DNA of 64,000 bases, taken from positions 62,001 through 126,000 of the forward strand of contig NZ_BONX01000001.1 of NCBI RefSeq assembly GCF_016862935.1, written 5' to 3'. Source of the DNA: Plantactinospora mayteni (lineage in GTDB: Bacteria > Actinomycetota > Actinomycetes > Mycobacteriales > Micromonosporaceae). A program made the translations under genes and the position numbers. Shown here in pieces: positions 1 to 64,000 of this stretch (its first letter is position 1; the number at the start of each line of letters is the position of its first letter). The notes under the pieces are model-generated. The model was given only the letters and a program-made list of their open reading frames with translations, searched no databases and was not told where the DNA came from.

Positions 1-2
1 AC

Positions 3-2909
3 CCGGGCGCCCCCGTCCCGGGCCCGGGCACCACAGATCAGGGCTGGCGGAGCGTGCCGCCGATGGCGGGTCTGCTCCCCGGTGTCGAGATGCCGATCAG
101 CGACCCGCTCGGGTTCCGGCGCCAGCTGGCCACCTGGCAGGATCCCGCCCTCCGGCGCCCGCTGAACCACTTGGTCAGCCCGGAGGCGCCCAGCGGGCTG
201 GCGCACGACCTGCTCCGTCCGGTGCCCCCGGCATCGGCGACACCGGCTGGGCCTCCAGGGTCCGCCCTGCCGGTGCAACGCCGGGCCGCCGCCGAATCCC
301 CGGCCGATATCGGCGTAGCCGCCTCGGCGATCCCTCCGGCCCTCGGTGAACTGCCCGGCTCTGACACTGGCCCGATGGCCGAGCGCGGAGGTCGGGCGGC
401 CAGCGCCGGAGGTCCATCTCCGACCGGCCCGGCCACGACGCCGACCGTCGCCGTGCCGCCTCGACCGGTCCCGCCCTCCCCCGCCCGCCGGGCTGGTACG
501 CCACTGACGCTCGCCCGGGTCACCGCGCCGCCGCGTCGACTTCCCGCCCGGCTGCCCGACCGCGCCGACCTCTCCCGGACACCGGCCGACCGCGCCGGCC
601 TCTCCCGGACACCGGCCGACCGCGCCGACCTCTCCCGGACACCGGCCGACCGCGCCGACCTCTCCTGGACACCGGTCTCCGCTGTCCAGGCCGCCCCGGC
701 ACCAGCCACCCCGATCCCGGCCCCCGCCACCTCGGCTGTCCCTGTCGGCCGCGACCCGGCGCCGACCGGAGCGACCCGACCGGCGCCGGTGGCGCGGGCC
801 CCCAGGGTTGGATCGACGCCCCCGCGGCTCGGTCTCGGCGAGCCCATCGTGTTGCCGGCCCCCGCTCCGGACGCTCCGGCGGCGGTACCGTCCAGGCCCC
901 GGCCGTCCACGGACCAGCCGCTGCCCCGGTCCGGGGCGCCCGGCTCCGGTCCCGGGGCGCTCGCTGGCGGCGGCCCGCTGGCACCGGTGCAGCGGTCCGG
1001 CGCGGCCCGGCGTCGCGGGTCGTCGGCCGGCAGTGTTCCGGCGGCACCCGAACGCGGCGGCACCCGGCAGGGTTCCCCGCCCAGCGGCCCACCCGGGCAC
1101 GCGAGCGGCGGTCCGCACCTCCCGGACGCCACGGTCGACCACACCGCCGCCGGCCGACCGGCCGCCTCCGGCCGTCCCGAAGCCGGTCCGGTGGCGCGGG
1201 CACCTCGTGCTGTGCCATCGTCAGGGGCGGGGCCGGGGTCGACTGTGGCCGGAGCAGGCCCCGCCAGCCCAGACAGCGCACCGTCCTGGGACGCCCCGCC
1301 GGGCCCGAGCAGACCGCCGGCTCACCAGCAGGTCCGGCCGCCGGTCGGCCTCGGGACCCCGCTCCCCCCGGATGCCCAGCCACGGATCGTGGCCCGGCCC
1401 CGACCGGTCGCCGCCCCCAGCCCGGCCACGAGCCTCCGACCCCGCTCGCCCGCCGATCCGTCGCCGCACTCCGGCGTCACCCCCGACCGGTCCACTCCGT
1501 CGACGGTCTCCGCCCCGGCCGCAGCATCCCCGCAGCCGGATGGCCCCGCCCCGACCCGGACGGACGGTGTACCCCCGGCGGCCCGGCCCCGGGCGGGCGG
1601 CGCGGCCACGGCGGTCCCGGCCCAGGCAGCCGGCCCACGCCAGGGATCCCGCCCGGTGCCACGTCCCGCCGCGCCGCCCGCCCCGATGCCGGCCGGGCAA
1701 CCGCACCCTGCGGCGACGGTCGCCAGGTCGGAAACGCGGATGCCGGTCGTCCGACCGCACTCCCCTGCGTCGCCGTCGCTGGTCGCCGCCCCGACAGCGG
1801 GTGGTGGCGGCGGACGACGGCAGGGCCAGGCCCCGCTTCTCGGCGATCGGCCTCTGACGCCGGTGCTACAGCGGTCTGCCGGGGTCGCCGCGACGGCACG
1901 GCACCGCGCGGACTCCGGGTCGAGGGTGCCAACTGGTACCGGCAATCCGGCCAGGATGACGGTGCCGATCCGCTGGGTCCGGCCGCCCGGACACGGCTCG
2001 GAGACGTCAGCCAGCACCGCAACCTCGACCAGCACCACGACGTCGACCAGCACCACGACGACGCCCCGCACCGCAACGTCAGCCAGCACCACGACGTCAG
2101 CCAGCACCGCAACCTCGGCCAGCACCACGACGTCGGCTGGCCGGACTCCGGCACCTAACAAGGAGGCGCCCACGATGGCGGGATCACACGGAACTCTTCC
2201 CGGCTCTGGAATCCGGACCGCCCCGGCTGCGGACCCTCGCCCGCCCCGCCAGGTCCGGCCACTTCCCCGGCACGTCGCCGGACCGACCCGGCCGGCTTCC
2301 GCCGTCACCGTGCCGATGCCCCCGCCGCCGGCCCCAGGAACGGCGGTGCTGCCCCCACCCGTCCCGGCTCTCGGCCCTGCGGTCGGGACCGGCGCTCCCG
2401 GTGCCGCTCCCGCCAGGCCAGCCGGTGCCAGACCACAGATTCAGCGGACGCCGCGCGGCCCGGCCGCCGGCACCAGGGCGACCACGCCACCCGGAAGCGC
2501 CGGACCGGTCGTCCAGCGACAGCCGTCGGTGCCAGCCAGCGCCCCGACCGACACCCGCGCCCCGGCTGACACCCGAAACAGCAACAAGGCTGGCACCCGC
2601 ACGACGACCGACACCCACATCACGACCGTCAGCCGCAGCGCGACCGTCAGCCGCAGGGCAACCGACGGCGGCACCAACCGGACCGCCGCCAGCGCCGGCT
2701 CGACCAATGGTCCACGGGATGCTGCCCCGGACCCGGAGCGCGGGTCCGGACGCGAGGACCGGGACAGCGCCGAGCGCTTCCACCACCTCGACCGCCGGGC
2801 ACTGGACGAACTCGCACACCGCCTCGTCGAGCCGATCTCCCGGCTACTGCGGGCCGAACTCCGGCTGGGGCGCGAGCGCTCCGGTCGGTGGCTGGACGGT
2901 GGACGTTGA
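3..2909 (+). CDS. Proline/alanine-rich eCIS-associated protein, probably 5'-partial
   Basis: Very long low-complexity protein dominated by Pro, Ala, Arg, Thr and Ser, between eCIS genes. The reading frame is open to the left window edge. The stretch before the first possible start (GTG 54, ATG 63) already reads like the family N-terminus (GWRSVPPMAGLLP), so translation probably starts upstream. A short folded N-terminal segment (about FRRQLATWQDP) is followed by some 850 residues of disordered sequence with internal repeats. The last 45 residues are a conserved-looking helix (LDELAHRLVEPISRLLRAEL). From memory, actinobacterial eCIS loci often carry a Pro-rich protein with this C-terminal helix near the tube genes. 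Its role is unknown; scaffold, tape-measure-like or cargo-linker roles are possible. It overlaps the tube gene by 22 bp. Confidence 0.7.
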   Translation, partial: PGAPVPGPGTTDQGWRSVPPMAGLLPGVEMPISDPLGFRRQLATWQDPALRRPLNHLVSPEAPSGLAHDLLRPVPPASATPAGPPGSALPVQRRAAAESPADIGVAASAIPPALGELPGSDTGPMAERGGRAASAGGPSPTGPATTPTVAVPPRPVPPSPARRAGTPLTLARVTAPPRRLPARLPDRADLSRTPADRAGLSRTPADRADLSRTPADRADLSWTPVSAVQAAPAPATPIPAPATSAVPVGRDPAPTGATRPAPVARAPRVGSTPPRLGLGEPIVLPAPAPDAPAAVPSRPRPSTDQPLPRSGAPGSGPGALAGGGPLAPVQRSGAARRRGSSAGSVPAAPERGGTRQGSPPSGPPGHASGGPHLPDATVDHTAAGRPAASGRPEAGPVARAPRAVPSSGAGPGSTVAGAGPASPDSAPSWDAPPGPSRPPAHQQVRPPVGLGTPLPPDAQPRIVARPRPVAAPSPATSLRPRSPADPSPHSGVTPDRSTPSTVSAPAAASPQPDGPAPTRTDGVPPAARPRAGGAATAVPAQAAGPRQGSRPVPRPAAPPAPMPAGQPHPAATVARSETRMPVVRPHSPASPSLVAAPTAGGGGGRRQGQAPLLGDRPLTPVLQRSAGVAATARHRADSGSRVPTGTGNPARMTVPIRWVRPPGHGSETSASTATSTSTTTSTSTTTTPRTATSASTTTSASTATSASTTTSAGRTPAPNKEAPTMAGSHGTLPGSGIRTAPAADPRPPRQVRPLPRHVAGPTRPASAVTVPMPPPPAPGTAVLPPPVPALGPAVGTGAPGAAPARPAGARPQIQRTPRGPAAGTRATTPPGSAGPVVQRQPSVPASAPTDTRAPADTRNSNKAGTRTTTDTHITTVSRSATVSRRATDGGTNRTAASAGSTNGPRDAAPDPERGSGREDRDSAERFHHLDRRALDELAHRLVEPISRLLRAELRLGRERSGRWLDGGR
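558..677 (+). repeat. Four in-frame 30-bp tandem repeats
   Basis: Four consecutive 30-bp units at 558-587, 588-617, 618-647 and 648-677 encode the ten-residue unit DRADLSRTPA. Only scattered substitutions separate the copies: the second has G for D, and the last has W for R and V for A. The repeats lie in the disordered part of the Pro-rich protein. Confidence 0.9.
2005..2138 (+). repeat. Ser/Thr-coding 18-bp imperfect repeats
   Basis: About seven imperfect units of roughly 18 bp (consensus agccagcaccacgacgtc) encode an almost pure Ser/Thr/Ala tract inside the Pro-rich eCIS protein. The copies are nearly identical in DNA, which points to recent slippage or recombination and not only to selection on amino-acid composition. 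Confidence 0.8.
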
Positions 2910-3334
2910 GCGGCATCGATCCCGGCACCAGCGTCCACTTCCGGCTCCGGATCGACGGGATCGACCTCGGGGACTGGAACTCGTGCGACGGGCTCGGCTG
3001 CGAGGTCGAGGTGGAGCAGCACGAGGAGGGCGGCAACAACGGCTTCGTCTGGCAACTGCCGTCCCGGGTGCGCTACACCAACGTCACCCTCACCCGGCCG
3101 CTGATCCCGGACACGGCCAAGGTGGCCCGGCTGCTCTCTGCCCTCCCGCAGGGCATCACCCGAGGCACCGCCCAGATCGCGGCGCTGCGGCCCGACCGGG
3201 CCATGCTGGTCCAGTGGGGTCTGGCCGACGTCGTACTCGTCCGCTGGACCGGCCCATCCTTCGACCCCAACCGCTCCGAGGCGGCGACGGAAAGCATCGA
3301 ACTCGCCTACCACGGCTTCCTGGAGGTGGGCTAG
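2888..3334 (+). CDS. Phage-tail-tube-like protein (T4 gp19 family)
   Basis: A 148-residue protein of the contractile tail tube family. It shows the usual pattern of an N-terminal FRLRIDGIDLG strand, a GLGCEVEVEQHEEGGNNGF segment, an LTRP motif and a C-terminal ELAYHGFLEVG strand. In eCIS particles the tube polymerises inside the sheath and is driven through the target envelope. The listed GTG start overlaps the upstream gene by 22 bp. A TTG at 2906, preceded by GGTGGA, would give a start closer to the family N-terminus and is a serious alternative. It is followed by the LysM, spike and baseplate genes in the usual eCIS order. Confidence 0.9.
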   Translation: MAGRWTLSGIDPGTSVHFRLRIDGIDLGDWNSCDGLGCEVEVEQHEEGGNNGFVWQLPSRVRYTNVTLTRPLIPDTAKVARLLSALPQGITRGTAQIAALRPDRAMLVQWGLADVVLVRWTGPSFDPNRSEAATESIELAYHGFLEVG

Positions 3335-3477
3335 TGCGGTACTGCGGATTCTCGGGCCATCGTGACCTGGTCGCGGCGGCCATCATCGCCACCCGCACCC
3401 CGGGCGGCGGACCCACCACCCCACCCACCCCCGCCGCCGCTGTGCCGGGCCGGACCGGTGGGGCGGCGGCGTCATGA
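3334..3477 (+). CDS. Small coupled ORF, 47 aa, unknown
   Basis: The frame starts with a GTG that overlaps the tube stop (TAGTG). It ends with a TGA that overlaps the ATG of the LysM gene (ATGA), so it bridges two genes by translational coupling. The product begins MRYCGFSGH, has a short hydrophobic patch (LVAAAIIA) and ends in a Pro/Gly/Ala tail. Many related loci carry a short ORF in this position (I recall a family called DUF6760), but the sequence here does not obviously match it. It may be a real small baseplate component or only a coupling leader. Confidence 0.45.
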   Translation: MRYCGFSGHRDLVAAAIIATRTPGGGPTTPPTPAAAVPGRTGGAAAS

Positions 3478-4238
3478 CGAGACCGACCGGCAAGGTCTCC
3501 GCGTTCATCCAGCGCTACAACCCGCCGCTCGGCGGCGGCAACCGTCCCGGCGGTCCGCTCGGCGGCCCGATCACCTTCATGTTCAATCCGAACCAGCTGA
3601 CCCTGACCAAGTCGGCCTCCTGGATCCCGCACGTGGTGCGCGGCGCCGAGCAGGCCGGGATCGCGGAGTTCAGCGGCTCGGAGCCGCGCAGCCTTGCCCT
3701 GACGGTCTTCCTCGACGTGACCGACACGCACAGCCGCACCGTGCAGCAGCGGGTCGAAAGCCTGCTGACCTGCTGCGCGCCGACCATGGCCAGCATCGCG
3801 GCCAAGGCGCCCTCACCGCCGTGGGTGAAGTTCACCTGGGGTCAGTTCCAGACCGTCTCGTTCTACTCGTACGTCAGCCAGGTCACCGCGACGTACACCC
3901 TGTTCGACAGCTCCGGGACCCCGTTGCGGGCGACCTGCGCGGTGAACCTGACCGAGATCAGCGGCAGCAAGCCGGCCCAGAACCCCACCTCCGGCAGCCG
4001 CTCCGCGCGCCGGGTGCACCGGGTGGTGGACGGCGACTCGTTGCCGCTGCTGGCCCACCGGGAGTACGGCGACCCGACCGTGTGGCGGGTGATCGCCGAG
4101 GCGAACGACCTCGACGACCCGACCCGGCTGCCCCCGGGCACCGAACTGCTGTTGCCCGCCCCTGACGAGATCCCGGCCGTACTGTCCCGCGCCCCCGGCC
4201 CGCCAGCCGGGTCGGTCACCGCCGGTGAAGGTAGGTAG
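3474..4238 (+). CDS. eCIS LysM-domain baseplate/tube-initiator protein
   Basis: A 254-residue protein with two parts. Residues 1-165 form the CIS tube-type N-terminal domain, with the FMFNPNQLTL segment and alternating strands. About residues 180-235 form a LysM module (RVHRVVDGDSLPLLA, YGDPTVWRVIAEAN, LPPGTELLLPA). This is the gp53/PVC7-like protein that sits between tube and spike in the baseplate; LysM domains bind glycan, here probably a structural role. The start ATG overlaps the preceding small ORF by four bases. No signal peptide is present, as expected for a particle assembled in the cytoplasm. Confidence 0.9.
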   Translation: MTRPTGKVSAFIQRYNPPLGGGNRPGGPLGGPITFMFNPNQLTLTKSASWIPHVVRGAEQAGIAEFSGSEPRSLALTVFLDVTDTHSRTVQQRVESLLTCCAPTMASIAAKAPSPPWVKFTWGQFQTVSFYSYVSQVTATYTLFDSSGTPLRATCAVNLTEISGSKPAQNPTSGSRSARRVHRVVDGDSLPLLAHREYGDPTVWRVIAEANDLDDPTRLPPGTELLLPAPDEIPAVLSRAPGPPAGSVTAGEGR

Positions 4239-4242
4239 CTAT

Positions 4243-6060
4243 ATGCCCACGGGAACCCTCACCAACCTCCTCAAGGTCGGCCTGCCGGCGGACGAGCTTC
4301 CCGATCCCTGGCCGGACGAGTTGGTGTACGGCTGTGTCGAGGACGGCGTCAACATGCCGGCGGTAGCCACCCTGCGTTACCGCGACACCGGATCGGTGCT
4401 GCTGGAGAAGACCCAGATCACGATCGGCCGGAAGCTGACCGTGGCGGTACGGGCCGGAAACCGCACCGGCGAGACAGCCCTGTTCACCGGGGAGGTGGTC
4501 ACCGTCGAGACGGAGTTCGACGGCACCGGCACCCACACCACCATCCGGGCCATGGACCTGTCACACCGGCTCCGGCGCGGCCGACGGGTCGCCAGCTACC
4601 GCAACCAGAAGGCCTCCGACATCGCCGGGGAACTCGCCCGGTTCGCCGGACTGCCGCTCGGCCAGATAGATCCCAGCACCGTGGTCTACGAGGTGGTGGC
4701 GCAGCCCAACGTCAGCGACTGGGAGTTCCTCAGGATGCTGGCGGCCGACAACGACGCCGAGGTGGCGATGGTCGACGGCCGGTTCGAGTTCCGCCGCCCC
4801 GTCCGCGCCGCCTCCGCCCCGCCTCCGCAGACGACCGCCGAGCGCAGTGACTTCGTGGCGGAGGTGGACGGGAACATACTCGCCCTGCACGCCACCGTCA
4901 CCTCGGTTGGCCAGTTCACCGACGTGGAGGTACGCGGCTGGGACCGCCGCACCCGCCAGCCGGTGATCGGCCGGGCCCCGGTCAGCGACAGCGAAGAGGT
5001 GCGGCTCCCGGTGACCGCCGGGCAGTTGGCGGCCCGGTTCGGCACCGCCGAGATGCTGGTCACCGACGTGCCGTACGAGACACCGGCCGAGGTCGACACG
5101 GTGTCCCAGGCCCTGGCCGCCCAGGTGGCGACCGGCTTCGCCGAAGTCGAGGTGACCGTGCGCGGCAACCCGCTGCTGCGGACCGGTGTGCCGTTCAGCC
5201 TCGGCGGCGTCGGAAAACCGTTCGCCGGCAAGTACACCGTGACCGCCAGCCGGCACGTCTTCGGGCCGGCGCGGTTCTACGAGACCTGGCTGACGGTCAG
5301 CGGCGGTCAGGACCGCTCGCTCGGTGGACTGGCCGCAGGCAGCCCGGCGGCGCTCCGGTCGCGGATGCCAGGGCTGGCCATCGGGGTGGTCACCGACGCC
5401 AACGCCACGCTGGACCGCAACCATCCGGAACGTCGGGACCGAGGCTGGGTCAAGCTCCGGTTCCCGTGGCTGGACAACACGTACGAGACCGACTGGGTCC
5501 GGACGGTGCAACTGGGCGGGGTCGGTGGCGGCGGGGTCTGCTGCCCCGAGGTCGGTGACGAGGTGCTGGTCGGGTTCGAGCAGGGGCTGCTCGACCGGCC
5601 GTACGTGATCGGCGGGTTGTACAACGGCGTCGACGAGCCGTCACCGCACGACGGACCGCTGGTCGACCCGACGAGCGGGGCGGTGAACCGGCTCTCGTTC
5701 GCGTCCCGCCGGGGCCGGGCGGCCGGCGGTCGGAGCACCGGCAACTGGGTGGAACTGCTGGACGGGCCCACCGTCGCTGCCGCGACGCAGGGGGTCCGGC
5801 TGCGTACCCAGAACGGCGCCGACAGTTTGCTGCTGCACCTGGACCGGGCCGGCACCTCGGTGCTGGTCCGCAGCGACGGCAGCGTCGTGATCGAGGCCAA
5901 GACCGAACTCACCGTCCAGGGGACCGGGGGTGTCTCGGTCGAGTCGCGCGGGCCGGTCTCGGTCACCGGCCGGGGCGTGTCGGTGGACGCCGGGGCCGGT
6001 GAGCTGAAACTCACCGGGGCCAGCGTGTCGGTCTCCGGCCGGGTCGTCCGGATCAACTGA
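4243..6060 (+). CDS. VgrG-like spike protein (Rhs element Vgr / gpD family)
   Basis: About 605 residues. The N-terminal half has the gp27/phage late control D fold (LFTGEVVTVE, WEFLRMLAADNDAEV), followed by the OB-fold gp5-like part (VKLRFPWLDN, LVGFEQGLLDRPYVIGGLYNG). The C-terminal part is beta-helix-like with repeated Val-Ser strands (SVSVSGRVVRIN). The protein forms the trimeric spike that punctures the target and seats the PAAR tip. A GTG at 4225 is in frame, but the ATG at 4243 follows an AAGGTAGG-like ribosome site and leaves no overlap with the upstream stop, so it is preferred. The PAAR gene follows after a 170-bp gap holding two repeat elements. Confidence 0.93.
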   Translation: MPTGTLTNLLKVGLPADELPDPWPDELVYGCVEDGVNMPAVATLRYRDTGSVLLEKTQITIGRKLTVAVRAGNRTGETALFTGEVVTVETEFDGTGTHTTIRAMDLSHRLRRGRRVASYRNQKASDIAGELARFAGLPLGQIDPSTVVYEVVAQPNVSDWEFLRMLAADNDAEVAMVDGRFEFRRPVRAASAPPPQTTAERSDFVAEVDGNILALHATVTSVGQFTDVEVRGWDRRTRQPVIGRAPVSDSEEVRLPVTAGQLAARFGTAEMLVTDVPYETPAEVDTVSQALAAQVATGFAEVEVTVRGNPLLRTGVPFSLGGVGKPFAGKYTVTASRHVFGPARFYETWLTVSGGQDRSLGGLAAGSPAALRSRMPGLAIGVVTDANATLDRNHPERRDRGWVKLRFPWLDNTYETDWVRTVQLGGVGGGGVCCPEVGDEVLVGFEQGLLDRPYVIGGLYNGVDEPSPHDGPLVDPTSGAVNRLSFASRRGRAAGGRSTGNWVELLDGPTVAAATQGVRLRTQNGADSLLLHLDRAGTSVLVRSDGSVVIEAKTELTVQGTGGVSVESRGPVSVTGRGVSVDAGAGELKLTGASVSVSGRVVRIN

Positions 6061-6064
6061 ACAG

Positions 6065-6156
6065 TGAACCGTTTTCCACCTGAACCGCGCGGCGCGCACG
6101 CACCGGGTCCGACCTGGCGGTCCGACGGATCGCAAGGGGAGGTCGGAAAAGGTTCA
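6065..6156. repeat. Copy A of a ~90-bp interspersed repeat with terminal inverted repeats
   Basis: The element begins TGAACCGTTTTCC and ends GGAAAAGGTTCA, giving imperfect terminal inverted repeats. A second copy in inverted orientation lies at 29078-29165. My hand alignment gives roughly 80% identity over the whole length, with two 2-bp gaps. The interior is GC-rich and can fold (GTCCGACCTGGCGGTCCG). It sits four bases after the VgrG stop codon. It is best described as a MITE-like or palindromic intergenic element; no transposase is near. Confidence 0.8.
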
Positions 6157-6162
6157 GTCATG

Positions 6163-6225
6163 CCGATCAGCCGAGCGGTCGGACAGATCAGCCGAGCGGT
6201 CGGACAGGTCAACCGAGCAGGAGAG
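6163..6225. repeat. Three 21-bp direct repeats upstream of the PAAR gene
   Basis: The units are 6163-6183, 6184-6204 and a degenerate third copy at 6205-6225. The first two differ only at the first two bases and share GATCAGCCGAGCGGTCGGA. The third copy ends in GGAGAG, which is the ribosome binding site of the PAAR gene. A regulatory role or simple slippage are both possible. Confidence 0.7.
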
Positions 6226-6230
6226 ACGCG

Positions 6231-6575
6231 ATGCCACCAGCAGCCCGGATCGGGGACAGGGTCGGCCACGGCGCGCCCACCGGCACCGTCGGCCCGCCCG
6301 GCATGACCGCGCCGGTACCGACCGCCGGGCCCACGCTCGGCGTGGCCAGTGTGCTGATCGGTGGCCGGCCGGCCGCGGTGGTCGGCACGATCTGCAACTG
6401 TCCGGTCCCGCCGCCGCACCAGGCGCTCGGTCCGGGCAACGTCGTGCTGCCGGGGCCGCCACCGGCGCGGGGACAGGTGCTGATCGGCGGCTTCCCCGCC
6501 GCCCGCAGGGGCGACCGGACCACCTGCTCGGCGACGATCCTGACCGGCGCCGGCAACGTCCTGATCGGGGGCTGA
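6231..6575 (+). CDS. PAAR-like tip protein
   Basis: A 114-residue protein starting MPPAARIGDRVGHG, the typical PAAR N-terminus. Repeated beta-hairpin motifs follow (VASVLIGGRPAAVVG, GQVLIGGFPAARRGD, GNVLIGG). PAAR proteins form a small metal-stabilised cone that sharpens the VgrG spike. The ATG is preceded by AGGAGAG at good spacing. The gene lies between VgrG and gp25, its usual place. Confidence 0.93.
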   Translation: MPPAARIGDRVGHGAPTGTVGPPGMTAPVPTAGPTLGVASVLIGGRPAAVVGTICNCPVPPPHQALGPGNVVLPGPPPARGQVLIGGFPAARRGDRTTCSATILTGAGNVLIGG

Positions 6576-6580
6576 GCGAG

Positions 6581-7000
6581 GTGGCGGAGCAGTTCGTCGG
6601 CGCCGGGTGGGCGTTTCCGCTCCGGGTCGACGCCAGCGGCGGCATCGCCCTGGTCAACCGGGAGCGGGAGATCGTCGAGGCGATCCGGCTGATCCTCGGC
6701 ACCGCACCCGGGGAGCGACCGATGCGCCCCGAATTCGGCTGCGGGATCCACGACTACGTCTTCGCACCGGCGGACGAGAACACCGCCGGGCAGGTCGCCT
6801 TCGAGGTGCGGGCGGCACTCGACCGCTGGGAGCCCCGAATCGAGGTCACCGACGTGGTCGTGGGCTTCGACGAGGTGACCGCCGGCACCCTCTACATCGA
6901 CATCCGATACCAGGTCCGGGGGACGAACGATCCACGCAACCTGGTCTTCCCGTTCTATGTGATCCCGTCGCACGACGGGCCCGAGGTGGAGGCGACGTAA
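6581..7000 (+). CDS. gpW/gp25 family baseplate wedge protein
   Basis: A 139-residue protein with the gp25 fold. It shows VNREREIVEAIRLILGT, the EPR-type GERPMRPEFGCGIHDYVF segment and a strand-rich C-terminus. Gp25 nucleates sheath polymerisation on the baseplate. GTG start five bases after the PAAR stop; the next gene begins three bases after its stop, so the unit is tightly co-transcribed. Confidence 0.93.
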   Translation: MAEQFVGAGWAFPLRVDASGGIALVNREREIVEAIRLILGTAPGERPMRPEFGCGIHDYVFAPADENTAGQVAFEVRAALDRWEPRIEVTDVVVGFDEVTAGTLYIDIRYQVRGTNDPRNLVFPFYVIPSHDGPEVEAT

Positions 7001-7003
7001 CCG

Positions 7004-8953
7004 ATGGTCCTGCCCGCGCCCAACCTCGACGACCGACGCTTCCAGCACCTCGTCGACGACGCCAAACGCTTCATCCAGCAGCGCTGCCCGGAGTGGACCG
7101 ACCACAACGTCTCCGATCCGGGGGTCACGCTCGTCGAGGCGTTCGCGCAGATGACCGACGAGCTGCTGTACCGGTTGAACCGGGTGCCGGAAAAGAACTA
7201 CCTGGCCTTTCTCGACCTGATCGGCGTACAGCTCTTCCCACCGACCGCGGCCCGCGCCGCCCTCACGTTCTGGCTCGCCGCCCCGCAGGCCGAGGTGGTA
7301 CCGCTGAGGGCCGGGACCGAGGCCGGCACGGTCCGTACCGAGACGGAGGAGGCCATCGTCTTCGCCACCGCCACCGACCTGGCGATCGTGCCGTGTGAGC
7401 TGGCCCAGCTGTGGGTCCAGCCGGCCGACGGTCCGGCGGTCGACCGTACCGACCAGGTGCGGGACGGCCGGGACGTGCCATGTTTCGCCGCACCGCCCGC
7501 GGTCGGCGACGCCCTGCTGCTCGGCTTGTCCTCGGCGGTCCCGTCCTGCGCGGTGGTGCTGCGGTTGGAGAGCCGGGTGGAGGGAATCGGGGTCGACCCC
7601 CGGCAGCCGCCGCTGCGCTGGGAGGCGTGGGACGGCGCACAGTGGGCGGAGTGTGCGGTGGACAGCGACTCCACCGGCGGGCTCAACCGGCCGGGCGACG
7701 TGGTGCTGCACGTACCGGCCGGGCACACCACCTCCACGGTCGGTGGCCAGCGGGCCGGCTGGCTGCGGTGCCGGCTGGTGGCCGCGGAACCCGGCCAGCC
7801 GTTCTATTCGGCGTCGCCGACGATCCGGGCCGCGTCGGCGTTCACCATCGGTGGCACGGTCGAGGCGGTGCACGCCGAGACGGTGTTCGACGAGTTCCTC
7901 GGCGAATCCGAGGGGGTGTCGGGGCAACGCTTCCGGGTGGCCCGCCCGCCGGTGATCCCCGACGACGAGCCGTTCGTGGTCGAGGTCTCCGACGGCTCCG
8001 GCTGGCAGGAGTGGACCGAGGTGGACGCGTTCGGCGCCACCGGTCCGGCCGACCGGTGCGTGACCGTGGACCGGACCACCGGCGAGGTGGCGTTCGGTCC
8101 GGCGGTCCGCGAACCCGACGGTGCCCTGCGCCGCTACGGCGCGGTGCCCCCGAACGGCGCCCGGCTGCGGGTCCGCCGCTACCGTACCGGCGGCGGGCGG
8201 CGCGGAAACGTGGCCCGGGGCGCGATCTCGACGCTCCGCAGCTCGGTGCCGTACGTGAGCCGGGTGGAGAACCGGGAGGCCGCCGTCGGCGGCGTGGACG
8301 GCGAGTCGGTGCAGAGCGCCCGGCAGCGCGGTCCGGTGCAGCTACGGGCACAGGACCGGGCGGTCACCGCCCGGGACTACGAGCTGATCGCCGAGCAGGC
8401 GGTACCGGCCGCCGCCCGGATCCGCTGCCTGGCCGCCGGAGACGGCGCCGACCCCGGCGGCGTACGCGTCCTCGTCGTACCCGAAGCGGTCGCGGACGCG
8501 GGTGAACGACTCCGCTTCGAGCAACTCATCCCGCCCGACGACATGCTCGCGACCATCGCCGAGCACCTGGACGCCCGCCGCCCCATCGGGGTACGGCTGG
8601 CCGTGGAACCGCCCTTCTACCAGGGCGTCACCGTGGCGGCCCGGCTGACCGCCCGACCCGGCACGGCGACCGGCCAGCTCCAGACGGCCGCACTCGACGC
8701 ACTGTACGGCTATCTCAACCCGCTGCGCGGCGGGCCGGACGGGACGGGCTGGCCGTTCGGCCGGCCGGTGCAGTCCGGCGAACTCTTCGGGGTGCTCCAG
8801 CGGCTGGCCGGCGTCACCCTGGTGGAGGAGGTGCTGCTCTTCCCCGCCGACCCGATCACCGGCCGGCGTGGTGCGCCGACGGCCCGGGTCGACCTCGACC
8901 GGCATGCGCTGGCCTTCTCCTACGAGCACCAGGTCCGGGTGGAGTATCGCTAG
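7004..8953 (+). CDS. eCIS baseplate assembly protein (gpJ-like)
   Basis: A 649-residue protein of the family annotated 'putative baseplate assembly protein' (gpJ/PVC11-like). The N-terminus LVDDAKRFIQQRCPEWTDHNVSDPG is diagnostic. The GNVARGAISTLRSSVP and ARDYELIAEQAVP segments in the second half are also typical. With gp25 and the gpI-like protein it makes the wedge that holds the tube-sheath complex. Length matches relatives of about 620-700 residues. Confidence 0.92.
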   Translation: MVLPAPNLDDRRFQHLVDDAKRFIQQRCPEWTDHNVSDPGVTLVEAFAQMTDELLYRLNRVPEKNYLAFLDLIGVQLFPPTAARAALTFWLAAPQAEVVPLRAGTEAGTVRTETEEAIVFATATDLAIVPCELAQLWVQPADGPAVDRTDQVRDGRDVPCFAAPPAVGDALLLGLSSAVPSCAVVLRLESRVEGIGVDPRQPPLRWEAWDGAQWAECAVDSDSTGGLNRPGDVVLHVPAGHTTSTVGGQRAGWLRCRLVAAEPGQPFYSASPTIRAASAFTIGGTVEAVHAETVFDEFLGESEGVSGQRFRVARPPVIPDDEPFVVEVSDGSGWQEWTEVDAFGATGPADRCVTVDRTTGEVAFGPAVREPDGALRRYGAVPPNGARLRVRRYRTGGGRRGNVARGAISTLRSSVPYVSRVENREAAVGGVDGESVQSARQRGPVQLRAQDRAVTARDYELIAEQAVPAAARIRCLAAGDGADPGGVRVLVVPEAVADAGERLRFEQLIPPDDMLATIAEHLDARRPIGVRLAVEPPFYQGVTVAARLTARPGTATGQLQTAALDALYGYLNPLRGGPDGTGWPFGRPVQSGELFGVLQRLAGVTLVEEVLLFPADPITGRRGAPTARVDLDRHALAFSYEHQVRVEYR

Positions 8954-8981
8954 GTCCGGCAGGACCGGAGAGGGGTGTCCC

Positions 8982-9560
8982 ATGCGTGGTGCGGTGCCGG
9001 GTCTCGGCACGCCGCATCCGTTCGTTCGGCGGCTGCCGGCGATCTATGCCACGGACGAGTTGGCGGGGCGGATGCTCGCGGCCTTCGACGAGGTGCTGGC
9101 GCCGGTGCACTCGACGCTGGACAACCTCGCCGCCTATCTGGACCCCCGGCTGGCCCCGGCCGACTTCGTCGACTGGCTCGCCGGCTGGGTGGCGGCCGAA
9201 ACGGCGCCGGGATGGACGCTGGGGCAGCGCCGCGAGGCGGTCGCCGACGCGGTGCTGCGGCACCGGGTACGCGGCACGGCACGGGGCCTGGCGGAGCAGG
9301 TGCAGATGGTCTTCGGGGTGTGGCCGGAGATCACCGAGAACGGGGGTACGGCCTGGTCGTCGACTCCGGGCGGGCCGCTTCCCGGAACGGCGGTGCCCGC
9401 CCTGACGGTGACGGTGCGGGTGTCCGAGCCCGACCTGGTTCCGCTGGACCGGCTACAGGCGTTGGTGGAGGCGAACCGGCCGGCGCACGTACCGTGCACG
9501 GTCCGGGTCGTCGTCGAGGGCGACGAGACACCGGGGGGCGACGACGATGGAACGCTGTGA
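8982..9560 (+). CDS. Phage tail protein (gpI-like baseplate component)
   Basis: A 192-residue protein with the P2 gpI / PVC12-type pattern: FVRRLPAIYATDELAGRMLAAFDEVLAPV, then LDPRLAPADFVDWLAGWV, then a conserved arginine-rich helix. The ATG at 8982 is chosen because GGAGAGG lies eight bases upstream and the product then starts just before the conserved domain; the open frame itself extends further upstream into the preceding gene. Its 3' end overlaps the zinc-ribbon gene by 14 bp. Confidence 0.88.
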   Translation: MRGAVPGLGTPHPFVRRLPAIYATDELAGRMLAAFDEVLAPVHSTLDNLAAYLDPRLAPADFVDWLAGWVAAETAPGWTLGQRREAVADAVLRHRVRGTARGLAEQVQMVFGVWPEITENGGTAWSSTPGGPLPGTAVPALTVTVRVSEPDLVPLDRLQALVEANRPAHVPCTVRVVVEGDETPGGDDDGTL

Positions 9561-10782
9561 GCGGTGCGCCCCGGCCGAGCCCGGCGGCACCTTCTGCGCG
9601 GTCTGCGGATCCTTCCTCGGCTGGGAACAGTCCGAGGACGCTCCCCCTCCCGTCCGGCCGTCGGCCCCGCCCCGTCCCGGCCCGCCCGCGACCGCACCGG
9701 CGGCGGGCGGTCAGGTGACCGGGACGGAACCTCCGGCACCACCGGCCGCGACCGGCAACGGTGACCGGACGGAGACGACGACGGCCCGCCCGCCGGACGG
9801 CACGACCACCGCCGACCGGGTGCCCGAGGCGCCGACACCCCGCCCGACGAGCCCTGGCGCCACTGTCGACCCGGGCGCCACTGTCGACCCGGGCGCTACT
9901 GTCGACCCGGGCGGCGCTGTCGACCCGGGCGGCGCTGTGGACGTGGGGACCTCAGCGGGGTCGGTGGAGGCGGTCCAGCCGGCTCGCCCGCAGGCCCGCC
10001 GGCCCGTCGTGCGCCAACGCCCGCCGTCGACGAAGGATGGTTCCGGCGATGTCGCCTGCCCCGCCTGCGGAACCGGCAACCCACCGGACCGGAGATTCTG
10101 CCGGCGGTGCGGGGCGGCCCTCGGCGCCCAGACCGGACCGTCGGGGCGGGCCTCGTGGTGGCGCCGGCTCCGCCAGGCCCTGCTCCGTGGGGCACGCTGG
10201 CTGTTCCAGCCCCGCTCCGGCGGATGGGGTCTGGTGCGTCGAGGCGTCGTCCTGCTGCTCGCCGCCGCCCTGCTCGCCGGTCTCGGCTACGGCGTGGCCC
10301 GGCTCGGCCCCCAAGCCAGCGACGCCGTGCGGGACCGGCTCGCCGATCCGCAGCCGGTGAGCCCGGTGTCGGCAGCAGCGTCGAGTCAGGCGAGGAACCA
10401 CCCGGCGGAAGCGGTGGTCGACGGGCTCAGCAACAACTTCTGGGCTCCGGCCGCTGAGGGCGCCGGGCACGGAGAGTACGTGGAGCTCACCTTCGCCGCC
10501 CCGTTCCGGCTGCTCGACCTGATCGTCCATCCCGGGGTGTCGGCGCAGCGCGACGCCTTCCTGCGGCAGGCCCGGCCGGCGGAGCTGGAACTGACCCTCT
10601 GGACCAGCCAGGGCGAGGCCGAGAGCACGACGCTGCGGCTCGCCGACCAGGCCGGTCCGCAAACCTTCCATCATGTCGTCGACGACGTGGTCAAGGCGCG
10701 GTTGACCGTCCGGGAAAGCTACGGCAGCGCGGCCGGCCGCCGTACGGCCATCGGCGAGGTGGAGTTCTTCCGCCGGCCCTGA
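9547..10782 (+). CDS. Zinc-ribbon, single-TM protein with discoidin-like C-terminal domain
   Basis: Domain order in 411 residues: an N-terminal zinc ribbon (CERC, CAVC), then a disordered Pro/Thr-rich linker with hexapeptide repeats. A second zinc ribbon follows (CPACGTGNPPDRRFCRRCG), then one transmembrane helix (about GVVLLLAAALLAGLGYGVA). The extracytoplasmic C-terminal domain (ASSQARNHPAEAVVDGLSNNFWAP) resembles an F5/8 type C or NADase-type glycan-binding fold. Related proteins end many actinobacterial eCIS operons. A membrane anchor or lysis/export factor linked to the particle is plausible but unproven. It is the last + strand gene of the block and converges with the BTAD regulator six bases later. 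Confidence 0.85.
   Translation: MERCERCAPAEPGGTFCAVCGSFLGWEQSEDAPPPVRPSAPPRPGPPATAPAAGGQVTGTEPPAPPAATGNGDRTETTTARPPDGTTTADRVPEAPTPRPTSPGATVDPGATVDPGATVDPGGAVDPGGAVDVGTSAGSVEAVQPARPQARRPVVRQRPPSTKDGSGDVACPACGTGNPPDRRFCRRCGAALGAQTGPSGRASWWRRLRQALLRGARWLFQPRSGGWGLVRRGVVLLLAAALLAGLGYGVARLGPQASDAVRDRLADPQPVSPVSAAASSQARNHPAEAVVDGLSNNFWAPAAEGAGHGEYVELTFAAPFRLLDLIVHPGVSAQRDAFLRQARPAELELTLWTSQGEAESTTLRLADQAGPQTFHHVVDDVVKARLTVRESYGSAAGRRTAIGEVEFFRRP
9856..9945 (+). repeat. Five 18-bp tandem repeats coding GATVDP/GGAVDP
   Basis: Five 18-bp units begin at 9856, 9874, 9892, 9910 and 9928. They encode GATVDP three times, then GGAVDP and GGAVDV. They form part of the linker between the two zinc ribbons. 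Confidence 0.9.
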
Positions 10783-10788
10783 CGGCGC

Positions 10789-11607
10789 TCACGCCGCCCG
10801 GGCCGGCCCGGGAACCCCGAGGGTCCGCAGCACCTGGTCGTAGGCGCAGCGCGTCCGCGCCGCAGCCGCCGGGTCGCCGGAGCGCTGATGCGCCTCGGCC
10901 AGTACCCGCCAGGCGTCGTCCCGGAACCCGTCGATCTCCAGTCCGCGCCGGGCCGTTGCGGCCGCCGCCGCGAGATTCCCCGCCTCCAGTTCGAGCGCGG
11001 CGAGCGTCGCCGCCGCCTCCGCCGCCAGCGTGCGGTAGCGGTCGCGTTCGGCCACGACCCACTCGGCCGGCCCGTCCTCCGGCAGCAGGTCGCCCGCGTA
11101 CTGGGCGAGACCTTCCCGCAGGGCTGCCACCGCGACGCCCCGCTGCCCCGTGCCGACGGTTCGGCGCCAGGCCGCGACCGCGTCCTCGAACGAACGCACG
11201 TCGCAGCGGGCGGTGCGCGGCAGTGCCAGCAGGTACGACTCGCTGTCACGCCGTACGAACCGGGATTCACCACGCCGCACGCCCGGTTCGAGAAATGCCC
11301 GAAGCGTGGAGACGCTGACGTGCAGGTTGCGGATGCCGGACCCGACCGGCAGTTCCGGCCAGAGCGCCATCAGGATGATCTCGCGGTGCACCGGCCGGCC
11401 GCCATGGGCGGCCAGGAAGCGCAGCAGGGCGCGGACCCGCGGCCGTACCGTCGTCCAGTCCAGCCGCCGCCCGGGGATCTCCAGGTGGAACCCGCCGAAG
11501 CAGCGGACCACGAGCGGCGAGCCGGCGTCCACTGACAGCGGAGCGGCCTGCGGCCCCGGTTTCTCGGCCGCCCGTCCCCGGATCGGCTGATGGCTCGCGT
11601 ACCTCAT
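10789..11607 (-). CDS. BTAD/SARP-type transcriptional regulator
   Basis: A 272-residue protein. Residues about 30-120 form an OmpR-type winged helix (VVRCFGGFHLEIPGRRLDW, RALLRFLAAHGGRPVHRE, NLHVSVSTLRAFLEPG). Residues about 135-265 form the bacterial transcriptional activation domain with TPR-like helices (YAGDLLPEDGPAEWVVAERDRYR). SARP proteins activate specialised-metabolite genes; small BTAD regulators also sit beside actinobacterial eCIS operons, so this one may control the particle. The ATG has GGAGGAG about eight bases upstream. Convergent with the zinc-ribbon gene. Confidence 0.88.
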   Translation of the reverse strand: MRYASHQPIRGRAAEKPGPQAAPLSVDAGSPLVVRCFGGFHLEIPGRRLDWTTVRPRVRALLRFLAAHGGRPVHREIILMALWPELPVGSGIRNLHVSVSTLRAFLEPGVRRGESRFVRRDSESYLLALPRTARCDVRSFEDAVAAWRRTVGTGQRGVAVAALREGLAQYAGDLLPEDGPAEWVVAERDRYRTLAAEAAATLAALELEAGNLAAAAATARRGLEIDGFRDDAWRVLAEAHQRSGDPAAAARTRCAYDQVLRTLGVPGPARAA

Positions 11608-11758
11608 CTCCGGAACTCCTCCCCTCCCGCATCGGTCGCCGTCCCACGACGATGCTGCCTCAGCCGGCCCATACGGACATCGGTCAGTTGACGCAACCCG
11701 AGCCGGGCCCGGCGGAGGTACGAACCTTCACCTCGCCCGGACCGGTGGTCTCCGAGGG

Positions 11759-14683
11759 TCAGGAGTCGGTGCCGGACGCCCCGCGGCGCAACGCCTCACG
11801 GGCGATCTCCACCCGGCTCCGTACGCCGAGCTTGCCGAGGATGTGCGAGATGTGGGTCTGCACGGTACGCCGAGACAGATAGAGTTCCCTGGCGATGTCC
11901 GGGGTGGACCGTCCCTCGGCCACCAGGGCGGTCACCCGCGCCTCGGTCGGGGTGAGCGCCTCCCAGCCGACCTGTGCGCGGGCCGGCCGGGGCCCTCGGA
12001 CACCCCGGCGCACACCGAGCCGCCGGAGTCGCCGCTCGGCCCGGCGGATGTCCCAGACCGCGCCGAGGGCGTCGTACCGGTCGACCGCCTCGCCCAGCAG
12101 TGTCCTCGCCTCGGCCTGCTCGTCGCGTTCGGCGAGCACCGCGGCCAGGTCCTCCAGCGTTCCGGTCAGCTCCACCGGCGAGCCGACCGACCGGTAGTAC
12201 GCGACCGCCTCGCGCAGCGGCGCCGGATCGCCGTCGAGCAGGCCCTGACACCGGCGCAGCGCCGCTGCGGCCCGACCCGGCTGGGACTCCGCCGCGGTCT
12301 CGGCCTGGCAGGCGCGCAGTGCCGCCAGGGCCGCCGGCCGGTCGTCGGTCGCCACCGCGAGTCGAACCAGCTCGGGCGCCCACTGGTGGAGCAGGGTCAT
12401 CTCGCCGGGCCCGCGCTCCAGGACCGCTGACAGCAGCGACAGCGCCCGTGCCGGCTCCCCCTCCTGCTCGGCGGCGAGCGCGCGGGCGGCGAGCAGGAAA
12501 TCGCGATTCTCTCGGTCGGCGACGGTCCGGACGGGAAGCGCGAGGCCGGCCCGGAGGTGTTCGGCCGCGGCCGCGTTGGCACCGCGACGTCCGGCGATCA
12601 ACGCGGCGACACCATGCCACAGCAACGCCGGCCCTCGCTCACGAAGCCCGGAGTACGTGATGGTCGTGCTGTCCCGCTCGACGACGTCGAGCTCTGCCAG
12701 CGCGTCGTCCCAGCGGCCGAGCCAGTACAGCAGCACGGCCGCGGTGAGCGTCGAGACGCCCTGGCCAGGCCCGCCGACCCGTTGCCCCAGCTCGCGTGCC
12801 CGCCGCATGGTCGCCTCCGCCTCCGGCCACCGGTCGAGGTTCTGGAGGGTGAAGATCCGGCCGTCGAAGGCAAAGGTCCGTAGGTCGGTGTGCTCGGGTG
12901 CGTCGCTCAGCACCGTCAACGCCCGGTCGACATAGCCGAGGGCGGCGTCGTGGTCGCGCCGTACCGAGTGGGTCAGCCACAGGTCGGTCAGCGCGTACGC
13001 GACGGCGAAGGCGTCCCCGGCCTCCTCCCCGACCCGCAGCGCCTCCCGCGCGGTGCTGTCGGCGGTGCCCAGGTGGCCGCCGCTCGCCCGTTTGAACATC
13101 GACAGTGAGGCCAGCAGGCGGGCCTGCCACACCGCCGGTATGTCCGGACGGGCGAGAGCCGCGCTCAGGACGTCCAGGGCTTCTTCGTTGCGGCCCTGAC
13201 TGAAGAGCGTGCGGGCCATAATCGAGGACATCTCCGCGCGGTGCCCGGGCTGGGTCACCATGGTGAGCGCCTGCCGGGCCCGGTCGGCGGCCTCGGGGTG
13301 ACGCCCGGCGTTGAGCAGTACCCGGGCGAGTTCGACGGAGAGCGCGGCCTGGTCGGCTCGGTCGAGTTGGCTCGTCTCCAACTCCCGCTGTAGGAGTTCC
13401 GCCGCGATGTCCGGGGCTCGGGCGGCCAGCGCCGGTGCCGCCTCGACCACCCAGGTGTGTGTCCACTCGTCACCTGGATGGCCGGCCGCCAGCAGTTGCT
13501 GGGCCACCCGCAGCGGTTCGGCGCCGACGCCGGCCAGCGTCTTCGCCGCCTCGCAGTGCAGCGCCGCGCGCAGCGCGGCCGGCATGCTGTCGTAGAGGGC
13601 CTGGCGGATCAGTGGATGCCGGAAGGCAAGCTGGTCGCCGACGCCGATGACGATGCCGGCCGCCACCGCGTTCTGCAACCCTTCGGCCAGGTCCGACGCC
13701 GTCCGGCGTAGCACCGCGGCGAGGTCGGTGACGGCGAACTCGCCGCCGAGCAGTGAGGCGGTGCGCAACATCTGGGCGGTGGCCGCCGACACCACGCTGA
13801 GCCGATCGGTCAGGGCGCCCGCGAAGGAGGCCGGGACCCGTTCGAGCGCGTCGTCGGAGAGCTCGCCACCGGTCAGCGCGGCGCAGGCCGTCTGCTCCCG
13901 GGCCAGGGCGTCGAGCAGCTCGCGCAGATAGAGCGGGTTGCCCATGGCCCGCCCGAGCAGGCGGTCGAGCGCCGGACCCGGCGGCGCCCCGAGCACTCCG
14001 GTGATCATGGTGCGGACATCGTCCGGGCCGAGCGCGCCGAGCGGGAGCAGGGTGCCGCCTCGGCGGAGTGTGGCCGCCCGCAATGTCTGGACATCCTGCC
14101 GGATCGGTACCGGGCGGGTGGCGCTGACCAGCAGCAGCGGAAGCTCTTCAACCGCGAGAGCGAGCCGGTGCCACAGCATCAGCGATGCCTCGTCAGCCCA
14201 TTGCAGATCGTCGAGGACCAGCACGGTGGGGCTGTCGGTACACAACTCGTCGACCAGCGACACGAGCATCTCGGTGGCCGTGTAGGCGACGTCGTCCGCG
14301 GCGAACAGCCCCGGCCGCCGGTCCCGCAGGAAGTCGGCGATCCGCGCCCGGCGGGGGTCCGGCGAGCGCGGTCGCACCTGGAGACAGTCCAGCATCACCC
14401 GCAGCGGAAAGCGATGGGACAACTGGTCCGCGGTTCCCCACAACACCTCACGGGTGCCGCTCCCACCGTTGGTGAGCCCGGCGGCGACCAGGGAGGACTT
14501 ACCGATGCCCGCCTCACCCTCCACCCAGAGCACCGACCCCCGGCCCTGGCTGGCGGCCTCGGTGGCGGCGTGCAGCACGGCCAGTTCCTTCTCCCGCCCG
14601 GCCCAGACCGCTGGCAGCTCAACCGGGAACATGACGAAGACACATGAACGAAATGGAAGGCGGAACAACGCACACCGGTGCAT
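11759..14683 (-). CDS. Large ATP-binding LuxR-family (LAL) regulator
   Basis: Up to 974 residues. An AAA-type ATPase domain has Walker A GEAGIGKSS at about residue 56 and Walker B VLVLDDLQWAD. A long helical TPR-like region follows, then a C-terminal LuxR helix-turn-helix (LTPTEARVTALVAEGRSTPDIARELYL, TVQTHISHILGKLGV). Members respond to small ligands and activate sugar-use or antibiotic genes. A second ATG at 14632 (MFPVELPAVW) is an equally good start; neither has a strong ribosome site. The gene lies just upstream of and co-oriented with the GH43 gene's 3' end, but a regulatory link is only inference. Confidence 0.9.
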   Translation of the reverse strand: MHRCALFRLPFRSCVFVMFPVELPAVWAGREKELAVLHAATEAASQGRGSVLWVEGEAGIGKSSLVAAGLTNGGSGTREVLWGTADQLSHRFPLRVMLDCLQVRPRSPDPRRARIADFLRDRRPGLFAADDVAYTATEMLVSLVDELCTDSPTVLVLDDLQWADEASLMLWHRLALAVEELPLLLVSATRPVPIRQDVQTLRAATLRRGGTLLPLGALGPDDVRTMITGVLGAPPGPALDRLLGRAMGNPLYLRELLDALAREQTACAALTGGELSDDALERVPASFAGALTDRLSVVSAATAQMLRTASLLGGEFAVTDLAAVLRRTASDLAEGLQNAVAAGIVIGVGDQLAFRHPLIRQALYDSMPAALRAALHCEAAKTLAGVGAEPLRVAQQLLAAGHPGDEWTHTWVVEAAPALAARAPDIAAELLQRELETSQLDRADQAALSVELARVLLNAGRHPEAADRARQALTMVTQPGHRAEMSSIMARTLFSQGRNEEALDVLSAALARPDIPAVWQARLLASLSMFKRASGGHLGTADSTAREALRVGEEAGDAFAVAYALTDLWLTHSVRRDHDAALGYVDRALTVLSDAPEHTDLRTFAFDGRIFTLQNLDRWPEAEATMRRARELGQRVGGPGQGVSTLTAAVLLYWLGRWDDALAELDVVERDSTTITYSGLRERGPALLWHGVAALIAGRRGANAAAAEHLRAGLALPVRTVADRENRDFLLAARALAAEQEGEPARALSLLSAVLERGPGEMTLLHQWAPELVRLAVATDDRPAALAALRACQAETAAESQPGRAAAALRRCQGLLDGDPAPLREAVAYYRSVGSPVELTGTLEDLAAVLAERDEQAEARTLLGEAVDRYDALGAVWDIRRAERRLRRLGVRRGVRGPRPARAQVGWEALTPTEARVTALVAEGRSTPDIARELYLSRRTVQTHISHILGKLGVRSRVEIAREALRRGASGTDS

Positions 14684-14825
14684 ATTAGCCGACCACTATG
14701 GGCACCAGCACGCAGATCCATTGAGGTTTAAAAATGTAACAAGCCCTTCTTGAACTCATCCTCACTGATACGCTGTCCGCATCGGCGCTGCGTACTGTCG
14801 ACCGTTCGTGGTCGGCGCCAACTCA

Positions 14826-16211
14826 CTACCGTTGCTGGAACTGCCACCAGTCGACGTTGAGCAGGTAGCCGCTGCCGCCGGCGAACCGCAGGTACAGGTC
14901 GTGGGTGCCGGTCGCGCCGCTTACCGGGCAGGTGACGGTCGTCCAGGTCTGCCAGCCTCCGGTACCCGGCACGGTGCAGGTGCCCACGAGGGTGCCGTTG
15001 GTACCGCCCAGGCGCAACTCGATGCGGCCGCCGCTGGTTCCCGAGGCCACTCGGGCACTGAAGGAGCCGGCACCGGCGCCGAAGGCCACACCCTTGACCT
15101 TGATCCAGTCCGCGTTCTCGATCCAGCCGACGTTCATGCCCCCGCCACTGGCCGGCTCGGTCTCCACACCGGTCTCCCAGGCGATCGTCTCGGCCTCCTG
15201 CCGAACGTAGGGGTTCAGCGTCCCGACCTGCGGAGCACCCGTCGCGGTCATGTTGATCGTCGGGATCGTCCCGTCGGAGTTGTAGGTGAACCTCTCCACC
15301 GCAACGGATCGGGTGAAGCCGCCGCCGCCCGGCAGAGCACCGTTGTGGTAGAAGAAGTACGAGCCGCCGTTGAAGTCGATGACGCCGGGGTGGTTGGTGA
15401 AACTCCCGCCCTGCCGGGGCATGACCGTCCCACGGTAGGTCCACGGCCCGGTCGGCCCAGGAGCCGTCGAGTAGCCGATGAACTCCGCGCAGCATTCCGC
15501 CGCGAACACGTTGTAGTACAGCCCGTTCCGCTTGTAGACCCAGGGCGCCTCCTCGTAGAGGGTCGGGCGACTCGCGTTCCCGCTCCGGGCACCGAATCCC
15601 GCCGTGGTCAGCGGGATCTGCGTCGGACCGCCCGAGAACGAGATCATGTCGGCGTTCAACCGCACATACCACAGATTGGGGTTGCCCCAGTACAGGTACG
15701 CCTGCCCGTTGTCGTCGATGAAGGCGGCCGGGTCGATCTCCCCGTTCTCCACCAGTGGACGACCGAGCGCGTCTCGGAACGGCCCGGTGGGGCTCTCCGA
15801 CACACCGACCCCGATCGCCATTCGGCCGGTCGCCCGGTTCTTGACCGGCACATACCAGTAGAACCTGCCGTTGCGGTAGATGGTGTGGCCGGCCCACGCG
15901 TCGGCGCTGGCCCAACTAAAGGTGGCCAGACTCATCGGAGAGCCGTGGTCGGTCCAGTTCACCATGTCCGCCGACGACCAGACCCGCCACTCGCGCATGG
16001 TGAAGTAGGTCGAGCCGTCCTCGTCGTGACCGGTGTAGAGGTACACCCGGCCGTTGTGCACCAGCGGAGCCGGGTCGGCCGTGTAGATCGTCTGCACGAT
16101 AGGGTTGTCCGCCCGGGCCACCCCGGGCACCAACACCGCGAGGCACAGCAGCGCGGACATCAAGGCCACGCCGCGTCTGACCGCCGCACGGCCGGAAGTT
16201 CCGGATTTCAT
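14826..16211 (-). CDS. Secreted GH43 arabinoxylan hydrolase with C-terminal CBM6
   Basis: 461 residues. The start at 16211 is fixed by a perfect GAGGAGG six bases upstream. A Sec signal peptide ends near VARA-DN (about residue 34). The five-bladed GH43 domain follows, with catalytic candidates Asp46 (TADPAP), Asp in GEIDPAAF and Glu in YEEAPW. About residues 330-461 form a CBM6 (VRQEAETIAW, GGGMNVGWIENADWIKV, LNVDWWQF). The closest families are arabinoxylan arabinofuranohydrolases and beta-xylosidases acting outside the cell on hemicellulose. A LacI-type operator lies about 216 bp upstream, suggesting induction by a sugar ligand. Confidence 0.9.
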   Translation of the reverse strand: MKSGTSGRAAVRRGVALMSALLCLAVLVPGVARADNPIVQTIYTADPAPLVHNGRVYLYTGHDEDGSTYFTMREWRVWSSADMVNWTDHGSPMSLATFSWASADAWAGHTIYRNGRFYWYVPVKNRATGRMAIGVGVSESPTGPFRDALGRPLVENGEIDPAAFIDDNGQAYLYWGNPNLWYVRLNADMISFSGGPTQIPLTTAGFGARSGNASRPTLYEEAPWVYKRNGLYYNVFAAECCAEFIGYSTAPGPTGPWTYRGTVMPRQGGSFTNHPGVIDFNGGSYFFYHNGALPGGGGFTRSVAVERFTYNSDGTIPTINMTATGAPQVGTLNPYVRQEAETIAWETGVETEPASGGGMNVGWIENADWIKVKGVAFGAGAGSFSARVASGTSGGRIELRLGGTNGTLVGTCTVPGTGGWQTWTTVTCPVSGATGTHDLYLRFAGGSGYLLNVDWWQFQQR

Positions 16212-16784
16212 GGTTACCTCCTCGGGAACCACGCTCGCCTCAAGCGCGGTCGATTCGTCGCAGGTGGTGGTCGCCGCTTGGGCCGACGCGGAGCTTGCTC
16301 ACTCCGCGCCGGCCCTCCCAGGTCACGGCGGCAGCGGACATGTCGGCGTCGATGACGCTGCCGGCCATGCCTGGAGACCGTGCTCCGGCCCTGCCCGGGT
16401 GCAGACCGGCCAACAGACGGGGTTGCTGTTATCGCTAACACTTTCAGATCCCCTGGTCCCGTGCACCGAGGCCCGGGGGACAGGAGAGCGCTCACATCGA
16501 TGAATGAAGATTGCCAGATTGTTTCGCATTCTTCAAGAGGTACCCGGGCGGCCTACCCGGAATCCGACGATCGCGCAGTTCGCGTCAGGTGCGGACTATT
16601 GACGAGCACGGTAGATAACAGTTTTTCGACCACGGTGTTCAAATGATGAAAGCGTAAAACACCACAACTTCTTGTTATGAGAACCGGTGACAGCCGGAGG
16701 CCGACATCGATGGGCCGGAGTTCGCGGCCCGCGGCAGCGCCGCTACCCATCCCTGAGCGCCCGGCGTCTACACCGCCGCCACGA
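16212..16784. other. Intergenic region without a convincing gene
   Basis: About 570 bp between two - strand genes. It holds the GH43 promoter region with a LacI-type operator. A more AT-rich stretch at about 16590-16680 contains a weak inverted repeat (GGTGTT, then AACACC) that could help end the operon at 16785. Short open frames here have no ribosome site or family look. Confidence 0.6.
16427..16440. promoter_or_regulatory. LacI-family-type operator upstream of the GH43 gene
   Basis: TGTTATCGCTAACA is a near-perfect palindrome around a central CG, matching 12 of 14 positions. This is the form typical of LacI/GalR-family operators in actinomycetes. It lies upstream of the secreted GH43 gene on the - strand. 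The cognate repressor is not in this window. Confidence 0.65.
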
Positions 16785-17753
16785 TCACGCCAGCCCCTCT
16801 CCGGCGACGGGCAGCGCCACCGGTGTCACCAGCGTGCCGTCCGCGCGGAACTGCGCCACGTTCGCCAGTACCACGTCGGCCATCGCCCGCCGGGTCTCGG
16901 CGGTGCCGCTGGCCAGGTGCGGGGTCAGCACCACCCGGTCCAACGCGCGTAGCTCGGCCGGGACGTGCGGCTCGTCCGCGAACGCGTCCAGCCCCGCGCC
17001 GCCGAGCCGACCCTCCAGCAGGGCGGCGACCAGCGCCGGCTCGTCCACCACCGAGCCGCGGGCGACGTTCACCAGGACGCCGTCCGAGCCCAGCGCGGCG
17101 ATCACCTCGGCAGAGACCAGGTGATGCGTCTGCGGGCCGCCGGACACCGCCACCACCAGCACGTCCACGTCGGCAGCCAGCTCGACCGGTGTGCTCAGGT
17201 AGCGGTAGGGCACGTCCCGGGGCCGCCGGTTGTGGTAGGAGATCACACAGTCGAAGCCCGCCAGCCGCCGGGCGATCGCCATCCCGATCCGGCCCAGGCC
17301 GAGGATCCCCACCCGGGCCCCGCTCACCTTCCGCGTCAGCGGATAGTTGCCACGCGCCGCCCAGTCGCCCCGGCGCACGTACCGGTCGGCGGCGCTCAGC
17401 CCGCGCATCACGTCGATGATCAACCCGATCGCGGTGTCCGCCACGCAGTCGTCGAGCACGTCCGGGGTGTTCGACACCGCGATGCCCCGGCGGGCGGCCT
17501 CGGCCACGTCGGTGGTGTCGTATCCGGCGCCGAAGTTGACGATCGCGCGCAACGCGGGCAGTCGCCGCATCAGGTCGGCGTCCACGCCGAACCGGCCGGA
17601 GGTGACCGCGACCTCGACCCGGGCGCCGGGGCCGTCGAGAAAGGAGTCCGGCGGGTCCGGCAGCCGCCGCGCGGCGTGGAGTTCGCGCAGGTCGGCCTCT
17701 AGAAACGGCATCAGCGGGCCGACCTGTAGCACACCGGTGGACTCGGTCGTCAT
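16785..17753 (-). CDS. D-isomer-specific 2-hydroxyacid dehydrogenase
   Basis: 322 residues. The start at 17753 has GGAGG five bases upstream; the frame is open further but the upstream part overlaps the glucarate dehydratase gene. The Rossmann motif GLGRIG lies at about 152-157, and the catalytic set Arg232 (NVARGS), Glu261 (DEPHVP) and His279 (TPHLASGT) is complete. The family reduces or oxidises 2-oxo/2-hydroxy acids such as glyoxylate, hydroxypyruvate or 2-keto sugar acids with NAD(P)H. It is the last gene of the sugar-acid operon, 13 bp after the glucarate dehydratase stop. Substrate unknown; a side product or second acid of the pathway is likely. Confidence 0.9.
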   Translation of the reverse strand: MTTESTGVLQVGPLMPFLEADLRELHAARRLPDPPDSFLDGPGARVEVAVTSGRFGVDADLMRRLPALRAIVNFGAGYDTTDVAEAARRGIAVSNTPDVLDDCVADTAIGLIIDVMRGLSAADRYVRRGDWAARGNYPLTRKVSGARVGILGLGRIGMAIARRLAGFDCVISYHNRRPRDVPYRYLSTPVELAADVDVLVVAVSGGPQTHHLVSAEVIAALGSDGVLVNVARGSVVDEPALVAALLEGRLGGAGLDAFADEPHVPAELRALDRVVLTPHLASGTAETRRAMADVVLANVAQFRADGTLVTPVALPVAGEGLA

Positions 17754-17766
17754 GCGTACCTCCGGA

Positions 17767-19095
17767 TCATCGGACCAGGGCGGGTTGTTTCGGGTGGAAG
17801 GACCAGCCGGGCAGTAGGTACTGCATCGCCACCGCGTCGTCCCGGCCGCCGAGCCCCTGGGCACGGTACAGCTCGTGCGCCTCGGCCAGCCGGTCCTCGT
17901 CGAGGTCGACGCCGAGGCCGGGGACGGTGGGCACGTCCAGGTAGCCGTCCCGGATCCGCAGCGGCGCACGGGTGAGGCGCTGGCCGTCCTGCCAGATCCA
18001 GTGCGTGTCGATCGCGGTGATCTCGCCGGGCGCGGACGCCGCCACGTGGGTGAACATCGCCAGCGAGATGTCGAAGTGGTTGTTCGAGTGCGAGCCCCAG
18101 GTCAGCCCCCAGGCGGCGCAGAGCTGGGCGACCCGGACCGACGCCTGCATGCCCCAGAAGTGCGGGTCGGCCAGCGGGATGTCGACCGCCCCGGCCCGGA
18201 TCGCGTGGCCCAACTCGCGCCAGTCGGTGGCAATCATGTTGGTGGCCGTCGGTAGGCCGGTGGCGCGGCGGAACTCGGCCATCGTCTCCCGACCGGAGAA
18301 GCCCCGCTCGGCGCCGCACGGATCCTCGGCGTACGCCACCACGCCGCGCATCGCCCGCCCGTACCGGATCGCGTCGGCGAGTGGCCAGCCGCCGTTGGGG
18401 TCCAGCGTGATCCGGGCGTCCGGGAACCGCGCCTTCAGCGCCGTGACCGTGGCGACCTCCTCCTCCCCCGGCAGCACCCCGCCCTTGAGCTTGAAGTCCG
18501 CGAAGCCGTACCGCTGTCGTGCGGCCTCGGCCAGCGCGACCACCGCCTCCGGGGTGAGCGCCGGCTCGTCGCGCAGCCGGGTCCACGCGTCCGGTCCGTC
18601 CCCGGCCCGATAGGGCAGGTCGGTGGCGGTGCGGTCGCCCACGAAGAACAGATAACCGAGGGTACGCACGCGGTCCCGCTGCCGCCCGTCGCCGAGCAGG
18701 TCGCAGACCGGCACCCCGAGGTACTTGCCGAGCAGGTCGAGCAGCGCGGCCTCCAGGGCGGTCGTCACGTGCACCGTGGTGCGCAGGTCGAACGTCTGCG
18801 GCCCGCGTCCACCCGCGTCCCGGGCCGCGAACCGGGTACGCACCGCGCCGAGCACGCTCAGGTACGCCCCGATCGGCCGGCCCAGCACCAGATCCCGCGA
18901 CTCCTCCAGGGTGCCTACGATCGCCTCGCCGCCGGGCACCTCGCCGACGCCGATACTGCCGTCGGAGGCGGAGAGCACCACGACCGTCCGGGTGAAGTAC
19001 GGCCCGTGCGCGCCACTCAGGTTCAGCAGCATGCTGTCCTGCCCGGCGACCGGCACCACCCGCATCCCGGTGACCCGTGGCGGCTCAGCGGCCAT
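17767..19095 (-). CDS. gudD: Glucarate dehydratase (enolase superfamily)
   Basis: 442 residues, close to the usual 446 of GudD. The catalytic set keeps the Escherichia coli spacing with a constant shift of three: KLK (Lys202, Lys204), Asp232 and Glu257 as metal ligands, Asn286, Asp310 and His336. This is the glucarate dehydratase arrangement of the mandelate racemase group. It abstracts a proton and eliminates water from D-glucarate (or L-idarate) to give 5-dehydro-4-deoxy-D-glucarate. It overlaps the aldehyde dehydrogenase gene by 11 bp, and the product is the substrate of the dehydratase two genes upstream. Confidence 0.93.
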
Positions 19096-20674
19096 CGACC
19101 CTCCTCGGCAGGCCGAGCGGATTCGCGTCGGCGAGCCCGGCCGGCAGCAGCCCGGCGGGCAGGTTCTGGTACGCCACCGGCCGCAGGAACCGCTCGATCG
19201 CGACGGTGCCGACCGAGGTCGTACGCGCGTCCGAAGTCGCCGGGAACGGCCCGCCGTGCACCATCGCGTGCCCGACCTCGACGCCGGTCGGCCAGCCGTT
19301 CACGATGATCCGCCCGGCCTTGCGCTCTAGTAGCGGCAGCAACGCACGAGCCGTGTCCAGATCCGCATCGTCGGCGTGCAGCGTCAGGGTGAGCTGGCCC
19401 TCCAGGCCCGCCACCGTGTCCCGCAACTCGGCCGCCGAGTTCACCGTGACGATCAGCGAGCTGGCCCCGAACACCTCCTCCCGCAGGGCCGGGTTGTGCC
19501 CGAGCGCGGTGTTCGTGGTCCGGAAGAGGTGGGCCTGCCCCGGCGCGGCGATCCCGTCGCCCGGCTCGCCGATGGCGGTGGTCTGCACGCCGTCCGCGGT
19601 CCGCAGCCGGTCGACGCCCTCGGTGAACGCCTGCTGGATGCCGGCCGAGAGCATCGGCGCGGCCGGGACCGTACGCAGCGCCTCGGCGGCTGCCTCGACG
19701 AACTCCTGCACGCCCGGCCCGTTCACCGCGAAGACCAGGCCCGGGCTGGTGCACAACTGGCCCTGGCCGACGGTCATCGAGGCGACCAGCTCGCGGCCGA
19801 TCTCGGCGCCCCGGCGGCGCAGCGCCGCGGGCAGCACGATCACCGGGTTGACGCTGGACATCTCGGCGTACACCGGGATCGGCTCGGGCCGGGCCTGGGC
19901 GGCGGCGACCAGCGCGAGACCGCCGCCGCGCGAGCCGGTGAAGCCGACCGCCCTGATCCGCGGGTCGGTGACCAGTGCGATGCCCACCTCGCGGCCGGCG
20001 CCGAAGAGGAGGGAGAAGACCCCTTCGGGCAGGCCGTGGTCGGCGACCGTGCGCTGGATCACCCGGCCGACCAGCTCGGAGGTGCCCGGGTGCGAGCTGT
20101 GCGCCTTCACGATCACCGGGGCGCCGGCCGCCAGCGCGGACGCGGTGTCACCGCCGGCCACCGAGAAGGCGAGCGGGAAGTTGCTGGCCGAGAAGACCGC
20201 GACCGGGCCGAGCGGGACGAGCCGGCGGCGGATGTCGGGGCGGGGCAGCGGTGTGCGCTGCGGCAGCGCCGGGTCGATGCGCGCGCCCAGCCAGCCGCCG
20301 TCGCGTACCACGTCCGCGAACAGCCGAAGCTGGTTGGTGGTGCGGGCCAGTTCGCCGGTGACCCGGGCGGCCGGGATGCCGGTCTCGGCGGTGACCCGGG
20401 CGATCAGCTCGGCGCCGAGCGCGTCGAGGCCGTCCGCGATGGCGGTCAGGAAACCGGCCCGGACCGTGGGTGTGGTCTCCCGGTACGTGTCGAAGGCGGC
20501 CTCGGCCAGCTCGGCGGCCCGCCGTACGTCCTCGGGACCGCCCAGGCCGTACGACGGTTCCAGGTTCCGCCCGGTACGCGGGTCGACGGCGGCGATCTCG
20601 CCGTGCGTGCCACGGTAGGCGCCGGCACCGACGAGCAGGTCGCCGGTGAGGCCGGTGGTGGCGGTCGGGGACAT
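19085..20674 (-). CDS. 2-oxoglutarate semialdehyde dehydrogenase (NADP-type aldehyde dehydrogenase)
   Basis: 529 residues, the longer type III ketoglutarate semialdehyde dehydrogenase length. The fold motifs are complete: Asn165 in [15 protein letters not shown] cofactor loop, general base Glu271 (YAEMSS) and nucleophile Cys308 ([10 protein letters not shown]). The missing C-terminal PxxWxF-type loop of classical ALDH and the QLCTSPG motif fit the KGSADH subfamily. It oxidises 2,5-dioxopentanoate to 2-oxoglutarate, the last step of oxidative glucarate, galactarate and arabinonate breakdown. Its ATG lies two bases after the stop of the upstream dehydratase gene. Confidence 0.92.
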
Positions 20675-20676
20675 GC

Positions 20677-21609
20677 TCAGCCCACCCGTTCGATCGAGTT
20701 CGTGGCCGCGATCAGGTCGGTCAGCTCGGCCAGTTCCGCCGGAGTCAGGTCGGACAGCGGCGGGCGGACCGGACCGGCACTGCGCCCGACCGCGGTCATG
20801 CCGGCCTTGACGATCGACACGGCGTATCCGCTGCGCCGGTTGCGGATGTTCAGGTACGGGAGGACGAAGTCGCGGATCCGGGCGTACACGTCGTCACGGT
20901 CGCGCTTGACCACCGAGGTGTAGAAGTCGCTGGCCCATTGCGGCGCGAAGTTGAAGATCGCCGAGGAGTAGGTGGTGGCGCCGAGTTCGAGGTAGGGCAG
21001 CGCGTAGGTCTCTGCGGTCGGCAGGCCGCCGACGTAGACCAGCCGAGGGCCGAGCACCGCGTAGAGGTGGGCCAGCACGTCGACGTCACCGATGCCGTCC
21101 TTGAAGCCGATCAGGTTCGGCAGTTCCTCGGCCAGCTCGACGAAGGTCTGCGGGCTGAACCGGGCGTTCGCCCGGTGGTAGACGATCACGCCCAGCGAGG
21201 TGGCGCGGCAGACCGCGCGAACGTGTTCCTTGAGCCCTCCCTGGTCCAGTTCCGTCAGGTACGGCGGCAGCAGGAAGATGCCGTCCGCGCCCGCCCGCTC
21301 GCCGTCGCGGGCCATCTCCACCGCGAGCGAGGTGCCGTACCCGGCCGGGGCGATCACCGGTACGCCTGGCTTGGCCTCGGCCACGGCGGCGCGTACGACC
21401 TGCGCGACCTCGGCCGGGGTGTGACAGAAGAACTCGCCGGTGCCACCGGCCGCGAACACCCCGCGGGCGTCGTACGTCGCCAGCCACCGCAGGTGCGAAC
21501 GGAACGCGGGCTCGTCGAAGGTCAGCTCCGGGGTCATGTGCGTGACCGGGAAGCAGAGCAGCCCGGAACCCAGCGTGTCGCGCAGCCGAGCGGGCGAGAA
21601 CGTCGTCAT
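20677..21609 (-). CDS. kdgD: 5-dehydro-4-deoxyglucarate dehydratase
   Basis: 310 residues, the usual KdgD length, in the DapA/N-acetylneuraminate lyase superfamily. Schiff-base Lys170 lies in [10 protein letters not shown], and Tyr144 in VIVYHRANA. The enzyme dehydrates and decarboxylates 5-dehydro-4-deoxy-D-glucarate to 2,5-dioxopentanoate. The true start is at 21609; the frame runs open far upstream over the LysR gene but reads as shadow there. First gene of the operon kdgD - aldehyde dehydrogenase - gudD - hydroxyacid dehydrogenase, divergent from LysR with a 114-bp shared promoter region. Confidence 0.93.
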
Positions 21610-21683
21610 GAGGGCTCCAGATTCGAGGCAATTGGTACGACGACGGTAGGTGGCCACCGTGATACCTGTCCAAGACACATGAA

Positions 21684-21697
21684 GCATGGTTTGATGC
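21684..21697. promoter_or_regulatory. Candidate LysR operator between kdgD and the LysR gene
   Basis: GCAT-N6-ATGC inverted repeat in the 114-bp divergent promoter region. It is flanked by further ATG/CAT half-sites (CATGAAGCATGG, ATGCTCAGACTGCAT). LysR proteins often bind such sites and control both their own gene and the divergent operon. Confidence 0.45.
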
Positions 21698-21723
21698 TCA
21701 GACTGCATAACGCGGGAGGAACG

Positions 21724-22641
21724 ATGTTCAGTCTGGATCAGCTCCGGGGATTCGTCGCGGTGGCCGAGGAGCGCAACTTCGGCCGGGCCGCCGACCGGCT
21801 GCGGATGACCCAACCGCCACTCAGTCGCCAGGTGCAGAAGCTGGAGCGGGCGGTCGGGGTGGATCTGCTGATCCGCACGTCGCGCTCGGTCGAGCTGACC
21901 CCGGCCGGCCGGGTCTTCCTGGACGAGGCCCGACGCCTGCTCAGCCTGGCCGCGGCGGCACCGCTGCTGGCCCAGCGGGCGGCGCACGGCTCGCGCGGCG
22001 TCCTGCGGGTCGGCTTCACCGCGACCGCCGCGCTCAGTGTGCTCGGCGAGTGGGTGAAGTTCCTGGACGACCAGCTTCCCGAGGTGCACCGGGTGCTCCG
22101 CGAGATGGTCACCGGCAGGCAGATCGAGGCGCTGCTGGCCGAGGAGATCGACATCGGCCTGATCCGGGGTGCGCCGGACGGGGCGGCGCTGGCGCAGATG
22201 CTGGTGCACACCGAGTCGTTGCTGCTCGCGGTGCCCCGCGGGCACCCGCTGACCCGGCTGGGCCGGGCCCCGGGGCTGGCCGATATCGGCGGGTCGAGCG
22301 TGGTGACCTACTCGCCGGTGGAGGCCCGCTACTTCCACGACCTGGTCGTCTCCACCTTCCGGTCGGCCGGCGTGCAGCCGGCGTACGCCCAGCACGTGAC
22401 CCAGGTGAACAGCGTGCTCGCCCTGGTGGACGCGGGTCTCGGGGTCGCGCTGGTGCCCGCCTCCGCGTCCGTGATCACCCTTCGCAACCTGCGGTTCCTG
22501 CCGGTCGCGGAGATCCCGGACGACTGTGTCGAGGTGTACGCGGCCTGGCGTCCGGACAACGACAGCCCGATCCTCGCGGTGTTGCTCGAGCATGTCCGGT
22601 CCACCGCGCGGATGTTTCAACAGAGTTACCCGGGACCTTGA
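21724..22641 (+). CDS. LysR-family regulator of the glucarate operon (inferred)
   Basis: 305 residues. An N-terminal winged helix-turn-helix is clear ([32 protein letters not shown]), followed by the two-lobed periplasmic-binding-protein-like ligand domain. The ATG at 21724 has GGAGGA a few bases upstream. It is divergently transcribed from kdgD and directly upstream of the ABC importer genes, so it probably senses a sugar acid and controls both sides; this is inference from position. Confidence 0.9.
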
Positions 22642-22728
22642 CGACGGTGTGTGGCCGAAATTACGGTGTCGTTCACGAACGCAGATACCGTCTACATATA
22701 CAGACACAGTCTGAGAGGCCAGCGGATC

Positions 22729-24306
22729 ATGACCCTTTCCCCCCACGGTCTACGGGCCCGGAACGCCCGCGCCGCCGCGTTGGTCGCCGCCGCCGCAGCG
22801 ATGTCGCTGGCCGCCACCGGATGCTCGGTCGCCAACTCCGACGCCGGCGACCCGGCCGGCGGCGGCAACACGTTGCGTGTCGTCCTGCCGCAGGAGCCGC
22901 CGACCCTGGAGCCCTGCGAGGCGTCGCTGACGGCCACCGGCGTCGTGGTCCGGTCCAACATCACCGAGCCGCTGCTGGAGCGGAACCCGACCACCGGCAC
23001 GCTGGAGCCCAGGCTCGCCACCGAATGGACCCAGACCCAGCCGACGCTCTGGACCTTCAAACTGCGCAGCGGTGTGAAGTTCTCCGACGGCAGCGACTTC
23101 ACCAGCGAGGACGCGGTCGCCGCGATCGAGCGCAGCGCGAACAACACGAAGCTGGCCTGCAACGTCCAGGGCTACGTGTTCGGCGAGAGTGGCAAGCTCA
23201 CGCTCGCCGCACCGGACGCCTCCACGGTCACCGTGCAGACCGGGCAGCCGGACCCGTTGCTGCCGCTGCGCGTCTCGTTCGTGGAGATGACCAAGTCCGA
23301 CACCAGCACCACCGAGAAGGTCCGCGAGCCGGTGGGCACCGGCCCGTACAAGATCGAGACCTGGGCCGCCGGACAGAAGCTGACCCTCACCAGTTGGGAC
23401 GGCTACTGGGGCGACAAGCCGGCGTACGCGAAGGCCGAGTACCAGTGGCGTGAGGAGGGCACCGTCCGGGCCGCGATGGTGGTCAACGGCGAAGCCGACC
23501 TGGCCACCAACCTGGGCGCGGACGACGGCGCCGGCGACACCGGGGTGCAGTACCCGAACAACGAGACCACCGCACTGCGCTTCACCACCGACCAGGCGCC
23601 GCTCAACGACATCCGGGTGCGCCAGGCCATCGACATGTCGATCGACCGCGACGGCATCGTCAAGTCGCTGTTCGGCGGTATCGGGCGCCCGGCCAGCCAA
23701 CTGATCGGCCCCGGCGTGGTCGGCTACAACGAGTCGCTCACCCCGACCGCGTACGACCTGGCCGGCGCCAAGGCGCTGGTCGACCAGGCCCGCGCGGACG
23801 GGGTCAAGGTCGACACCCCGTTCCGGATCATCGGGCGGACCGCGCAGTTCCCGAAGATCGCCGAGAGCATCGAGCTGATCCAGAGCGCCCTGACCCAGAT
23901 CGGTCTGACTGCCAAGATCGAGATGATGGACACGTCCGCCCAGATGAAGTACCAGCTCCGGCCGTTCCCCGACGACGCCGGGCCGGTGGCACTGATGATC
24001 ATGCACGGCAACCAGGCCGGCGACGCCGCGTTCACGGTGGGGCAGTACTTCGCCACCGACGGCGCGCAGAGCAGCAGCGGCACCCCGCAACTGGACCAGC
24101 AGATCAAGGCGGCCGGCACCCAGACCGGAGACGCCCGGAAGCAGGCGTACGCCGGCGTCTTCGCCAGTGAGAACAAGGACGTCCGCGGCTTCGCCTTCCT
24201 CGCCAACATGGGGGCGGTGCTCGGCCTGGCCGAGAACGTCTCCTACGCCCCCGACGCGGCCACCGGCGACGAGTTGCGGCTGGCCGACGTGAAGCCGAAG
24301 AGCTGA
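22729..24306 (+). CDS. ABC transporter substrate-binding lipoprotein (SBP family 5)
   Basis: 525 residues from the ATG at 22729. The N-terminus has charged residues, a hydrophobic stretch ([16 protein letters not shown]) and a lipobox-like ATG-Cys, so it is probably a membrane-anchored lipoprotein. The body is family 5 (oligopeptide/nickel type): [29 protein letters not shown] and [14 protein letters not shown]. It would capture the solute for the following permeases and ATPases. Beside sugar-acid catabolic genes the ligand may be a sugar acid or an oligo-uronide and not a peptide. Confidence 0.9.
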
Positions 24307-24325
24307 CCGCAGATCGGACCCGGAA

Positions 24326-25261
24326 ATGCTGACCTTCCTGCGACGACGGGTGCTGACCAGCCTGCTGCCCCTGCTGGCCGTCGTACTGGGCGTGTTCGTG
24401 CTCGCCCGACTCACCGGCAACCCGACCGCGCTGTATCTGCCGGAGAATGCGACAGCCCAGGCGCGGGAGCAGTTCAGCGCGGCCAACGGGTTCGACAAGC
24501 CGATCTGGTCGCAGTTGCTCGACTACCTCTCCGGGGTGGTACGGCTGGACTTCGGGACGTCGCTGCGTACCGGCGAATCCGCCGCGGTGATGGCGTTGCG
24601 GGCCTTCCCCGCCACTCTCCAACTGGCCGCCGTCACCATGCTCCTCGCGTGTCTGGTGGGGACGGCGGTGGGGTGCTGGGCGGCGCTGCGGCCCAACGGC
24701 CTGGCCGATCGGGTCTCCAGCCTGCTGTCCATGACCGCGGCCAGCGTGCCGGACTTCTGGCTGGCCATCCTCGGCATCTGGGTGTTCGCCATCATGCTCG
24801 GCGTGCTGCCCACCTCGGGCGTGGACGCCGGCGGGCTGAGCTGGGTACTGCCGATCGCGGTACTCATGCTCCGCCCGGCCGGCGTGCTCACCCAGGTGGT
24901 CCGCGGCGCGATGATCTCGGCGCTCGGCTCCCCGTACGTGAAGGTGGCCCGCAGCAAGGGCGCCGGGGAGCGCCGGGTGGTCGCCCGGCACGCGCTGAAG
25001 AACGCCGCCCCGCCGGCCCTGACCGTCGCGGGCGACCTCGCGGTTGGGCTGATCAACGGCGCGGTCGTGGTGGAGAGCATCTTCGGCTGGCCGGGCATCG
25101 GAAAGCTGCTGATCGACGCCATCCTCCAGCGCGACTTCGCGGTACTCCAGGCGGCCGTGGCGATCACCGCGATCAGCATCTTCGTGCTCAACATCGCCAT
25201 CGACATCGGGTACGCGCTGCTGGACGCCCGCGTCCGACAGAAGGTAGGTGCGGCGGCATGA
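24326..25261 (+). CDS. ABC transporter permease (DppB-like)
   Basis: 311 residues. An N-terminal membrane helix (LLPLLAVVLGVFVLARLTGNP) and a periplasmic loop (FGTSLRTGE) are followed by five further helices. The EAA-type loop is in GSPYVKVARSKGAGERRVVARHALKNA. It is one half of the membrane channel of the importer. It ends in a four-base ATGA overlap with the second permease. Confidence 0.92.
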   Translation: MLTFLRRRVLTSLLPLLAVVLGVFVLARLTGNPTALYLPENATAQAREQFSAANGFDKPIWSQLLDYLSGVVRLDFGTSLRTGESAAVMALRAFPATLQLAAVTMLLACLVGTAVGCWAALRPNGLADRVSSLLSMTAASVPDFWLAILGIWVFAIMLGVLPTSGVDAGGLSWVLPIAVLMLRPAGVLTQVVRGAMISALGSPYVKVARSKGAGERRVVARHALKNAAPPALTVAGDLAVGLINGAVVVESIFGWPGIGKLLIDAILQRDFAVLQAAVAITAISIFVLNIAIDIGYALLDARVRQKVGAAA

Positions 25262-26223
25262 CCCTGTTGGAGAACCCACCGGAGGCGCCCGCCCCGGAGG
25301 CCCCGGACAGGCCGGCCAGGGCGAACTGGTTCCGGATGCTGCTGGCCGACCCGGCCGCCTTCGTCTCCGCGCTGATCCTGCTGCTGGTCGCGTTCGTCGC
25401 GGTGTTCGGCAGACAGTTGGCCGGCGACAGCGCGATCAAGGGTGACCTGTCGCTGTCCCGGCTGGCGCCGTTCAGCCTGGACCACGGCTGGCAGTACGTG
25501 CTCGGCGGCGACCTGCTCGGCCGCAGCCTGCTCGGCCGGCTCATGGTGGCCACCCAGACCACGATGAGCGTGGTCGTGCCGGTGGTGCTGATCTCGCTGG
25601 TGATCGGCGCCTCGGTCGGCATGTGGGCGGGCTATCACCGCGGCCGGCGGGAGACCGTCGCGATGCGGATCGCCGACGTCATCCTCAGCTTCCCCTCGCT
25701 GCTGATGGCGGTCGTGGTGCTCTACATCTTCTCGCCCAGCATCGCCAGCATCATCGCGATCCTCGCGATCACCCGCATCCCCGTCTATCTGCGTACCGCC
25801 CGGGCCGAGTCCGCCGAGCTACAGACCCGGCTCTTCGTGGACGCGGCCCGCACGTTCGGCACCCCGAGCGGCGCGATCATCCGCCGGCACATCTTCCCGA
25901 TCGTGCTGCCCACCCTGCTCACCGTGGCCACGGTGGACTTCTGCTACGTGATGCTGGCCGAGTCCTCGCTCAGCTTCCTCGGCATCGGGGTCCAGCCGCC
26001 GGACGTGAGCTGGGGTCTGATGGTCGCCCAGGGCCGCGACCAGTTGCGTACCCAGTGGTGGCTGTCGGTGCTGCCCGGCCTGGCCATCGTGATCACCACA
26101 GTGTCGGCGAACCTGCTCGCGTCCTGGGTTCGGATTGCCACCGACCCGGGACAGCGGTGGCGGCTGACCGTGCCCCGCCGGCGGCGCCGGGCCGCCGGAC
26201 CGACCGTGCTGGAGACGACGTGA
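25258..26223 (+). CDS. ABC transporter permease (DppC-like)
   Basis: 321 residues from the ATG that overlaps the upstream stop by four bases; the frame is open further upstream but that part is shadow. It has the DppC layout: N-terminal tail, first helix (FVSALILLLVAFVAVFG), HGWQYVLGGDLLGRSLLGRL periplasmic part and EAA loop (FVDAARTFGTPSGAIIRRHIFP). It pairs with the DppB-like subunit. A 99-bp spacer with coupled mini-ORFs separates it from the first ATPase. Confidence 0.92.
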   Translation: MTLLENPPEAPAPEAPDRPARANWFRMLLADPAAFVSALILLLVAFVAVFGRQLAGDSAIKGDLSLSRLAPFSLDHGWQYVLGGDLLGRSLLGRLMVATQTTMSVVVPVVLISLVIGASVGMWAGYHRGRRETVAMRIADVILSFPSLLMAVVVLYIFSPSIASIIAILAITRIPVYLRTARAESAELQTRLFVDAARTFGTPSGAIIRRHIFPIVLPTLLTVATVDFCYVMLAESSLSFLGIGVQPPDVSWGLMVAQGRDQLRTQWWLSVLPGLAIVITTVSANLLASWVRIATDPGQRWRLTVPRRRRRAAGPTVLETT

Positions 26224-26326
26224 CCGAGCACAGCGAGGAGCGGCCATGACTGAGCGCAGTGAGGGCATCGGTCGGCCCAGTCGGCAAGGTCATGGGGGCG
26301 ACGAGCGGAGCGAGGAGCGGTTATGA
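26220..26326 (+). repeat. Spacer with duplicated GAGCGxAGCGAGGAGCGG motif and two coupled mini-ORFs
   Basis: The motif occurs at about 26226-26243 and 26300-26317, each placed as the ribosome site for the ATGAC start that follows. Two tiny frames bridge the spacer. GTG 26220 overlaps the dppC-like stop and encodes 9 residues to 26249. ATG 26246 encodes 26 residues (MTERSEGIGRPSRQG...) and ends in a TGA overlapping the ATG of the next gene. Such GAGCG repeats are, from memory, frequent in some actinomycete genomes. Translational coupling through the spacer is the likely effect. Confidence 0.6.
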
Positions 26327-27297
26327 CCGCGATCGGTATGGAGGTCAGCGGGCTGACCGTCGAACTCACCACCCCGCGCGGCACGACCCGCGCGGTGGAC
26401 GGCGTGAGCTTCACCGCCCACCGCGGCCGTACGCTGGCGCTGCTCGGCGAGTCCGGCTGCGGCAAGAGCATGACCGCGCAGGCGATCGTCGGGCTACTCG
26501 AGCCGATCGCCTCGGTGACGGCCGGCTCGGTCCAGGTGGACGGCGAGGACCTGCTCAAGGTGAGCCGCAAACGTCGCCGGCAGCTCGCCGGCCCCACCCT
26601 GTCGATCGTCTTCCAGGACGCACTCACCGCCCTGAACCCGGTGCTCAAGGTCGGCACCCAGCTCGCCGAGCCGTACCGGATCCACCAGCGGATGCCGGCC
26701 AAGCGGGCCCGGGCGAAGGCGATCGAGCTGATGCGACACGTCGGCATCCCCGAGCCGGAGTCACGGGTGGACTCCTACCCGCACCAGTTCTCCGGCGGCA
26801 TGCGGCAACGGCTGCTGATCGCGATGGCGGTGGCGCTCTCGCCCAAGGTACTCATCGCCGACGAGCCGACCACCGCGCTGGACGTCACCGTGCAGGCGCA
26901 GATCCTGGCGCTCCTCGCCCAACTGCGCAAGGAGCACGACATGGCGGTCGTGCTGATCACCCACGACCTGGCCGTGGTCGCCGAGGAGGCGGACACGGTC
27001 GCGGTCATGTACTCCGGCCGGATCGTCGAGACCGGGCCGGTGGACGAGGTGTTCGAGGATCCACGGCACCCGTACACCCGAGGGCTGCTCGACTCGGTGC
27101 CGGTGGAGACCGAGCGCGGCGCCGACCTGAGTTCGATCCCGGGCGCACCGCCGGACCTGTTCGCCATCCCGCCGGGCTGCCCGTACCAGGCGCGCTGCCC
27201 ACTGGTGCAGGACGTGTGTCGGGCCGAGCGCCCGGCGCTGGAGACCCGGGCCGGCCGCGCGGTCGCCTGCCACCTCGCCGAGGGGACCGCCCAGTGA
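26323..27297 (+). CDS. ABC transporter ATP-binding protein (DppD-like)
   Basis: 324 residues. Walker A is GESGCGKSM, the signature motif FSGGMRQRL, Walker [13 protein letters not shown] and the switch His in ITHDLAVV. The C-terminal oligopeptide-transporter domain carries the cysteine-rich segment ([20 protein letters not shown]) that in relatives binds an iron-sulfur cluster. It energises the importer with its partner, whose GTG overlaps this stop. Confidence 0.93.
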
Positions 27298-28301
27298 CCG
27301 ACTCGCCGCTGCTCGACGTCCAGGGAATCAGCAAGACCTTCCAGGTGCCCAAGGGGCCGAACGGCAACGACCGACTGCGGGCCCTGGACCGCATCGACCT
27401 CACCCTCCGGCAGGGCGAGACGCTCGGCCTGGTCGGCGAGTCCGGCTGCGGAAAGTCCACCCTGGCCCGCACGCTGATGCTGTTGGAACGACCCGACCAG
27501 GGTACGGTCCGGTTCGGCGGGGTGGACCCGTTCGCCCTGCGCAAGAGCGAGCTGTTGCGCTGGCGGCGCCGGGTGCAGATGGTCTTCCAGGACCCGTACG
27601 CGTCGCTGAACCCACGACTGACCGCCGCCCAGATCATCGCCGAGCCGTGGCACACCCACCGCGACCTGTTCCGCACCTCGCGCGAGCGTGCCGCCCGGGT
27701 CCGCGAGCTGCTGCACCTGGTCGGACTGCGGCCCAGCGACGCCGACCGCTACCCCCAGGAGTTCTCCGGCGGGCAGCGGCAGCGCATCGGCATCGCCCGT
27801 GCCCTGGCGCTCGGCCCGGACGTGGTGATCTGCGACGAGCCGGTGTCCGCCCTGGACCTCTCCGTGCAGGCTCAGGTCCTCAACCTGCTCAACGAGCTGC
27901 AACAGGCGCTGTCCGTGTCGTACCTGTTCATCTCGCACGACCTCTCGGTGGTGCGCCACGTCGCGGACCGGGTCGCGGTGATGTACCTCGGCCGGATCGT
28001 GGAGACCGGCACCACCGACGAGGTCTTCGAGAACCCGCGGCACCCGTACACGAAGGCACTGCTCTCGGCCGCGCCCACGCTGCGCCGGGCGGACCGGGAG
28101 CGTAAGCAGAAGATCCTGCTCAAGGGCGAGCTGCCCTCACCGTTGGACCCGCCCAGCGGTTGTCGCTTCCGGACCCGCTGCTGGCAGGCCACCGAGCTGT
28201 GCGCGAACACCCCGCCGCCACCGACCGCCGATCCGACGACGCCGGGGCACACCGCCGAGTGCCACCACCCACTCGACACGCGGGTCTCCGCCGCGCGGTG
28301 A
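27294..28301 (+). CDS. ABC transporter ATP-binding protein (DppF-like)
   Basis: 335 residues from the GTG at 27294 (GTGA overlap). Walker [11 protein letters not shown]-loop [13 protein letters not shown], signature FSGGQRQRI, Walker [13 protein letters not shown] and switch His in ISHDLSVV. The C-terminal Cys-containing domain ([15 protein letters not shown]) matches DppD. It is the second ATPase of the importer; its stop overlaps the start of the TauE-type permease. Confidence 0.93.
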
Positions 28302-29014
28302 GCGGCTGGGCGTTCACCCTCGTCTCGCTGGCTGTCGTCCTGGCCAGTTGCCTACAGGGCTCGATCGGCTTCGGCATGGGCATGGTGGCCGCGCCGGTGG
28401 TCGCGATCGTCGACCCGGGTCTGCTGCCCGGCATGCTGATCATGTTGGCCGTGGTGCTCACCCTGGCGGTCGCGCTGCGCGAGCGCGAGGCGGTGAACCT
28501 GCGCGGCGCGGGCTGGGCACTGTTCGGCCGGGTGCCCGGCACGGTGGCCGGCGTGTGGCTGGTCGCGGTGCTGCCGCAACGCTGGCTGGCGCTGTTGCTC
28601 GGTGTGGTGGTGCTGGCCGGCGTGGTGCTGGCGATCGGCGGCTGGGCGCCGGACCCGACCCGGCGGACGACGGCGGCCGCCGGCGCGGTCTCCGGCCTGC
28701 TGGGCACGGCGACGTCGATCGGCGGTCCGCCGATGGCCCTGGTCTGGCAGTCGTCGAGCGGCGCCCGGCTGCGCGGCACGATGGCCGCGTTCTTCCTGGT
28801 CGGGTCGGCGATGTCGCTGGCCGGGCTGGCGCTGACCGGCTCGGTGCACGCCGACACGGTCCGGACGACGTTGTGGTTCCTGCCCGCGACGGCGGCCGGC
28901 TACCTGCTGTCCCGCTACATCAACCGGTTCATGAGCAGGCGCCGCCTCCGGGTCACCGCGATCGTGGTCTCCATGACCGGTGCCCTGGTTCTGCTGGTCG
29001 ACCAGTTCCGCTGA
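28298..29014 (+). CDS. TauE/SafE-family membrane permease
   Basis: 238 residues from the GTG overlapping the upstream stop; an open frame from 28160 is shadow. About seven hydrophobic helices with the family pattern: GSIGFGMGMVAAPVVAIVDPGLLPG near the N-terminus and the repeat GLLGTATSIGGPPMALVWQ in the middle. These proteins export or import small organic or sulfonated anions. Placement at the end of the importer operon suggests exchange of a carboxylate in the same pathway; substrate unknown. Confidence 0.88.
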   Translation: MSGWAFTLVSLAVVLASCLQGSIGFGMGMVAAPVVAIVDPGLLPGMLIMLAVVLTLAVALREREAVNLRGAGWALFGRVPGTVAGVWLVAVLPQRWLALLLGVVVLAGVVLAIGGWAPDPTRRTTAAAGAVSGLLGTATSIGGPPMALVWQSSSGARLRGTMAAFFLVGSAMSLAGLALTGSVHADTVRTTLWFLPATAAGYLLSRYINRFMSRRRLRVTAIVVSMTGALVLLVDQFR

Positions 29015-29077
29015 CCCAGGGCCACGGTGTCGGACAACGCGGCGCGGCGGTGCGCCGGTCGTGACGATCGTCGTCGG

Positions 29078-29165
29078 TGAACCTTTTCAACTCCCCTTGC
29101 GGTCCGGCGGACCGCCAGGTCGGACGCGGTACGCGAGCCGCGCGGTCCAGGTCGAAAAGGGTTCA
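29078..29165. repeat. Copy B of the ~90-bp interspersed repeat (inverted relative to copy A)
   Basis: Starts TGAACCTTTTCAAC and ends GTCGAAAAGGGTTCA. Its reverse complement aligns over its whole length with 6065-6156 (about 80% by hand, two small gaps; the core CGTCCGACCTGGCGGTCCG is nearly identical). It lies between convergent genes. Its last three bases are the reversed stop codon of the hydroxyacid dehydrogenase, so the element supplies that stop. With its U-rich arms it could also act as a bidirectional terminator. Confidence 0.8.
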
Positions 29166-30140
29166 GCGCACCACGTTGCGCAGCGGACCGCCGGTGGCAA
29201 TGGCGTCGACCGCCGCGGCGATGTCCCGGGCCCGACCGCGGAACGTGTCATCGGTGTGGCCCGCCTGATGCGGGGTCAGCAGCACGTTGGGCAACGCGGA
29301 GAAGTCGTGACTCGCCGGGGGCTTGCCCTCCCGCGGGTGGCCCCACCACACGTCCAGCGCCGCTCCGGCGATCGTGCCGTCGGCCAGCGCGGCGTACGTC
29401 GCGGCCTCGTCCAGTACCGGCCCTCGGGCGACGTTGATCAGCAGGGCGTGCCGGGGCATCAACCGGTACTGCTCCTCGCCGAGCAGGCCGCGCGTCGCGT
29501 CGGTCAGCGGCACCGTCACCACGACGACGTCCGACGTGGACAGGAAATGGTCCAACTCGTCGATGCCGCCCACCCAGGCCAGTTCCACCCCGGCCGGCCC
29601 GGCCGCCGACGGACGCGCCCGTACCGCCTGCACCTGGGCGCCGAACGCCCCGGCCAGCCGGGCCACCTCCGTCCCGATCTCGCCGAGCCCGATGAGCCCG
29701 ACCATCCGGCCGTGCAGCGTCGGCCCGAGCGGGACCGCCGGGTCGGTGAGTACCGACCGCCACACGCCGCGGCGGAACTCTGCCTCCGACCGTGGCACCC
29801 GCCGGGCGAGTAGCACGGCGCTCGCCAGCACGTACTCGGCGATGGAGCGGCCGTGGTGGAAGGTGTTCACCACCCGGACGCCGGATGGCAGGTCGGCGAG
29901 CGGGATCCTGTCGTAGCCGGCGCCGGTGACGTGCACCAGGCGCAGCCGCCCGGCGGCGCGGGCCATCTCGGTCGTCATGCTCGCGGCGACCAGCACGTCG
30001 ACCGTACGCAGGATCTCGATCTGCCGCTCCTGGTCCCAGTCCGACGCGAAGGTCCAGTGGTGGGCGCCGCCGGCGGTCAGCACGTCGGCGTAACGGTCCA
30101 TGATCCGGTCGGTCTGGAGCACCCGCAGCCGCGTCACCAT
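29163..30140 (-). CDS. 2-hydroxyacid dehydrogenase (second copy)
   Basis: 325 residues from the ATG at 30140; the frame continues open to 31442 but overlaps the enolase-type gene there. Rossmann motif GLGEIG at about 151-156, Arg239 (NVARGP) and His291 (TPHQAGHT). The usual catalytic Glu of the DExP motif is not obvious: the segment reads DVWWGHPREG, so the acid may be replaced or shifted. It overlaps the upstream enolase gene by seven bases and forms a two-gene operon facing the IclR regulator. Confidence 0.88.
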   Translation of the reverse strand: MVTRLRVLQTDRIMDRYADVLTAGGAHHWTFASDWDQERQIEILRTVDVLVAASMTTEMARAAGRLRLVHVTGAGYDRIPLADLPSGVRVVNTFHHGRSIAEYVLASAVLLARRVPRSEAEFRRGVWRSVLTDPAVPLGPTLHGRMVGLIGLGEIGTEVARLAGAFGAQVQAVRARPSAAGPAGVELAWVGGIDELDHFLSTSDVVVVTVPLTDATRGLLGEEQYRLMPRHALLINVARGPVLDEAATYAALADGTIAGAALDVWWGHPREGKPPASHDFSALPNVLLTPHQAGHTDDTFRGRARDIAAAVDAIATGGPLRNVVR

Positions 30141-31405
30141 CGCGGCGACACCGCGCGGTACGACGGATCGACGGTCCGCATGTAGCCGGTGTCGTCCCGG
30201 TTGCGCAGCCCGCAGGAGAGGTACTGCTCGTGCAGGCGGCCCAGGGCGTCGCGATCCAGCTCGACGCCGAGCCCGGGACCGTCCGGCACCCCGACCACGC
30301 CGTCCGCGAAGCCGATGGCGCCGGGCTTGATCACGTCCTCGTCCGCGCGCTTCCACGGCCAGTGCGTGTCGCAGGCGTAGTCCAGGTTCGGCGTGGCCGC
30401 GGCCAGGTGGGTCATCGCGGCCAGGCTGATCCCCAGGTGCGAGTTGGAGTGCATGGAGAGCCCGAGGCCGAAGGTCCGGCACAGACCGCCGAGAAGTTGC
30501 GAGCGGCGCAGCCCGCCCCAGAAGTGGTGGTCGGAGAGCACCACGCCGACCGCGTCCGCGCGGACGGCCGGCGGCACGTCGTCGAAGGCGACCACACACA
30601 TGTTCGTGGCCAGCGGCATCGGCACCTGCCGGGCCACCTCGGCCATCCCCGCGATGCCGGGGGTCGGGTCCTCCAGGTATTCGAGTACCCCCGCGAGCGC
30701 CTTGCCGACCATCACCGAGGTCTCCACCGTCCAGGCGGCGTTCGGGTCCAGCCGCAGCGGCAGGTCCGGAAACTCCGCCCGCAGCGCGAGGATCGCGGCG
30801 ATCTCCTCCTCGGGCGGGAACACACCGCCCTTGAGCTTCAGCGCGCCGAAGCCGTACCTGTCGATCATGGTGCGGGCCTGCCGCACGATGCCCTCCGGAT
30901 CGAGCGCGGCGCCCCACTCGTCCGCCGGAGCGCCGGGATGGCTCGCCCACTTGTAGAAGAGATAGCCGCTGTACGCCACCCGGTCGCGGACCCGTCCGCC
31001 GAGCAGGTCGGACAACGGCTGACCGACCGCCTTGCCCTGGATGTCGAGCAGGGCGACCTCGAACGGGGACAGCGTCCGGTCGGCGGTGCTGGAGCCGGTC
31101 ACCATGCCGCTCATGCCGTGCCCGCCGGTGGTGGTGTCCGCGGCCAGCACCCGGGTCACCCGGGCCGCGGCGTCGTTGAGGGCGAAGACCTCGGCGCCGA
31201 TCAGTGCATCGGCGGCGGCGCGCAGCCGGGCCAGGTGAGCCTCGTCGCCGTACGTCTCGCCGAGTCCGGTCAGTCCGCCCACCGTCTCCACCTCGACGAT
31301 CGCGCGCAGGGCGAATGGTTCGTGCACGCCGACGGTGTTCAGCAGCGGCAGGTCGTGGAAGGCCACCGGGGTGATCGTGATACGCGCGACACGGTCCTGA
31401 ACCAT
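30134..31405 (-). CDS. Glucarate-dehydratase-related enolase superfamily protein
   Basis: 423 residues. It carries the same active-site pattern as the gudD product: KLK (Lys190, Lys192), metal ligand Asp220, Asn268, Asp292 and His319 (SMHSNSH). It is clearly diverged from the first copy in the N-terminal capping domain, which sets specificity. It probably dehydrates another acid sugar (aldarate or aldonate) and is not redundant. It is co-transcribed with the second hydroxyacid dehydrogenase and divergent from the IclR gene. Confidence 0.88.
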   Translation of the reverse strand: MVQDRVARITITPVAFHDLPLLNTVGVHEPFALRAIVEVETVGGLTGLGETYGDEAHLARLRAAADALIGAEVFALNDAAARVTRVLAADTTTGGHGMSGMVTGSSTADRTLSPFEVALLDIQGKAVGQPLSDLLGGRVRDRVAYSGYLFYKWASHPGAPADEWGAALDPEGIVRQARTMIDRYGFGALKLKGGVFPPEEEIAAILALRAEFPDLPLRLDPNAAWTVETSVMVGKALAGVLEYLEDPTPGIAGMAEVARQVPMPLATNMCVVAFDDVPPAVRADAVGVVLSDHHFWGGLRRSQLLGGLCRTFGLGLSMHSNSHLGISLAAMTHLAAATPNLDYACDTHWPWKRADEDVIKPGAIGFADGVVGVPDGPGLGVELDRDALGRLHEQYLSCGLRNRDDTGYMRTVDPSYRAVSPRW

Positions 31406-31423
31406 GTTCGGTATTCTGGCACA

Positions 31424-31470
31424 TGTCTACATCCTTGAACAACGCTCAAAATCGTCCGCATATGTAGACA
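31424..31470. promoter_or_regulatory. Palindromic operator region for the IclR regulator (candidate)
   Basis: Two nested inverted repeats in the 96-bp divergent promoter. The outer one is a perfect nine-base pair, TGTCTACAT (31424-31432) and ATGTAGACA (31462-31470). The inner one is TTGA-N7-TCAA (31435-31449). IclR proteins bind such sites as dimers of dimers, repressing the divergent genes until the acid ligand binds. Confidence 0.6.
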
Positions 31471-31501
31471 GCTCTGCCCTCCTCCGACTACCCTGAGCGG
31501 C

Positions 31502-32299
31502 ATGACGGATGATCTCGAGGAGACCGTGGGAGTCCGCGAGGTCAAGTCCGCAGCGCGCACGGTCGAGTTGCTGGAATACCTGGCGGCCCGGCGCAACCGC
31601 CCGGCCAGGCTGCGGGAACTCTCCGACGCGCTCGGCGTGCCGCGCAGCAGCCTGCACGCCCTGCTCCGGACCCTGGTCAAGTACGGCTGGGTGCGCGCCG
31701 ACTCGTCCGGCTCGCTCTACGGCATCGGCATCCGGGCACTGCTGGCCGGCACCAGTTACCTGGACACCGATCCATATCTGGCACAGATCGTGCCGTTCCT
31801 GGAGGAGCTGCGGGAGAAGGTCGACGAGACGTTCCACTTCGGACGGATCGACGGGCCGGACGTGGTCTACCTGGCCACCCGCGAGTCGAGTCAGTATCTG
31901 CGCCCGTACAGCCGGGTCGGGCGGCGGCTGCCCGCGTACAGCACGGCGCTGGGCAAGTCGCTGCTGGCCGAGCGCGGCCCGGCGCAGCTCGACGGGCACC
32001 TGCCCGAGACGATGGAAGCGCTGACCCGCTACACCATCACCTCACGCGCCGCGCTGGAGGCAGAACTGGACCGCACGCGCAAGCGCGGCTACGCGATCGA
32101 CGAGCAGGAGAACAGCATCGGGCTGCGCTGCTACGCGGTCGCCCTGCACTACGCCGACCCACCCGTCGACGCGATAAGCGTCTCCATCCCGCTCGCACGG
32201 CTCTCCACGGAACGCGAGCTCGAGGTCGTCGACATCATGCGCCAGATGCGCGACCGCATCACCCGCATCGTCAACCCGCTCGGCGGACTCTCCGGCTAG
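31502..32299 (+). CDS. IclR-family transcriptional regulator
   Basis: 265 residues. An N-terminal winged helix (ELLEYLAARRNRPARLRELSDALGVPRSSLHALLRTL) is followed by the IclR GAF-like effector domain (LPAYSTALGKSLLAE, GYAIDEQENSIGLRCYAVAL). The domain binds small carboxylates in known members. Divergent from the enolase-type and hydroxyacid dehydrogenase genes, which it probably controls. It marks the right end of the sugar-acid region. Confidence 0.93.
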   Translation: MTDDLEETVGVREVKSAARTVELLEYLAARRNRPARLRELSDALGVPRSSLHALLRTLVKYGWVRADSSGSLYGIGIRALLAGTSYLDTDPYLAQIVPFLEELREKVDETFHFGRIDGPDVVYLATRESSQYLRPYSRVGRRLPAYSTALGKSLLAERGPAQLDGHLPETMEALTRYTITSRAALEAELDRTRKRGYAIDEQENSIGLRCYAVALHYADPPVDAISVSIPLARLSTERELEVVDIMRQMRDRITRIVNPLGGLSG

Positions 32300-32409
32300 G
32301 CTCTATCCCGGCGGCGGATCCGACGCGGGGAGGCTGGGCCGGGCGTGTTCCGGTGAGATGACGCAGGTGGACCACCGGACGCTGGACAAGTTGGCCGCAC
32401 GGGTCGTCA

Positions 32410-35235
32410 TCAGCCCAGCTCCTGATCATCCGATCTGCTGCGGAGGTGGAGCGTCGATAGCCGCATGGGGCCGGTGGCCACGAGGTAGAGGTCGCCACGG
32501 GCGGCGATCGGCCGCAGCGGCACGTCGATCCTGACGTCCGCGGCGCCGGCGACGACGGGGGCGACGCCGATGAGATCGCCCTCCGGGGCGTCCCAGCGGG
32601 CCTCGATCGCCGACCAGCCCGCCCCGGCACGGCTCGCTTCCAGCACCATCCGGGTGAGGTCCTCAGCCAGGGCGACGTCCCTGAAGAGCAGCCAACCCCC
32701 TGCCTCGGGAGCGGTCATCGTCGTCAGGCCCGTGTCGTCGTCCTCAAGGGTGAAACCGTGGTAGTCGTCGAAATCGGATGCGCGGGTGGGTGTGCGGTCG
32801 AGGCGGCGCGGGCCGAGCGGCTCGCCGCGGACCGTCAGTGACTCGGTCGCGACGATGTCGGTCGCGGAGCGGCCGAGCATGATGTCGTAGACGCCCGGCT
32901 CCACGGTGAACGCGTGTCGGGCGACGTCCCACATCGCCATCTCGCTCAGCGGAATCCGGAACCGCTCGACCCGGGCGTGCCCGACGGGCACGGCGACGCG
33001 GCGGAAGGCCAGCAGTTGGCGCAGCGGGCGGGGATGACGGGAGTCTCGGATCCGCCCGTAGACCTGGATCACCTCGTCACTGTCCACCGGGCCGAGGTTG
33101 CGGAGTTCGACCGTGACCTCGACGGCGTCCTGGGTGCAGAGGGTCGGCCGGCGCAGGTGCAGGTAATACGAGAACCTGCTGTACGTCAGCCCGTGCCCGA
33201 ACGGGAACAACGGATCCAGGTCCGAGTAGAGGTATGTCCGGCGGCCCTTGATGATGTCGTAGTCGGCGATGTCGCCGAGATCCTCCGCGCGGCGCGGCCA
33301 GGTCTGCGGCAGGCGGCCCGCCGGCGCCTGCGCGCCGAGGAGCGCCTCGGCCAGCGCTGCCGGGAGCGTGGGTCCCGAGTGGCCGGTCCAGAGCATCGCG
33401 GGTACGTTGCCGGCGATCCACTCCACCGCGAGGGGGTAGCTGCTGACGAGCACCGCGACGGTGGCGGGGTTCGCCGCAGCGACCCGCTCGACGACCGCGT
33501 GCTGGGCCGGCGCGAGCTCGATGTCGGGCCGGTCCTCCGACTCGCGGCCGTTGATGAGGGGATGGTTGCCGACGATGACGATCGCCGCGTCCGCTTCCCT
33601 CGCGGCGGTGGCGGCCTCCGCCGCGCCGTCGGTGACGAGTTCCCGGGCGAATACCGCGGCCGTTTCGGGTGTCTCCGCGGCTACCCGCAGGATGCTGTCG
33701 CCCACGAGCGGGGCGACGTACCGGCGGAGCGACTCGTCGAACAGCACCCATCCGCCGGCGTGCGGGACCAGCCGGAGGCGTTCACGTACCTCCCAGCCGT
33801 TGATCGTGGCCTGGTCGTTGGCGAGCGCCCGGTCGGACCTGCATCGCACGAACCGGCCGTTGACCTCGGCGCGGAGGCACTGGACGCCCGCTCCCCAGTC
33901 GAAGACGGCGAAGGTCTGGGCGGGTCCGATCGGCTGCGCCGGTGTAACGGTCAGCGCGCCGCCCTCCGGCGTGCCCACGGACGTGACGTATCCGCCGCCG
34001 TCCAGGGCGCGGAGCGCGATCGCGTCGACGCCCTCGACCAGGTGTACGCGGTCCTCGCCCAGCGCGGCCACGATTCCGGCGACCGGCGGCGTGCTCTCGT
34101 CGAAGTCGGGTGAGTACCAGTCGCGGCACAGCATGGCGGCAAGCTGGCCGACCACAGCGACCCTGCGGAGCGTCGCCGGCACCAGGGGCAGCAGCCCGTC
34201 TTCGTTCCTGAGCAGGACGATCGCCTCCGACGCCGCCTTGGCGGCCAGCCGGCGGTGCGTGCTGCTTCCCACGACGGCGGGCGTGGCGACGTCCTCCTGG
34301 CTGTCGAACTGTCCCCACAGCATGCGGATCCGGAGGAGCCGGCCGACCGGCCCATCCAGGTCCTCCTCGGTCAGCAGGCCCTCGTCGACCGCGCGGCGCA
34401 GCGCGCCGCTGATGATGTCGCTGTCGCTGTCCTGGTCGACGAACAGGTCCAGACCGGCGCGGACGGTGGCGACGTAGGCGTGCAACCTGTCCTCGTGGGG
34501 CGCGTCGTCGTCGATCACGAGCATCGTCGGCGCCCACGCGTCCGAGAACACCGTGCACTCCGGGTGCCAGGCCCGTACGCTGCGTCGCACGTGCGGGCTC
34601 AGATGGTTCGGCAGGCCGTTGGTGCGGCCGTAGGCGAGCATGATGCCGGTGGCGACGCCGGACCTGATCGGCTCCTCGAACGGTTTCAGGTCGTACTCGT
34701 GGAGCACCCGGGCCCGCACGTTCGCGGCGGACATGGTGGCACGTGCGGTCTCGTGGTTGTAGGCGAGGAAATGCTGGAGTACGGGCGTGGTCGTCCACCG
34801 CGACGGCGGGCCGTCGTCGTACCCGGTGAGTCCCCGGCACATGGCGAGGGCCAGATCGCAGGTGAGTCTGGGGCACTCCGAGTAGCCCTCCTCGTTGCGT
34901 CCCCACCGGGGATCGCGCAGGAGGTTGACCACCGGGCCCCAGATCGAGAGTCCGGTCTCGGGTCGCTGGGCGTAGCCGGCGCGCACCTCCGCCGCGATCG
35001 CCGAGCCGACCTGCTGGATGAGGTCGGTGTCCCAGGTGGCGCCGAGGCTGATCGCCTGTGGGAAGACCGTCGCGCCGGGCAACTGTTGGGCGCCGCGCCG
35101 CATGGGAAGGCCCCAGACGAGCGGCGGGATGCCCAGTCGCCGTACCCCGGGCGAGTACTGGTGCATCAACGCCGTCTTCTCGTCGAGCGTCAACCGGGCG
35201 AGCAGCTCGGCGACGCGGTCCGGGATCGTTGTCAT
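32410..35235 (-). CDS. GH3-family protein with inserted trefoil-like domain, divergent active site
   Basis: 941 residues from the ATG at 35235, no signal peptide. N-terminal GH3 barrel (nucleophile candidate Asp232 in VFSDAWAP), then the alpha/beta domain, interrupted at about 405-525 by a fascin- or trefoil-like insert (FAVFDWGAGVQCLR, NGWEVRERLRLV). Next come the GH3 domain 2 remainder, an FnIII-like domain and a C-terminal CBM6-like domain (DFDDYHGF). Unlike the two paralogues here, it lacks the E-x-x-HG motif (reads LPMRRGAQQ), has QHF instead of KHF and SECP instead of SEDP. It may therefore be inactive, regulatory or specific for another substrate. Last gene of the - strand run. Confidence 0.85.
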   Translation of the reverse strand: MTTIPDRVAELLARLTLDEKTALMHQYSPGVRRLGIPPLVWGLPMRRGAQQLPGATVFPQAISLGATWDTDLIQQVGSAIAAEVRAGYAQRPETGLSIWGPVVNLLRDPRWGRNEEGYSECPRLTCDLALAMCRGLTGYDDGPPSRWTTTPVLQHFLAYNHETARATMSAANVRARVLHEYDLKPFEEPIRSGVATGIMLAYGRTNGLPNHLSPHVRRSVRAWHPECTVFSDAWAPTMLVIDDDAPHEDRLHAYVATVRAGLDLFVDQDSDSDIISGALRRAVDEGLLTEEDLDGPVGRLLRIRMLWGQFDSQEDVATPAVVGSSTHRRLAAKAASEAIVLLRNEDGLLPLVPATLRRVAVVGQLAAMLCRDWYSPDFDESTPPVAGIVAALGEDRVHLVEGVDAIALRALDGGGYVTSVGTPEGGALTVTPAQPIGPAQTFAVFDWGAGVQCLRAEVNGRFVRCRSDRALANDQATINGWEVRERLRLVPHAGGWVLFDESLRRYVAPLVGDSILRVAAETPETAAVFARELVTDGAAEAATAAREADAAIVIVGNHPLINGRESEDRPDIELAPAQHAVVERVAAANPATVAVLVSSYPLAVEWIAGNVPAMLWTGHSGPTLPAALAEALLGAQAPAGRLPQTWPRRAEDLGDIADYDIIKGRRTYLYSDLDPLFPFGHGLTYSRFSYYLHLRRPTLCTQDAVEVTVELRNLGPVDSDEVIQVYGRIRDSRHPRPLRQLLAFRRVAVPVGHARVERFRIPLSEMAMWDVARHAFTVEPGVYDIMLGRSATDIVATESLTVRGEPLGPRRLDRTPTRASDFDDYHGFTLEDDDTGLTTMTAPEAGGWLLFRDVALAEDLTRMVLEASRAGAGWSAIEARWDAPEGDLIGVAPVVAGAADVRIDVPLRPIAARGDLYLVATGPMRLSTLHLRSRSDDQELG

Positions 35236-35243
35236 CGACCGAC

Positions 35244-35987
35244 TCAACCCCGGCGCGCGTAGACGACGTAGGTGAGGATCTCCGTCGGGATCAACGGGGC
35301 GCGCATGACCGTGGGCTTCAGGCCGTAACAGATGAGCAGGTCGCAGACGTCTTCGAGGCGCCCGCCGAGGTCCTGGACCTCGATCACGACCTGGGCGATG
35401 AGCGGCCAGTGCGCTGGGTCGATGCCGAGCAGCACATCGAGCTCCGCACCCTCGACGTCCACTTTGAGCAGGTCGACGACCCGGTCGTCCGGCAGGAACG
35501 AGGAGAGCCGCCGTACGTCGACCCGTACCTCGTAACCGCTGTGCAGGCGATCGATGTAGTCGACCGGTTCGTAGTCGTACAGGACCTTCTTCTGCAGGGC
35601 CTTCTGTTCCGGAAAGCGGGTGGAGTTTCCGGGCAGCAGCGGGTAGTAGGTGAACGGCACGTCGTCCTCGTCCGCCCGTCCGAGAGCGCACGGGTGCACG
35701 GCGATCTTCGTCCAGCCGTACTCCTCCATGTTCTGGGTGAGCGCCTGGGCCGGATCGGGCATCGGCTCGAAGGCCAGGATTTCGGCCGACTCCCTGCGCT
35801 GCTTGACGAAGAGCATGAAGAGGCCGATGTTGGCGCCGACGTCGACGACGAACGGCGCCTCGGGCAGCTGGATGGCGTCGTAACAGCCGTGGTCGAAGAT
35901 CTCGTTGTACTGCCACATGATTTCCTTGACGCTCGGTCCGAGGAAGGTCAGGTCTTCCTTGAGCTGCGCCGTCTTCATCTCCGTCAC
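35244..35987 (-). CDS. FkbM-family SAM-dependent methyltransferase
   Basis: 247 residues from a GTG that overlaps the upstream stop (GTGA); an internal ATG at 35978 is an alternative. Motif I VVDVGANIGLF, acidic loop EPMP and motif LLKVDVEGAELDVL are those of the FkbM family, which O-methylates hydroxyls on sugars and polyketides. It sits between a glycosyltransferase and a GH3 gene, so a sugar or nucleoside hydroxyl is the likely target. Confidence 0.88.
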   Translation of the reverse strand: MTEMKTAQLKEDLTFLGPSVKEIMWQYNEIFDHGCYDAIQLPEAPFVVDVGANIGLFMLFVKQRRESAEILAFEPMPDPAQALTQNMEEYGWTKIAVHPCALGRADEDDVPFTYYPLLPGNSTRFPEQKALQKKVLYDYEPVDYIDRLHSGYEVRVDVRRLSSFLPDDRVVDLLKVDVEGAELDVLLGIDPAHWPLIAQVVIEVQDLGGRLEDVCDLLICYGLKPTVMRAPLIPTEILTYVVYARRG

Positions 35988-36907
35988 GGTGTGGCCACCT
36001 CTCTGTCCGCCGCCTCGCCGGTGCCGGCCGGGTTTCCGAGCCCGTTCATTTCGCGATAGTGCCGCCAGAGGTCGTGATAGGGGATCTGCCCGCCCTCGGT
36101 CCGGGCCCGCAGCCACTCCCCCGCCCAGTGCACGAGCAACACGCGGTTGACCTGCGAGGGGATCAGCCGGCCCGACTCGACCCGGCCGATGTCGTGCCCG
36201 GCCCACTGCTCCTGCGGGATGTCGGGGTCGTCCGTCTCCGCGGCGATGGACCACAGGCTGGAGTAGGGCCGCCCGGAGGTCACGATCAGGTAGTTGAGCA
36301 GCGGTTGCTCCCGGCACAGCAACTCCATGTGCGGTGCCAGCCGGAGCGGGGCCGCCAGGTCGCGCTCCACCTCCGCCGGATCGATGAGGCCGCGCCGGGA
36401 CGCCACGAAGCCGGTGCTGGCCGCGTACTCGATCTGCTCGGGGCGCAGCTCGCCGGTGTCGTAGACGGAGTCCCGCCACACCCAGTGCCGGATGCGGGGG
36501 ATGTTCGAGTGCGAGGTCAGGAAGTCGAACCGGTCGAGGTACCGGAACACGAAGTCGACGGAGTCCAGGACGATCGTGTCGGAGTCGATGTAGAGGAACT
36601 CGTCGAACGGCCCCTGCCACAGCGCGAGCTTGCGGTACTGGCCCATGGTGACGCCGTCGTGGAAGGCGCGGCTGATCGCGTCGCACCGGCGCAGCACGGC
36701 GTCGTCGGCCCAGATGGTGAAGTCGCACCGGTCGGCCAGCCGGGCGATGCGGTCGTGGTCGTCGGCGAACGGGACGAAGCACAGTGGAATCGCCGGGTTG
36801 TGGGTGCGGAAGCTGTTCAGGAATCCGATGACCGGCTCCGCCACCGCGTCGTTGGCCAGAAAGTACACGCCCCGGTTTCCAGGCCCACCCTCAGTCTTCC
36901 TCGTCAT
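35984..36907 (-). CDS. Nucleotide-diphospho-sugar transferase-like glycosyltransferase
   Basis: 307 residues with a GT-A fold. It has an N-terminal VYFLANDAVAEPVIGFLNS strand-helix, the conserved KLALWQGPFDEFLYIDSDTIV segment whose DSD is the metal-binding DxD, and a QPLLNYLI acceptor-side motif. No membrane segment or signal, so it acts in the cytoplasm. Its partnership with an FkbM methyltransferase (GTGA overlap) is common in polysaccharide and natural-product loci. Donor and acceptor are unknown. Confidence 0.82.
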   Translation of the reverse strand: MTRKTEGGPGNRGVYFLANDAVAEPVIGFLNSFRTHNPAIPLCFVPFADDHDRIARLADRCDFTIWADDAVLRRCDAISRAFHDGVTMGQYRKLALWQGPFDEFLYIDSDTIVLDSVDFVFRYLDRFDFLTSHSNIPRIRHWVWRDSVYDTGELRPEQIEYAASTGFVASRRGLIDPAEVERDLAAPLRLAPHMELLCREQPLLNYLIVTSGRPYSSLWSIAAETDDPDIPQEQWAGHDIGRVESGRLIPSQVNRVLLVHWAGEWLRARTEGGQIPYHDLWRHYREMNGLGNPAGTGEAADREVATP

Positions 36908-36969
36908 CCGCTCTCCTCTTCACTTCGACGTTCGCGGATTCACTTTCGGGGTCCGAGCCGGATCAATGT

Positions 36970-37824
36970 TCAATGCCGGATCGCCCACTGCCAGCCCGCC
37001 GCTTCCGCCGCGATGTCGGGCCACTGCGGGTGGTCCGAGTAGTCGTCGCCGCAGGGCAGGAGCCGCAGGTACGGGTCGGCGACGTGGATCCGGTCGCCGT
37101 GCGGCGCCACCCGGTCGAGAAACCTGCGGGCCTCCAGCGCGGCCCACCGCTCGCCATGCTCCGGGTCCTCGGCGAACCGGCGTACCCTCGCCCGCAGGCG
37201 TTCGAGGATCCCCGCCGTCCACTTGAAGTGGTGCACCTGGACGAATCCCGCGGTGCGGGGCAGCGGGCGTCCCCCAGCGGCGCCGTGCTGGGCGGTGAGC
37301 AGGTCGACGTGGCCGCGTACGAGGCACGCCTTCAGCGGCAGCGCGCAGGCGAGCCGGGTGCTGACCGAGCCGGCGAGCGGAAACTGCTCCCACAGCGGGC
37401 GTCCGTCGAGGGGCGGGAAGCCGCCGTCCGCCGCGACCCGGTCCAGGAAGCAGCCGTTGACGTGGTCGAAGCCGCCCCGCTCGCACAGCTCCGCCAGTTC
37501 CGGCAGCGGACGGTCGTAGACGTGCAGCTCGTCGGCGTCGGCCAGCACGTACCAGGCGTCCGGGTCGAGGTATCGGAGGTAGCGGAAGATGCGCCGGCTG
37601 CCCTCCAGGGTCCATTGTCCGAAGTGGACGTGCCAGAACGACACACCGCTGTCGGCCGCCACCCGCCGCGCGTGTTCGTACCTGGGATCGTCCGGTGAGC
37701 CGACGTTGAGGACGAGCCGGAAGGACTCGATGCCGAGTCCCCGGTAGTGCCGGACCAGTTGGGGCAGCAGCAGCACGTCGTCCGCGCCGACGATGCTGGC
37801 GAAGCGCAGCCGCACGTTCGTCAT
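36970..37824 (-). CDS. GT2/GT92-like glycosyltransferase
   Basis: 284 residues from the ATG at 37824, which overlaps the LRR stop by four bases. Features are an N-terminal DVLLLPQLVRHYRGLGIESF segment, the nucleotide-binding WYVLADADELHVYD with its DAD motif, and a conserved VHHFKWTAGILERLR helix near the end. These match the glycosyltransferase family 2/92-type proteins that read 'lives, then moves to the next carbon' on soluble acceptors. It is followed 62 bp later by the second transferase; both probably tailor the same product. Confidence 0.8.
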   Translation of the reverse strand: MTNVRLRFASIVGADDVLLLPQLVRHYRGLGIESFRLVLNVGSPDDPRYEHARRVAADSGVSFWHVHFGQWTLEGSRRIFRYLRYLDPDAWYVLADADELHVYDRPLPELAELCERGGFDHVNGCFLDRVAADGGFPPLDGRPLWEQFPLAGSVSTRLACALPLKACLVRGHVDLLTAQHGAAGGRPLPRTAGFVQVHHFKWTAGILERLRARVRRFAEDPEHGERWAALEARRFLDRVAPHGDRIHVADPYLRLLPCGDDYSDHPQWPDIAAEAAGWQWAIRH

Positions 37825-38888
37825 CGCGCCGCTCTCTCCGCCGGGTCGACCCGGATGTCCAGCTCCTCCAGCCGGCTCATCGACCGCAGGTACGAGGGTG
37901 GCCCGTCCAGCGGGTTCTCGGCCAGAAACAGCCACCGCAGCTCGGTCAGCCCGCAGATCCACTCCGGCGCCTCGGAGATCCGGTTCTCCGCCAGCCCGAG
38001 CCAGGTGAGCCCGGTCAGTTCCCGGAGCGCCGGTGGTACCTCGGTCAGGCTGTTGCCGCTCAGGTCCAGCCGGACCAGTGCGGGCGCCTCCCGGAGCCCG
38101 GGACCGACGTGGCGGAGGTGGTTGCCCCTCAGGTCCAGATCGCTCAGCGCCGCCGGCAGGCCGGGCAGCTCGGTCAGCCGGTTACCGGACAGGTCCAGGC
38201 GGCGCAGCCGGCTCAGGGACCGCAGCGTCGCCGGCAACCGCGTGATCCGGTTGTCGGCGGCGTCGAGCCAGCGCAGCTCGGTCAGCTCGGTGACGGCGTC
38301 CGCCAGACCGGACAGCCCGTTCGCGGCCACGTCCAGACCGGTGAGCCCGGGCAACCGGTACACCTGCGGCGGGAGGGTGGTGAACGCGTTGCCGCGCAGC
38401 CGGAGCAGGTCGAGTGCGGCGAGATCGGCGAGCCGGACCGGCAGGTCGGCGAGGCGGTTGCCGGCCAGGTCGAGATGGCGCAGGCCGGGCAGCTCGGCCA
38501 CCACCGGCGGGACGGCCGTCAGCCCGTTGCCGGCCAGGTCCAGCCACGCCAGCCGGGTCAGCTCCGCCAGCCACCGGGGAAGGCGCGACAGGCGGTTGCC
38601 GGCCAGGTCGAGCCGGCGCAGGCCGGCGGGCGCGGACGCGGCGCCGGGCAACTCGGCCAGCCGGTTGCCGGACAGGTCGAGCCAGACCAGTCCGTCGAGG
38701 TCGAAAAGCCAGCTCGGCACCGTCGCTATCGCGTTGCCGCTGAGGTCGACCCAGTCGGCCGCGCCGAGCTCCGCGATCCCGGCCGGCACCTCGGGCAGCC
38801 CGAGATTGGACAGGTCGACGACCCGGGCGGCCTGTTCTCCGGCGACGGCCAGCCGGCGTCGCACCTCGCCGTCGGTGGGGATCGTCAC
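37821..38888 (-). CDS. Leucine-rich-repeat protein
   Basis: 355 residues from the GTG overlapping the kinase gene stop. Almost the whole chain is about 14 repeats of 22-23 residues with the consensus LxxLDLxGNxLxxLP, ending LEELDIRV. No signal peptide, transmembrane helix or attached effector domain. LRR solenoids bind proteins. It is unusual in a biosynthetic operon, yet its start and stop are both fused by overlap (GTGA, ATGA) to a kinase and a glycosyltransferase gene. It must therefore be made in step with them, perhaps as a scaffold. Confidence 0.9.
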   Translation of the reverse strand: MTIPTDGEVRRRLAVAGEQAARVVDLSNLGLPEVPAGIAELGAADWVDLSGNAIATVPSWLFDLDGLVWLDLSGNRLAELPGAASAPAGLRRLDLAGNRLSRLPRWLAELTRLAWLDLAGNGLTAVPPVVAELPGLRHLDLAGNRLADLPVRLADLAALDLLRLRGNAFTTLPPQVYRLPGLTGLDVAANGLSGLADAVTELTELRWLDAADNRITRLPATLRSLSRLRRLDLSGNRLTELPGLPAALSDLDLRGNHLRHVGPGLREAPALVRLDLSGNSLTEVPPALRELTGLTWLGLAENRISEAPEWICGLTELRWLFLAENPLDGPPSYLRSMSRLEELDIRVDPAERAAR

Positions 38889-39835
38889 CAGTCCCGTCCC
38901 GCGTTCAACCGGTACGCCAGCCAGCTGTGGCACTCGTCGACGTGCGCGACCCACGGCACGTCCGGCTGGTGGCCGAGGAATCCGGCCGCCTCGACCAGGT
39001 TGACCAGGTCGAACGCCATGGGCAGCAGCGCGCGTTCGGCCGGCGCCAGTGGCCGGACCTTGTCGTAGCCGGTGATCACGGCCTCGACGAGCCGGGCCGG
39101 CAGGCACCGGTCGTCCTGCTCCATCGCGGCGTAGTGCCACACCCGGGCCAGATCGATGATCAGCGGCCCGTGGTTGAGTTCGTCGAAGTCGAGCACCGCC
39201 ACCACCTGGTCGTCCGCCACCAGCAGGTTGTGCCGGTGCAGGTCGTGGTGCAGCGGTCCGGCCGGCAGGTCGTCGAGCGCCCGCAGGTCGTCGCGGTGCG
39301 TGTCGAGAAACGCCGCGGTGCGGCGCCGCCACTCGTCGGCCCCCTCGATCGCCAGCGACGAGCCCGCCACCCCGCGCAGCTGCCCGACCCGGTCGACACG
39401 CGGGATCCGCGGATCTTCCCAGCCTGCGGTGAGCAGGTGAAACCTGGCCAGCAGGCCGCCGCACTGCTCGGCGAGGTCTTCGGTGAGCCGGGACGGCACC
39501 ATGCCGGGACAGAACGGGAACACCGCGATCGGGTGCTCCGCACGCAGCAGCAGCTCGCCGTTGTCCGCCGGAAACGGCGCCGGGGTGGGATAGCCCGCGC
39601 GGGCCAGGAAGGCCACCACGTGCAGCTCCGCGGCGACCTTGTCGGCGGCGGACAGCAGGTACTGCCGGACCACCACCTCGCCGGCTTCGGTGGCGACGCG
39701 GACGTTGCGGTTGTCCTCACCGCCGGTCAGCAGCCGCGGCTCACCCTGCGGCCGGCGGCCGAAACGGGCCAGCACCACCGTGACGTCCGGGCCGTCAGGC
39801 ATTGTCGACATCTCCAGCACCTCGATTTCCAGCAC
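38885..39835 (-). CDS. Aminoglycoside-phosphotransferase-like kinase
   Basis: 316 residues. The protein-kinase-like fold shows LLTGGEDNRNVRV (nucleotide loop), VVVRQY (ATP lysine replaced or shifted), catalytic HHDLHRHN (Asp198, Asn203) and metal Asp216 in VLDFDE. The family includes aminoglycoside phosphotransferases, homoserine kinase II and antibiotic kinases used for self-resistance. In this cluster it may phosphorylate the nucleoside product or an amino-sugar intermediate. ATGs at 39811 and 39802 are alternative starts. Confidence 0.87.
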   Translation of the reverse strand: MLEIEVLEMSTMPDGPDVTVVLARFGRRPQGEPRLLTGGEDNRNVRVATEAGEVVVRQYLLSAADKVAAELHVVAFLARAGYPTPAPFPADNGELLLRAEHPIAVFPFCPGMVPSRLTEDLAEQCGGLLARFHLLTAGWEDPRIPRVDRVGQLRGVAGSSLAIEGADEWRRRTAAFLDTHRDDLRALDDLPAGPLHHDLHRHNLLVADDQVVAVLDFDELNHGPLIIDLARVWHYAAMEQDDRCLPARLVEAVITGYDKVRPLAPAERALLPMAFDLVNLVEAAGFLGHQPDVPWVAHVDECHSWLAYRLNAGRDW

Positions 39836-39850
39836 CTCGTTGACAGGTCG

Positions 39851-42700
39851 TCATCGGTCCCGCGCCTCCGGCGACAAGGGCTCAGGGGGCGGGCACAGGG
39901 CGAACGATGCCAGCCGGGCCCCGGCCGGGAGGACCAGATAGAGGTCGTGTCGCCCGCCCGGTCCGGCGAGCGGCGCCTCGACCGTGCGCCATTCGTACCG
40001 GCCGTCGCAGGTGGGCACGTCCAGCACGCCGAGCAGATGACCGCCGGCCGGATCGCCCAGCCGCACCTGAAGTTGCCCGCCCGGCGCGCCACCGCCCATC
40101 CGGGCCACGATCCGGTCCGGGCCACGGCCGAGGTCGGCATCGCGGTACAGCAGCCAGGCGCCGTCGGACCGGGCCTCGACGGCCTCGCCGGTGAGCCGGG
40201 CCTCGTCGACGATGCGGACGTTCTGGTAGTCGTCGAAGTCGACGGCGCGTACCGAGGTGCCGGTCACGTCCCGTGGCACCGGCGGCGGCGCGGTGACGGT
40301 GAGCACCGCCCGGCGCGCGATCGCGGCCGAGCTGCCACCCACCATGACCTCGTACGGTCCAGGCGCAACCCGGTGCCGCCCGCTGCCGACGTCCCAGTAC
40401 CCGAGGTCGTCGACGGCGAGCGTCAGCTCGACCGCCCGGCACGCAGCCGCCGGCAGGTGGACGCGCCGGAAAGCGTGCAGTTGGTGCCGCGGCAGCGGAA
40501 GCGGCGGCTTCAGGGCCCGCAGGTAGAGCTGGACCACCTCGTCGGCATCGACGTCGCCCACGTTGGTCACGTCGACGGAGACGGTGACCCGGTCGCCGGG
40601 CGCCGCCGCCGTGGCGTCGAGGCGCAGTGCCCCGTAGTCGAAGGAGCTGTACGAGAGCCCGTGGCCGAACGGGTACAGCGGCTGCCGGTCGGAGTAGAGG
40701 TAGGTCAGCCGGCTCTTGATGATGTCGTAGTCGGTGATGTCACCCAGGTCGCCGACGCTGCGCGGCCAGCTCTGCGGCAGCCGCCCGGCCGGGCTGCACG
40801 CGCCGAAGATCACGTCGGCCAGCCCGTTGCCGAACTCCTGTCCCCCGTGTGCCGACCACAGCAGTGCGCGGGCCCGCCCGGCGAGCTCCGGCACCGCGAG
40901 CGGGTGACCGCTGATCAGCGCCACCACCGTGTCCGGGTTGGCGTCGATGACCGTGCGGGCCAGCTCCGCCAGCGCCGGTGGCAGGCCGACGTCCTGCCGG
41001 TCCAGCATCTCCCGCCCGTTGATGTGCGGGTAGGTGCCGACGCAGAGCACCACGGTGTCCGCCCCTGCGGCGGTGGCCGCTGCCGCGTCGGTGCCCCGGC
41101 GCACCAACTCCACCTCGATCGGTGACGCCCGGTCCGGGTCCGCGCCGGGCAGCAGCCGGCCGTCGTCCTGGACCGCCGCGTAGCCCTCGGTGTAGTCGTG
41201 CCACAGCAGCCGGGCGTCCTGCCGACGGTGCAGGCGGAACGTCTCGCGGACGTCCCAGCCGTGCGGCTCGATCCGGTTGCAGCGCAGCGGTGCGCCCTTG
41301 GACCACAGGAAGAGCCCGTTCGACACCGAGCGCAGGCAGATCCCGCCCTCGCCCCAGTCGAACACGTCGAAGCAGGCGGCGTCGGTGAGCTCGGAACCGC
41401 CGGCACGCAACTCGCCGTCCGTGGACTCGTCGCCCACCGTCAGGTAGCGGCCGTCGGCGCGCAACCGCAACGCGATCCGGTCGACGCCGGCCTCGAACGT
41501 GACGCGGGATCCGCCGGCCTGCTCCCGGATGCCGTCGAGGGGGGTCACCCGGTAGGGCAACTGCCCGCCGTACCAGTCGCGGCAGAGCCGGTCGGCCAGC
41601 GGCCCGACGACCGCGATCTCACCGGCGGCGCCGGGCCGCAGGGGCAGCAGCCCGTCGTTGCGCAGCAGGACAACCGATTCGCGTACCGCCTGCCGGGCGA
41701 GGGCGGCGTGCCGGTCGGCCCGGCCAGGATCCGGGTCCGGGGCGGGCGGCGGCTCGTCGAACTCGCCGAGGCGGGCCCGCATCCGCAGCAGGCGCCGGGC
41801 GGCTGCGGTCACGTCCTCCTCGCACAGCAGGCCCAGCGTGACCGCCTGGTGCAGGGCGTCGAGGGTGATGGTGGGGTCGCCGAAGTGGTCGGTGAAGCTG
41901 TCCAGGCCCGCCCGGATCGCCGCCGGGTAGGCGTGCGCCCGGTCGTCGTAGTAGCGGGTCTTCTCGACGAGGTCGGAGGGGGCGAAGCCATCCGCGACCA
42001 CGACCAGGTCGGGATCGGCCTCCCGCAGGATCCGCAGATGCTCGCTCAGGTGGTTGGGGCGGCCGTTGACGAGGCTGAACGACGGCATGACGGCCGCGAC
42101 CACACCCTCCCTGACCACGTCGAGGAACGGGCGCAGGTCGTACTCGTGCAACACCCGGGGCCGCACGTCCACCGACTCGGTGAACTTGTCGACCTCGTGG
42201 TTGTAGGCCAGGAAGTGCTTCAGCGTCGGTGCCGTACGCCAGCGCGGGCCGGCGCCCGCGCGGTCGTGCTCGCCACGCAGGCCACGGCAGAAGCCGACGG
42301 CCAGCCGGACGGTCAGCAGCGGATCCTCGCTGTAACCCTCCTCGTTGCGGCCCCAGCGCGGATCGCGAAGCAGGTTGACCACGGGCGCCCAGAGGTTGCG
42401 GCCGGTCATCGGGTCGGGCGGGTCCGCACGCAGCAGCAGGTCGACCTCGGTGCCGATGACCGCGCCGACCTCCTCGAGCAGCTCGGGGTGCCAGGTGGCG
42501 CCGAGCCCGACCGCCTGCGGAAACACCGTGCCGGGTACCGAGGCCACCACGCCGTGCACCGCCTCCCCGCCGGTGTTGAACGCGCCCACCCCGAGCCGGT
42601 CGACCCGGGGCATGTACCCGTAGAGCATCGCGACCTTCTCGTCGAAGGTCAGCCGGCGGAGAATCGACTCCGCCCGCGCTTCGGGCTTCACCCTCCACAC
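39851..42700 (-). CDS. GH3 glycoside hydrolase with inserted trefoil-like domain
   Basis: About 949 residues, no signal peptide. It retains GH3 motifs: GEAVHG (about 45-50), RDPRWGRNEEGYSEDP, KHFLAYN (161-167) and nucleophile Asp237 in VVADGFAP. Domain 2 is interrupted by the same trefoil-like insert as its paralogues (CFDVFDWGEGGICLR, GWDVRETFRLHRR). It resumes at TVVLCVGTYPHINGRE and ends with an FnIII-like domain and a CBM6-like domain (DFDDYQNV). A cytoplasmic exo-glycosidase (glucosidase or xylosidase type) is likely. GTG start; a second GTG at 42691 is possible. Confidence 0.87.
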   Translation of the reverse strand: MWRVKPEARAESILRRLTFDEKVAMLYGYMPRVDRLGVGAFNTGGEAVHGVVASVPGTVFPQAVGLGATWHPELLEEVGAVIGTEVDLLLRADPPDPMTGRNLWAPVVNLLRDPRWGRNEEGYSEDPLLTVRLAVGFCRGLRGEHDRAGAGPRWRTAPTLKHFLAYNHEVDKFTESVDVRPRVLHEYDLRPFLDVVREGVVAAVMPSFSLVNGRPNHLSEHLRILREADPDLVVVADGFAPSDLVEKTRYYDDRAHAYPAAIRAGLDSFTDHFGDPTITLDALHQAVTLGLLCEEDVTAAARRLLRMRARLGEFDEPPPAPDPDPGRADRHAALARQAVRESVVLLRNDGLLPLRPGAAGEIAVVGPLADRLCRDWYGGQLPYRVTPLDGIREQAGGSRVTFEAGVDRIALRLRADGRYLTVGDESTDGELRAGGSELTDAACFDVFDWGEGGICLRSVSNGLFLWSKGAPLRCNRIEPHGWDVRETFRLHRRQDARLLWHDYTEGYAAVQDDGRLLPGADPDRASPIEVELVRRGTDAAAATAAGADTVVLCVGTYPHINGREMLDRQDVGLPPALAELARTVIDANPDTVVALISGHPLAVPELAGRARALLWSAHGGQEFGNGLADVIFGACSPAGRLPQSWPRSVGDLGDITDYDIIKSRLTYLYSDRQPLYPFGHGLSYSSFDYGALRLDATAAAPGDRVTVSVDVTNVGDVDADEVVQLYLRALKPPLPLPRHQLHAFRRVHLPAAACRAVELTLAVDDLGYWDVGSGRHRVAPGPYEVMVGGSSAAIARRAVLTVTAPPPVPRDVTGTSVRAVDFDDYQNVRIVDEARLTGEAVEARSDGAWLLYRDADLGRGPDRIVARMGGGAPGGQLQVRLGDPAGGHLLGVLDVPTCDGRYEWRTVEAPLAGPGGRHDLYLVLPAGARLASFALCPPPEPLSPEARDR

Positions 42701-42713
42701 CTCCCGGATCGCA

Positions 42714-44501
42714 TCAGGCGTACGCCTTGGCCTGTAGGTCGTAGAGCGCGGCGTACCGGCCGGCGCGGGCCAGCAACGAGGCGTGCGTACCCGACTCGAC
42801 CAGCCGCCCTGCCTCCAGCACGAGGATCAGGTCGGCACCGGCCACCGTGGAGAACCGGTGCGACACGACGACGGTGATGGCTCCGGTGCCGCCGCGAATG
42901 GCGCGGGCGCGCGTCATGTACGCCTCGAAGATCGCCCGCTCGCTCGGCGCGTCCAGGGAGGCGGTCGGCTCGTCGAGCACGAAGAGCAGCGGCTGGGCCC
43001 GCATGCACGCCCGGGCCAGCGCCACCTTCTGCCACTGCCCCTCGGACAGCTCGACGCCGCCGAACTGCGTGGACAGCATCGTGTCCGTCCCCTGCGGTAG
43101 GCGGTCGACGAACTCTTCGGCGCCGGCCGTCCGGATCGCCGCCCGGATCCGTTCGGCGGAATCCATTCCGGCGGGGTCGCCGAGCCCCACTCCTTCGGCG
43201 ACGGTGGTCCGGTACCGGCCGAAGTCCTGGAACGCCGCGCTCATCGCGGCCCGCCAGGCGGCGGTGTCGAGGTCGGCGAGGTCCGTGCCGTCCACCCGGA
43301 CGGCGCCGCTGTCCGGTCGGTAGAGCTTCGCCAGCAGCTTGACGAGCGTGGACTTGCCGGAGCCGTACTCGCCGACCACGGCGACGATCGCGCCGGCCGG
43401 CAGGCGCGCGCTGAGCCGGTCCACCGCGAGACGGTCGGTGCCCGGGTAGGTGAAGCTGACGTCGTCGAGGACGATGCCGTCGGTCAGCCTGGCCGGCGGG
43501 GCGAGGCCGGGGCCGCCACGGGCCGCCGTCCCGGCGTGGTATTCGCGCAGCCACCGGTACGGGGCGAGGACCAGGGCTGCGCCACCCGCGTCGATCGAGC
43601 GTTCGACCGCCTGCTCCACCGCGAACCGCAGCTGCGCGCCGACGGTGATCGCGAGGACGAGGTCGCCGCCGGCCGCCGGTGAGCCCGCCGTCTGGCGTAC
43701 CAGCAGGACCAGGCCGCCGATGAAACCGAGCGCGAAGATGCTCCAGCCGAGCGCCGACCAGAGCGACGCGACGAGCCTCGCCCGCACGACGGTGGTCGCG
43801 GCGCTCTCCCACGCCTGCCGCTGGCGCCGGAGCAGCCGGTCGGCGGCGCCGGCCACCCGCAGTTCCTTGCCCGCCCCCGGGTCGATGGCCAGCGCCAGCA
43901 GGTGACGCTCGAGCCGCCGGTCCTCGGCCGCCGCCGCCTCGGCGTCGCGCATGCGCCGGCCCCCGTGCCACTCCAGCAGCAGCGGGACCACGGCGACGAC
44001 CAGCAGGCCGAGCAGCAGCGGGGAGACGGTGGCCAGGACGGCGAGGGCCGCGCCGAGACGAACGACGAACACGAACGCCTCGATCGCCGCCCAGCCCGAG
44101 TCGACCACCCGCCACACCTCGGCGCGCACCACACCGATCCGGTCCAGGTAGTCGCTGCGTTCCAGGTGCTCGATGGTGTCGACGCCCATCGTCGCCCGCA
44201 TCACCTCCGGCTGCACCTCGGTCAGGGTGACCCGGCCCACCACGTGGGTGCGCAGTTCGAAACCGATCTGACCGACGACCAGATCGATCGTGTACGCGGC
44301 AGCCGCACCGGCCGCGCCCACGACGATGGCGCTGAAGTCCGCCCGGATCGAGCCGTCGACCACGGCGCGCAGGCCGAGGCCGACGACTGCGAAGGAGACG
44401 CTGTTGAGGGCGATGCAGCACAGCGAGAGCAGGGTCAGTCCCGGGCTGTGGCGCCAGCACCGGAGGAACGACTCCCGGCGCACGGCCAGATCGGCGATCA
44501 C
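42714..44501 (-). CDS. ABC exporter half-transporter, subunit 2
   Basis: 595 residues from a GTG overlapping the upstream stop. An N-terminal exporter-type membrane domain has six helices (TLLSLCCIALNSVSFAVVGLG onward). The ATPase domain has Walker A GEYGSGKST, Q-loop AFQDFGRY, Walker B LLFVLDEPTASLD and switch VVVSHRFSTV. The signature motif reads LSEGQWQK instead of LSGGQ, so this half may have a degenerate ATP site. It probably forms a heterodimer with the next gene's product to export the cluster product. Confidence 0.9.
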   Translation of the reverse strand: MIADLAVRRESFLRCWRHSPGLTLLSLCCIALNSVSFAVVGLGLRAVVDGSIRADFSAIVVGAAGAAAAYTIDLVVGQIGFELRTHVVGRVTLTEVQPEVMRATMGVDTIEHLERSDYLDRIGVVRAEVWRVVDSGWAAIEAFVFVVRLGAALAVLATVSPLLLGLLVVAVVPLLLEWHGGRRMRDAEAAAAEDRRLERHLLALAIDPGAGKELRVAGAADRLLRRQRQAWESAATTVVRARLVASLWSALGWSIFALGFIGGLVLLVRQTAGSPAAGGDLVLAITVGAQLRFAVEQAVERSIDAGGAALVLAPYRWLREYHAGTAARGGPGLAPPARLTDGIVLDDVSFTYPGTDRLAVDRLSARLPAGAIVAVVGEYGSGKSTLVKLLAKLYRPDSGAVRVDGTDLADLDTAAWRAAMSAAFQDFGRYRTTVAEGVGLGDPAGMDSAERIRAAIRTAGAEEFVDRLPQGTDTMLSTQFGGVELSEGQWQKVALARACMRAQPLLFVLDEPTASLDAPSERAIFEAYMTRARAIRGGTGAITVVVSHRFSTVAGADLILVLEAGRLVESGTHASLLARAGRYAALYDLQAKAYA

Positions 44502-46366
44502 CGGCTCTCCCCGTCGAGCGTTGAACCCTCCAGGCGGTCGTCGTACCCCTGGACGAACCGGTCTGCCTGGATCTTGAACAGCCGGGCGTAGCGGCCACCC
44601 GCGGCCGTCAGCTCCTCGTGGGTACCGGACTCGGCGATCACACCGTCTGCCAGCAGCACGATGCGGTCGGCGCCGCGCACCGTGGAGAGCCGGTGGGAGA
44701 TCAGGACCGTGGTAGCGCCGTTTCTGGTCCCGGACAACCGGTCGAACACCTCCGACTCGGTGCGGACGTCCAGGTGCGCGGTGGGCTCGTCCAGGACGAG
44801 CACGCGAGCCCCGGTGTGCACCGCGTAGCAGGCCCGGGCCAGGATCACGTGCTGCCACTGACCACCGGACAGGTCCACCCCGCCGGAACGGGTGCGCGAC
44901 AGCGGGGTGTCGGCGCCACGGGGCAGCCGCTCCAGGACCGGCGCCAGCCCCGACCTGGTGACGGCCTTCTCCAGCGCCACCGCGTCCACCGGGCCGGGAG
45001 CACCGAACGTGACGTTGTCGACCGCCGCGAGCTGGTACCTGACGAAGTCCTGGAACACCACGGTCAGCCGGCGTCGCCACGCGGCCGGGCCGCCGGCCAC
45101 CGGGTCGTGGATGTCCACGCCGTCGGCGGTGACCCGGCCGGCGACCGGCCGGTACAGGCCGGCGAGTAGCTTGACCAGCGTCGACTTGCCGGCACCGTTG
45201 AGACCGACCACGGCCAGCCACTCGCCGGGCCGGATCTCCAGGTCGAGGCCGTCGAGCACCGGCCGGTCGGCGCCGGGATACCGGAAGACCACCTTCTCGA
45301 AGCGGAGCACCGGCGGGGCGGTGGCGCCGGTGCTCGCCGCGACCGGCGGGCCGAGCACGGCGGGTGCCGGCCGCGAGACAGCCCCCAGGCGTTCGGCGAG
45401 TTCCTCGTACGCCTCGACGACCGGCGCCGCCCCGGCGACATTGACCACGTCGTCCAGGCTGATCAGTGTCGCGTACACGCTCCACGCCGCGGTGAGGATC
45501 GCCACCTCGGTGGCGACCGTCGCGGCACCGTTGACGACGCCCCTGGCCACAATCACGTAGACCGCGGCCAGGGGCACGAACATCAGCACGGTGGGCAGCC
45601 ACTGCCCCAGCCCGGCACGCCGGTCGTCCGCCCACACCGGCCCGAGATGCGTGCGCACGTGCCGCTGCTGGCGGCCGACCAGCCAGTCGGCGAAGCCGAA
45701 GACCCGCACCTCCTTGCCCTCCGCCGGTGCGGTCGACACCTCCGTCCAGTAGCCGGCGGATCGGTGGTCCGGCAGTCCGGCCGACCAGATCCGGAAGTGC
45801 CGCCGCCACCGCCTGATCGCCAGCAGTCGTACGGCGACCGCGGGGACGCCGAGCACCAGTACCAGCCACCAGGCGAACGACGCGAGCACCGCCGCCGTCG
45901 CGGCCAGCCCGAGGTACTGCACGACGGTCCGCAGTTGACCGAGCACGCCGTCGGAGATGCTCTTCTCCAGCCACACCGACGGCTCCCGGGTGACCTGTCT
46001 CAGCAGGTCCTGGGTCCGGGGCTGCTCCAGCGTGTCGATCGTGCCGGCGCCCATGGCCAGCCGCGCGACGCGGAGCCGGTGCGCCCCGTCGATGCGGATC
46101 TTCGTCAGGGTGGCCAGCGGTCGCAGCAGCGCCTTCAGCGCCACGTTCACCAGCAGGGCCGCGCCGAGCAGCGCGAGCGGTGTCGCCAGGTGGGACAGCG
46201 CCCCGGGGTCCTCCCCCTCCCGGCGCATGGCGGAGACCACCGCCGCGGTGGCGACAGCCGTCGCCGCGGGCAGCAACGCCTGGACGAGCAGGGTGGTGGC
46301 GAGCGCCGCGACCACCGGCAACCCCGCGTCGGCGAGACGGCGCAACAGAAGAAGGCGAACACGCAC
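44498..46366 (-). CDS. ABC exporter half-transporter, subunit 1
   Basis: 622 residues. The GTG at 46366 is chosen because GGGGGAG lies six bases upstream; a longer open frame to 46564 would overlap the hydrolase gene. Membrane domain with six helices (LPVVAALATTLLVQALLPAAT). ATPase domain with Walker A GLNGAGKST, canonical signature LSGGQWQH, Walker B VLVLDEPTAHLD and switch LISHRLSTV. With its partner it forms a type IV-like heterodimeric exporter. Self-protection by efflux is the likely role. Confidence 0.9.
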   Translation of the reverse strand: MRVRLLLLRRLADAGLPVVAALATTLLVQALLPAATAVATAAVVSAMRREGEDPGALSHLATPLALLGAALLVNVALKALLRPLATLTKIRIDGAHRLRVARLAMGAGTIDTLEQPRTQDLLRQVTREPSVWLEKSISDGVLGQLRTVVQYLGLAATAAVLASFAWWLVLVLGVPAVAVRLLAIRRWRRHFRIWSAGLPDHRSAGYWTEVSTAPAEGKEVRVFGFADWLVGRQQRHVRTHLGPVWADDRRAGLGQWLPTVLMFVPLAAVYVIVARGVVNGAATVATEVAILTAAWSVYATLISLDDVVNVAGAAPVVEAYEELAERLGAVSRPAPAVLGPPVAASTGATAPPVLRFEKVVFRYPGADRPVLDGLDLEIRPGEWLAVVGLNGAGKSTLVKLLAGLYRPVAGRVTADGVDIHDPVAGGPAAWRRRLTVVFQDFVRYQLAAVDNVTFGAPGPVDAVALEKAVTRSGLAPVLERLPRGADTPLSRTRSGGVDLSGGQWQHVILARACYAVHTGARVLVLDEPTAHLDVRTESEVFDRLSGTRNGATTVLISHRLSTVRGADRIVLLADGVIAESGTHEELTAAGGRYARLFKIQADRFVQGYDDRLEGSTLDGESR

Positions 46367-46424
46367 GCGCAACTCCCCCGGTCCTCCAGTCGGCGGAACA
46401 CTGCGTCGACCCGTACGGAACGCG

Positions 46425-46952
46425 TCAGGTCGGGCTGCCCACCTCCACCGCCCGGGACGACCCGGCGATCTGCCGGACCGCCGCCACGACGGCGGACGGA
46501 TCGCGCGCCACCGTCGCGTAGTCCAGTCGCCGGACCGACGTGATGGCGGAAAGGCCCTGGACAAGATGGCTGTATTCGGCGCGGTCGTCCACCACGAGAA
46601 TGACGGGCCGACCCAGGGCCGCGGCCCATCCTAACTCGACACACGTGCCGTCCGTCCGATATGGAGAGCCGTCGGCACCTGCGGGAAGCACCGCCACGAA
46701 GACGGTGCATTTCAAGATCCAATTGTAGTCGCGCGTGGCAATTTCGTGCGACTTACCCTCTACATTTTCCTCACCGAAACCCTCCGTGAGGTGCGCCGAC
46801 AGCACTTGCAGGCCGTCCGCCTCGATCTTGGTAATGATCGAGCGGACGTCCGTCTCAAGTGTCCGGTCAAAGTTTCCGGCGGCGTCGATAGCGTACTGGA
46901 TCGGGCCGCCCACCATGACCGCGATGTGGTCGACAGGCGAGGACGTAGACAT
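46425..46952 (-). CDS. MilB/BlsM-like CMP N-glycosidase (nucleoside 2-deoxyribosyltransferase fold)
   Basis: 175 residues. Family pattern: GGPIQYAID at the N-terminus, ADGLQVLSAHLTEGFG, ATRDYNWILKCTVFVAVLP (Asp75), then catalytic Glu106 in CVELGWAAALGRPV, and a closing YSHLVQGL. The MilB/BlsM branch splits (hydroxymethyl)CMP to free the pyrimidine base for cytosylglucuronic acid synthesis; this protein is diverged from my memory of those sequences. The presence of a cytosylglucuronate synthase on the other side of the divergent promoter supports the assignment. Less GC-rich than its neighbours. Confidence 0.7.
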   Translation of the reverse strand: MSTSSPVDHIAVMVGGPIQYAIDAAGNFDRTLETDVRSIITKIEADGLQVLSAHLTEGFGEENVEGKSHEIATRDYNWILKCTVFVAVLPAGADGSPYRTDGTCVELGWAAALGRPVILVVDDRAEYSHLVQGLSAITSVRRLDYATVARDPSAVVAAVRQIAGSSRAVEVGSPT

Positions 46953-47048
46953 CGATCAGTCTCCTCGGTATCGTTCGAGTGGCTTAGTTGAGAATACCGA
47001 CAAACATAGTCCAGTCAAAGCAACCGCACGCAGAAACGGGGAGCGACG
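46953..47048. promoter_or_regulatory. Divergent promoter region of the nucleoside cluster
   Basis: A 96-bp gap separates the - strand run (hydrolase, exporters, GH3, kinase, transferases) from the + strand run (transferase, oxidoreductase, radical SAM, synthase). It is visibly AT-richer than its surroundings (TTAGTTGAGAATACCGACAAACATAG). Both transcription units probably start here. No clear operator palindrome was found. Confidence 0.5.
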
Positions 47049-48524
47049 TTGCATTGGACCTTCGACCAGCATCAATGTGCTTTCAACAACGAAGGTTTAC
47101 GGTTCGCCCCGCGGACCGGTGATGGGTCCACGGAGGACCCATGGCGTGACGCCGACGGCCGGCCACCAGAGCGGGACCCGCGACGCGAGCGGGATGCCGT
47201 CGCCGACTACCTCGCACGACAGCCGGACAGTTACCGGGCGACCGTGGAATCGCTGGCCAGATCGCTCGGCCCGCTGGACGTCGCCTGCCGCGCTGTCGTG
47301 CTCGTGCCCTGCCGTTCCGAGGCCGCTCAGCTGGACACCCTGCTCGGCTGGTACGCCGACCAGCGTGACCTGTCCGGCGCACCCCTGCGACCGGAACAGT
47401 TGGAGGTCCAGCTGCTGGTCAACCGCTTCGCGGACGAACCCGACGACGGCGCGGCCGCGATCGCCGACCGCTACCGGGGCGGGCGGCTCAGGGTCACGGT
47501 GGCCGAATATTTCCATCCTCCGGACGAGCACGCGCCACTCACCATGGCCAGGAAGCTCTCGGCAGACGTGGCGCTCTGGCGGGCGCTGCAACGCCCCAGC
47601 TACCCGGCACCGCTCTACCTGCTCTCCGAGGATGCCGACGTCGCCTGGATCGATCCGCGCTACGTCGCCCTGGCCGTCTCCACACTGGACACACGCCCGG
47701 GGCTCGACGCGGCGCGCGGGCAACAGGACCGCTGCCCCTGGGTCATGGCACGCCATCCGCTGCTGGTACTCATGCGTCGGTCGTGGAACTTCGCCGAAGC
47801 CGTCCTGGCGCGCCGGTCACTGCGGCCCGACCGCAACCCGCAGCACGACTTCACCTGGAACAGGCTGACCACCAGCGGCTGGAACTGTGCGTTCACCGCC
47901 GAGGTATACGCGCTGGTCGGTGGCTACAACCGGGACCGACCGTTCGAAGAGGACATGGACATCGGCGAGAAGATTTCCTGTCTGCGCGCCTTCGAGCGGG
48001 ACGGCACACTCGTCCCGCAGGTCAACACCGTCGGCTGGCTTCCCACCCGGGCCGAGGGTTCCCCGCGACGTTGGCTGTACTGGGCGGCCACCGGTGTCGA
48101 GCCCTACGAGGACACCAATCAGCACGAGAACTTCTTCCGGCGCGACCACGAACGGGTCGTCAAGGACTGTAGCCTCACCGAGCTGGAGCAGCTCGCGCGC
48201 CCGTACACGGTGCTGGACCCCGACCGCGTCACCGCGGCGCTCCAGCGCGACCTGGACTTCCTTCCCGGCCGGTGCGGTGGTCGTGACGACGGTCGCGCCG
48301 TCTACCAGCGGGTCCTGACCCTGCTCGGATTCGCACCCGGCGAGGCGGTGGTCAGCGACGGCACGCTGCGGATCAGATCGCTCGACGCGGTCGGCGCGCG
48401 GCTGGAACGCTTCGGCCGGTTCGCGAAGCTGATGGCCGGCCCCTACCCGGCGACCCTGCCGGCCGGCCGGGCCGCCTTCACCTGGCGTCTCGGCGCCGTC
48501 CCGGTGCGGGCCGATGTCTCCTGA
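47049..48524 (+). CDS. Glycosyltransferase (GT-A, family 2-like)
   Basis: 491 residues from a TTG with GGGGAG upstream. A GT-A core lies at about 75-330: ACRAVVLVPCRSEAAQLDTLL, then LLSEDADVAWIDP with an acidic metal site, and the acceptor motif FEEDMDIGEKISC. A C-terminal helical extension follows. The N-terminal 60 residues are poorly ordered. It overlaps the oxidoreductase gene by 11 bp and opens the + strand unit, so it probably adds a sugar to the product or an intermediate. Donor unknown. Confidence 0.8.
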   Translation: MHWTFDQHQCAFNNEGLRFAPRTGDGSTEDPWRDADGRPPERDPRRERDAVADYLARQPDSYRATVESLARSLGPLDVACRAVVLVPCRSEAAQLDTLLGWYADQRDLSGAPLRPEQLEVQLLVNRFADEPDDGAAAIADRYRGGRLRVTVAEYFHPPDEHAPLTMARKLSADVALWRALQRPSYPAPLYLLSEDADVAWIDPRYVALAVSTLDTRPGLDAARGQQDRCPWVMARHPLLVLMRRSWNFAEAVLARRSLRPDRNPQHDFTWNRLTTSGWNCAFTAEVYALVGGYNRDRPFEEDMDIGEKISCLRAFERDGTLVPQVNTVGWLPTRAEGSPRRWLYWAATGVEPYEDTNQHENFFRRDHERVVKDCSLTELEQLARPYTVLDPDRVTAALQRDLDFLPGRCGGRDDGRAVYQRVLTLLGFAPGEAVVSDGTLRIRSLDAVGARLERFGRFAKLMAGPYPATLPAGRAAFTWRLGAVPVRADVS

Positions 48525-49578
48525 TCCCGCGGCGAGCCACCTGCCGCCGGCACGCGTGCGAGTCGCCCTGGTGGGCTGCGGGGCGGTGGTGCAGCACGGA
48601 CACGTGCCGGCGTACGCCGCGTCGCCCGCCCTCGACGTCGTGGCCGTCTGCGACCCCGCGGCGGAGCGGCGGTCCACGGTCGGACGGCTGCTCGGCGTGC
48701 CGCCACACCGGTGGCTCGACCGCGCGTCCGACCTGACCGTTCTGGCGGACAGACCGCAGGTGGTGGTGGTCGCGACGCCCACCGCGACCCACGACGCGGT
48801 CATCGACGACCTACTCGGCAACGGCTTCCACGTGGTGTCCGAGAAACCCATCAGCCCGACGGTCGACGGCTGCCTCGCGCTCGTCCGGCGGGCGACCGGC
48901 CACGGGCGGCGACTGGGTGTGCTGCACAACTACCAGTTCGCCACGATGTGGCAGGCGACCGCGGCCGAGCTGGCGGCCGGCGCGGTGGGCGACCCGCTCG
49001 CGTTCGACGTCCGGCTGACCGATCCGGGCCCGCTGCCGGGGCTCATGCCGCAACAGCCGATGTGGCGCACCTCCCGGTCACTGGCGGGCGGCGGCTGCCT
49101 GCTCGACGCGGGCTACCACTTCGTCTATCTGGCCGAGGAGCTGATGGCGAGCCCGGTCACCGAGGTGACCGCCGACGCGATCGAGACCGTCACCCCCGGC
49201 TGGAGCGTCGAGGACCGGGCACGCGTCCGGCTGCGGCACGCCGGCGGCGCCGTCACCAGCCTGTGCGTCGACTGGACCGTACGCACGCGGCAGCGCCCGT
49301 ACCTGCGTGTCACCGGGTCGCGGGGCCACATCGAGGTCGACGAGGACGCCGCCATGGTCACCGTCCATCGGCACGGGGACGCGGAGCGGGTCATCGACTG
49401 CACGGACGATCCGCACGGTTTCCGGACGGCACTGCCCGGCGCGGTTCTGGGCACCGTCGGCGACGCCGACCACCGGGGTTCAGCCGAGCGGGGCAGGCGC
49501 GTCGTCTCGATCGTCGAGGCGTGCTACGCGTCCGCGGCCGAAGGGAAAACCGTCCATCTCGACAGACCGGAGCTGTGA
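48514..49578 (+). CDS. Gfo/Idh/MocA-family sugar oxidoreductase
   Basis: 354 residues. The N-terminal NAD-binding fold shows VALVGCGAVVQHGHVPAY, VVVVATPTATH and the EKP motif (HVVSEKPIS) whose Lys is catalytic. The C-terminal sheet domain has LLDAGYHFVYL. Such enzymes oxidise one hydroxyl of a (nucleotide) sugar to a ketone, the substrate for a DegT aminotransferase. Its stop overlaps the radical SAM start (TGATG). A partner in a Gfo/Idh - HAD - DegT amino-sugar set is plausible. Confidence 0.88.
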   Translation: MSPDPAASHLPPARVRVALVGCGAVVQHGHVPAYAASPALDVVAVCDPAAERRSTVGRLLGVPPHRWLDRASDLTVLADRPQVVVVATPTATHDAVIDDLLGNGFHVVSEKPISPTVDGCLALVRRATGHGRRLGVLHNYQFATMWQATAAELAAGAVGDPLAFDVRLTDPGPLPGLMPQQPMWRTSRSLAGGGCLLDAGYHFVYLAEELMASPVTEVTADAIETVTPGWSVEDRARVRLRHAGGAVTSLCVDWTVRTRQRPYLRVTGSRGHIEVDEDAAMVTVHRHGDAERVIDCTDDPHGFRTALPGAVLGTVGDADHRGSAERGRRVVSIVEACYASAAEGKTVHLDRPEL

Positions 49579-50558
49579 TGACGACCCGGGACCGGTACCT
49601 GTTCATCAGGATTCTCGAGGCGTGCAACGCCGACTGCTTCATGTGCGGGTTCGCACTCTCCCGCGACGAGTACCGCTTCAGCGTCGAGGAGTTCAGCGCG
49701 CTGCTGCCGGCGGCGTACGCGGCCGGCGTACGCTACGTGCGGTTCAGCGGCGGCGAGCCGCTGATGCACCGCGACGTCGTCGAGCTGGTCGGCGTCGGCA
49801 CCCGGCACGGCATGAAGATGTCCCTGATCACGAACGGGCTCATGCTGCCGAAGATGATCGACCCTCTGGCGGAGGCCGGGCTGGCCCACGTGATCGTCAG
49901 CATCGACGGCGGCTCCGCCGAGACCCACGACACGTACCGGCGCCTGCCCCGGTCGTTCCATAATGGACTCGACGGGCTCCGCGAGGCACGCCGACGCACC
50001 CTGCTGACCCGCGTCAACACGGTCGTCGGGCCGCACAACTACACCGAGATGCCGCAGTTGCAGGCCGCCCTGACCGACGCGGGCGTCCAGCAGTGGGAGC
50101 TGTCCGCGCTCAAACTGGAAAGGCCGATCGTCTACCCGGACCCCGGGCACGTGGAGGCGGTGTGCGAACCCCTCTACACCGCCGACCCGCACCACAGCCT
50201 CGTCCCCCTCGGCAAGCGCTTCTACGGGGACACGCCCCTCGAACGCGAGCTGTTCTTCACCCACTCGGTGACCCCGCGCGCCGGGCGGCCCCTGTGTCAT
50301 GTCGTCGACGACGTGATCTATCTCGACGGCAAACGTGGGCTCGGCTACGGCTGCTCCTGCATCGCCCACGCCGACGACGTGCCCGGCGTGCCGTTGCGGC
50401 AGGGCACGACCTGGCTGCTGGACACGCCGCGGTTTCGCACCCACGTCGATGTCTTCCGGGAGCAGGCGCCGCTTCGCTGCACCGGGTGCTCCACCACCGC
50501 CGCCGGCTACAGCGACGACGTCGCGCGGCTGGGCACCGTACCGGCCTGGCACCACTGA
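49578..50558 (+). CDS. Radical SAM enzyme, cytosylglucuronate decarboxylase type (BlsE/MilG-like)
   Basis: 326 residues. The cluster motif C16-x3-C20-x2-C23 (CNADCFMCGF) is followed by the SAM-binding GGE (FSGGEPLMHRD) and a TNG turn (SLITNGLML). Five more cysteines (about 240, 259, 261, 301, 304; ends CTGCSTTAAGYSD) suggest an auxiliary cluster or structural site. The overall pattern and the AHVIVSIDG and VGPHNY segments recall the family that decarboxylates cytosylglucuronic acid in blasticidin S biosynthesis. The start ATG overlaps the previous stop. The same operon supplies the cognate synthase. Confidence 0.8.
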   Translation: MTTRDRYLFIRILEACNADCFMCGFALSRDEYRFSVEEFSALLPAAYAAGVRYVRFSGGEPLMHRDVVELVGVGTRHGMKMSLITNGLMLPKMIDPLAEAGLAHVIVSIDGGSAETHDTYRRLPRSFHNGLDGLREARRRTLLTRVNTVVGPHNYTEMPQLQAALTDAGVQQWELSALKLERPIVYPDPGHVEAVCEPLYTADPHHSLVPLGKRFYGDTPLERELFFTHSVTPRAGRPLCHVVDDVIYLDGKRGLGYGCSCIAHADDVPGVPLRQGTTWLLDTPRFRTHVDVFREQAPLRCTGCSTTAAGYSDDVARLGTVPAWHH

Positions 50559-50604
50559 ACGCTGCTCCGGATGGCGGAACGCCACCACAACGGTAAGGGG
50601 AGCC

Positions 50605-51825
50605 GTGACGATCTCTCAGACTTCGACCACCAGCTCGTCGGCTCTGGCCATCCACGGCGGGGTGCCGGTTCGGCCCCGGCCCGTGTCCATGACCACCCAC
50701 CTCGGTCCGGCGGCCCGGCTGCGGATCGCCGGGGTGCTCGAACGGCACGAGCCACTCTCGGAGTACTACGGCGGTCCGTGGGCCCGGCGGTTCGAGGACG
50801 AGTTCGCCCGCTATCACGGTGCCGACAGGCATGCGGTCGCCGTCAACTCCGGCACGAGCGCGCTGCACGTGTCGCTGGCGGCGGCCGGAATCGGGCCCGG
50901 TGACGAGGTCATCGTCCCCGCGCTGGCCTTCGTCGCCGCGGCGACGGCGGTGGTGCAGCTCGGCGCGGTGCCCGTCATCTGCGACGCCGAGCCGCACAGC
51001 CTGACCATGGACGTACGGGCCGCGGAGGCGCTCGTCACCGACCGCACCCGGGCGATCCTCCCGGTCCACCTCTGGGGCCACCCGGCCGACCTCGCGTCGC
51101 TGCGGGCGCTCTGCGACGCGCGCGGCCTGGTGCTCGTCGAGGACGCCTGCCAGGCGCCAGGCGCACCCGTCGGCGCCGCCCGCACCGGGACCTTCGGCGA
51201 CTTCGCCGCCTACAGCTTCGCCAACCGCAAGCACATCCACTGTGGAGACGGCGGCATGGTCCTGTGCCGCACCGCCGAAGCGGCCCGGACCGTACGGTCG
51301 ATGGCGAACTTCGGCAAGGGTCCGGGCTGGGACGACTACCACACGCTCGGCTACAACTACCGGATGGTCGAGGTGTCGGCGCTGATCGGCCTCGAGGGTC
51401 TCGCCGACCTGGACGACGAGATAGCCCGCCGGCAGCACGCGGCATCGCTGTACCGGCAGGGGCTGCGGGACACGGACCTGGCACCGGTGCCCGCGCCGGC
51501 CTGGGGCGACAGCGTCTACTTCAAGATGCCGGTCCTACTGCCGGAGCGGCACGTGGCGCGCCGCCAGTTCGTCATCGACGCGATCCACGCCGAGAACGTC
51601 AGCAGCCGCATCCCGCACCGCCCGCTCTTCGCCGTGCCCTGGCTCGCCGAGTACCTGCGCGCCCGGGGCCGGTACCGTGGCCCCGAGGACTGCCGGGTGG
51701 CGGCCTCGGCACACGCCCGGCTGTTCGAGGTGGAGACCGGACCGCACCTGCCGGCCGAGGAGGCCGCCCGCTCGGTCGAAGCGGTGCGGAAGGTGTGGCG
51801 GCAACTCGACGGGCAGGCCCCGTGA
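50605..51825 (+). CDS. DegT/DnrJ/EryC1 PLP-dependent aminotransferase (BlsH-like position)
   Basis: 406 residues from the GTG at 50605, with AAGGGGAG upstream. PLP site: NSGTSALHVSL phosphate loop, Asp180 in VEDACQA and Schiff-base Lys209 in SFANRKHIHCGDGGM. The family transaminates keto sugars or, with partners, dehydrates them. In the blasticidin pathway a DegT enzyme acts right after the radical SAM step, which fits the order here. GTGA overlap joins it to the next gene. Confidence 0.85.
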   Translation: MTISQTSTTSSSALAIHGGVPVRPRPVSMTTHLGPAARLRIAGVLERHEPLSEYYGGPWARRFEDEFARYHGADRHAVAVNSGTSALHVSLAAAGIGPGDEVIVPALAFVAAATAVVQLGAVPVICDAEPHSLTMDVRAAEALVTDRTRAILPVHLWGHPADLASLRALCDARGLVLVEDACQAPGAPVGAARTGTFGDFAAYSFANRKHIHCGDGGMVLCRTAEAARTVRSMANFGKGPGWDDYHTLGYNYRMVEVSALIGLEGLADLDDEIARRQHAASLYRQGLRDTDLAPVPAPAWGDSVYFKMPVLLPERHVARRQFVIDAIHAENVSSRIPHRPLFAVPWLAEYLRARGRYRGPEDCRVAASAHARLFEVETGPHLPAEEAARSVEAVRKVWRQLDGQAP

Positions 51826-52940
51826 CCGGCCAGCAACCGGTGCTGCTGGCATCCGCCTGCGACTTCGGCTGGGGCAGCGTCGGCAAGCTGCGGCTGGTCC
51901 TGGACGAGCTGCCCGGAGTGCCGGTGGCGCTCTACCCCGCCGACGGTCGGCCGAACCCGGCCGCCGAGCTGCTCGCCGACCGGTACCGCTTCGTGTCCGC
52001 TCCGCCGGACCGGGCCAGCGTCGCCCTGGTGGTCAACGATCCGGTCGCGGCCGACGAGATCACCAGGATGGGCGTTCCGGTGGTGTATCTCGACAGCCTT
52101 CCCTACCTGTGGGCCACCCCGGAGGAGGTGCCCCGGCAGGTGGCGGTCTACTGCGCGCAGCACGGCCCGTACGGCGCACTGCCGGCCGGCAGTCCCCTGG
52201 CGGGCCGGTCCGACATCGAGTGGATCGAACCGATCGTGCCGAGGGCCCGCGGTCGCCGAGGCGGGGACGGGATCGTGGTGAGCGTCGGCGGCCTGCACAG
52301 CCACCTCGTCGGATCCGCGGCCGACGCGTACCTGCGGCTGGTGCTGCTGCCCATCGCGGAGCTGCTCGCCGACGGTGGCCGCCCGGTCGCGGCGGTGTGC
52401 GGAAACCTCCCCGACTGGGCGTGCCGCGACCTCGCCGCCCGGCTGCCCGGTCCGGTCCGGATCGGGGCGCAGACGCCGGCCGACTTCGAGGCGACACTGC
52501 GCGGTGCCGACCTGCTGATCACATCTTCCGGAAGCACGACGATCCTCCAGGCCGCCGCGCTGGAACTGCCGATGATCCTGCTGCCGCCGCAGAATCTCAG
52601 CCAGATCCTGAACGCGGAGATCTACGCGGCGGCGGCTCGCGAGGTCCTGTGGTGGCCGGCGTCGGTGCTCGACCCGGCAGAGGTCGCCCGGTTGCGGCCG
52701 GCGGGTGAGGACACCGTGCTCCGGTACATCTACGGCGCGATCAGCGACGCCGCCGACCGCCCCGAGGTCCGCGCGGCGGTCCGGGCCGCCCTGGCCACCG
52801 GCGTGGCGGGCCGCCCAGCCGTGGACGCCGTACCGGAGCGGGTCCTAGAGCCCGCCAGGATGGGCGGCGCGCGGCAGGTCGGCCGGCGGATCCGTCAGGC
52901 GATGTTCGCGCCCCTGCCCAGACCGGAACGACCGGCATGA
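51822..52940 (+). CDS. Cytosylglucuronate synthase-like glycosyltransferase (BlsD-type)
   Basis: 372 residues with a GT-B fold. N-terminal LLASACDFGWGSVGKLRLVLDELPG, a VALVVNDPVAAD strand and VVYLDSLPYLW are the segments I associate with (hydroxymethyl)cytosylglucuronate synthases. The C-terminal half has VSVGGLHSHL and the donor loop LLITSSGSTTILQAAALELPMILLPP. The reaction joins free cytosine to glucuronic acid from UDP-glucuronate. This is the strongest single marker for a cytosine nucleoside pathway in the window; overlap ATGA couples it to the phosphatase gene. Confidence 0.78.
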   Translation: MTGQQPVLLASACDFGWGSVGKLRLVLDELPGVPVALYPADGRPNPAAELLADRYRFVSAPPDRASVALVVNDPVAADEITRMGVPVVYLDSLPYLWATPEEVPRQVAVYCAQHGPYGALPAGSPLAGRSDIEWIEPIVPRARGRRGGDGIVVSVGGLHSHLVGSAADAYLRLVLLPIAELLADGGRPVAAVCGNLPDWACRDLAARLPGPVRIGAQTPADFEATLRGADLLITSSGSTTILQAAALELPMILLPPQNLSQILNAEIYAAAAREVLWWPASVLDPAEVARLRPAGEDTVLRYIYGAISDAADRPEVRAAVRAALATGVAGRPAVDAVPERVLEPARMGGARQVGRRIRQAMFAPLPRPERPA

Positions 52941-53608
52941 CAGACCTCGGCGGCGTCGCCGTCTTCCTGGACTTCGACGGGACGATCACCGTCCGGGACA
53001 CCTCCGAACACCTGCTCGAACGCCTGGCCGCCGGCGACTGGCGGTTGCCCGGCGACCGCTACCGCCGTGGCGAGCTGACCGGCCGGCAGTGCCTGGAAGA
53101 GGAGTGGGCCATGCTGCCGCACGACGCGGACCTGCTGCTGGCGACCGCGCGGGAGGTACCGCTCGACCCCGGCTTCGCCTCGCTCACGGCCGAACTGCGG
53201 GCGGCCGGGGCGACCGTAACCGTCGTCTCGGACGGGTACGGGATACGCGTCCACGAGGAGTGCGCGCCCCTCGGCCTCACCGCACTCACCGCGCGCGTCC
53301 GCGACGGCGAGCTGAGCTTCCCGCACAGCGCCGCGGACTGCCCGTGCGCCTCCTGCGGCACCTGCAAGGTGCTGCCGATCCTGCGGGCCAAGCGGCAGGG
53401 CCGCCCGACCGTCATGGTCGGAGACGGCACCTCCGACCGGCGGGCCGCCCTCGTCGCGGACCGCGTCCTGGCGAAGAACGGCCTGGCGGACTGGTGTGCC
53501 GACGAAGGGGTCGCGCACACGCCGTTCGACAACCTGACCGACGTCCGGCGGATCCTGCTGGCACCGACGCCCGTTCCGCCGGCGACCGAATCGAGGGACG
53601 GAAGCTGA
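52937..53608 (+). CDS. HAD-family phosphatase (MtnX/SerB-like)
   Basis: 223 residues. Motif I is FLDFDGTITVRDT (Asp12 nucleophile, Asp14), motif II VTVVSDG, a lysine in CKVLPILRAK, and motif IV MVGDGTSDR. A Cys-rich loop (CPCASCGTCK) resembles the zinc loop of MtnX-like enzymes. It should remove phosphate from a small sugar phosphate. Between a cytosylglucuronate synthase and a second DegT gene it may dephosphorylate an amino sugar. Confidence 0.87.
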   Translation: MTDLGGVAVFLDFDGTITVRDTSEHLLERLAAGDWRLPGDRYRRGELTGRQCLEEEWAMLPHDADLLLATAREVPLDPGFASLTAELRAAGATVTVVSDGYGIRVHEECAPLGLTALTARVRDGELSFPHSAADCPCASCGTCKVLPILRAKRQGRPTVMVGDGTSDRRAALVADRVLAKNGLADWCADEGVAHTPFDNLTDVRRILLAPTPVPPATESRDGS

Positions 53609-53609
53609 C

Positions 53610-54848
53610 ATGACTTCGGCGCAACGGATTGAGCTGGCCGTGGCGGGCGCGAGTGGCCGGAGATTCGGCGACCTGGCGACCCGCGCGCCGTGGCCGGTGC
53701 ACGACGAGTTGGAGCGCGCCGCACTCGACCGGGTGCTCAGCTCGGGATCGTGGTCACGGCTGGGCGACGCCGACTGGACAGGCGGCGAGTGCGGGCTCTT
53801 CGAGCGGGAGTTCGCCGGCTACCTCGACGCCGGCAACGCGCTGGCGGTCGCGAACGGCACCCTCGCCATCGAGATCGGCCTGCTGGCCCTCCGGGTACGC
53901 CCCGGCGACGAGGTCATCGTGCAGGCCGGCACGTTCTTCGGATCGGTCACCCCCATCCTGCGGGTGGGCGCCCGGCCGGTCTTCGTCGACCTGGACGAGT
54001 CGACCTGCACCGTGGATCCCGCCGCCGTGGAGGCAGCCGTCGGCCCCCGTACCGTGGCGGTCGTCGCCGTCCACCTCGCCGGCCTGCCGGCCGACCTGGA
54101 CCGCCTCGCCGAGGTGTGCCGGCGGCACTCCCTCGCCCTGCTGGAAGACTGCGCCCAGGCAGTCGGTACCCGCTGGCGGGGGCGGGCGGTCGGCACCGTG
54201 GGAGACGTCGGCGCCTTCAGCCTCCAGCAGGGCAAGGTCCTACAGTCCGGCGAGGGCGGGGTCCTCGTCTGCCGGGACCGGGCCGTCGCCGACCGGGCGT
54301 TCGCCCTGCACCAGGGCTTCACGATGCCCGGCTCGCCGACGCCGGCCAAGCACGAGCCGGCCGCGAACATGCGGCTCTCCTCCTGGCCGGCCGCGATCGC
54401 CAGGTGCCAGCTGACCCGGGTCGAGGAGCAGATCGCACACCGGCTGCGCAACGCGCGCGCCGTGGCCGCACTGCTGCGGCCGGACGATCCGGTGGAACTC
54501 GTCGACGCACACCCGGGCATGAGCAGGTGGAGCCCGTTCAGCATCCCGCTGCGGATCGTGCCGGAACGTGCCGGCGAACTCTCCCAGGAGTTGCTCGTCG
54601 CGGCGCTGCGGGCCGAAGGCGTACCCGCGTTCGAGGGCCACCTCGAGCCGCTGTACGACCGGCCGATCTTCCGGGACAACGACTTCGACGTCCGGGACAC
54701 CGGCTGCCCGGTCACCGATCGGGTCAGCCGGCGACACGTGGCCGTGCTGCAGCAGTTCCTGCTCGGTCCACCGGACTGGATGCCCCGGCTCGTGGAACTG
54801 ATCCGCGACGTGCACGCCGCCGCACCGCAGCTCCGGCACGCCGGATGA
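53610..54848 (+). CDS. DegT/DnrJ/EryC1 aminotransferase, second copy
   Basis: 412 residues. Phosphate loop ANGTLAIEIGL, Asp180 (LLEDCAQA) and Schiff-base Lys209 in FSLQQGKVLQSGEGG. It is closer to the AHBA-synthase and inosose/kanosamine-type group (W-x-G-GE near the N-terminus) than to the first copy. It would aminate a keto sugar, perhaps that made by one of the two Gfo/Idh enzymes. Its stop overlaps the GH3 start (ATGA). Confidence 0.86.
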   Translation: MTSAQRIELAVAGASGRRFGDLATRAPWPVHDELERAALDRVLSSGSWSRLGDADWTGGECGLFEREFAGYLDAGNALAVANGTLAIEIGLLALRVRPGDEVIVQAGTFFGSVTPILRVGARPVFVDLDESTCTVDPAAVEAAVGPRTVAVVAVHLAGLPADLDRLAEVCRRHSLALLEDCAQAVGTRWRGRAVGTVGDVGAFSLQQGKVLQSGEGGVLVCRDRAVADRAFALHQGFTMPGSPTPAKHEPAANMRLSSWPAAIARCQLTRVEEQIAHRLRNARAVAALLRPDDPVELVDAHPGMSRWSPFSIPLRIVPERAGELSQELLVAALRAEGVPAFEGHLEPLYDRPIFRDNDFDVRDTGCPVTDRVSRRHVAVLQQFLLGPPDWMPRLVELIRDVHAAAPQLRHAG

Positions 54849-57718
54849 CCGGGCCGGCGTTCCGCGACCCGGACCTGCCCCTGGAGACCCGGGTGGCCGA
54901 TCTGCTGGGGCGGCTCACCCTGCCGGAGAAGGCCGGCCTGCTGCACCAGTACCAGGGGGCGGTGCCGCGGCTCGGGCTCGACCGGTACCCGACCGGCACC
55001 GAGATCCTGCACGGCGTGGCCTGGCGTGGCGAGGCAACGGCCTTCCCGCAGGCGCTCGGGCTGGCCAGCTCGTGGGATCCGGAGCTGCTGCGGGCCGTCG
55101 GCGCCGCCGTCGGCGACGAGGTGCGCGGACTTCGTCGCAAGCAGCCGGAGCGGGTCAGCCTCAACGTCTGGGGCCCGGTGGTCAACCCGCTCCGCGATCC
55201 GCGCTGGGGCCGCAACGAGGAGGGCTACTCCGAGGATCCGTGGCTGACCGGGACGCTGGCCACGGCGTACACCGCCGGCCTCAGCGGGGATCACCCCCGT
55301 TTCCTGCGGACCGCACCGACGCTCAAGCACTTCCTCGGCTACAACAACGAGGACGGGCGCGGCGAGACCTCCGCCGGTCTCGCGCCCCGGGTCCGGTACG
55401 AGTACGAGTACCCCGCCTTCCGCGCCCCGATCGAGGCCGACGTGGTGGTCGGCCTGATGTGCTCGTACAACCGGATCAACGGACGGCCGGCGCACGTGAG
55501 TCCACTCGTCAACGCGGAGGTACGCCGCTGGAGCAAGCGGGAGCTGCTGGTCGTCAGCGACGCGGAAGCGGTCTCCGGCATGACGAAGTGGCAGCACTAC
55601 TTCGACGACCACCTCGTCGGTCTCGCGACCGCGCTGCGCGGCGGCATCGACTGCTTCACCGAGGACGACCGGGACTCCGAGCCGACCGTCGCCCGCGTGA
55701 CGGAGGCCCTGTCCCGAGGGCTCATCAGCGAGTCCGATGTGGATACGGCGGTACGTCGTTCGCTGGCCGTACGGTTCCGGCTCGGCGAGTTCGACCCGCC
55801 CGAGGGCAACCCGTACGCCGCCATCACCCCGGACGTCGTCAACTGTGCGGCGCACCAGCGCCTGGCTCGGCGGGCGGCGCGCGGCGCGATGGTACTGCTG
55901 GCCAACGACGGGACGCTCCCGCTGCCGGATCCACCCGGCCGGGTCGCGGTCGTCGGCCCCCTGGCGGACGTGGTCTACGACGACTGGTTCAGCGGCACCA
56001 AGCCGTACGCGGTGACGGCGTACGGCGGCCTGGCCGGCCGGCTGGGCGCGGACGCGGTGGAGTTCCGGCAGGGCGTCGACCGGATCGTCCTGGGCGGGCC
56101 GTACGGCCCGGTAGCCGCCACCGACGACCCGGCGGGCGGGCCGGTGCGCGTCGACGGGGCGGCGTCCGAGGCAGCGACCTGGATCGACGTCTTCGACTGG
56201 GGCTACGGCGTCGTCGCGCTGCGGACCGCGGCGAACAACAAATACATCAGCGTCGACGAGGACCGAACCCTCGTCAACACCATGGACGTACCGTGGGGCT
56301 GGTTTCTGCGTGAGACCTTCCGGCTCCTCGACCACGGGCCCGGTCGGGTGGTGATCCAGCACGTCCACTCCGGACGGTACGTGGCCACCGACGACACCGG
56401 CGTCCTGCGGGCCAACCGGACGGACGCCCGCGACGCGTCGGTTTTCGACCTGCACGCCGTCGTGGACGGCGCGCGGGACGCGGCCGAGGCCGCGGGCGGC
56501 GCCGACGTGGCCGTGGTCGTGGTGGGCAACCACCCGTTGATCAACGGGCGAGAGTCGCAGGATCGGCCGGGTCTCGCGCTGCCACCTGCCCAGGAGGCTC
56601 TGGTGCGGGCGGTGTACGCCGCCAACCCCCGCACCGTCCTCGTCGTGACCAGCAGCTACCCGTACGCGATGGAGTGGGTCGGCGACCACACGGCCGCCGT
56701 GCTCTGGTCGGCACACTGCGGCCAGGAGTACGGCAACGCGCTGACGGACGTCCTGCTCGGCGGGACGCCGGACGGCGCCGCCGTCGACGTGACCGGGCGG
56801 CTGACGCAGACCTGGTATCGCGCCGAAGAAGACCTGCCCGACATCCTCGACTACGACATCATCGCCCGCGACGCCACGTACCGGTACCACCGGGGCAGTC
56901 CGCTCTACCCGTTCGGGTTCGGCCTCAGCTACACCACCTTCGCCTACACCGACCTGCGCCTGTCGGCCGGCGCGATCGAGGCGACCGGAGACGTGCAGGT
57001 CACCGCGCGGGTGGCGAACACCGGGGACCGGCCCGGCACCGAGGTGGTCCAGCTCTACGTCCGGCAGGAGGGGTCACAAGCCAAGCGACCGCTGCGGCAG
57101 CTGCACGGCTTCGCGCGGGTCACCCTCGCACCCGGCGAGAGTCAGGACGTCGGCTTCACGCTGCACGGGGCGGACCTGGCGTACTGGGACGTGCGCCGCG
57201 CCGAGCCCGTCGTCGAGTCGGGCACCTACCGCGTGCTGGTCGGTCGGTCCAGCGCCGCGACCGAGCTGAGCGCGGTTTTCACCGTACGGGGACGGGAGAT
57301 CGGGCCCCGGGACCCGCTGCGCGCACCGTTCGAGGCGGCCAACCACGACGAGTACCGGGACACGGTCCTGACGCACGAGGAGCCGGACGGCGCCGACGCC
57401 GTCAGCGGGACCGCGCCCGGCGCGTGGACCTGTTTCCGGGCGGTGGACTTCGGAGTAGGCGCCGTCGGCACGGTGACCGCCCGCCTCAGCGCCCTGCGCC
57501 CGGAGGCGGCCGGCGGCCATCTGACGCTCCGGTTGGACGACCCGTCGACCGGCCCGGTCATCGGCCGGTTGCCGGTTCCCGGCCCGGGCGGCCGGGGCGA
57601 CTGGCACACCGTCTCCGCCACGCTGACCGGCGCGGACGGTGTCCGCACGCTGTATCTGGTCTTCGACGCGGCAGGCAGCGCGGTGAGCCGGCTGACCTTC
57701 GGCACCGGTGCGGGGTGA
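54845..57718 (+). CDS. GH3 glycoside hydrolase with inserted trefoil-like domain, third copy
   Basis: 957 residues from the overlapping ATG, no signal peptide. GH3 motifs are intact: GTEILHG, RDPRWGRNEEGYSEDP, KHFLGYN (161-167) and nucleophile Asp239 (VVSDAEAV). The insert (WIDVFDWGYGVVALRT, GWFLRETFRLLD, GRYVATDDTGVL) occupies about residues 405-530. Domain 2 resumes at VAVVVVGNHPLINGRE; an FnIII-like domain and a CBM6-like C-terminus follow. An active cytoplasmic exo-glycosidase is likely. Convergent with the GHMP kinase gene 26 bp later. Confidence 0.87.
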   Translation: MTGPAFRDPDLPLETRVADLLGRLTLPEKAGLLHQYQGAVPRLGLDRYPTGTEILHGVAWRGEATAFPQALGLASSWDPELLRAVGAAVGDEVRGLRRKQPERVSLNVWGPVVNPLRDPRWGRNEEGYSEDPWLTGTLATAYTAGLSGDHPRFLRTAPTLKHFLGYNNEDGRGETSAGLAPRVRYEYEYPAFRAPIEADVVVGLMCSYNRINGRPAHVSPLVNAEVRRWSKRELLVVSDAEAVSGMTKWQHYFDDHLVGLATALRGGIDCFTEDDRDSEPTVARVTEALSRGLISESDVDTAVRRSLAVRFRLGEFDPPEGNPYAAITPDVVNCAAHQRLARRAARGAMVLLANDGTLPLPDPPGRVAVVGPLADVVYDDWFSGTKPYAVTAYGGLAGRLGADAVEFRQGVDRIVLGGPYGPVAATDDPAGGPVRVDGAASEAATWIDVFDWGYGVVALRTAANNKYISVDEDRTLVNTMDVPWGWFLRETFRLLDHGPGRVVIQHVHSGRYVATDDTGVLRANRTDARDASVFDLHAVVDGARDAAEAAGGADVAVVVVGNHPLINGRESQDRPGLALPPAQEALVRAVYAANPRTVLVVTSSYPYAMEWVGDHTAAVLWSAHCGQEYGNALTDVLLGGTPDGAAVDVTGRLTQTWYRAEEDLPDILDYDIIARDATYRYHRGSPLYPFGFGLSYTTFAYTDLRLSAGAIEATGDVQVTARVANTGDRPGTEVVQLYVRQEGSQAKRPLRQLHGFARVTLAPGESQDVGFTLHGADLAYWDVRRAEPVVESGTYRVLVGRSSAATELSAVFTVRGREIGPRDPLRAPFEAANHDEYRDTVLTHEEPDGADAVSGTAPGAWTCFRAVDFGVGAVGTVTARLSALRPEAAGGHLTLRLDDPSTGPVIGRLPVPGPGGRGDWHTVSATLTGADGVRTLYLVFDAAGSAVSRLTFGTGAG

Positions 57719-57744
57719 GCGTGGGCAGCGGCGCCCGCACGGTG

Positions 57745-58782
57745 TCAGGCCGGCAGGGCGGTGGCCTTCGATCCCGCTTCGTCCAGCGCGAAGCGCAGCT
57801 CCGTGACGCCTCGCCGCGCCATCGCCGCGCGCACCCCGGCCGTTGCGGCGTCCGGGACGCTGACCAGGAGGAATCCGCCGCCACCGCCGCCGAGCAACTT
57901 GCCGCCGTCGGCGCCGGCGGCGCGGGCGGACTCGTACAGCTCGTCGATCGCCGGTGTGCTGACGCTGGGGCTGAGGCGCCGCTTGAGCTCCCAGTGGCGG
58001 TGCAGCATCGGCCCGATCTCGCCGACCCGATCGGCCCGGACCGCCCGTGCCATCTCGTGGGCCAGGTCGTGGATCTCGCACAGCGCCCCGACCGTCGACT
58101 CGTCGCCACGGACTGTGCGCAGATGCTGGGCGGCGAGGACCGTGCCGGCGTCCCGGCTGACCCCGGTGTAGAACAGCAGCAGATTGTCGCTCAGATAACG
58201 GCGCAGGACCGGGCCGGCCGGCAGGTCGTCCACCTCGACGGCGAGATCTCGGTCGATGTGCAGCGCCCGGATGCCGCCGTACGACGCCATGTAGTGGTCG
58301 TGCTTGCCGACCGGCCGGCCCAGGTCGGCCATCTCCACCGCGCTGGCCTCCTCGGCCAACTCCCGGGGGTCGACCTTCCCGGGCGGTCGCAGCGCGTGCA
58401 GCAGCGCGACGGTGAAGGCCGCGGAGCCGCCGAGCCCGGTGCCACTCGGCGCGTCGCTGAACGACGCCAGCTGGGCCGCCGGCACCGGGCCGCTGCGCCG
58501 GAAGGCGGCCCGGGCGAAGTCGTTCGTCAGCGCGGTGACGTGGTCGACCCGCTCGTCCCGCTCCCACCGCGCGTACACCCGGCCGTCGAAACTGCGCGGA
58601 AACACCGTCACCGCCACGTACCGGTTGATGGCCAGGCTGACCACGAGCCCGCCCTGCCGCCGCGCGTAGCTCGGCAGATCTGTCCCCCCGCCGGCGAGCG
58701 ACACCCGCAGCGGAGCGCGGGCGAGCGACACCCGCAGCGGAGCGCGGGCGAGCCTGATCGACTCCTCCTGCTGACGACGCAT
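57745..58782 (-). CDS. GHMP kinase, heptose-7-phosphate kinase-like (HddA/LmbP type)
   Basis: 345 residues from the ATG at 58782; the frame is open to 58863. Motif 1 RAPLRVSLAGGGTDLPSY, motif 2 PSGTGLGGSAAFTVALLHAL and motif 3 GGKLLGGGGGGFLL are those of D-glycero-D-manno-heptose 7-phosphate kinases, which phosphorylate C1. The motif-1 segment is duplicated exactly (residues 13-30). Divergent from the GmhA-like gene; with the next two genes it forms a higher-sugar module as in the lincomycin octose pathway (LmbP, LmbN, LmbK). Confidence 0.86.
   Translation of the reverse strand: MRRQQEESIRLARAPLRVSLARAPLRVSLAGGGTDLPSYARRQGGLVVSLAINRYVAVTVFPRSFDGRVYARWERDERVDHVTALTNDFARAAFRRSGPVPAAQLASFSDAPSGTGLGGSAAFTVALLHALRPPGKVDPRELAEEASAVEMADLGRPVGKHDHYMASYGGIRALHIDRDLAVEVDDLPAGPVLRRYLSDNLLLFYTGVSRDAGTVLAAQHLRTVRGDESTVGALCEIHDLAHEMARAVRADRVGEIGPMLHRHWELKRRLSPSVSTPAIDELYESARAAGADGGKLLGGGGGGFLLVSVPDAATAGVRAAMARRGVTELRFALDEAGSKATALPA
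58694..58747. repeat. Exact 27-bp tandem duplication inside the GHMP kinase gene
   Basis: Units at 58694-58720 and 58721-58747 are identical and in frame, repeating nine residues (RAPLRVSLA) of conserved motif 1. Six further bases of a third copy follow (GCGAGC). Perfect identity indicates a recent event. Confidence 0.95.
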
Positions 58783-58820
58783 AGCGGCCACCCTAGCGCC
58801 GCCCACAGAAGGGATCTGCG

Positions 58821-59471
58821 GTGAATCGGCTTGATCGACGTCAATCCGTCGCGCCCGGGACATCGGGTTCGGCAGACCCGACCGTCTCGCACCGTGCGCG
58901 CACGGCCGCCGACAACTACCTCGGCGAGTTGCGCAAGTCCGTCGATCAGGTGGACCGCGAGCGGCTGTCGGCGGTTCTGTGCACGCTCGTCGGCGCCCTG
59001 GAGAGCGGACGGCGGGTGCTCGTCGCGGGCAACGGCGGCAGCGCGACCACGGCCAGCCACATGTCCGCCGACCTCACCGCCGCGATGGCACACAGTGGCC
59101 GTCCGGCCGGCACGGTGGTGTCTCTTGTGGACAACCTGGCCCGGCTCACCGCGATCGCCAATGACGTGTCCTATGAGGATGTGTTCGCGACGCAGGTCGC
59201 CGCGCTCGGCGCGCCCGGGGACGTGCTCCTGGCGATAAGCGTGAGCGGGCGGTCGGCCAACGTCCTGGCCGCGGCCCGACGCGCACGCGACCTCGACATG
59301 ACCGTCCTGGCACTGGTCGGTCAGCCGAGTCCACTGTCGACCGCCAGCGACCACTTCGTTCTGCTCGGCCAGGGTGACTACGGGCTCAGCGAGGACCTGC
59401 ACCTGACCGTCGGCCATATCGCGGTGCGGATGCTACGCCGGGTCGACGCACACGTCGTCGCCGATGCATGA
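58821..59471 (+). CDS. gmhA: Phosphoheptose isomerase-like SIS protein (GmhA/LmbN type)
   Basis: 216 residues. SIS fold with VLVAGNGGSATTASHMSADL (substrate phosphate loop and His80), VSLVDNLARLTAIANDVSYEDVF typical of GmhA, ISVSGRSANVL and the C-terminal SEDLHLTVGHI with its metal/catalytic His. GmhA converts sedoheptulose 7-phosphate to D-glycero-D-manno-heptose 7-phosphate; the LmbN relative acts on an octulose. GTG start with AAGGGA upstream. Overlaps the phosphatase gene by eight bases. Confidence 0.88.
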   Translation: MNRLDRRQSVAPGTSGSADPTVSHRARTAADNYLGELRKSVDQVDRERLSAVLCTLVGALESGRRVLVAGNGGSATTASHMSADLTAAMAHSGRPAGTVVSLVDNLARLTAIANDVSYEDVFATQVAALGAPGDVLLAISVSGRSANVLAAARRARDLDMTVLALVGQPSPLSTASDHFVLLGQGDYGLSEDLHLTVGHIAVRMLRRVDAHVVADA

Positions 59472-60039
59472 CGCACTCGGCGGACTGAAGCTGGTGATCC
59501 TCGACCGCGACGGCGTCCTGAACGAGAACCGGGAGGACTACGTCACCCGGATCGAGGACTTCGTCTGGACGGCCGGCGCACCGGCGGCGTGTGCGCGGAT
59601 CAGCGCGGCCGGCCTCGCCCTCGCGGTGGTGACCAACCAGTCCGCAGTGGGTCGTGGCCTCCTGCCCGAGGCGACCCTCGACGCCATCCACGCCCGGCTG
59701 GCCGACGGCCTCGCCGCGCTCGGCGTACCCCGACCACTCATCCTGCACTGCCCGCACCTGCCGGCGGACGGGTGCGAATGCCGCAAGCCCAGACCCGGCC
59801 TGGTACGGGCGGCGCTGCGACACCTCGGCGTCGCGCCGGGCGAGGCGCTGCTGGTCGGCGACCACGAGTCCGACCTCGCCGCCGCCGCTGCGGCGGGATG
59901 CTGGTCACTGCACGTACGCTCCGGACGGGGAGCGCCGCCCACCCGGCCACCCCGCGGATACCTCGGCAGTGTCCGGGACCTCCCGGCCGTGGCCGACCTG
60001 CTGACCGCGCTGCGCGGCGCGCACGGACGCGGCGGATGA
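59464..60039 (+). CDS. gmhB: D-glycero-manno-heptose-1,7-bisphosphate phosphatase-like HAD (GmhB/LmbK type)
   Basis: 191 residues. Nucleophile pair Asp14/Asp16 in ILDRDGVLN, Thr-Asn in VVTNQSAVGRG, the GmhB zinc loop C96-x-H98-x5-C104-x-C106 (CPHLPADGCECRKP) and LVGDHESDLAAA. It removes the 7-phosphate from the bisphosphate made by the kinase. Its ATGA overlap links it to the FAD enzyme gene. No nucleotidyltransferase for activation is found nearby. Confidence 0.9.
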   Translation: MHDALGGLKLVILDRDGVLNENREDYVTRIEDFVWTAGAPAACARISAAGLALAVVTNQSAVGRGLLPEATLDAIHARLADGLAALGVPRPLILHCPHLPADGCECRKPRPGLVRAALRHLGVAPGEALLVGDHESDLAAAAAAGCWSLHVRSGRGAPPTRPPRGYLGSVRDLPAVADLLTALRGAHGRGG

Positions 60040-61085
60040 GCCGGCCGGAGCGGGACCGGGTGACCGTGGTCGGCGGCGGGCTGTTCGGAGTGACCGCGGC
60101 GCGGGCGCTCGCCCGGGCCGGCTGGTCGGTCACCCTCGTGGAGCAGGCGCCGGACCTGCTCGACGGCGCCAGCGGCACCAACCAGTACCGGCTGCACAAG
60201 GGCTTCCACTATCCGCGCAGCCCGGAGACCGCAGCCGCCTGTCTCGCGGCCGAACGCGACTTCCGGCGGCTGTTCGGCGACGCGATCATCGACCACCACG
60301 CGCACTACTACGCGGTGGCCAACAGCCGGACCCGGTTGACCGCAGCGGAATACCTGCGGGCCGTGACGGCCATGGGACTGACGTGGCGCCACGACTTCGC
60401 GCCCGTCCTGCGCCCCGACGCCGTCCAGAGCTGCGTACGGGTGGCGGAGGGGGCGATCGATCTGCCACGCCTGCGCCACAGATGCTGGGCGCTGCTGAGA
60501 GACAGCGGCGTGCGGACGCGCACCGGAACCCACTTCGAGTGGTCCTCGGTGGGTGGGAACGAGCGGGTGGTGCTGGCCGGCTACTCCGCCAACAACACCC
60601 TCCTCGCCGAGGCGGGCTTCGTCGGCCGGCCCTACCGCTACCAGTTGGCCGAACTGCTCTGCGTCCAGCTACCGGAGGCGTACCAGGGGGTGAGCTGTCT
60701 GGTGATGGACGGGAACTTCCCGTCCCTCGATCCCTGCGGGCGCAGCGGTCATCACGTCATCGGACACGTCACCGAAATGCACCATACGGAGGAGACTGCG
60801 GTCGTCTGCTCGCTGTCCAACACCGACGCGCACCGCCGGTCGACGGCCGCCGGCACGCTGCGCCGGCTGGTGGAGACCGGCCGGGAGTTCCTGATCGGAT
60901 TCGACCAGGCGCGTCTGGTGCGATCCCGGCTCGTGGTACGCACGACGCTGCCCGGCGTGGCCCGGACCGACACCCGGCCGACGCTGGTCGAGCGGCACGA
61001 CTCGCAGGTCTTCAGCATCTTCTCGGGCAAGCTCACGACCTGTGTCACCGCAGCCGACGAGCTTGTGGAGCTGATGTCGCGATGA
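60036..61085 (+). CDS. FAD-dependent oxidoreductase (DadA/glycine-oxidase-like)
   Basis: 349 residues from the overlapping ATG. N-terminal dinucleotide motif VTVVGGGLFGVTAARALARAG with the acidic ribose-binding end (LVEQ), then HKGFHYPRSPETA, a pattern seen in sugar-linked FAD oxidoreductases. The C-terminus has FSIFSGKLTTCVTAADEL. It may oxidise an amine or alcohol of the higher sugar. Two of the three standard DAO motifs are clear; the substrate is unknown. Confidence 0.82.
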   Translation: MSRPERDRVTVVGGGLFGVTAARALARAGWSVTLVEQAPDLLDGASGTNQYRLHKGFHYPRSPETAAACLAAERDFRRLFGDAIIDHHAHYYAVANSRTRLTAAEYLRAVTAMGLTWRHDFAPVLRPDAVQSCVRVAEGAIDLPRLRHRCWALLRDSGVRTRTGTHFEWSSVGGNERVVLAGYSANNTLLAEAGFVGRPYRYQLAELLCVQLPEAYQGVSCLVMDGNFPSLDPCGRSGHHVIGHVTEMHHTEETAVVCSLSNTDAHRRSTAAGTLRRLVETGREFLIGFDQARLVRSRLVVRTTLPGVARTDTRPTLVERHDSQVFSIFSGKLTTCVTAADELVELMSR

Positions 61086-61996
61086 AGGTGGGGCTGGTGG
61101 GAGTCGGCCGGTGGGGCCGGAAGCTGCTGAGGGTGCTGTCGGAGCTGGAGGGGATCACGCCGGTGTCCGTGACCCGCGACGGCCGGGACGCCACGGTCAG
61201 CCTGGCCGAGGTGCTCGGTGACACCGGGATCGGGGCGGTGGTGGTCGCCACGCCGACCGCGACGCACCAGGAGGTGGTCGGCCGGTGCCTGGCGGCGGGT
61301 AAGCACGTCCTCGCCGAGAAGCCGCTGTGCACGTCCACCCGCGCCGCGCGAGAGCTGGCGCGGACGGCGCACGCTCGCGCGCTCGTCCTGCGTACCGGGC
61401 ATACGTTCCTGCACCACCCCGCCTTCGCCGCCCTGACGGCGGAGGTGGCGACACAGTCGCCGACGTCGATCCGGGCGAGCTGGCGGCGGCCGGTGCCGCT
61501 GGATCACGACCCGGGTTGGGAGCTGTTGCCGCACCCGGTGAGCATCGTCCACCGGCTCGCGGGCGGCCCGCCGGAGGTGGTGCGGCCCCGGCCGTGGACG
61601 GACGGTCACCGAGCCGAGCTGCGGTGGGAGACCGGGTTGTGCGCCACGGTGCAGGCGAGCAGGCTCGGTGTCCCACGGTGGGTGGTCGAGATCGACACTC
61701 GATCCGGAGCCCGGTTCGAGTGGACGGCGGAGTCGTTACGGCGCCGTACCGGCGCTGGCTGGCAGACCGTGCCGCACGGGACGGACGAGGCCCTGCGACG
61801 GGAACTGTCCGAGTTCGTCCGGGCGGTACGAGCCGGCGATCGCACCGACGTGGTGCCGGGCGCGGACGTGGTGGCCACCGTCGAGGCCGTTGTCGCTCCC
61901 GGTCGCCGTGCGGCGCCGGTGGCAGGTCTCCCGATCGGGACTGGGCGGGGCCCGCGCGGACCCCGCCCGGCCACTACTCGAACAATGAGAGGGTGA
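61082..61996 (+). CDS. Gfo/Idh/MocA-family oxidoreductase, second copy
   Basis: 304 residues from the ATG overlapping the FAD gene stop. Rossmann MKVGLVGVGRWGRKLLRVL, AVVVATPTATH and EKP (HVLAEKPLC) are intact; the C-terminal domain is shorter than in the first copy (354 residues). Last gene of the + strand unit. The final 15-20 codons run through a strong hairpin that probably serves the convergent gene, so the C-terminal tail is unlikely to be functionally important. Confidence 0.86.
   Translation: MKVGLVGVGRWGRKLLRVLSELEGITPVSVTRDGRDATVSLAEVLGDTGIGAVVVATPTATHQEVVGRCLAAGKHVLAEKPLCTSTRAARELARTAHARALVLRTGHTFLHHPAFAALTAEVATQSPTSIRASWRRPVPLDHDPGWELLPHPVSIVHRLAGGPPEVVRPRPWTDGHRAELRWETGLCATVQASRLGVPRWVVEIDTRSGARFEWTAESLRRRTGAGWQTVPHGTDEALRRELSEFVRAVRAGDRTDVVPGADVVATVEAVVAPGRRAAPVAGLPIGTGRGPRGPRPATTRTMRG
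61943..61968. terminator. Hairpin terminator for the convergent secreted-protein gene
   Basis: Perfect eight-base stem GGGCGGGG / CCCCGCCC (61943-61950 with 61961-61968) and a ten-base loop. It starts six bases beyond the stop of the - strand gene at 61974. It lies inside the 3' end of the + strand oxidoreductase gene. No U-tract follows, as is common in GC-rich actinomycetes. Confidence 0.6.
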
Positions 61997-62606
61997 GCAC
62001 CGAGGCGTACTCGCCAGCGGCCACCTCCGCCGGGGTGCGCAGGTACAGGTCGGCGTTGACCGAGTACGCGTCACCGGCGACGGCTTCGGAGTCGAACGTC
62101 GACACCAGCAACTCCTGGTCGACCAGGCCGACGTTGTTGCCGGGCTGGGTCTCCTCGTCGAGGACGGTCACGACCTCCTCGCCTTCGGTGACCAGGCCGG
62201 TGTCGCCGCCGTCGAGCAGGCGCGGCTTCCAGCCCAGGTGGCCGGCGCTGATCGGTGTCTGACCAGCGGCACCGACAAAATCGGTCGCGCTGCCCAACAC
62301 CGCCCAGGCGGCCCCGTCGGGCACCTCGTCCGGCCTGCGGGTGTCGGTGACCGTCACGGTCGGCAGGGTGCCGACGAATTGGCGGACCAGCAGGGTCGAG
62401 CCGTCCTCGGACAGCGCGACGGCGTCACCCGCGATGGACATGGCGAGCACGCCTGGTTCGTGGATCTCGTCGATCTCGACCGTCACCTGCACGTCGGTGT
62501 CGTCGCCGGGCTCGGCCACGGCGGGCGAGGGCAGCACCGTCGTCCCGGCCAGGACGGCACCGGCGGCGCAGGCCGCGAGCAGGTGCCGGCGTTTCCGTGT
62601 ATTCAT
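61974..62606 (-). CDS. Secreted protein, WxL-domain-like
   Basis: 210 residues from the ATG at 62606, which follows GGAGGAG. Signal peptide with RKRR then a hydrophobic core, cleavage near AVA-EP (about residue 31). The mature part is strand-rich and ends AGEYASVLTLSLFE, similar to the C-terminal strands of WxL-type surface domains. No catalytic motif. It is 58 bp downstream of a GH43 gene in the same direction and may be a surface partner of it. Confidence 0.7.
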   Translation of the reverse strand: MNTRKRRHLLAACAAGAVLAGTTVLPSPAVAEPGDDTDVQVTVEIDEIHEPGVLAMSIAGDAVALSEDGSTLLVRQFVGTLPTVTVTDTRRPDEVPDGAAWAVLGSATDFVGAAGQTPISAGHLGWKPRLLDGGDTGLVTEGEEVVTVLDEETQPGNNVGLVDQELLVSTFDSEAVAGDAYSVNADLYLRTPAEVAAGEYASVLTLSLFE

Positions 62607-62664
62607 TCGCTCCTCCGTTGTCAGCCGTTGTTGCCGGCGAGGTGGTTGATCGGGGTTGTCAGGG

Positions 62665-64000
62665 TCATCCGGTGCAGTCGACACCGGGGTGTGCCACGGT
62701 CCGGACGGTCGTCACGTCCTCGCCGTCGACGCTCCCGGTGACCCGGACGGTCGCCGACCCGGCCGCGACCGAGGTCGCCCGGGTACCGAACGCCTGGTAG
62801 GCGTTCGCATCCGGGGCGACATCCGGGAACGAGCGCGTGCCGTACGCGGTCTCCAGGGCGATGTCCACCGGCGCGTCGTGGTCGTTGCGCGCCTGCACGG
62901 CGACGTACGCCTTACCGGCGAGGCATCGTGCCTGGACGGTGGCGGTGACGGGCAACTCGGGCTGGGTACCCGTCGCCGCGAAGGACCAGGAGTCGATCTC
63001 GAAAAGATCCTCACCGGCCGGGCCGTGGTAGCTGAAGTAGACGTCGTGTACGCCGCTGACGCCCTCGAGCTCGGCGGTCACCTCGGCCCACTCGGTGGTC
63101 GGCGTGCCGGCCGGGATGGTGCCGACCACCGGACCCGCGGGATCGTCCAGCCGCACCTCGATCCGGGCGCCTGCGGCCAGCGCGCGCAGCTTCGCCGTCA
63201 CGCTCCGGGCACCGGCGTCACCGAAGTCCACGGAGGACAGTCCCGTCCAGTCGCCGTCGTCGACGTCCCGGACCACCAGGTTCGGTGCTTCCGCGCCGAA
63301 CTGCGCCGACCCGCCGTCGACCTTCGCGGTCGCGATGCCCTTGCTCCAGCCGAGGGTCTCCGCCTCGAACACCCGGAACGGGTCGAAGTTCCTGACCTGC
63401 TCCACGCCGGCGTACGTGCCCACGACCTGCTGGATGGTGCCGTCCGGGTTGAAGGTCAGCTCCTGGAGGTGCGGGCTGCGGTACCCCTGGGTGGTGTTTC
63501 CGTTGATGCGCTTGTTCAGCGTCGGCGCGTGGTACGTGAAGTAGAACCTGCCCTCGAACTCGAACACCGACTGGTGGTTGTTGCCACCGGTGCCGGCGCC
63601 GAAGAACTGCGACTGGTTCGGGAACAGCACGCCCGCGTAGGTTTCCTTCGGCCACGACATCGGGTCGTCGGAGATCATGTAGCCGATCTGACCGGCGCCG
63701 GGATAGCCGGGGAGCGGCGTCTGGTTGCCGCCGAAGTCGTTCCCGCCGAAGTGCGAGGAGTACGAGAAGTAGTACCTGCCCTCGCGCTTGAAGACGTGGC
63801 CCGCCTCGAAGGCGACCGGGGCGTCGACCACCACGGCCGATCCCTCGGTGGAGACCATGTCGTCGCCGAGTGCGATCGCCCGGAGGTTCTTCGGGTTGTT
63901 GAAGCGCTCGGCCGGCGGCATGCTCGTCGACGCCGGACCGCCCCCGAAGTAGAGATATTCCTCGCCGTCGTCGTCCACCAGCGGAGCGGGGTCGAACTTC
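62665..64000 (-). CDS. GH43-type hydrolase with CBM6, 5' end outside the window
   Basis: At least 445 residues are present; the frame is open to the right edge, so the N-terminus and signal peptide are missing. The visible part begins in FDPAPLVDDDGEEYLYFGG, then VAFEAGHVFKREGRYYFSYS with a candidate catalytic Glu, and FNPDGTIQQV. A CBM6 follows (RVFEAETLGW, FEIDSWSF). A last ~90-residue beta domain has CLAGKAYVAVQARN. A secreted hemicellulose-active enzyme (xylosidase or arabinofuranosidase type) is likely. Confidence 0.85.
   Translation of the reverse strand, partial: KFDPAPLVDDDGEEYLYFGGGPASTSMPPAERFNNPKNLRAIALGDDMVSTEGSAVVVDAPVAFEAGHVFKREGRYYFSYSSHFGGNDFGGNQTPLPGYPGAGQIGYMISDDPMSWPKETYAGVLFPNQSQFFGAGTGGNNHQSVFEFEGRFYFTYHAPTLNKRINGNTTQGYRSPHLQELTFNPDGTIQQVVGTYAGVEQVRNFDPFRVFEAETLGWSKGIATAKVDGGSAQFGAEAPNLVVRDVDDGDWTGLSSVDFGDAGARSVTAKLRALAAGARIEVRLDDPAGPVVGTIPAGTPTTEWAEVTAELEGVSGVHDVYFSYHGPAGEDLFEIDSWSFAATGTQPELPVTATVQARCLAGKAYVAVQARNDHDAPVDIALETAYGTRSFPDVAPDANAYQAFGTRATSVAAGSATVRVTGSVDGEDVTTVRTVAHPGVDCTG

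Follow-up and report, generated by a model that had tools for sequence, protein, structure and literature searches.

Known cytosine nucleosides derived from cytosylglucuronic acid (CGA), such as blasticidin S, mildiomycin, and gougerotin, carry amino-acid side chains on the aminated sugar. One report gives MilB, MilC, MilD, and MilG as the early enzymes of the mildiomycin cluster (PMC11784345); another ascribes the 4-amino-CGA core of gougerotin to gouA, gouF, and gouH (PMC12835213). BlsE, a radical SAM enzyme of this class, is a decarboxylase acting on CGA according to a 2013 paper (PMC3715490).

We analyzed a 64,000-nucleotide stretch of the Plantactinospora mayteni genome (here called the window), in which an original prediction had placed the core of a CGA-nucleoside pathway in four ORFs. 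All four ORFs were found at the predicted places and on the predicted strands, and the scores of the marker families are far beyond chance (TIGR04466, E 1.2e-166; TIGR04467, E 1.7e-60; PF01041, E 2.7e-90; PF05014, E 2.6e-11; BlsM in the PDB, E 2.2e-13). On its sequence side, the prediction would have failed had 49578-50558 and 51822-52940 scored best outside the decarboxylase (BlsE) and CGA synthase families; their top-scoring families are BlsE and CGA synthase, respectively. With these two families, a MilB/BlsM-type glycosidase, and a DegT aminotransferase in place, the reading of a CGA core stands, and homology gives good support to the chemistry of the core. The motifs quoted in the prediction were all recovered in the translations: the radical SAM protein has CNADCFMC and CTGCSTTAAGYSD, the GT-B protein has VVYLDSLPYLW, and the glycosidase has CVELGWA.

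Core genes of a probable cytosylglucuronic acid pathway

The ORF at 49575-50558 (+ strand) encodes a BlsE radical SAM enzyme, as had been proposed for 49578-50558; position 49578 is an ATG, the codon after 49575. Its product scored 554 bits against TIGR04466, 154 bits above the curated cut-off of 400, and 516 bits against PDB entries 7vob/7voc. CxxxCxMC, the auxiliary cysteines, and GGEP were all found, and Cys 17, 21, 24, 241, 260, 302, and 305 were kept in 35/35 aligned rows, including that of the window. The protein is 63 to 76% identical to 31 of its 37 best matches, the remaining six being lower or fragments. Of 180 columns that are nearly invariant in 30 other BlsEs, 14 differ in the window protein, and three of these 14 fall at residues 124-127; we considered these residues as a clade-specific feature and rejected them, since other loci vary there too. 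A search of 101 genomes gave BlsE scores above the cut-off in two, that of P. mayteni itself and that of a member of the same family (G010); six other members of the genus gave none. The predicted substrate is CGA. BlsE was reportedly revised to a dehydratase in a 2022 study, with the 3′-hydroxyl leaving as water to give 4′-keto-3′-deoxy-CGA.

The original prediction of a CGA synthase-like GT-B at 51822-52940 (+ strand; start inside a longer frame) held as to family, TIGR04467 being by far the top of three families matched, but the score of 205 bits lies under the curated cut-off of 300. The motifs FGWGS, DSLP, YCAQ, and LPPQN are kept in a 24-row alignment. The AF2 model (pLDDT 87.5) has a GT-B fold; the top Foldseek match was MurG (E 4.4e-9), followed by antibiotic and other GT-Bs, with TM scores of ~0.36 to 0.54 among the matches listed. 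From its sequence, this protein is a diverged CGA synthase.

Upstream of it lies the DegT aminotransferase gene (50605-51825, + strand; PF01041), predicted to be responsible for the probable C4′ amination. Position 50605 is a possible start within a longer open frame and gives a protein of 406 amino acids, versus 403 called for the G010 homologue; the PLP lysine reads as kept. The assignment to DegT is upheld by PF01041, but the protein falls outside the clade of the blasticidin-type loci: it grouped with its counterparts from G010 and from a Lysobacterales metagenome-assembled genome (L059) (support, 95/97), apart from a 28-row clade that we infer to be BlsH. Similarly, the synthases of the window, G010, and L059 formed a group (100/98). 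In the BlsE tree, L059 did not join the window and G010. L059 was marked as long-branched in all three trees; before tree building, fragments had been removed, namely, L061 and L062 from the BlsE set and L062 from the synthase set.

The fourth ORF, 46425-46952 (− strand), encodes a 175-amino-acid protein that had been called a MilB/BlsM-like CMP N-glycosidase. The MilB/BlsM type is borne out by matches to PF05014 (44 bits), BlsM (5vto, E 2.2e-13), and MilB (4jem, E 3.2e-12), and the Glu of GTxVELGWA, which in proteins of this GTxVExGWA type is presumably catalytic, is kept; no NCBIfam family matched. However, the protein belongs to a diverged subclade and has AHLTEGFG in place of the main-clade motif AHRREAWG, and it groups with the glycosidase of locus L057. 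The MilB-like gene of G010 falls in a different subclade, so the glycosidase step may not be orthologous. The protein is predicted to be a nucleoside/nucleotide N-glycosidase that releases cytosine.

Companion genes and related loci

The glycosidase gene is separated from the divergently oriented gene at 47049 by 96 bp, the site of the putative promoter in the original prediction. Across 47049-57718, neighboring genes overlap by 4 to 11 bp or are separated by gaps of 1 or 46 bp. Four genes of this run would act on a second sugar. The first (47049-48524, + strand) is predicted to encode a GT-A/GT2-like glycosyltransferase. It is 60% and 66% identical to two copies in G010, and its TTG start is backed by alignment to a G010 copy. 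The protein matched no Pfam family at a meaningful E value, and relaxing the limit to E 5 gave weak matches only. Of four members of the type that were aligned, one matched Glyco_tranf_2_3 (E 0.058), a PDB profile search with two members found nothing, and a single-sequence AF2 model was unusable (mean pLDDT 37). The others, all on the + strand, encode a Gfo/Idh/MocA dehydrogenase (48514-49578; PF01408, PF22725, and PF02894; 46% to the G010 homologue), a HAD-IB phosphatase (52937-53608; PF12710, with TIGR01488 above its cut-off; 63% to G010), and a second DegT aminotransferase (53610-54848; PF01041; 71% to G010), whose nearest solved relative is AHBA synthase (1b9h, 195 bits). Homologues of 47049, 48514, and 52937 were found in 1 of 36 BlsE loci searched, that of G010 (from a list of 37 loci, L064 and L065, short and with 32% matches, were excluded).

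G010 has homologues of the kinase gene at 38885 and of the seven genes in 47049-54848, at 46 to 76% identity, in an order and on strands that differ from those of the window. Like the window, its two stretches (L026 and L066) contain a MilB-like gene; unlike the window, they have a second 47049-type copy, an ABC-F-like protein, and a MilB-like gene of a different subclade, and the G010 genome has no good GmhA.

We compared the window with the Streptomyces morookaense locus L033, which we take to be a blasticidin S cluster. The two share BlsE (70%), CGA synthase (34%), a DegT aminotransferase, and a MilB/BlsM-type glycosidase. In contrast, the DegT of the window is of another clade, and the window has in addition the 47049, Gfo/Idh, HAD, second DegT, and heptose-type genes. 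L033 also carries six companion genes (five of them run against Pfam, the sixth read as MFS) that occur in 23 to 27 of 28 full-length blasticidin-type loci, a set that counts L033 itself and leaves out loci of ≤15 kb and L026, L066, L057, L059, L061, and L094. All six are absent from the window, L026/L066, L059, and L057. The companion genes had been predicted to be unlike those of the usual clusters of the class, and this holds among the loci compared. By description, the early enzymes of the mildiomycin cluster are of the types seen in the window (nucleotide hydrolase, CGA synthase, DegT, and BlsE/MilG); we found no acyl-carrier, dihydrodipicolinate-synthase, or aminoacyltransferase families among the window proteins scanned. 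The gougerotin genes gouA, gouF, and gouH are of the Gfo/Idh, CGA synthase, and DegT types, and we know of no BlsE in that cluster, which would share the 4-amino-CGA core with the window. Judged by these comparisons, the cluster is larger than the four predicted genes and is a different variant from the blasticidin type.

Blasticidin-type side-chain genes were looked for in the window and none were found, and amino-sugar, glycosyltransferase, and seven-carbon-sugar genes are present instead, which makes a cytosine nucleoside of a new type the probable product. We infer that the core is decorated with sugar, and on balance we favor a cluster that makes a CGA-class cytosine nucleoside tailored with sugars instead of peptide.

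Heptose-type genes downstream of the core

The second DegT gene overlaps by 4 bp a gene of uncertain membership (54845-57718, + strand) that encodes a GH3 glycosidase with a CBM6 module (PF00933, PF01915, PF14310, and PF03422) and has no homologue in L026 or L066. Beyond it are an HddA-like heptose-7-phosphate kinase of the GHMP type (57745-58863, − strand; start at 58704 or 58863), a GmhA-like sedoheptulose-7-phosphate isomerase (58929-59471; SIS_2), a GmhB-like heptose bisphosphate phosphatase (59464-60039), an FAD-dependent oxidoreductase of the DAO family (60036-61085; PF01266), and a second Gfo/Idh oxidoreductase (61082-61996; PF01408), the last four on the + strand. The GmhA, kinase, and GmhB homologues thus co-occur in the window, all at scores below the equivalog cut-offs: 109 bits against TIGR00441 (cut-off, 209), 121 bits against NF049969 (cut-off, 600), and 148 bits against NF006506 (cut-off, 178). 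The kinase also matched 3k85 (E 9.9e-36), and the phosphatase scored above the cut-off of TIGR01656. Elsewhere in the genome there are two stronger GmhA-like matches.

A GmhA/GmhB match was found in none of 46 loci searched except L076, from the L059 genome; the 46 include the window flanks L027 and L028, stretches that overlap one another, and L058/L100, probably duplicates, and most extend only 10 kb either side. The cassette of L059 (BlsE 47%, DegT 55%, and synthase 44% identical to those of the window) has heptose genes within ~13 kb, with a heptosyltransferase-family gene and ADP-heptose genes near. Where the window has an HddA-like kinase, L059/L076 has HldE, of the ADP-heptose route, together with a GT9 protein. 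No homologues of the 47049, 48514, or 52937 type were found in 21 kb of L059, and an integrase-type gene lies between HldE and GmhB/GmhA in that genome.

These genes bear on a possible, if somewhat doubtful, alternative in which the region comprises two adjacent units, a CGA aminonucleoside cassette (46425-54848) and a separate cell-surface or glycan locus (54845-61996). The G010 stretches read hold the first part only, and although the core and second DegT are present in G010, its genome has no GmhA beyond a 21.8-bit match; heptose is therefore not essential to this type of cluster. No activating nucleotidyltransferase (PF00483) was found on the contig of the window, the nine matches in the genome being on other contigs. 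The HddA-like gene is on the opposite strand, and the three GH3 genes in the window suggest a glycan-related region. Against a division into two units are the 4-bp overlap of 53610 and 54845, the heptose and heptosyltransferase-family genes near the distant L059 cassette, and the HddA-like gene, which, among seven genomes of the genus, was matched in its own alone. Because G010 lacks the heptose genes, a link between heptose and nucleoside is no more than plausible.

Proposed pathway, protection, and export

In the sugar-decorated pathway that we favor, the 46425 N-glycosidase would release cytosine, which the 51822 GT-B would couple with UDP-glucuronate to form CGA, as their families suggest. 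BlsE would act on CGA to give 4′-keto-3′-deoxy-CGA, if the 2022 revision applies, versus decarboxylation as in the 2013 paper, and the 50605 DegT would aminate C4′. In kanosamine-type pathways, a sugar is oxidized, aminated, and dephosphorylated; by analogy, the Gfo/Idh (48514), second DegT (53610), and HAD (52937) proteins may carry out these steps on a second sugar, and the 47049 glycosyltransferase may attach it. Less surely, the GmhA-, HddA-, and GmhB-like proteins, together with the FAD and Gfo/Idh oxidoreductases (57745-61996), might provide a seven-carbon sugar unit or one derived from it.

An unlikely alternative is a conventional peptidyl nucleoside, like blasticidin, mildiomycin, or gougerotin, with peptide genes elsewhere in the genome. 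In its favor are the shared enzyme types of the core and the 4-amino-CGA core of gougerotin, ascribed to gouA, gouF, and gouH (PMC12835213). Against it, the six blasticidin-type companions are missing from both the window and the G010 stretches, which have conserved sugar-type genes instead.

Quite improbably, BlsE here might merely oxidize C4′, so that the 3′-hydroxyl stays and the product may resemble hikizimycin, a cytosine nucleoside with a long-chain amino sugar. The Gfo/Idh, two DegT, and heptose genes would fit such a sugar, and the 14 deviating columns of the window BlsE also speak for this reading; however, the identity of that BlsE to most of its best matches, its intact cluster cysteines, and the variation of residues 124-127 in other loci argue against it. 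We set hikizimycin aside as the product because its sugar retains the 3′-hydroxyl that BlsE would remove. It is very improbable that there is no nucleoside pathway at all and that surface-glycan sugar enzymes happen to resemble CGA enzymes: many sugar genes are around and several scores are below curated cut-offs, but BlsE is far above its cut-off, and a MilB-type glycosidase and a CGA synthase relative lie close to it in both the window and G010.

The sugar-decorated reading may extend beyond the window. We tentatively propose a nonpeptidyl CGA-nucleoside branch in actinobacteria and a gammaproteobacterium, in which 4′-amino-CGA would be glycosylated with a second amino sugar (the window and G010) and with a seven-carbon sugar (the window and Lysobacterales). 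Such a branch would provide new scaffolds directed at the ribosome for testing, a type of glycosyltransferase whose acceptor can be tested, and a comparison from nature for the chemistry of BlsE. The Lysobacterales cassette would carry the CGA pathway beyond actinobacteria. Among the open-access papers listed, we found no description of a cluster combining heptose with a nucleoside antibiotic or kanosamine with a cytosine nucleoside.

Genes upstream of the core may serve protection and export. An APH/homoserine-kinase-like kinase (38885-39835, − strand; PF01636; homoserine kinase 2ppq, E 1.4e-12), with a 55% homologue in L066, may act in self-protection, and an ABC transporter pair (42714-44501 and 44498-46345, − strand; PF00005 in both) in export; the pair has only 29 to 37% local identity to that of L066. 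The ABC-F-like protein of L066 had no match in the window, and the best match in the P. mayteni genome (72%) was rejected as a cluster member, as it is on a different contig, close to what read as genes for ribosomal proteins. Among 43 other loci searched, 13 had matches to this ABC-F-like protein at 55 to 59% identity, about 12 of them distinct because L058 and L100 are probably one record.

Core enzymes and neighboring genes

The cytosylglucuronic acid (CGA) pathway had been predicted from four markers at 46425-52940. Each of the four ORFs is present in the window, as are the four motifs, and the four-marker CGA finding is confirmed. The predicted extent holds for the markers, but the cluster boundary is larger. 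The radical SAM protein (gene 49575) is BlsE: it scored 554 bits against TIGR04466 (cut-off, 400) and 516 bits against the solved enzyme 7vob, and its seven cluster cysteines are kept in 35 of 35 aligned rows. For the GT-B protein (gene 51822), the best family was CGA synthase (TIGR04467), yet its 205 bits fall below the cut-off of 300. The family motifs are retained, and the structure that AlphaFold predicted from 24 aligned rows (pLDDT, 87.5) matched those of MurG and antibiotic GT-B enzymes (best E value, 4.4e-9, with low TM-scores). The glycosidase (gene 46425) contains PF05014 and is related to the solved proteins BlsM and MilB; an NCBIfam scan gave no family match for it. It belongs to a diverged subclade, together with the Catenulispora MAG locus L057, and is without the AHRREAWG motif. 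The family assignment of the DegT enzyme (gene 50605) was confirmed, and the enzyme was placed outside the clade of blasticidin-type loci. With these departures in the synthase, glycosidase, and DegT enzyme, the family matches support the predicted pathway class. Among 394 genomes of the class, 3 (the window's own genome counted) had CGA-synthase family matches at an E value of 1e-15, as did 18 of 392 genomes of the genus of genome G687.

Gene calling and overlaps indicated a compact plus-strand run at 47049-57718. Besides BlsE, the 50605 DegT enzyme, and the synthase, it encodes a glycosyltransferase-like protein (47049), a Gfo/Idh protein (48514), a HAD phosphatase (52937), and a second DegT enzyme (53610), whose nearest solved relative is AHBA synthase (195 bits); a GH3 protein (54845-57718) ends the run. 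It is followed by a heptose-type set consisting of HddA-like kinase (57745), GmhA-like (58929), and GmhB-like (59464) genes, downstream of which lie an FAD oxidoreductase and then a Gfo/Idh oxidoreductase. Upstream, on the minus strand, are an APH-type kinase (38885) and an ABC pair (42714-46345).

Several other features were observed. Three GH3 glycosidases in the window have CBM6-like ends (32410-35235, with a CBM6 match below cut-off; 39851-42691; and 54845-57718). A leucine-rich-repeat protein (37821-38888) has the APH-type kinase on one side and a Glyco_tranf_2_4 gene on the other, and at 35244-36868 an FkbM-type methyltransferase adjoins a protein with a below-cut-off Npun_R2821/R2822 family match. 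A contractile injection system is represented at 3474-8953 by consecutive genes of the CIS_tube, Phage_base_V hub, PAAR, gp25, and Baseplate_J families.

Related clusters and blasticidin-type loci

Of 101 genomes searched, two had a BlsE scoring over the cut-off: the window's own and G010, another Micromonosporaceae genome. None of six other members of the genus had one. Gene identities and co-conservation were established for the window and G010, which have seven genes plus the kinase in common. Protein identities were 76% for BlsE, 71% for the second DegT enzyme, 63% each for the 50605 DegT enzyme and the HAD protein, 60% for the synthase, 55% for the APH kinase, 46% for the 48514 type, and 60 and 66% for two copies of the 47049 type. 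A named-genome scan yielded 37 loci; among the 36 compared (the 35 loci L029 to L063 and the G010 stretch L026), only G010 had homologues of the 47049, 48514, and 52937 genes. The 47049-type profile (E value, 1e-30) matched 3 of 354 family genomes: the window's own, G010, and G030, where the match is distant and lies beside a gene read as miaA. The G010 cluster differs from that of the window in gene order and strands, and its MilB-like ORF (211 aa) is of a subclade other than that of the window glycosidase.

Comparison with the Streptomyces morookaense reference locus (L033) supports a tailoring logic unlike that of blasticidin-type clusters. Six companion genes of L033 occur in 23 to 27 of 28 full-length loci (L033 counted); none was found in the window, the G010 stretches L026 and L066, the Lysobacterales MAG locus L059, or L057 (thresholds, E value of 1e-8 and 40% coverage). 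Pfam, run on five of the six, gave a weak lysine-aminomutase match for a radical SAM protein, an L-amino-acid-ligase C-terminal domain for another protein, a weak, below-cut-off methyltransferase match for a third, and no family for two; the sixth gene was read as an MFS transporter. L057, which has a BlsE relative and a MilB-like enzyme grouping with that of the window, is possibly another variant.

Phylogeny and the heptose genes

The window, G010, and L059 grouped together in the DegT tree (support, 95/97) and the synthase tree (100/98). The BlsE tree joined the window and G010 (99/91) and placed L059, on a long branch, elsewhere; hence, BlsE itself gives no three-way group. Sequence composition of L059 was flagged in tree building for BlsE and the synthase. 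Across 299 genomes of the MAG's order, the variant-synthase profile matched this MAG alone.

The BlsE-DegT-CGA synthase cassette of L059 (L059:9986-13351) is near ADP-heptose genes (L076:15588-16894, a stretch of the same MAG). Downstream of the cassette are genes for a member of the GT9 heptosyltransferase family and for a SurE-like protein. The region within about 13 kb of BlsE also contains genes for an HldE-type kinase and nucleotidyltransferase and for GmhB-like and GmhA-like enzymes. A GmhA search of this MAG gave one good match, near BlsE, and one more at 24 bits. The window has GmhA and GmhB matches; among 46 fetched loci none was found apart from L076, in flanks of mostly 10 kb, so that heptose genes farther out would escape the search. 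Indeed, the GmhA gene of L059 is outside its own 10-kb flank. Against a firm heptose link, a good GmhA is missing in G010, two stronger GmhA-like matches lie elsewhere in the window's own genome, PF00483 has no matches on the window's contig, and an integrase-type gene lies within the heptose stretch of the L059 genome.

Proposed pathway

We infer all reactions of the proposed pathway. With roles taken from the families, cytosine would be released and then joined to UDP-glucuronate to give CGA; PMC11784345 describes roles of MilB and MilC in CGA formation. For BlsE, a 2013 paper describes decarboxylation with cytosylarabinopyranose as the product (PMC3715490). BlsE would act on CGA, and the first DegT enzyme (50605) would then aminate C4'. 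BlsE was reportedly reassigned in 2022 to a 1,2-diol dehydration yielding 4'-keto-3'-deoxy-CGA. Sets of Gfo/Idh, DegT, and HAD-like enzymes are known to oxidize, aminate, and dephosphorylate a hexose; by analogy, the Gfo/Idh protein, second DegT enzyme, and HAD protein may do so here, and the 47049 protein may attach that hexose. The heptose-type module might add or supply a C7 unit.

The APH-type kinase and the ABC pair could serve in protection and export. One protein of G010 (L066:4669-6309), which has two ABC domains and which we read as ABC-F-like, is 55 to 59% identical to proteins in 13 of 43 other loci searched (about 12 distinct records). These are mostly CGA loci, a recurrence that fits a ribosome target.
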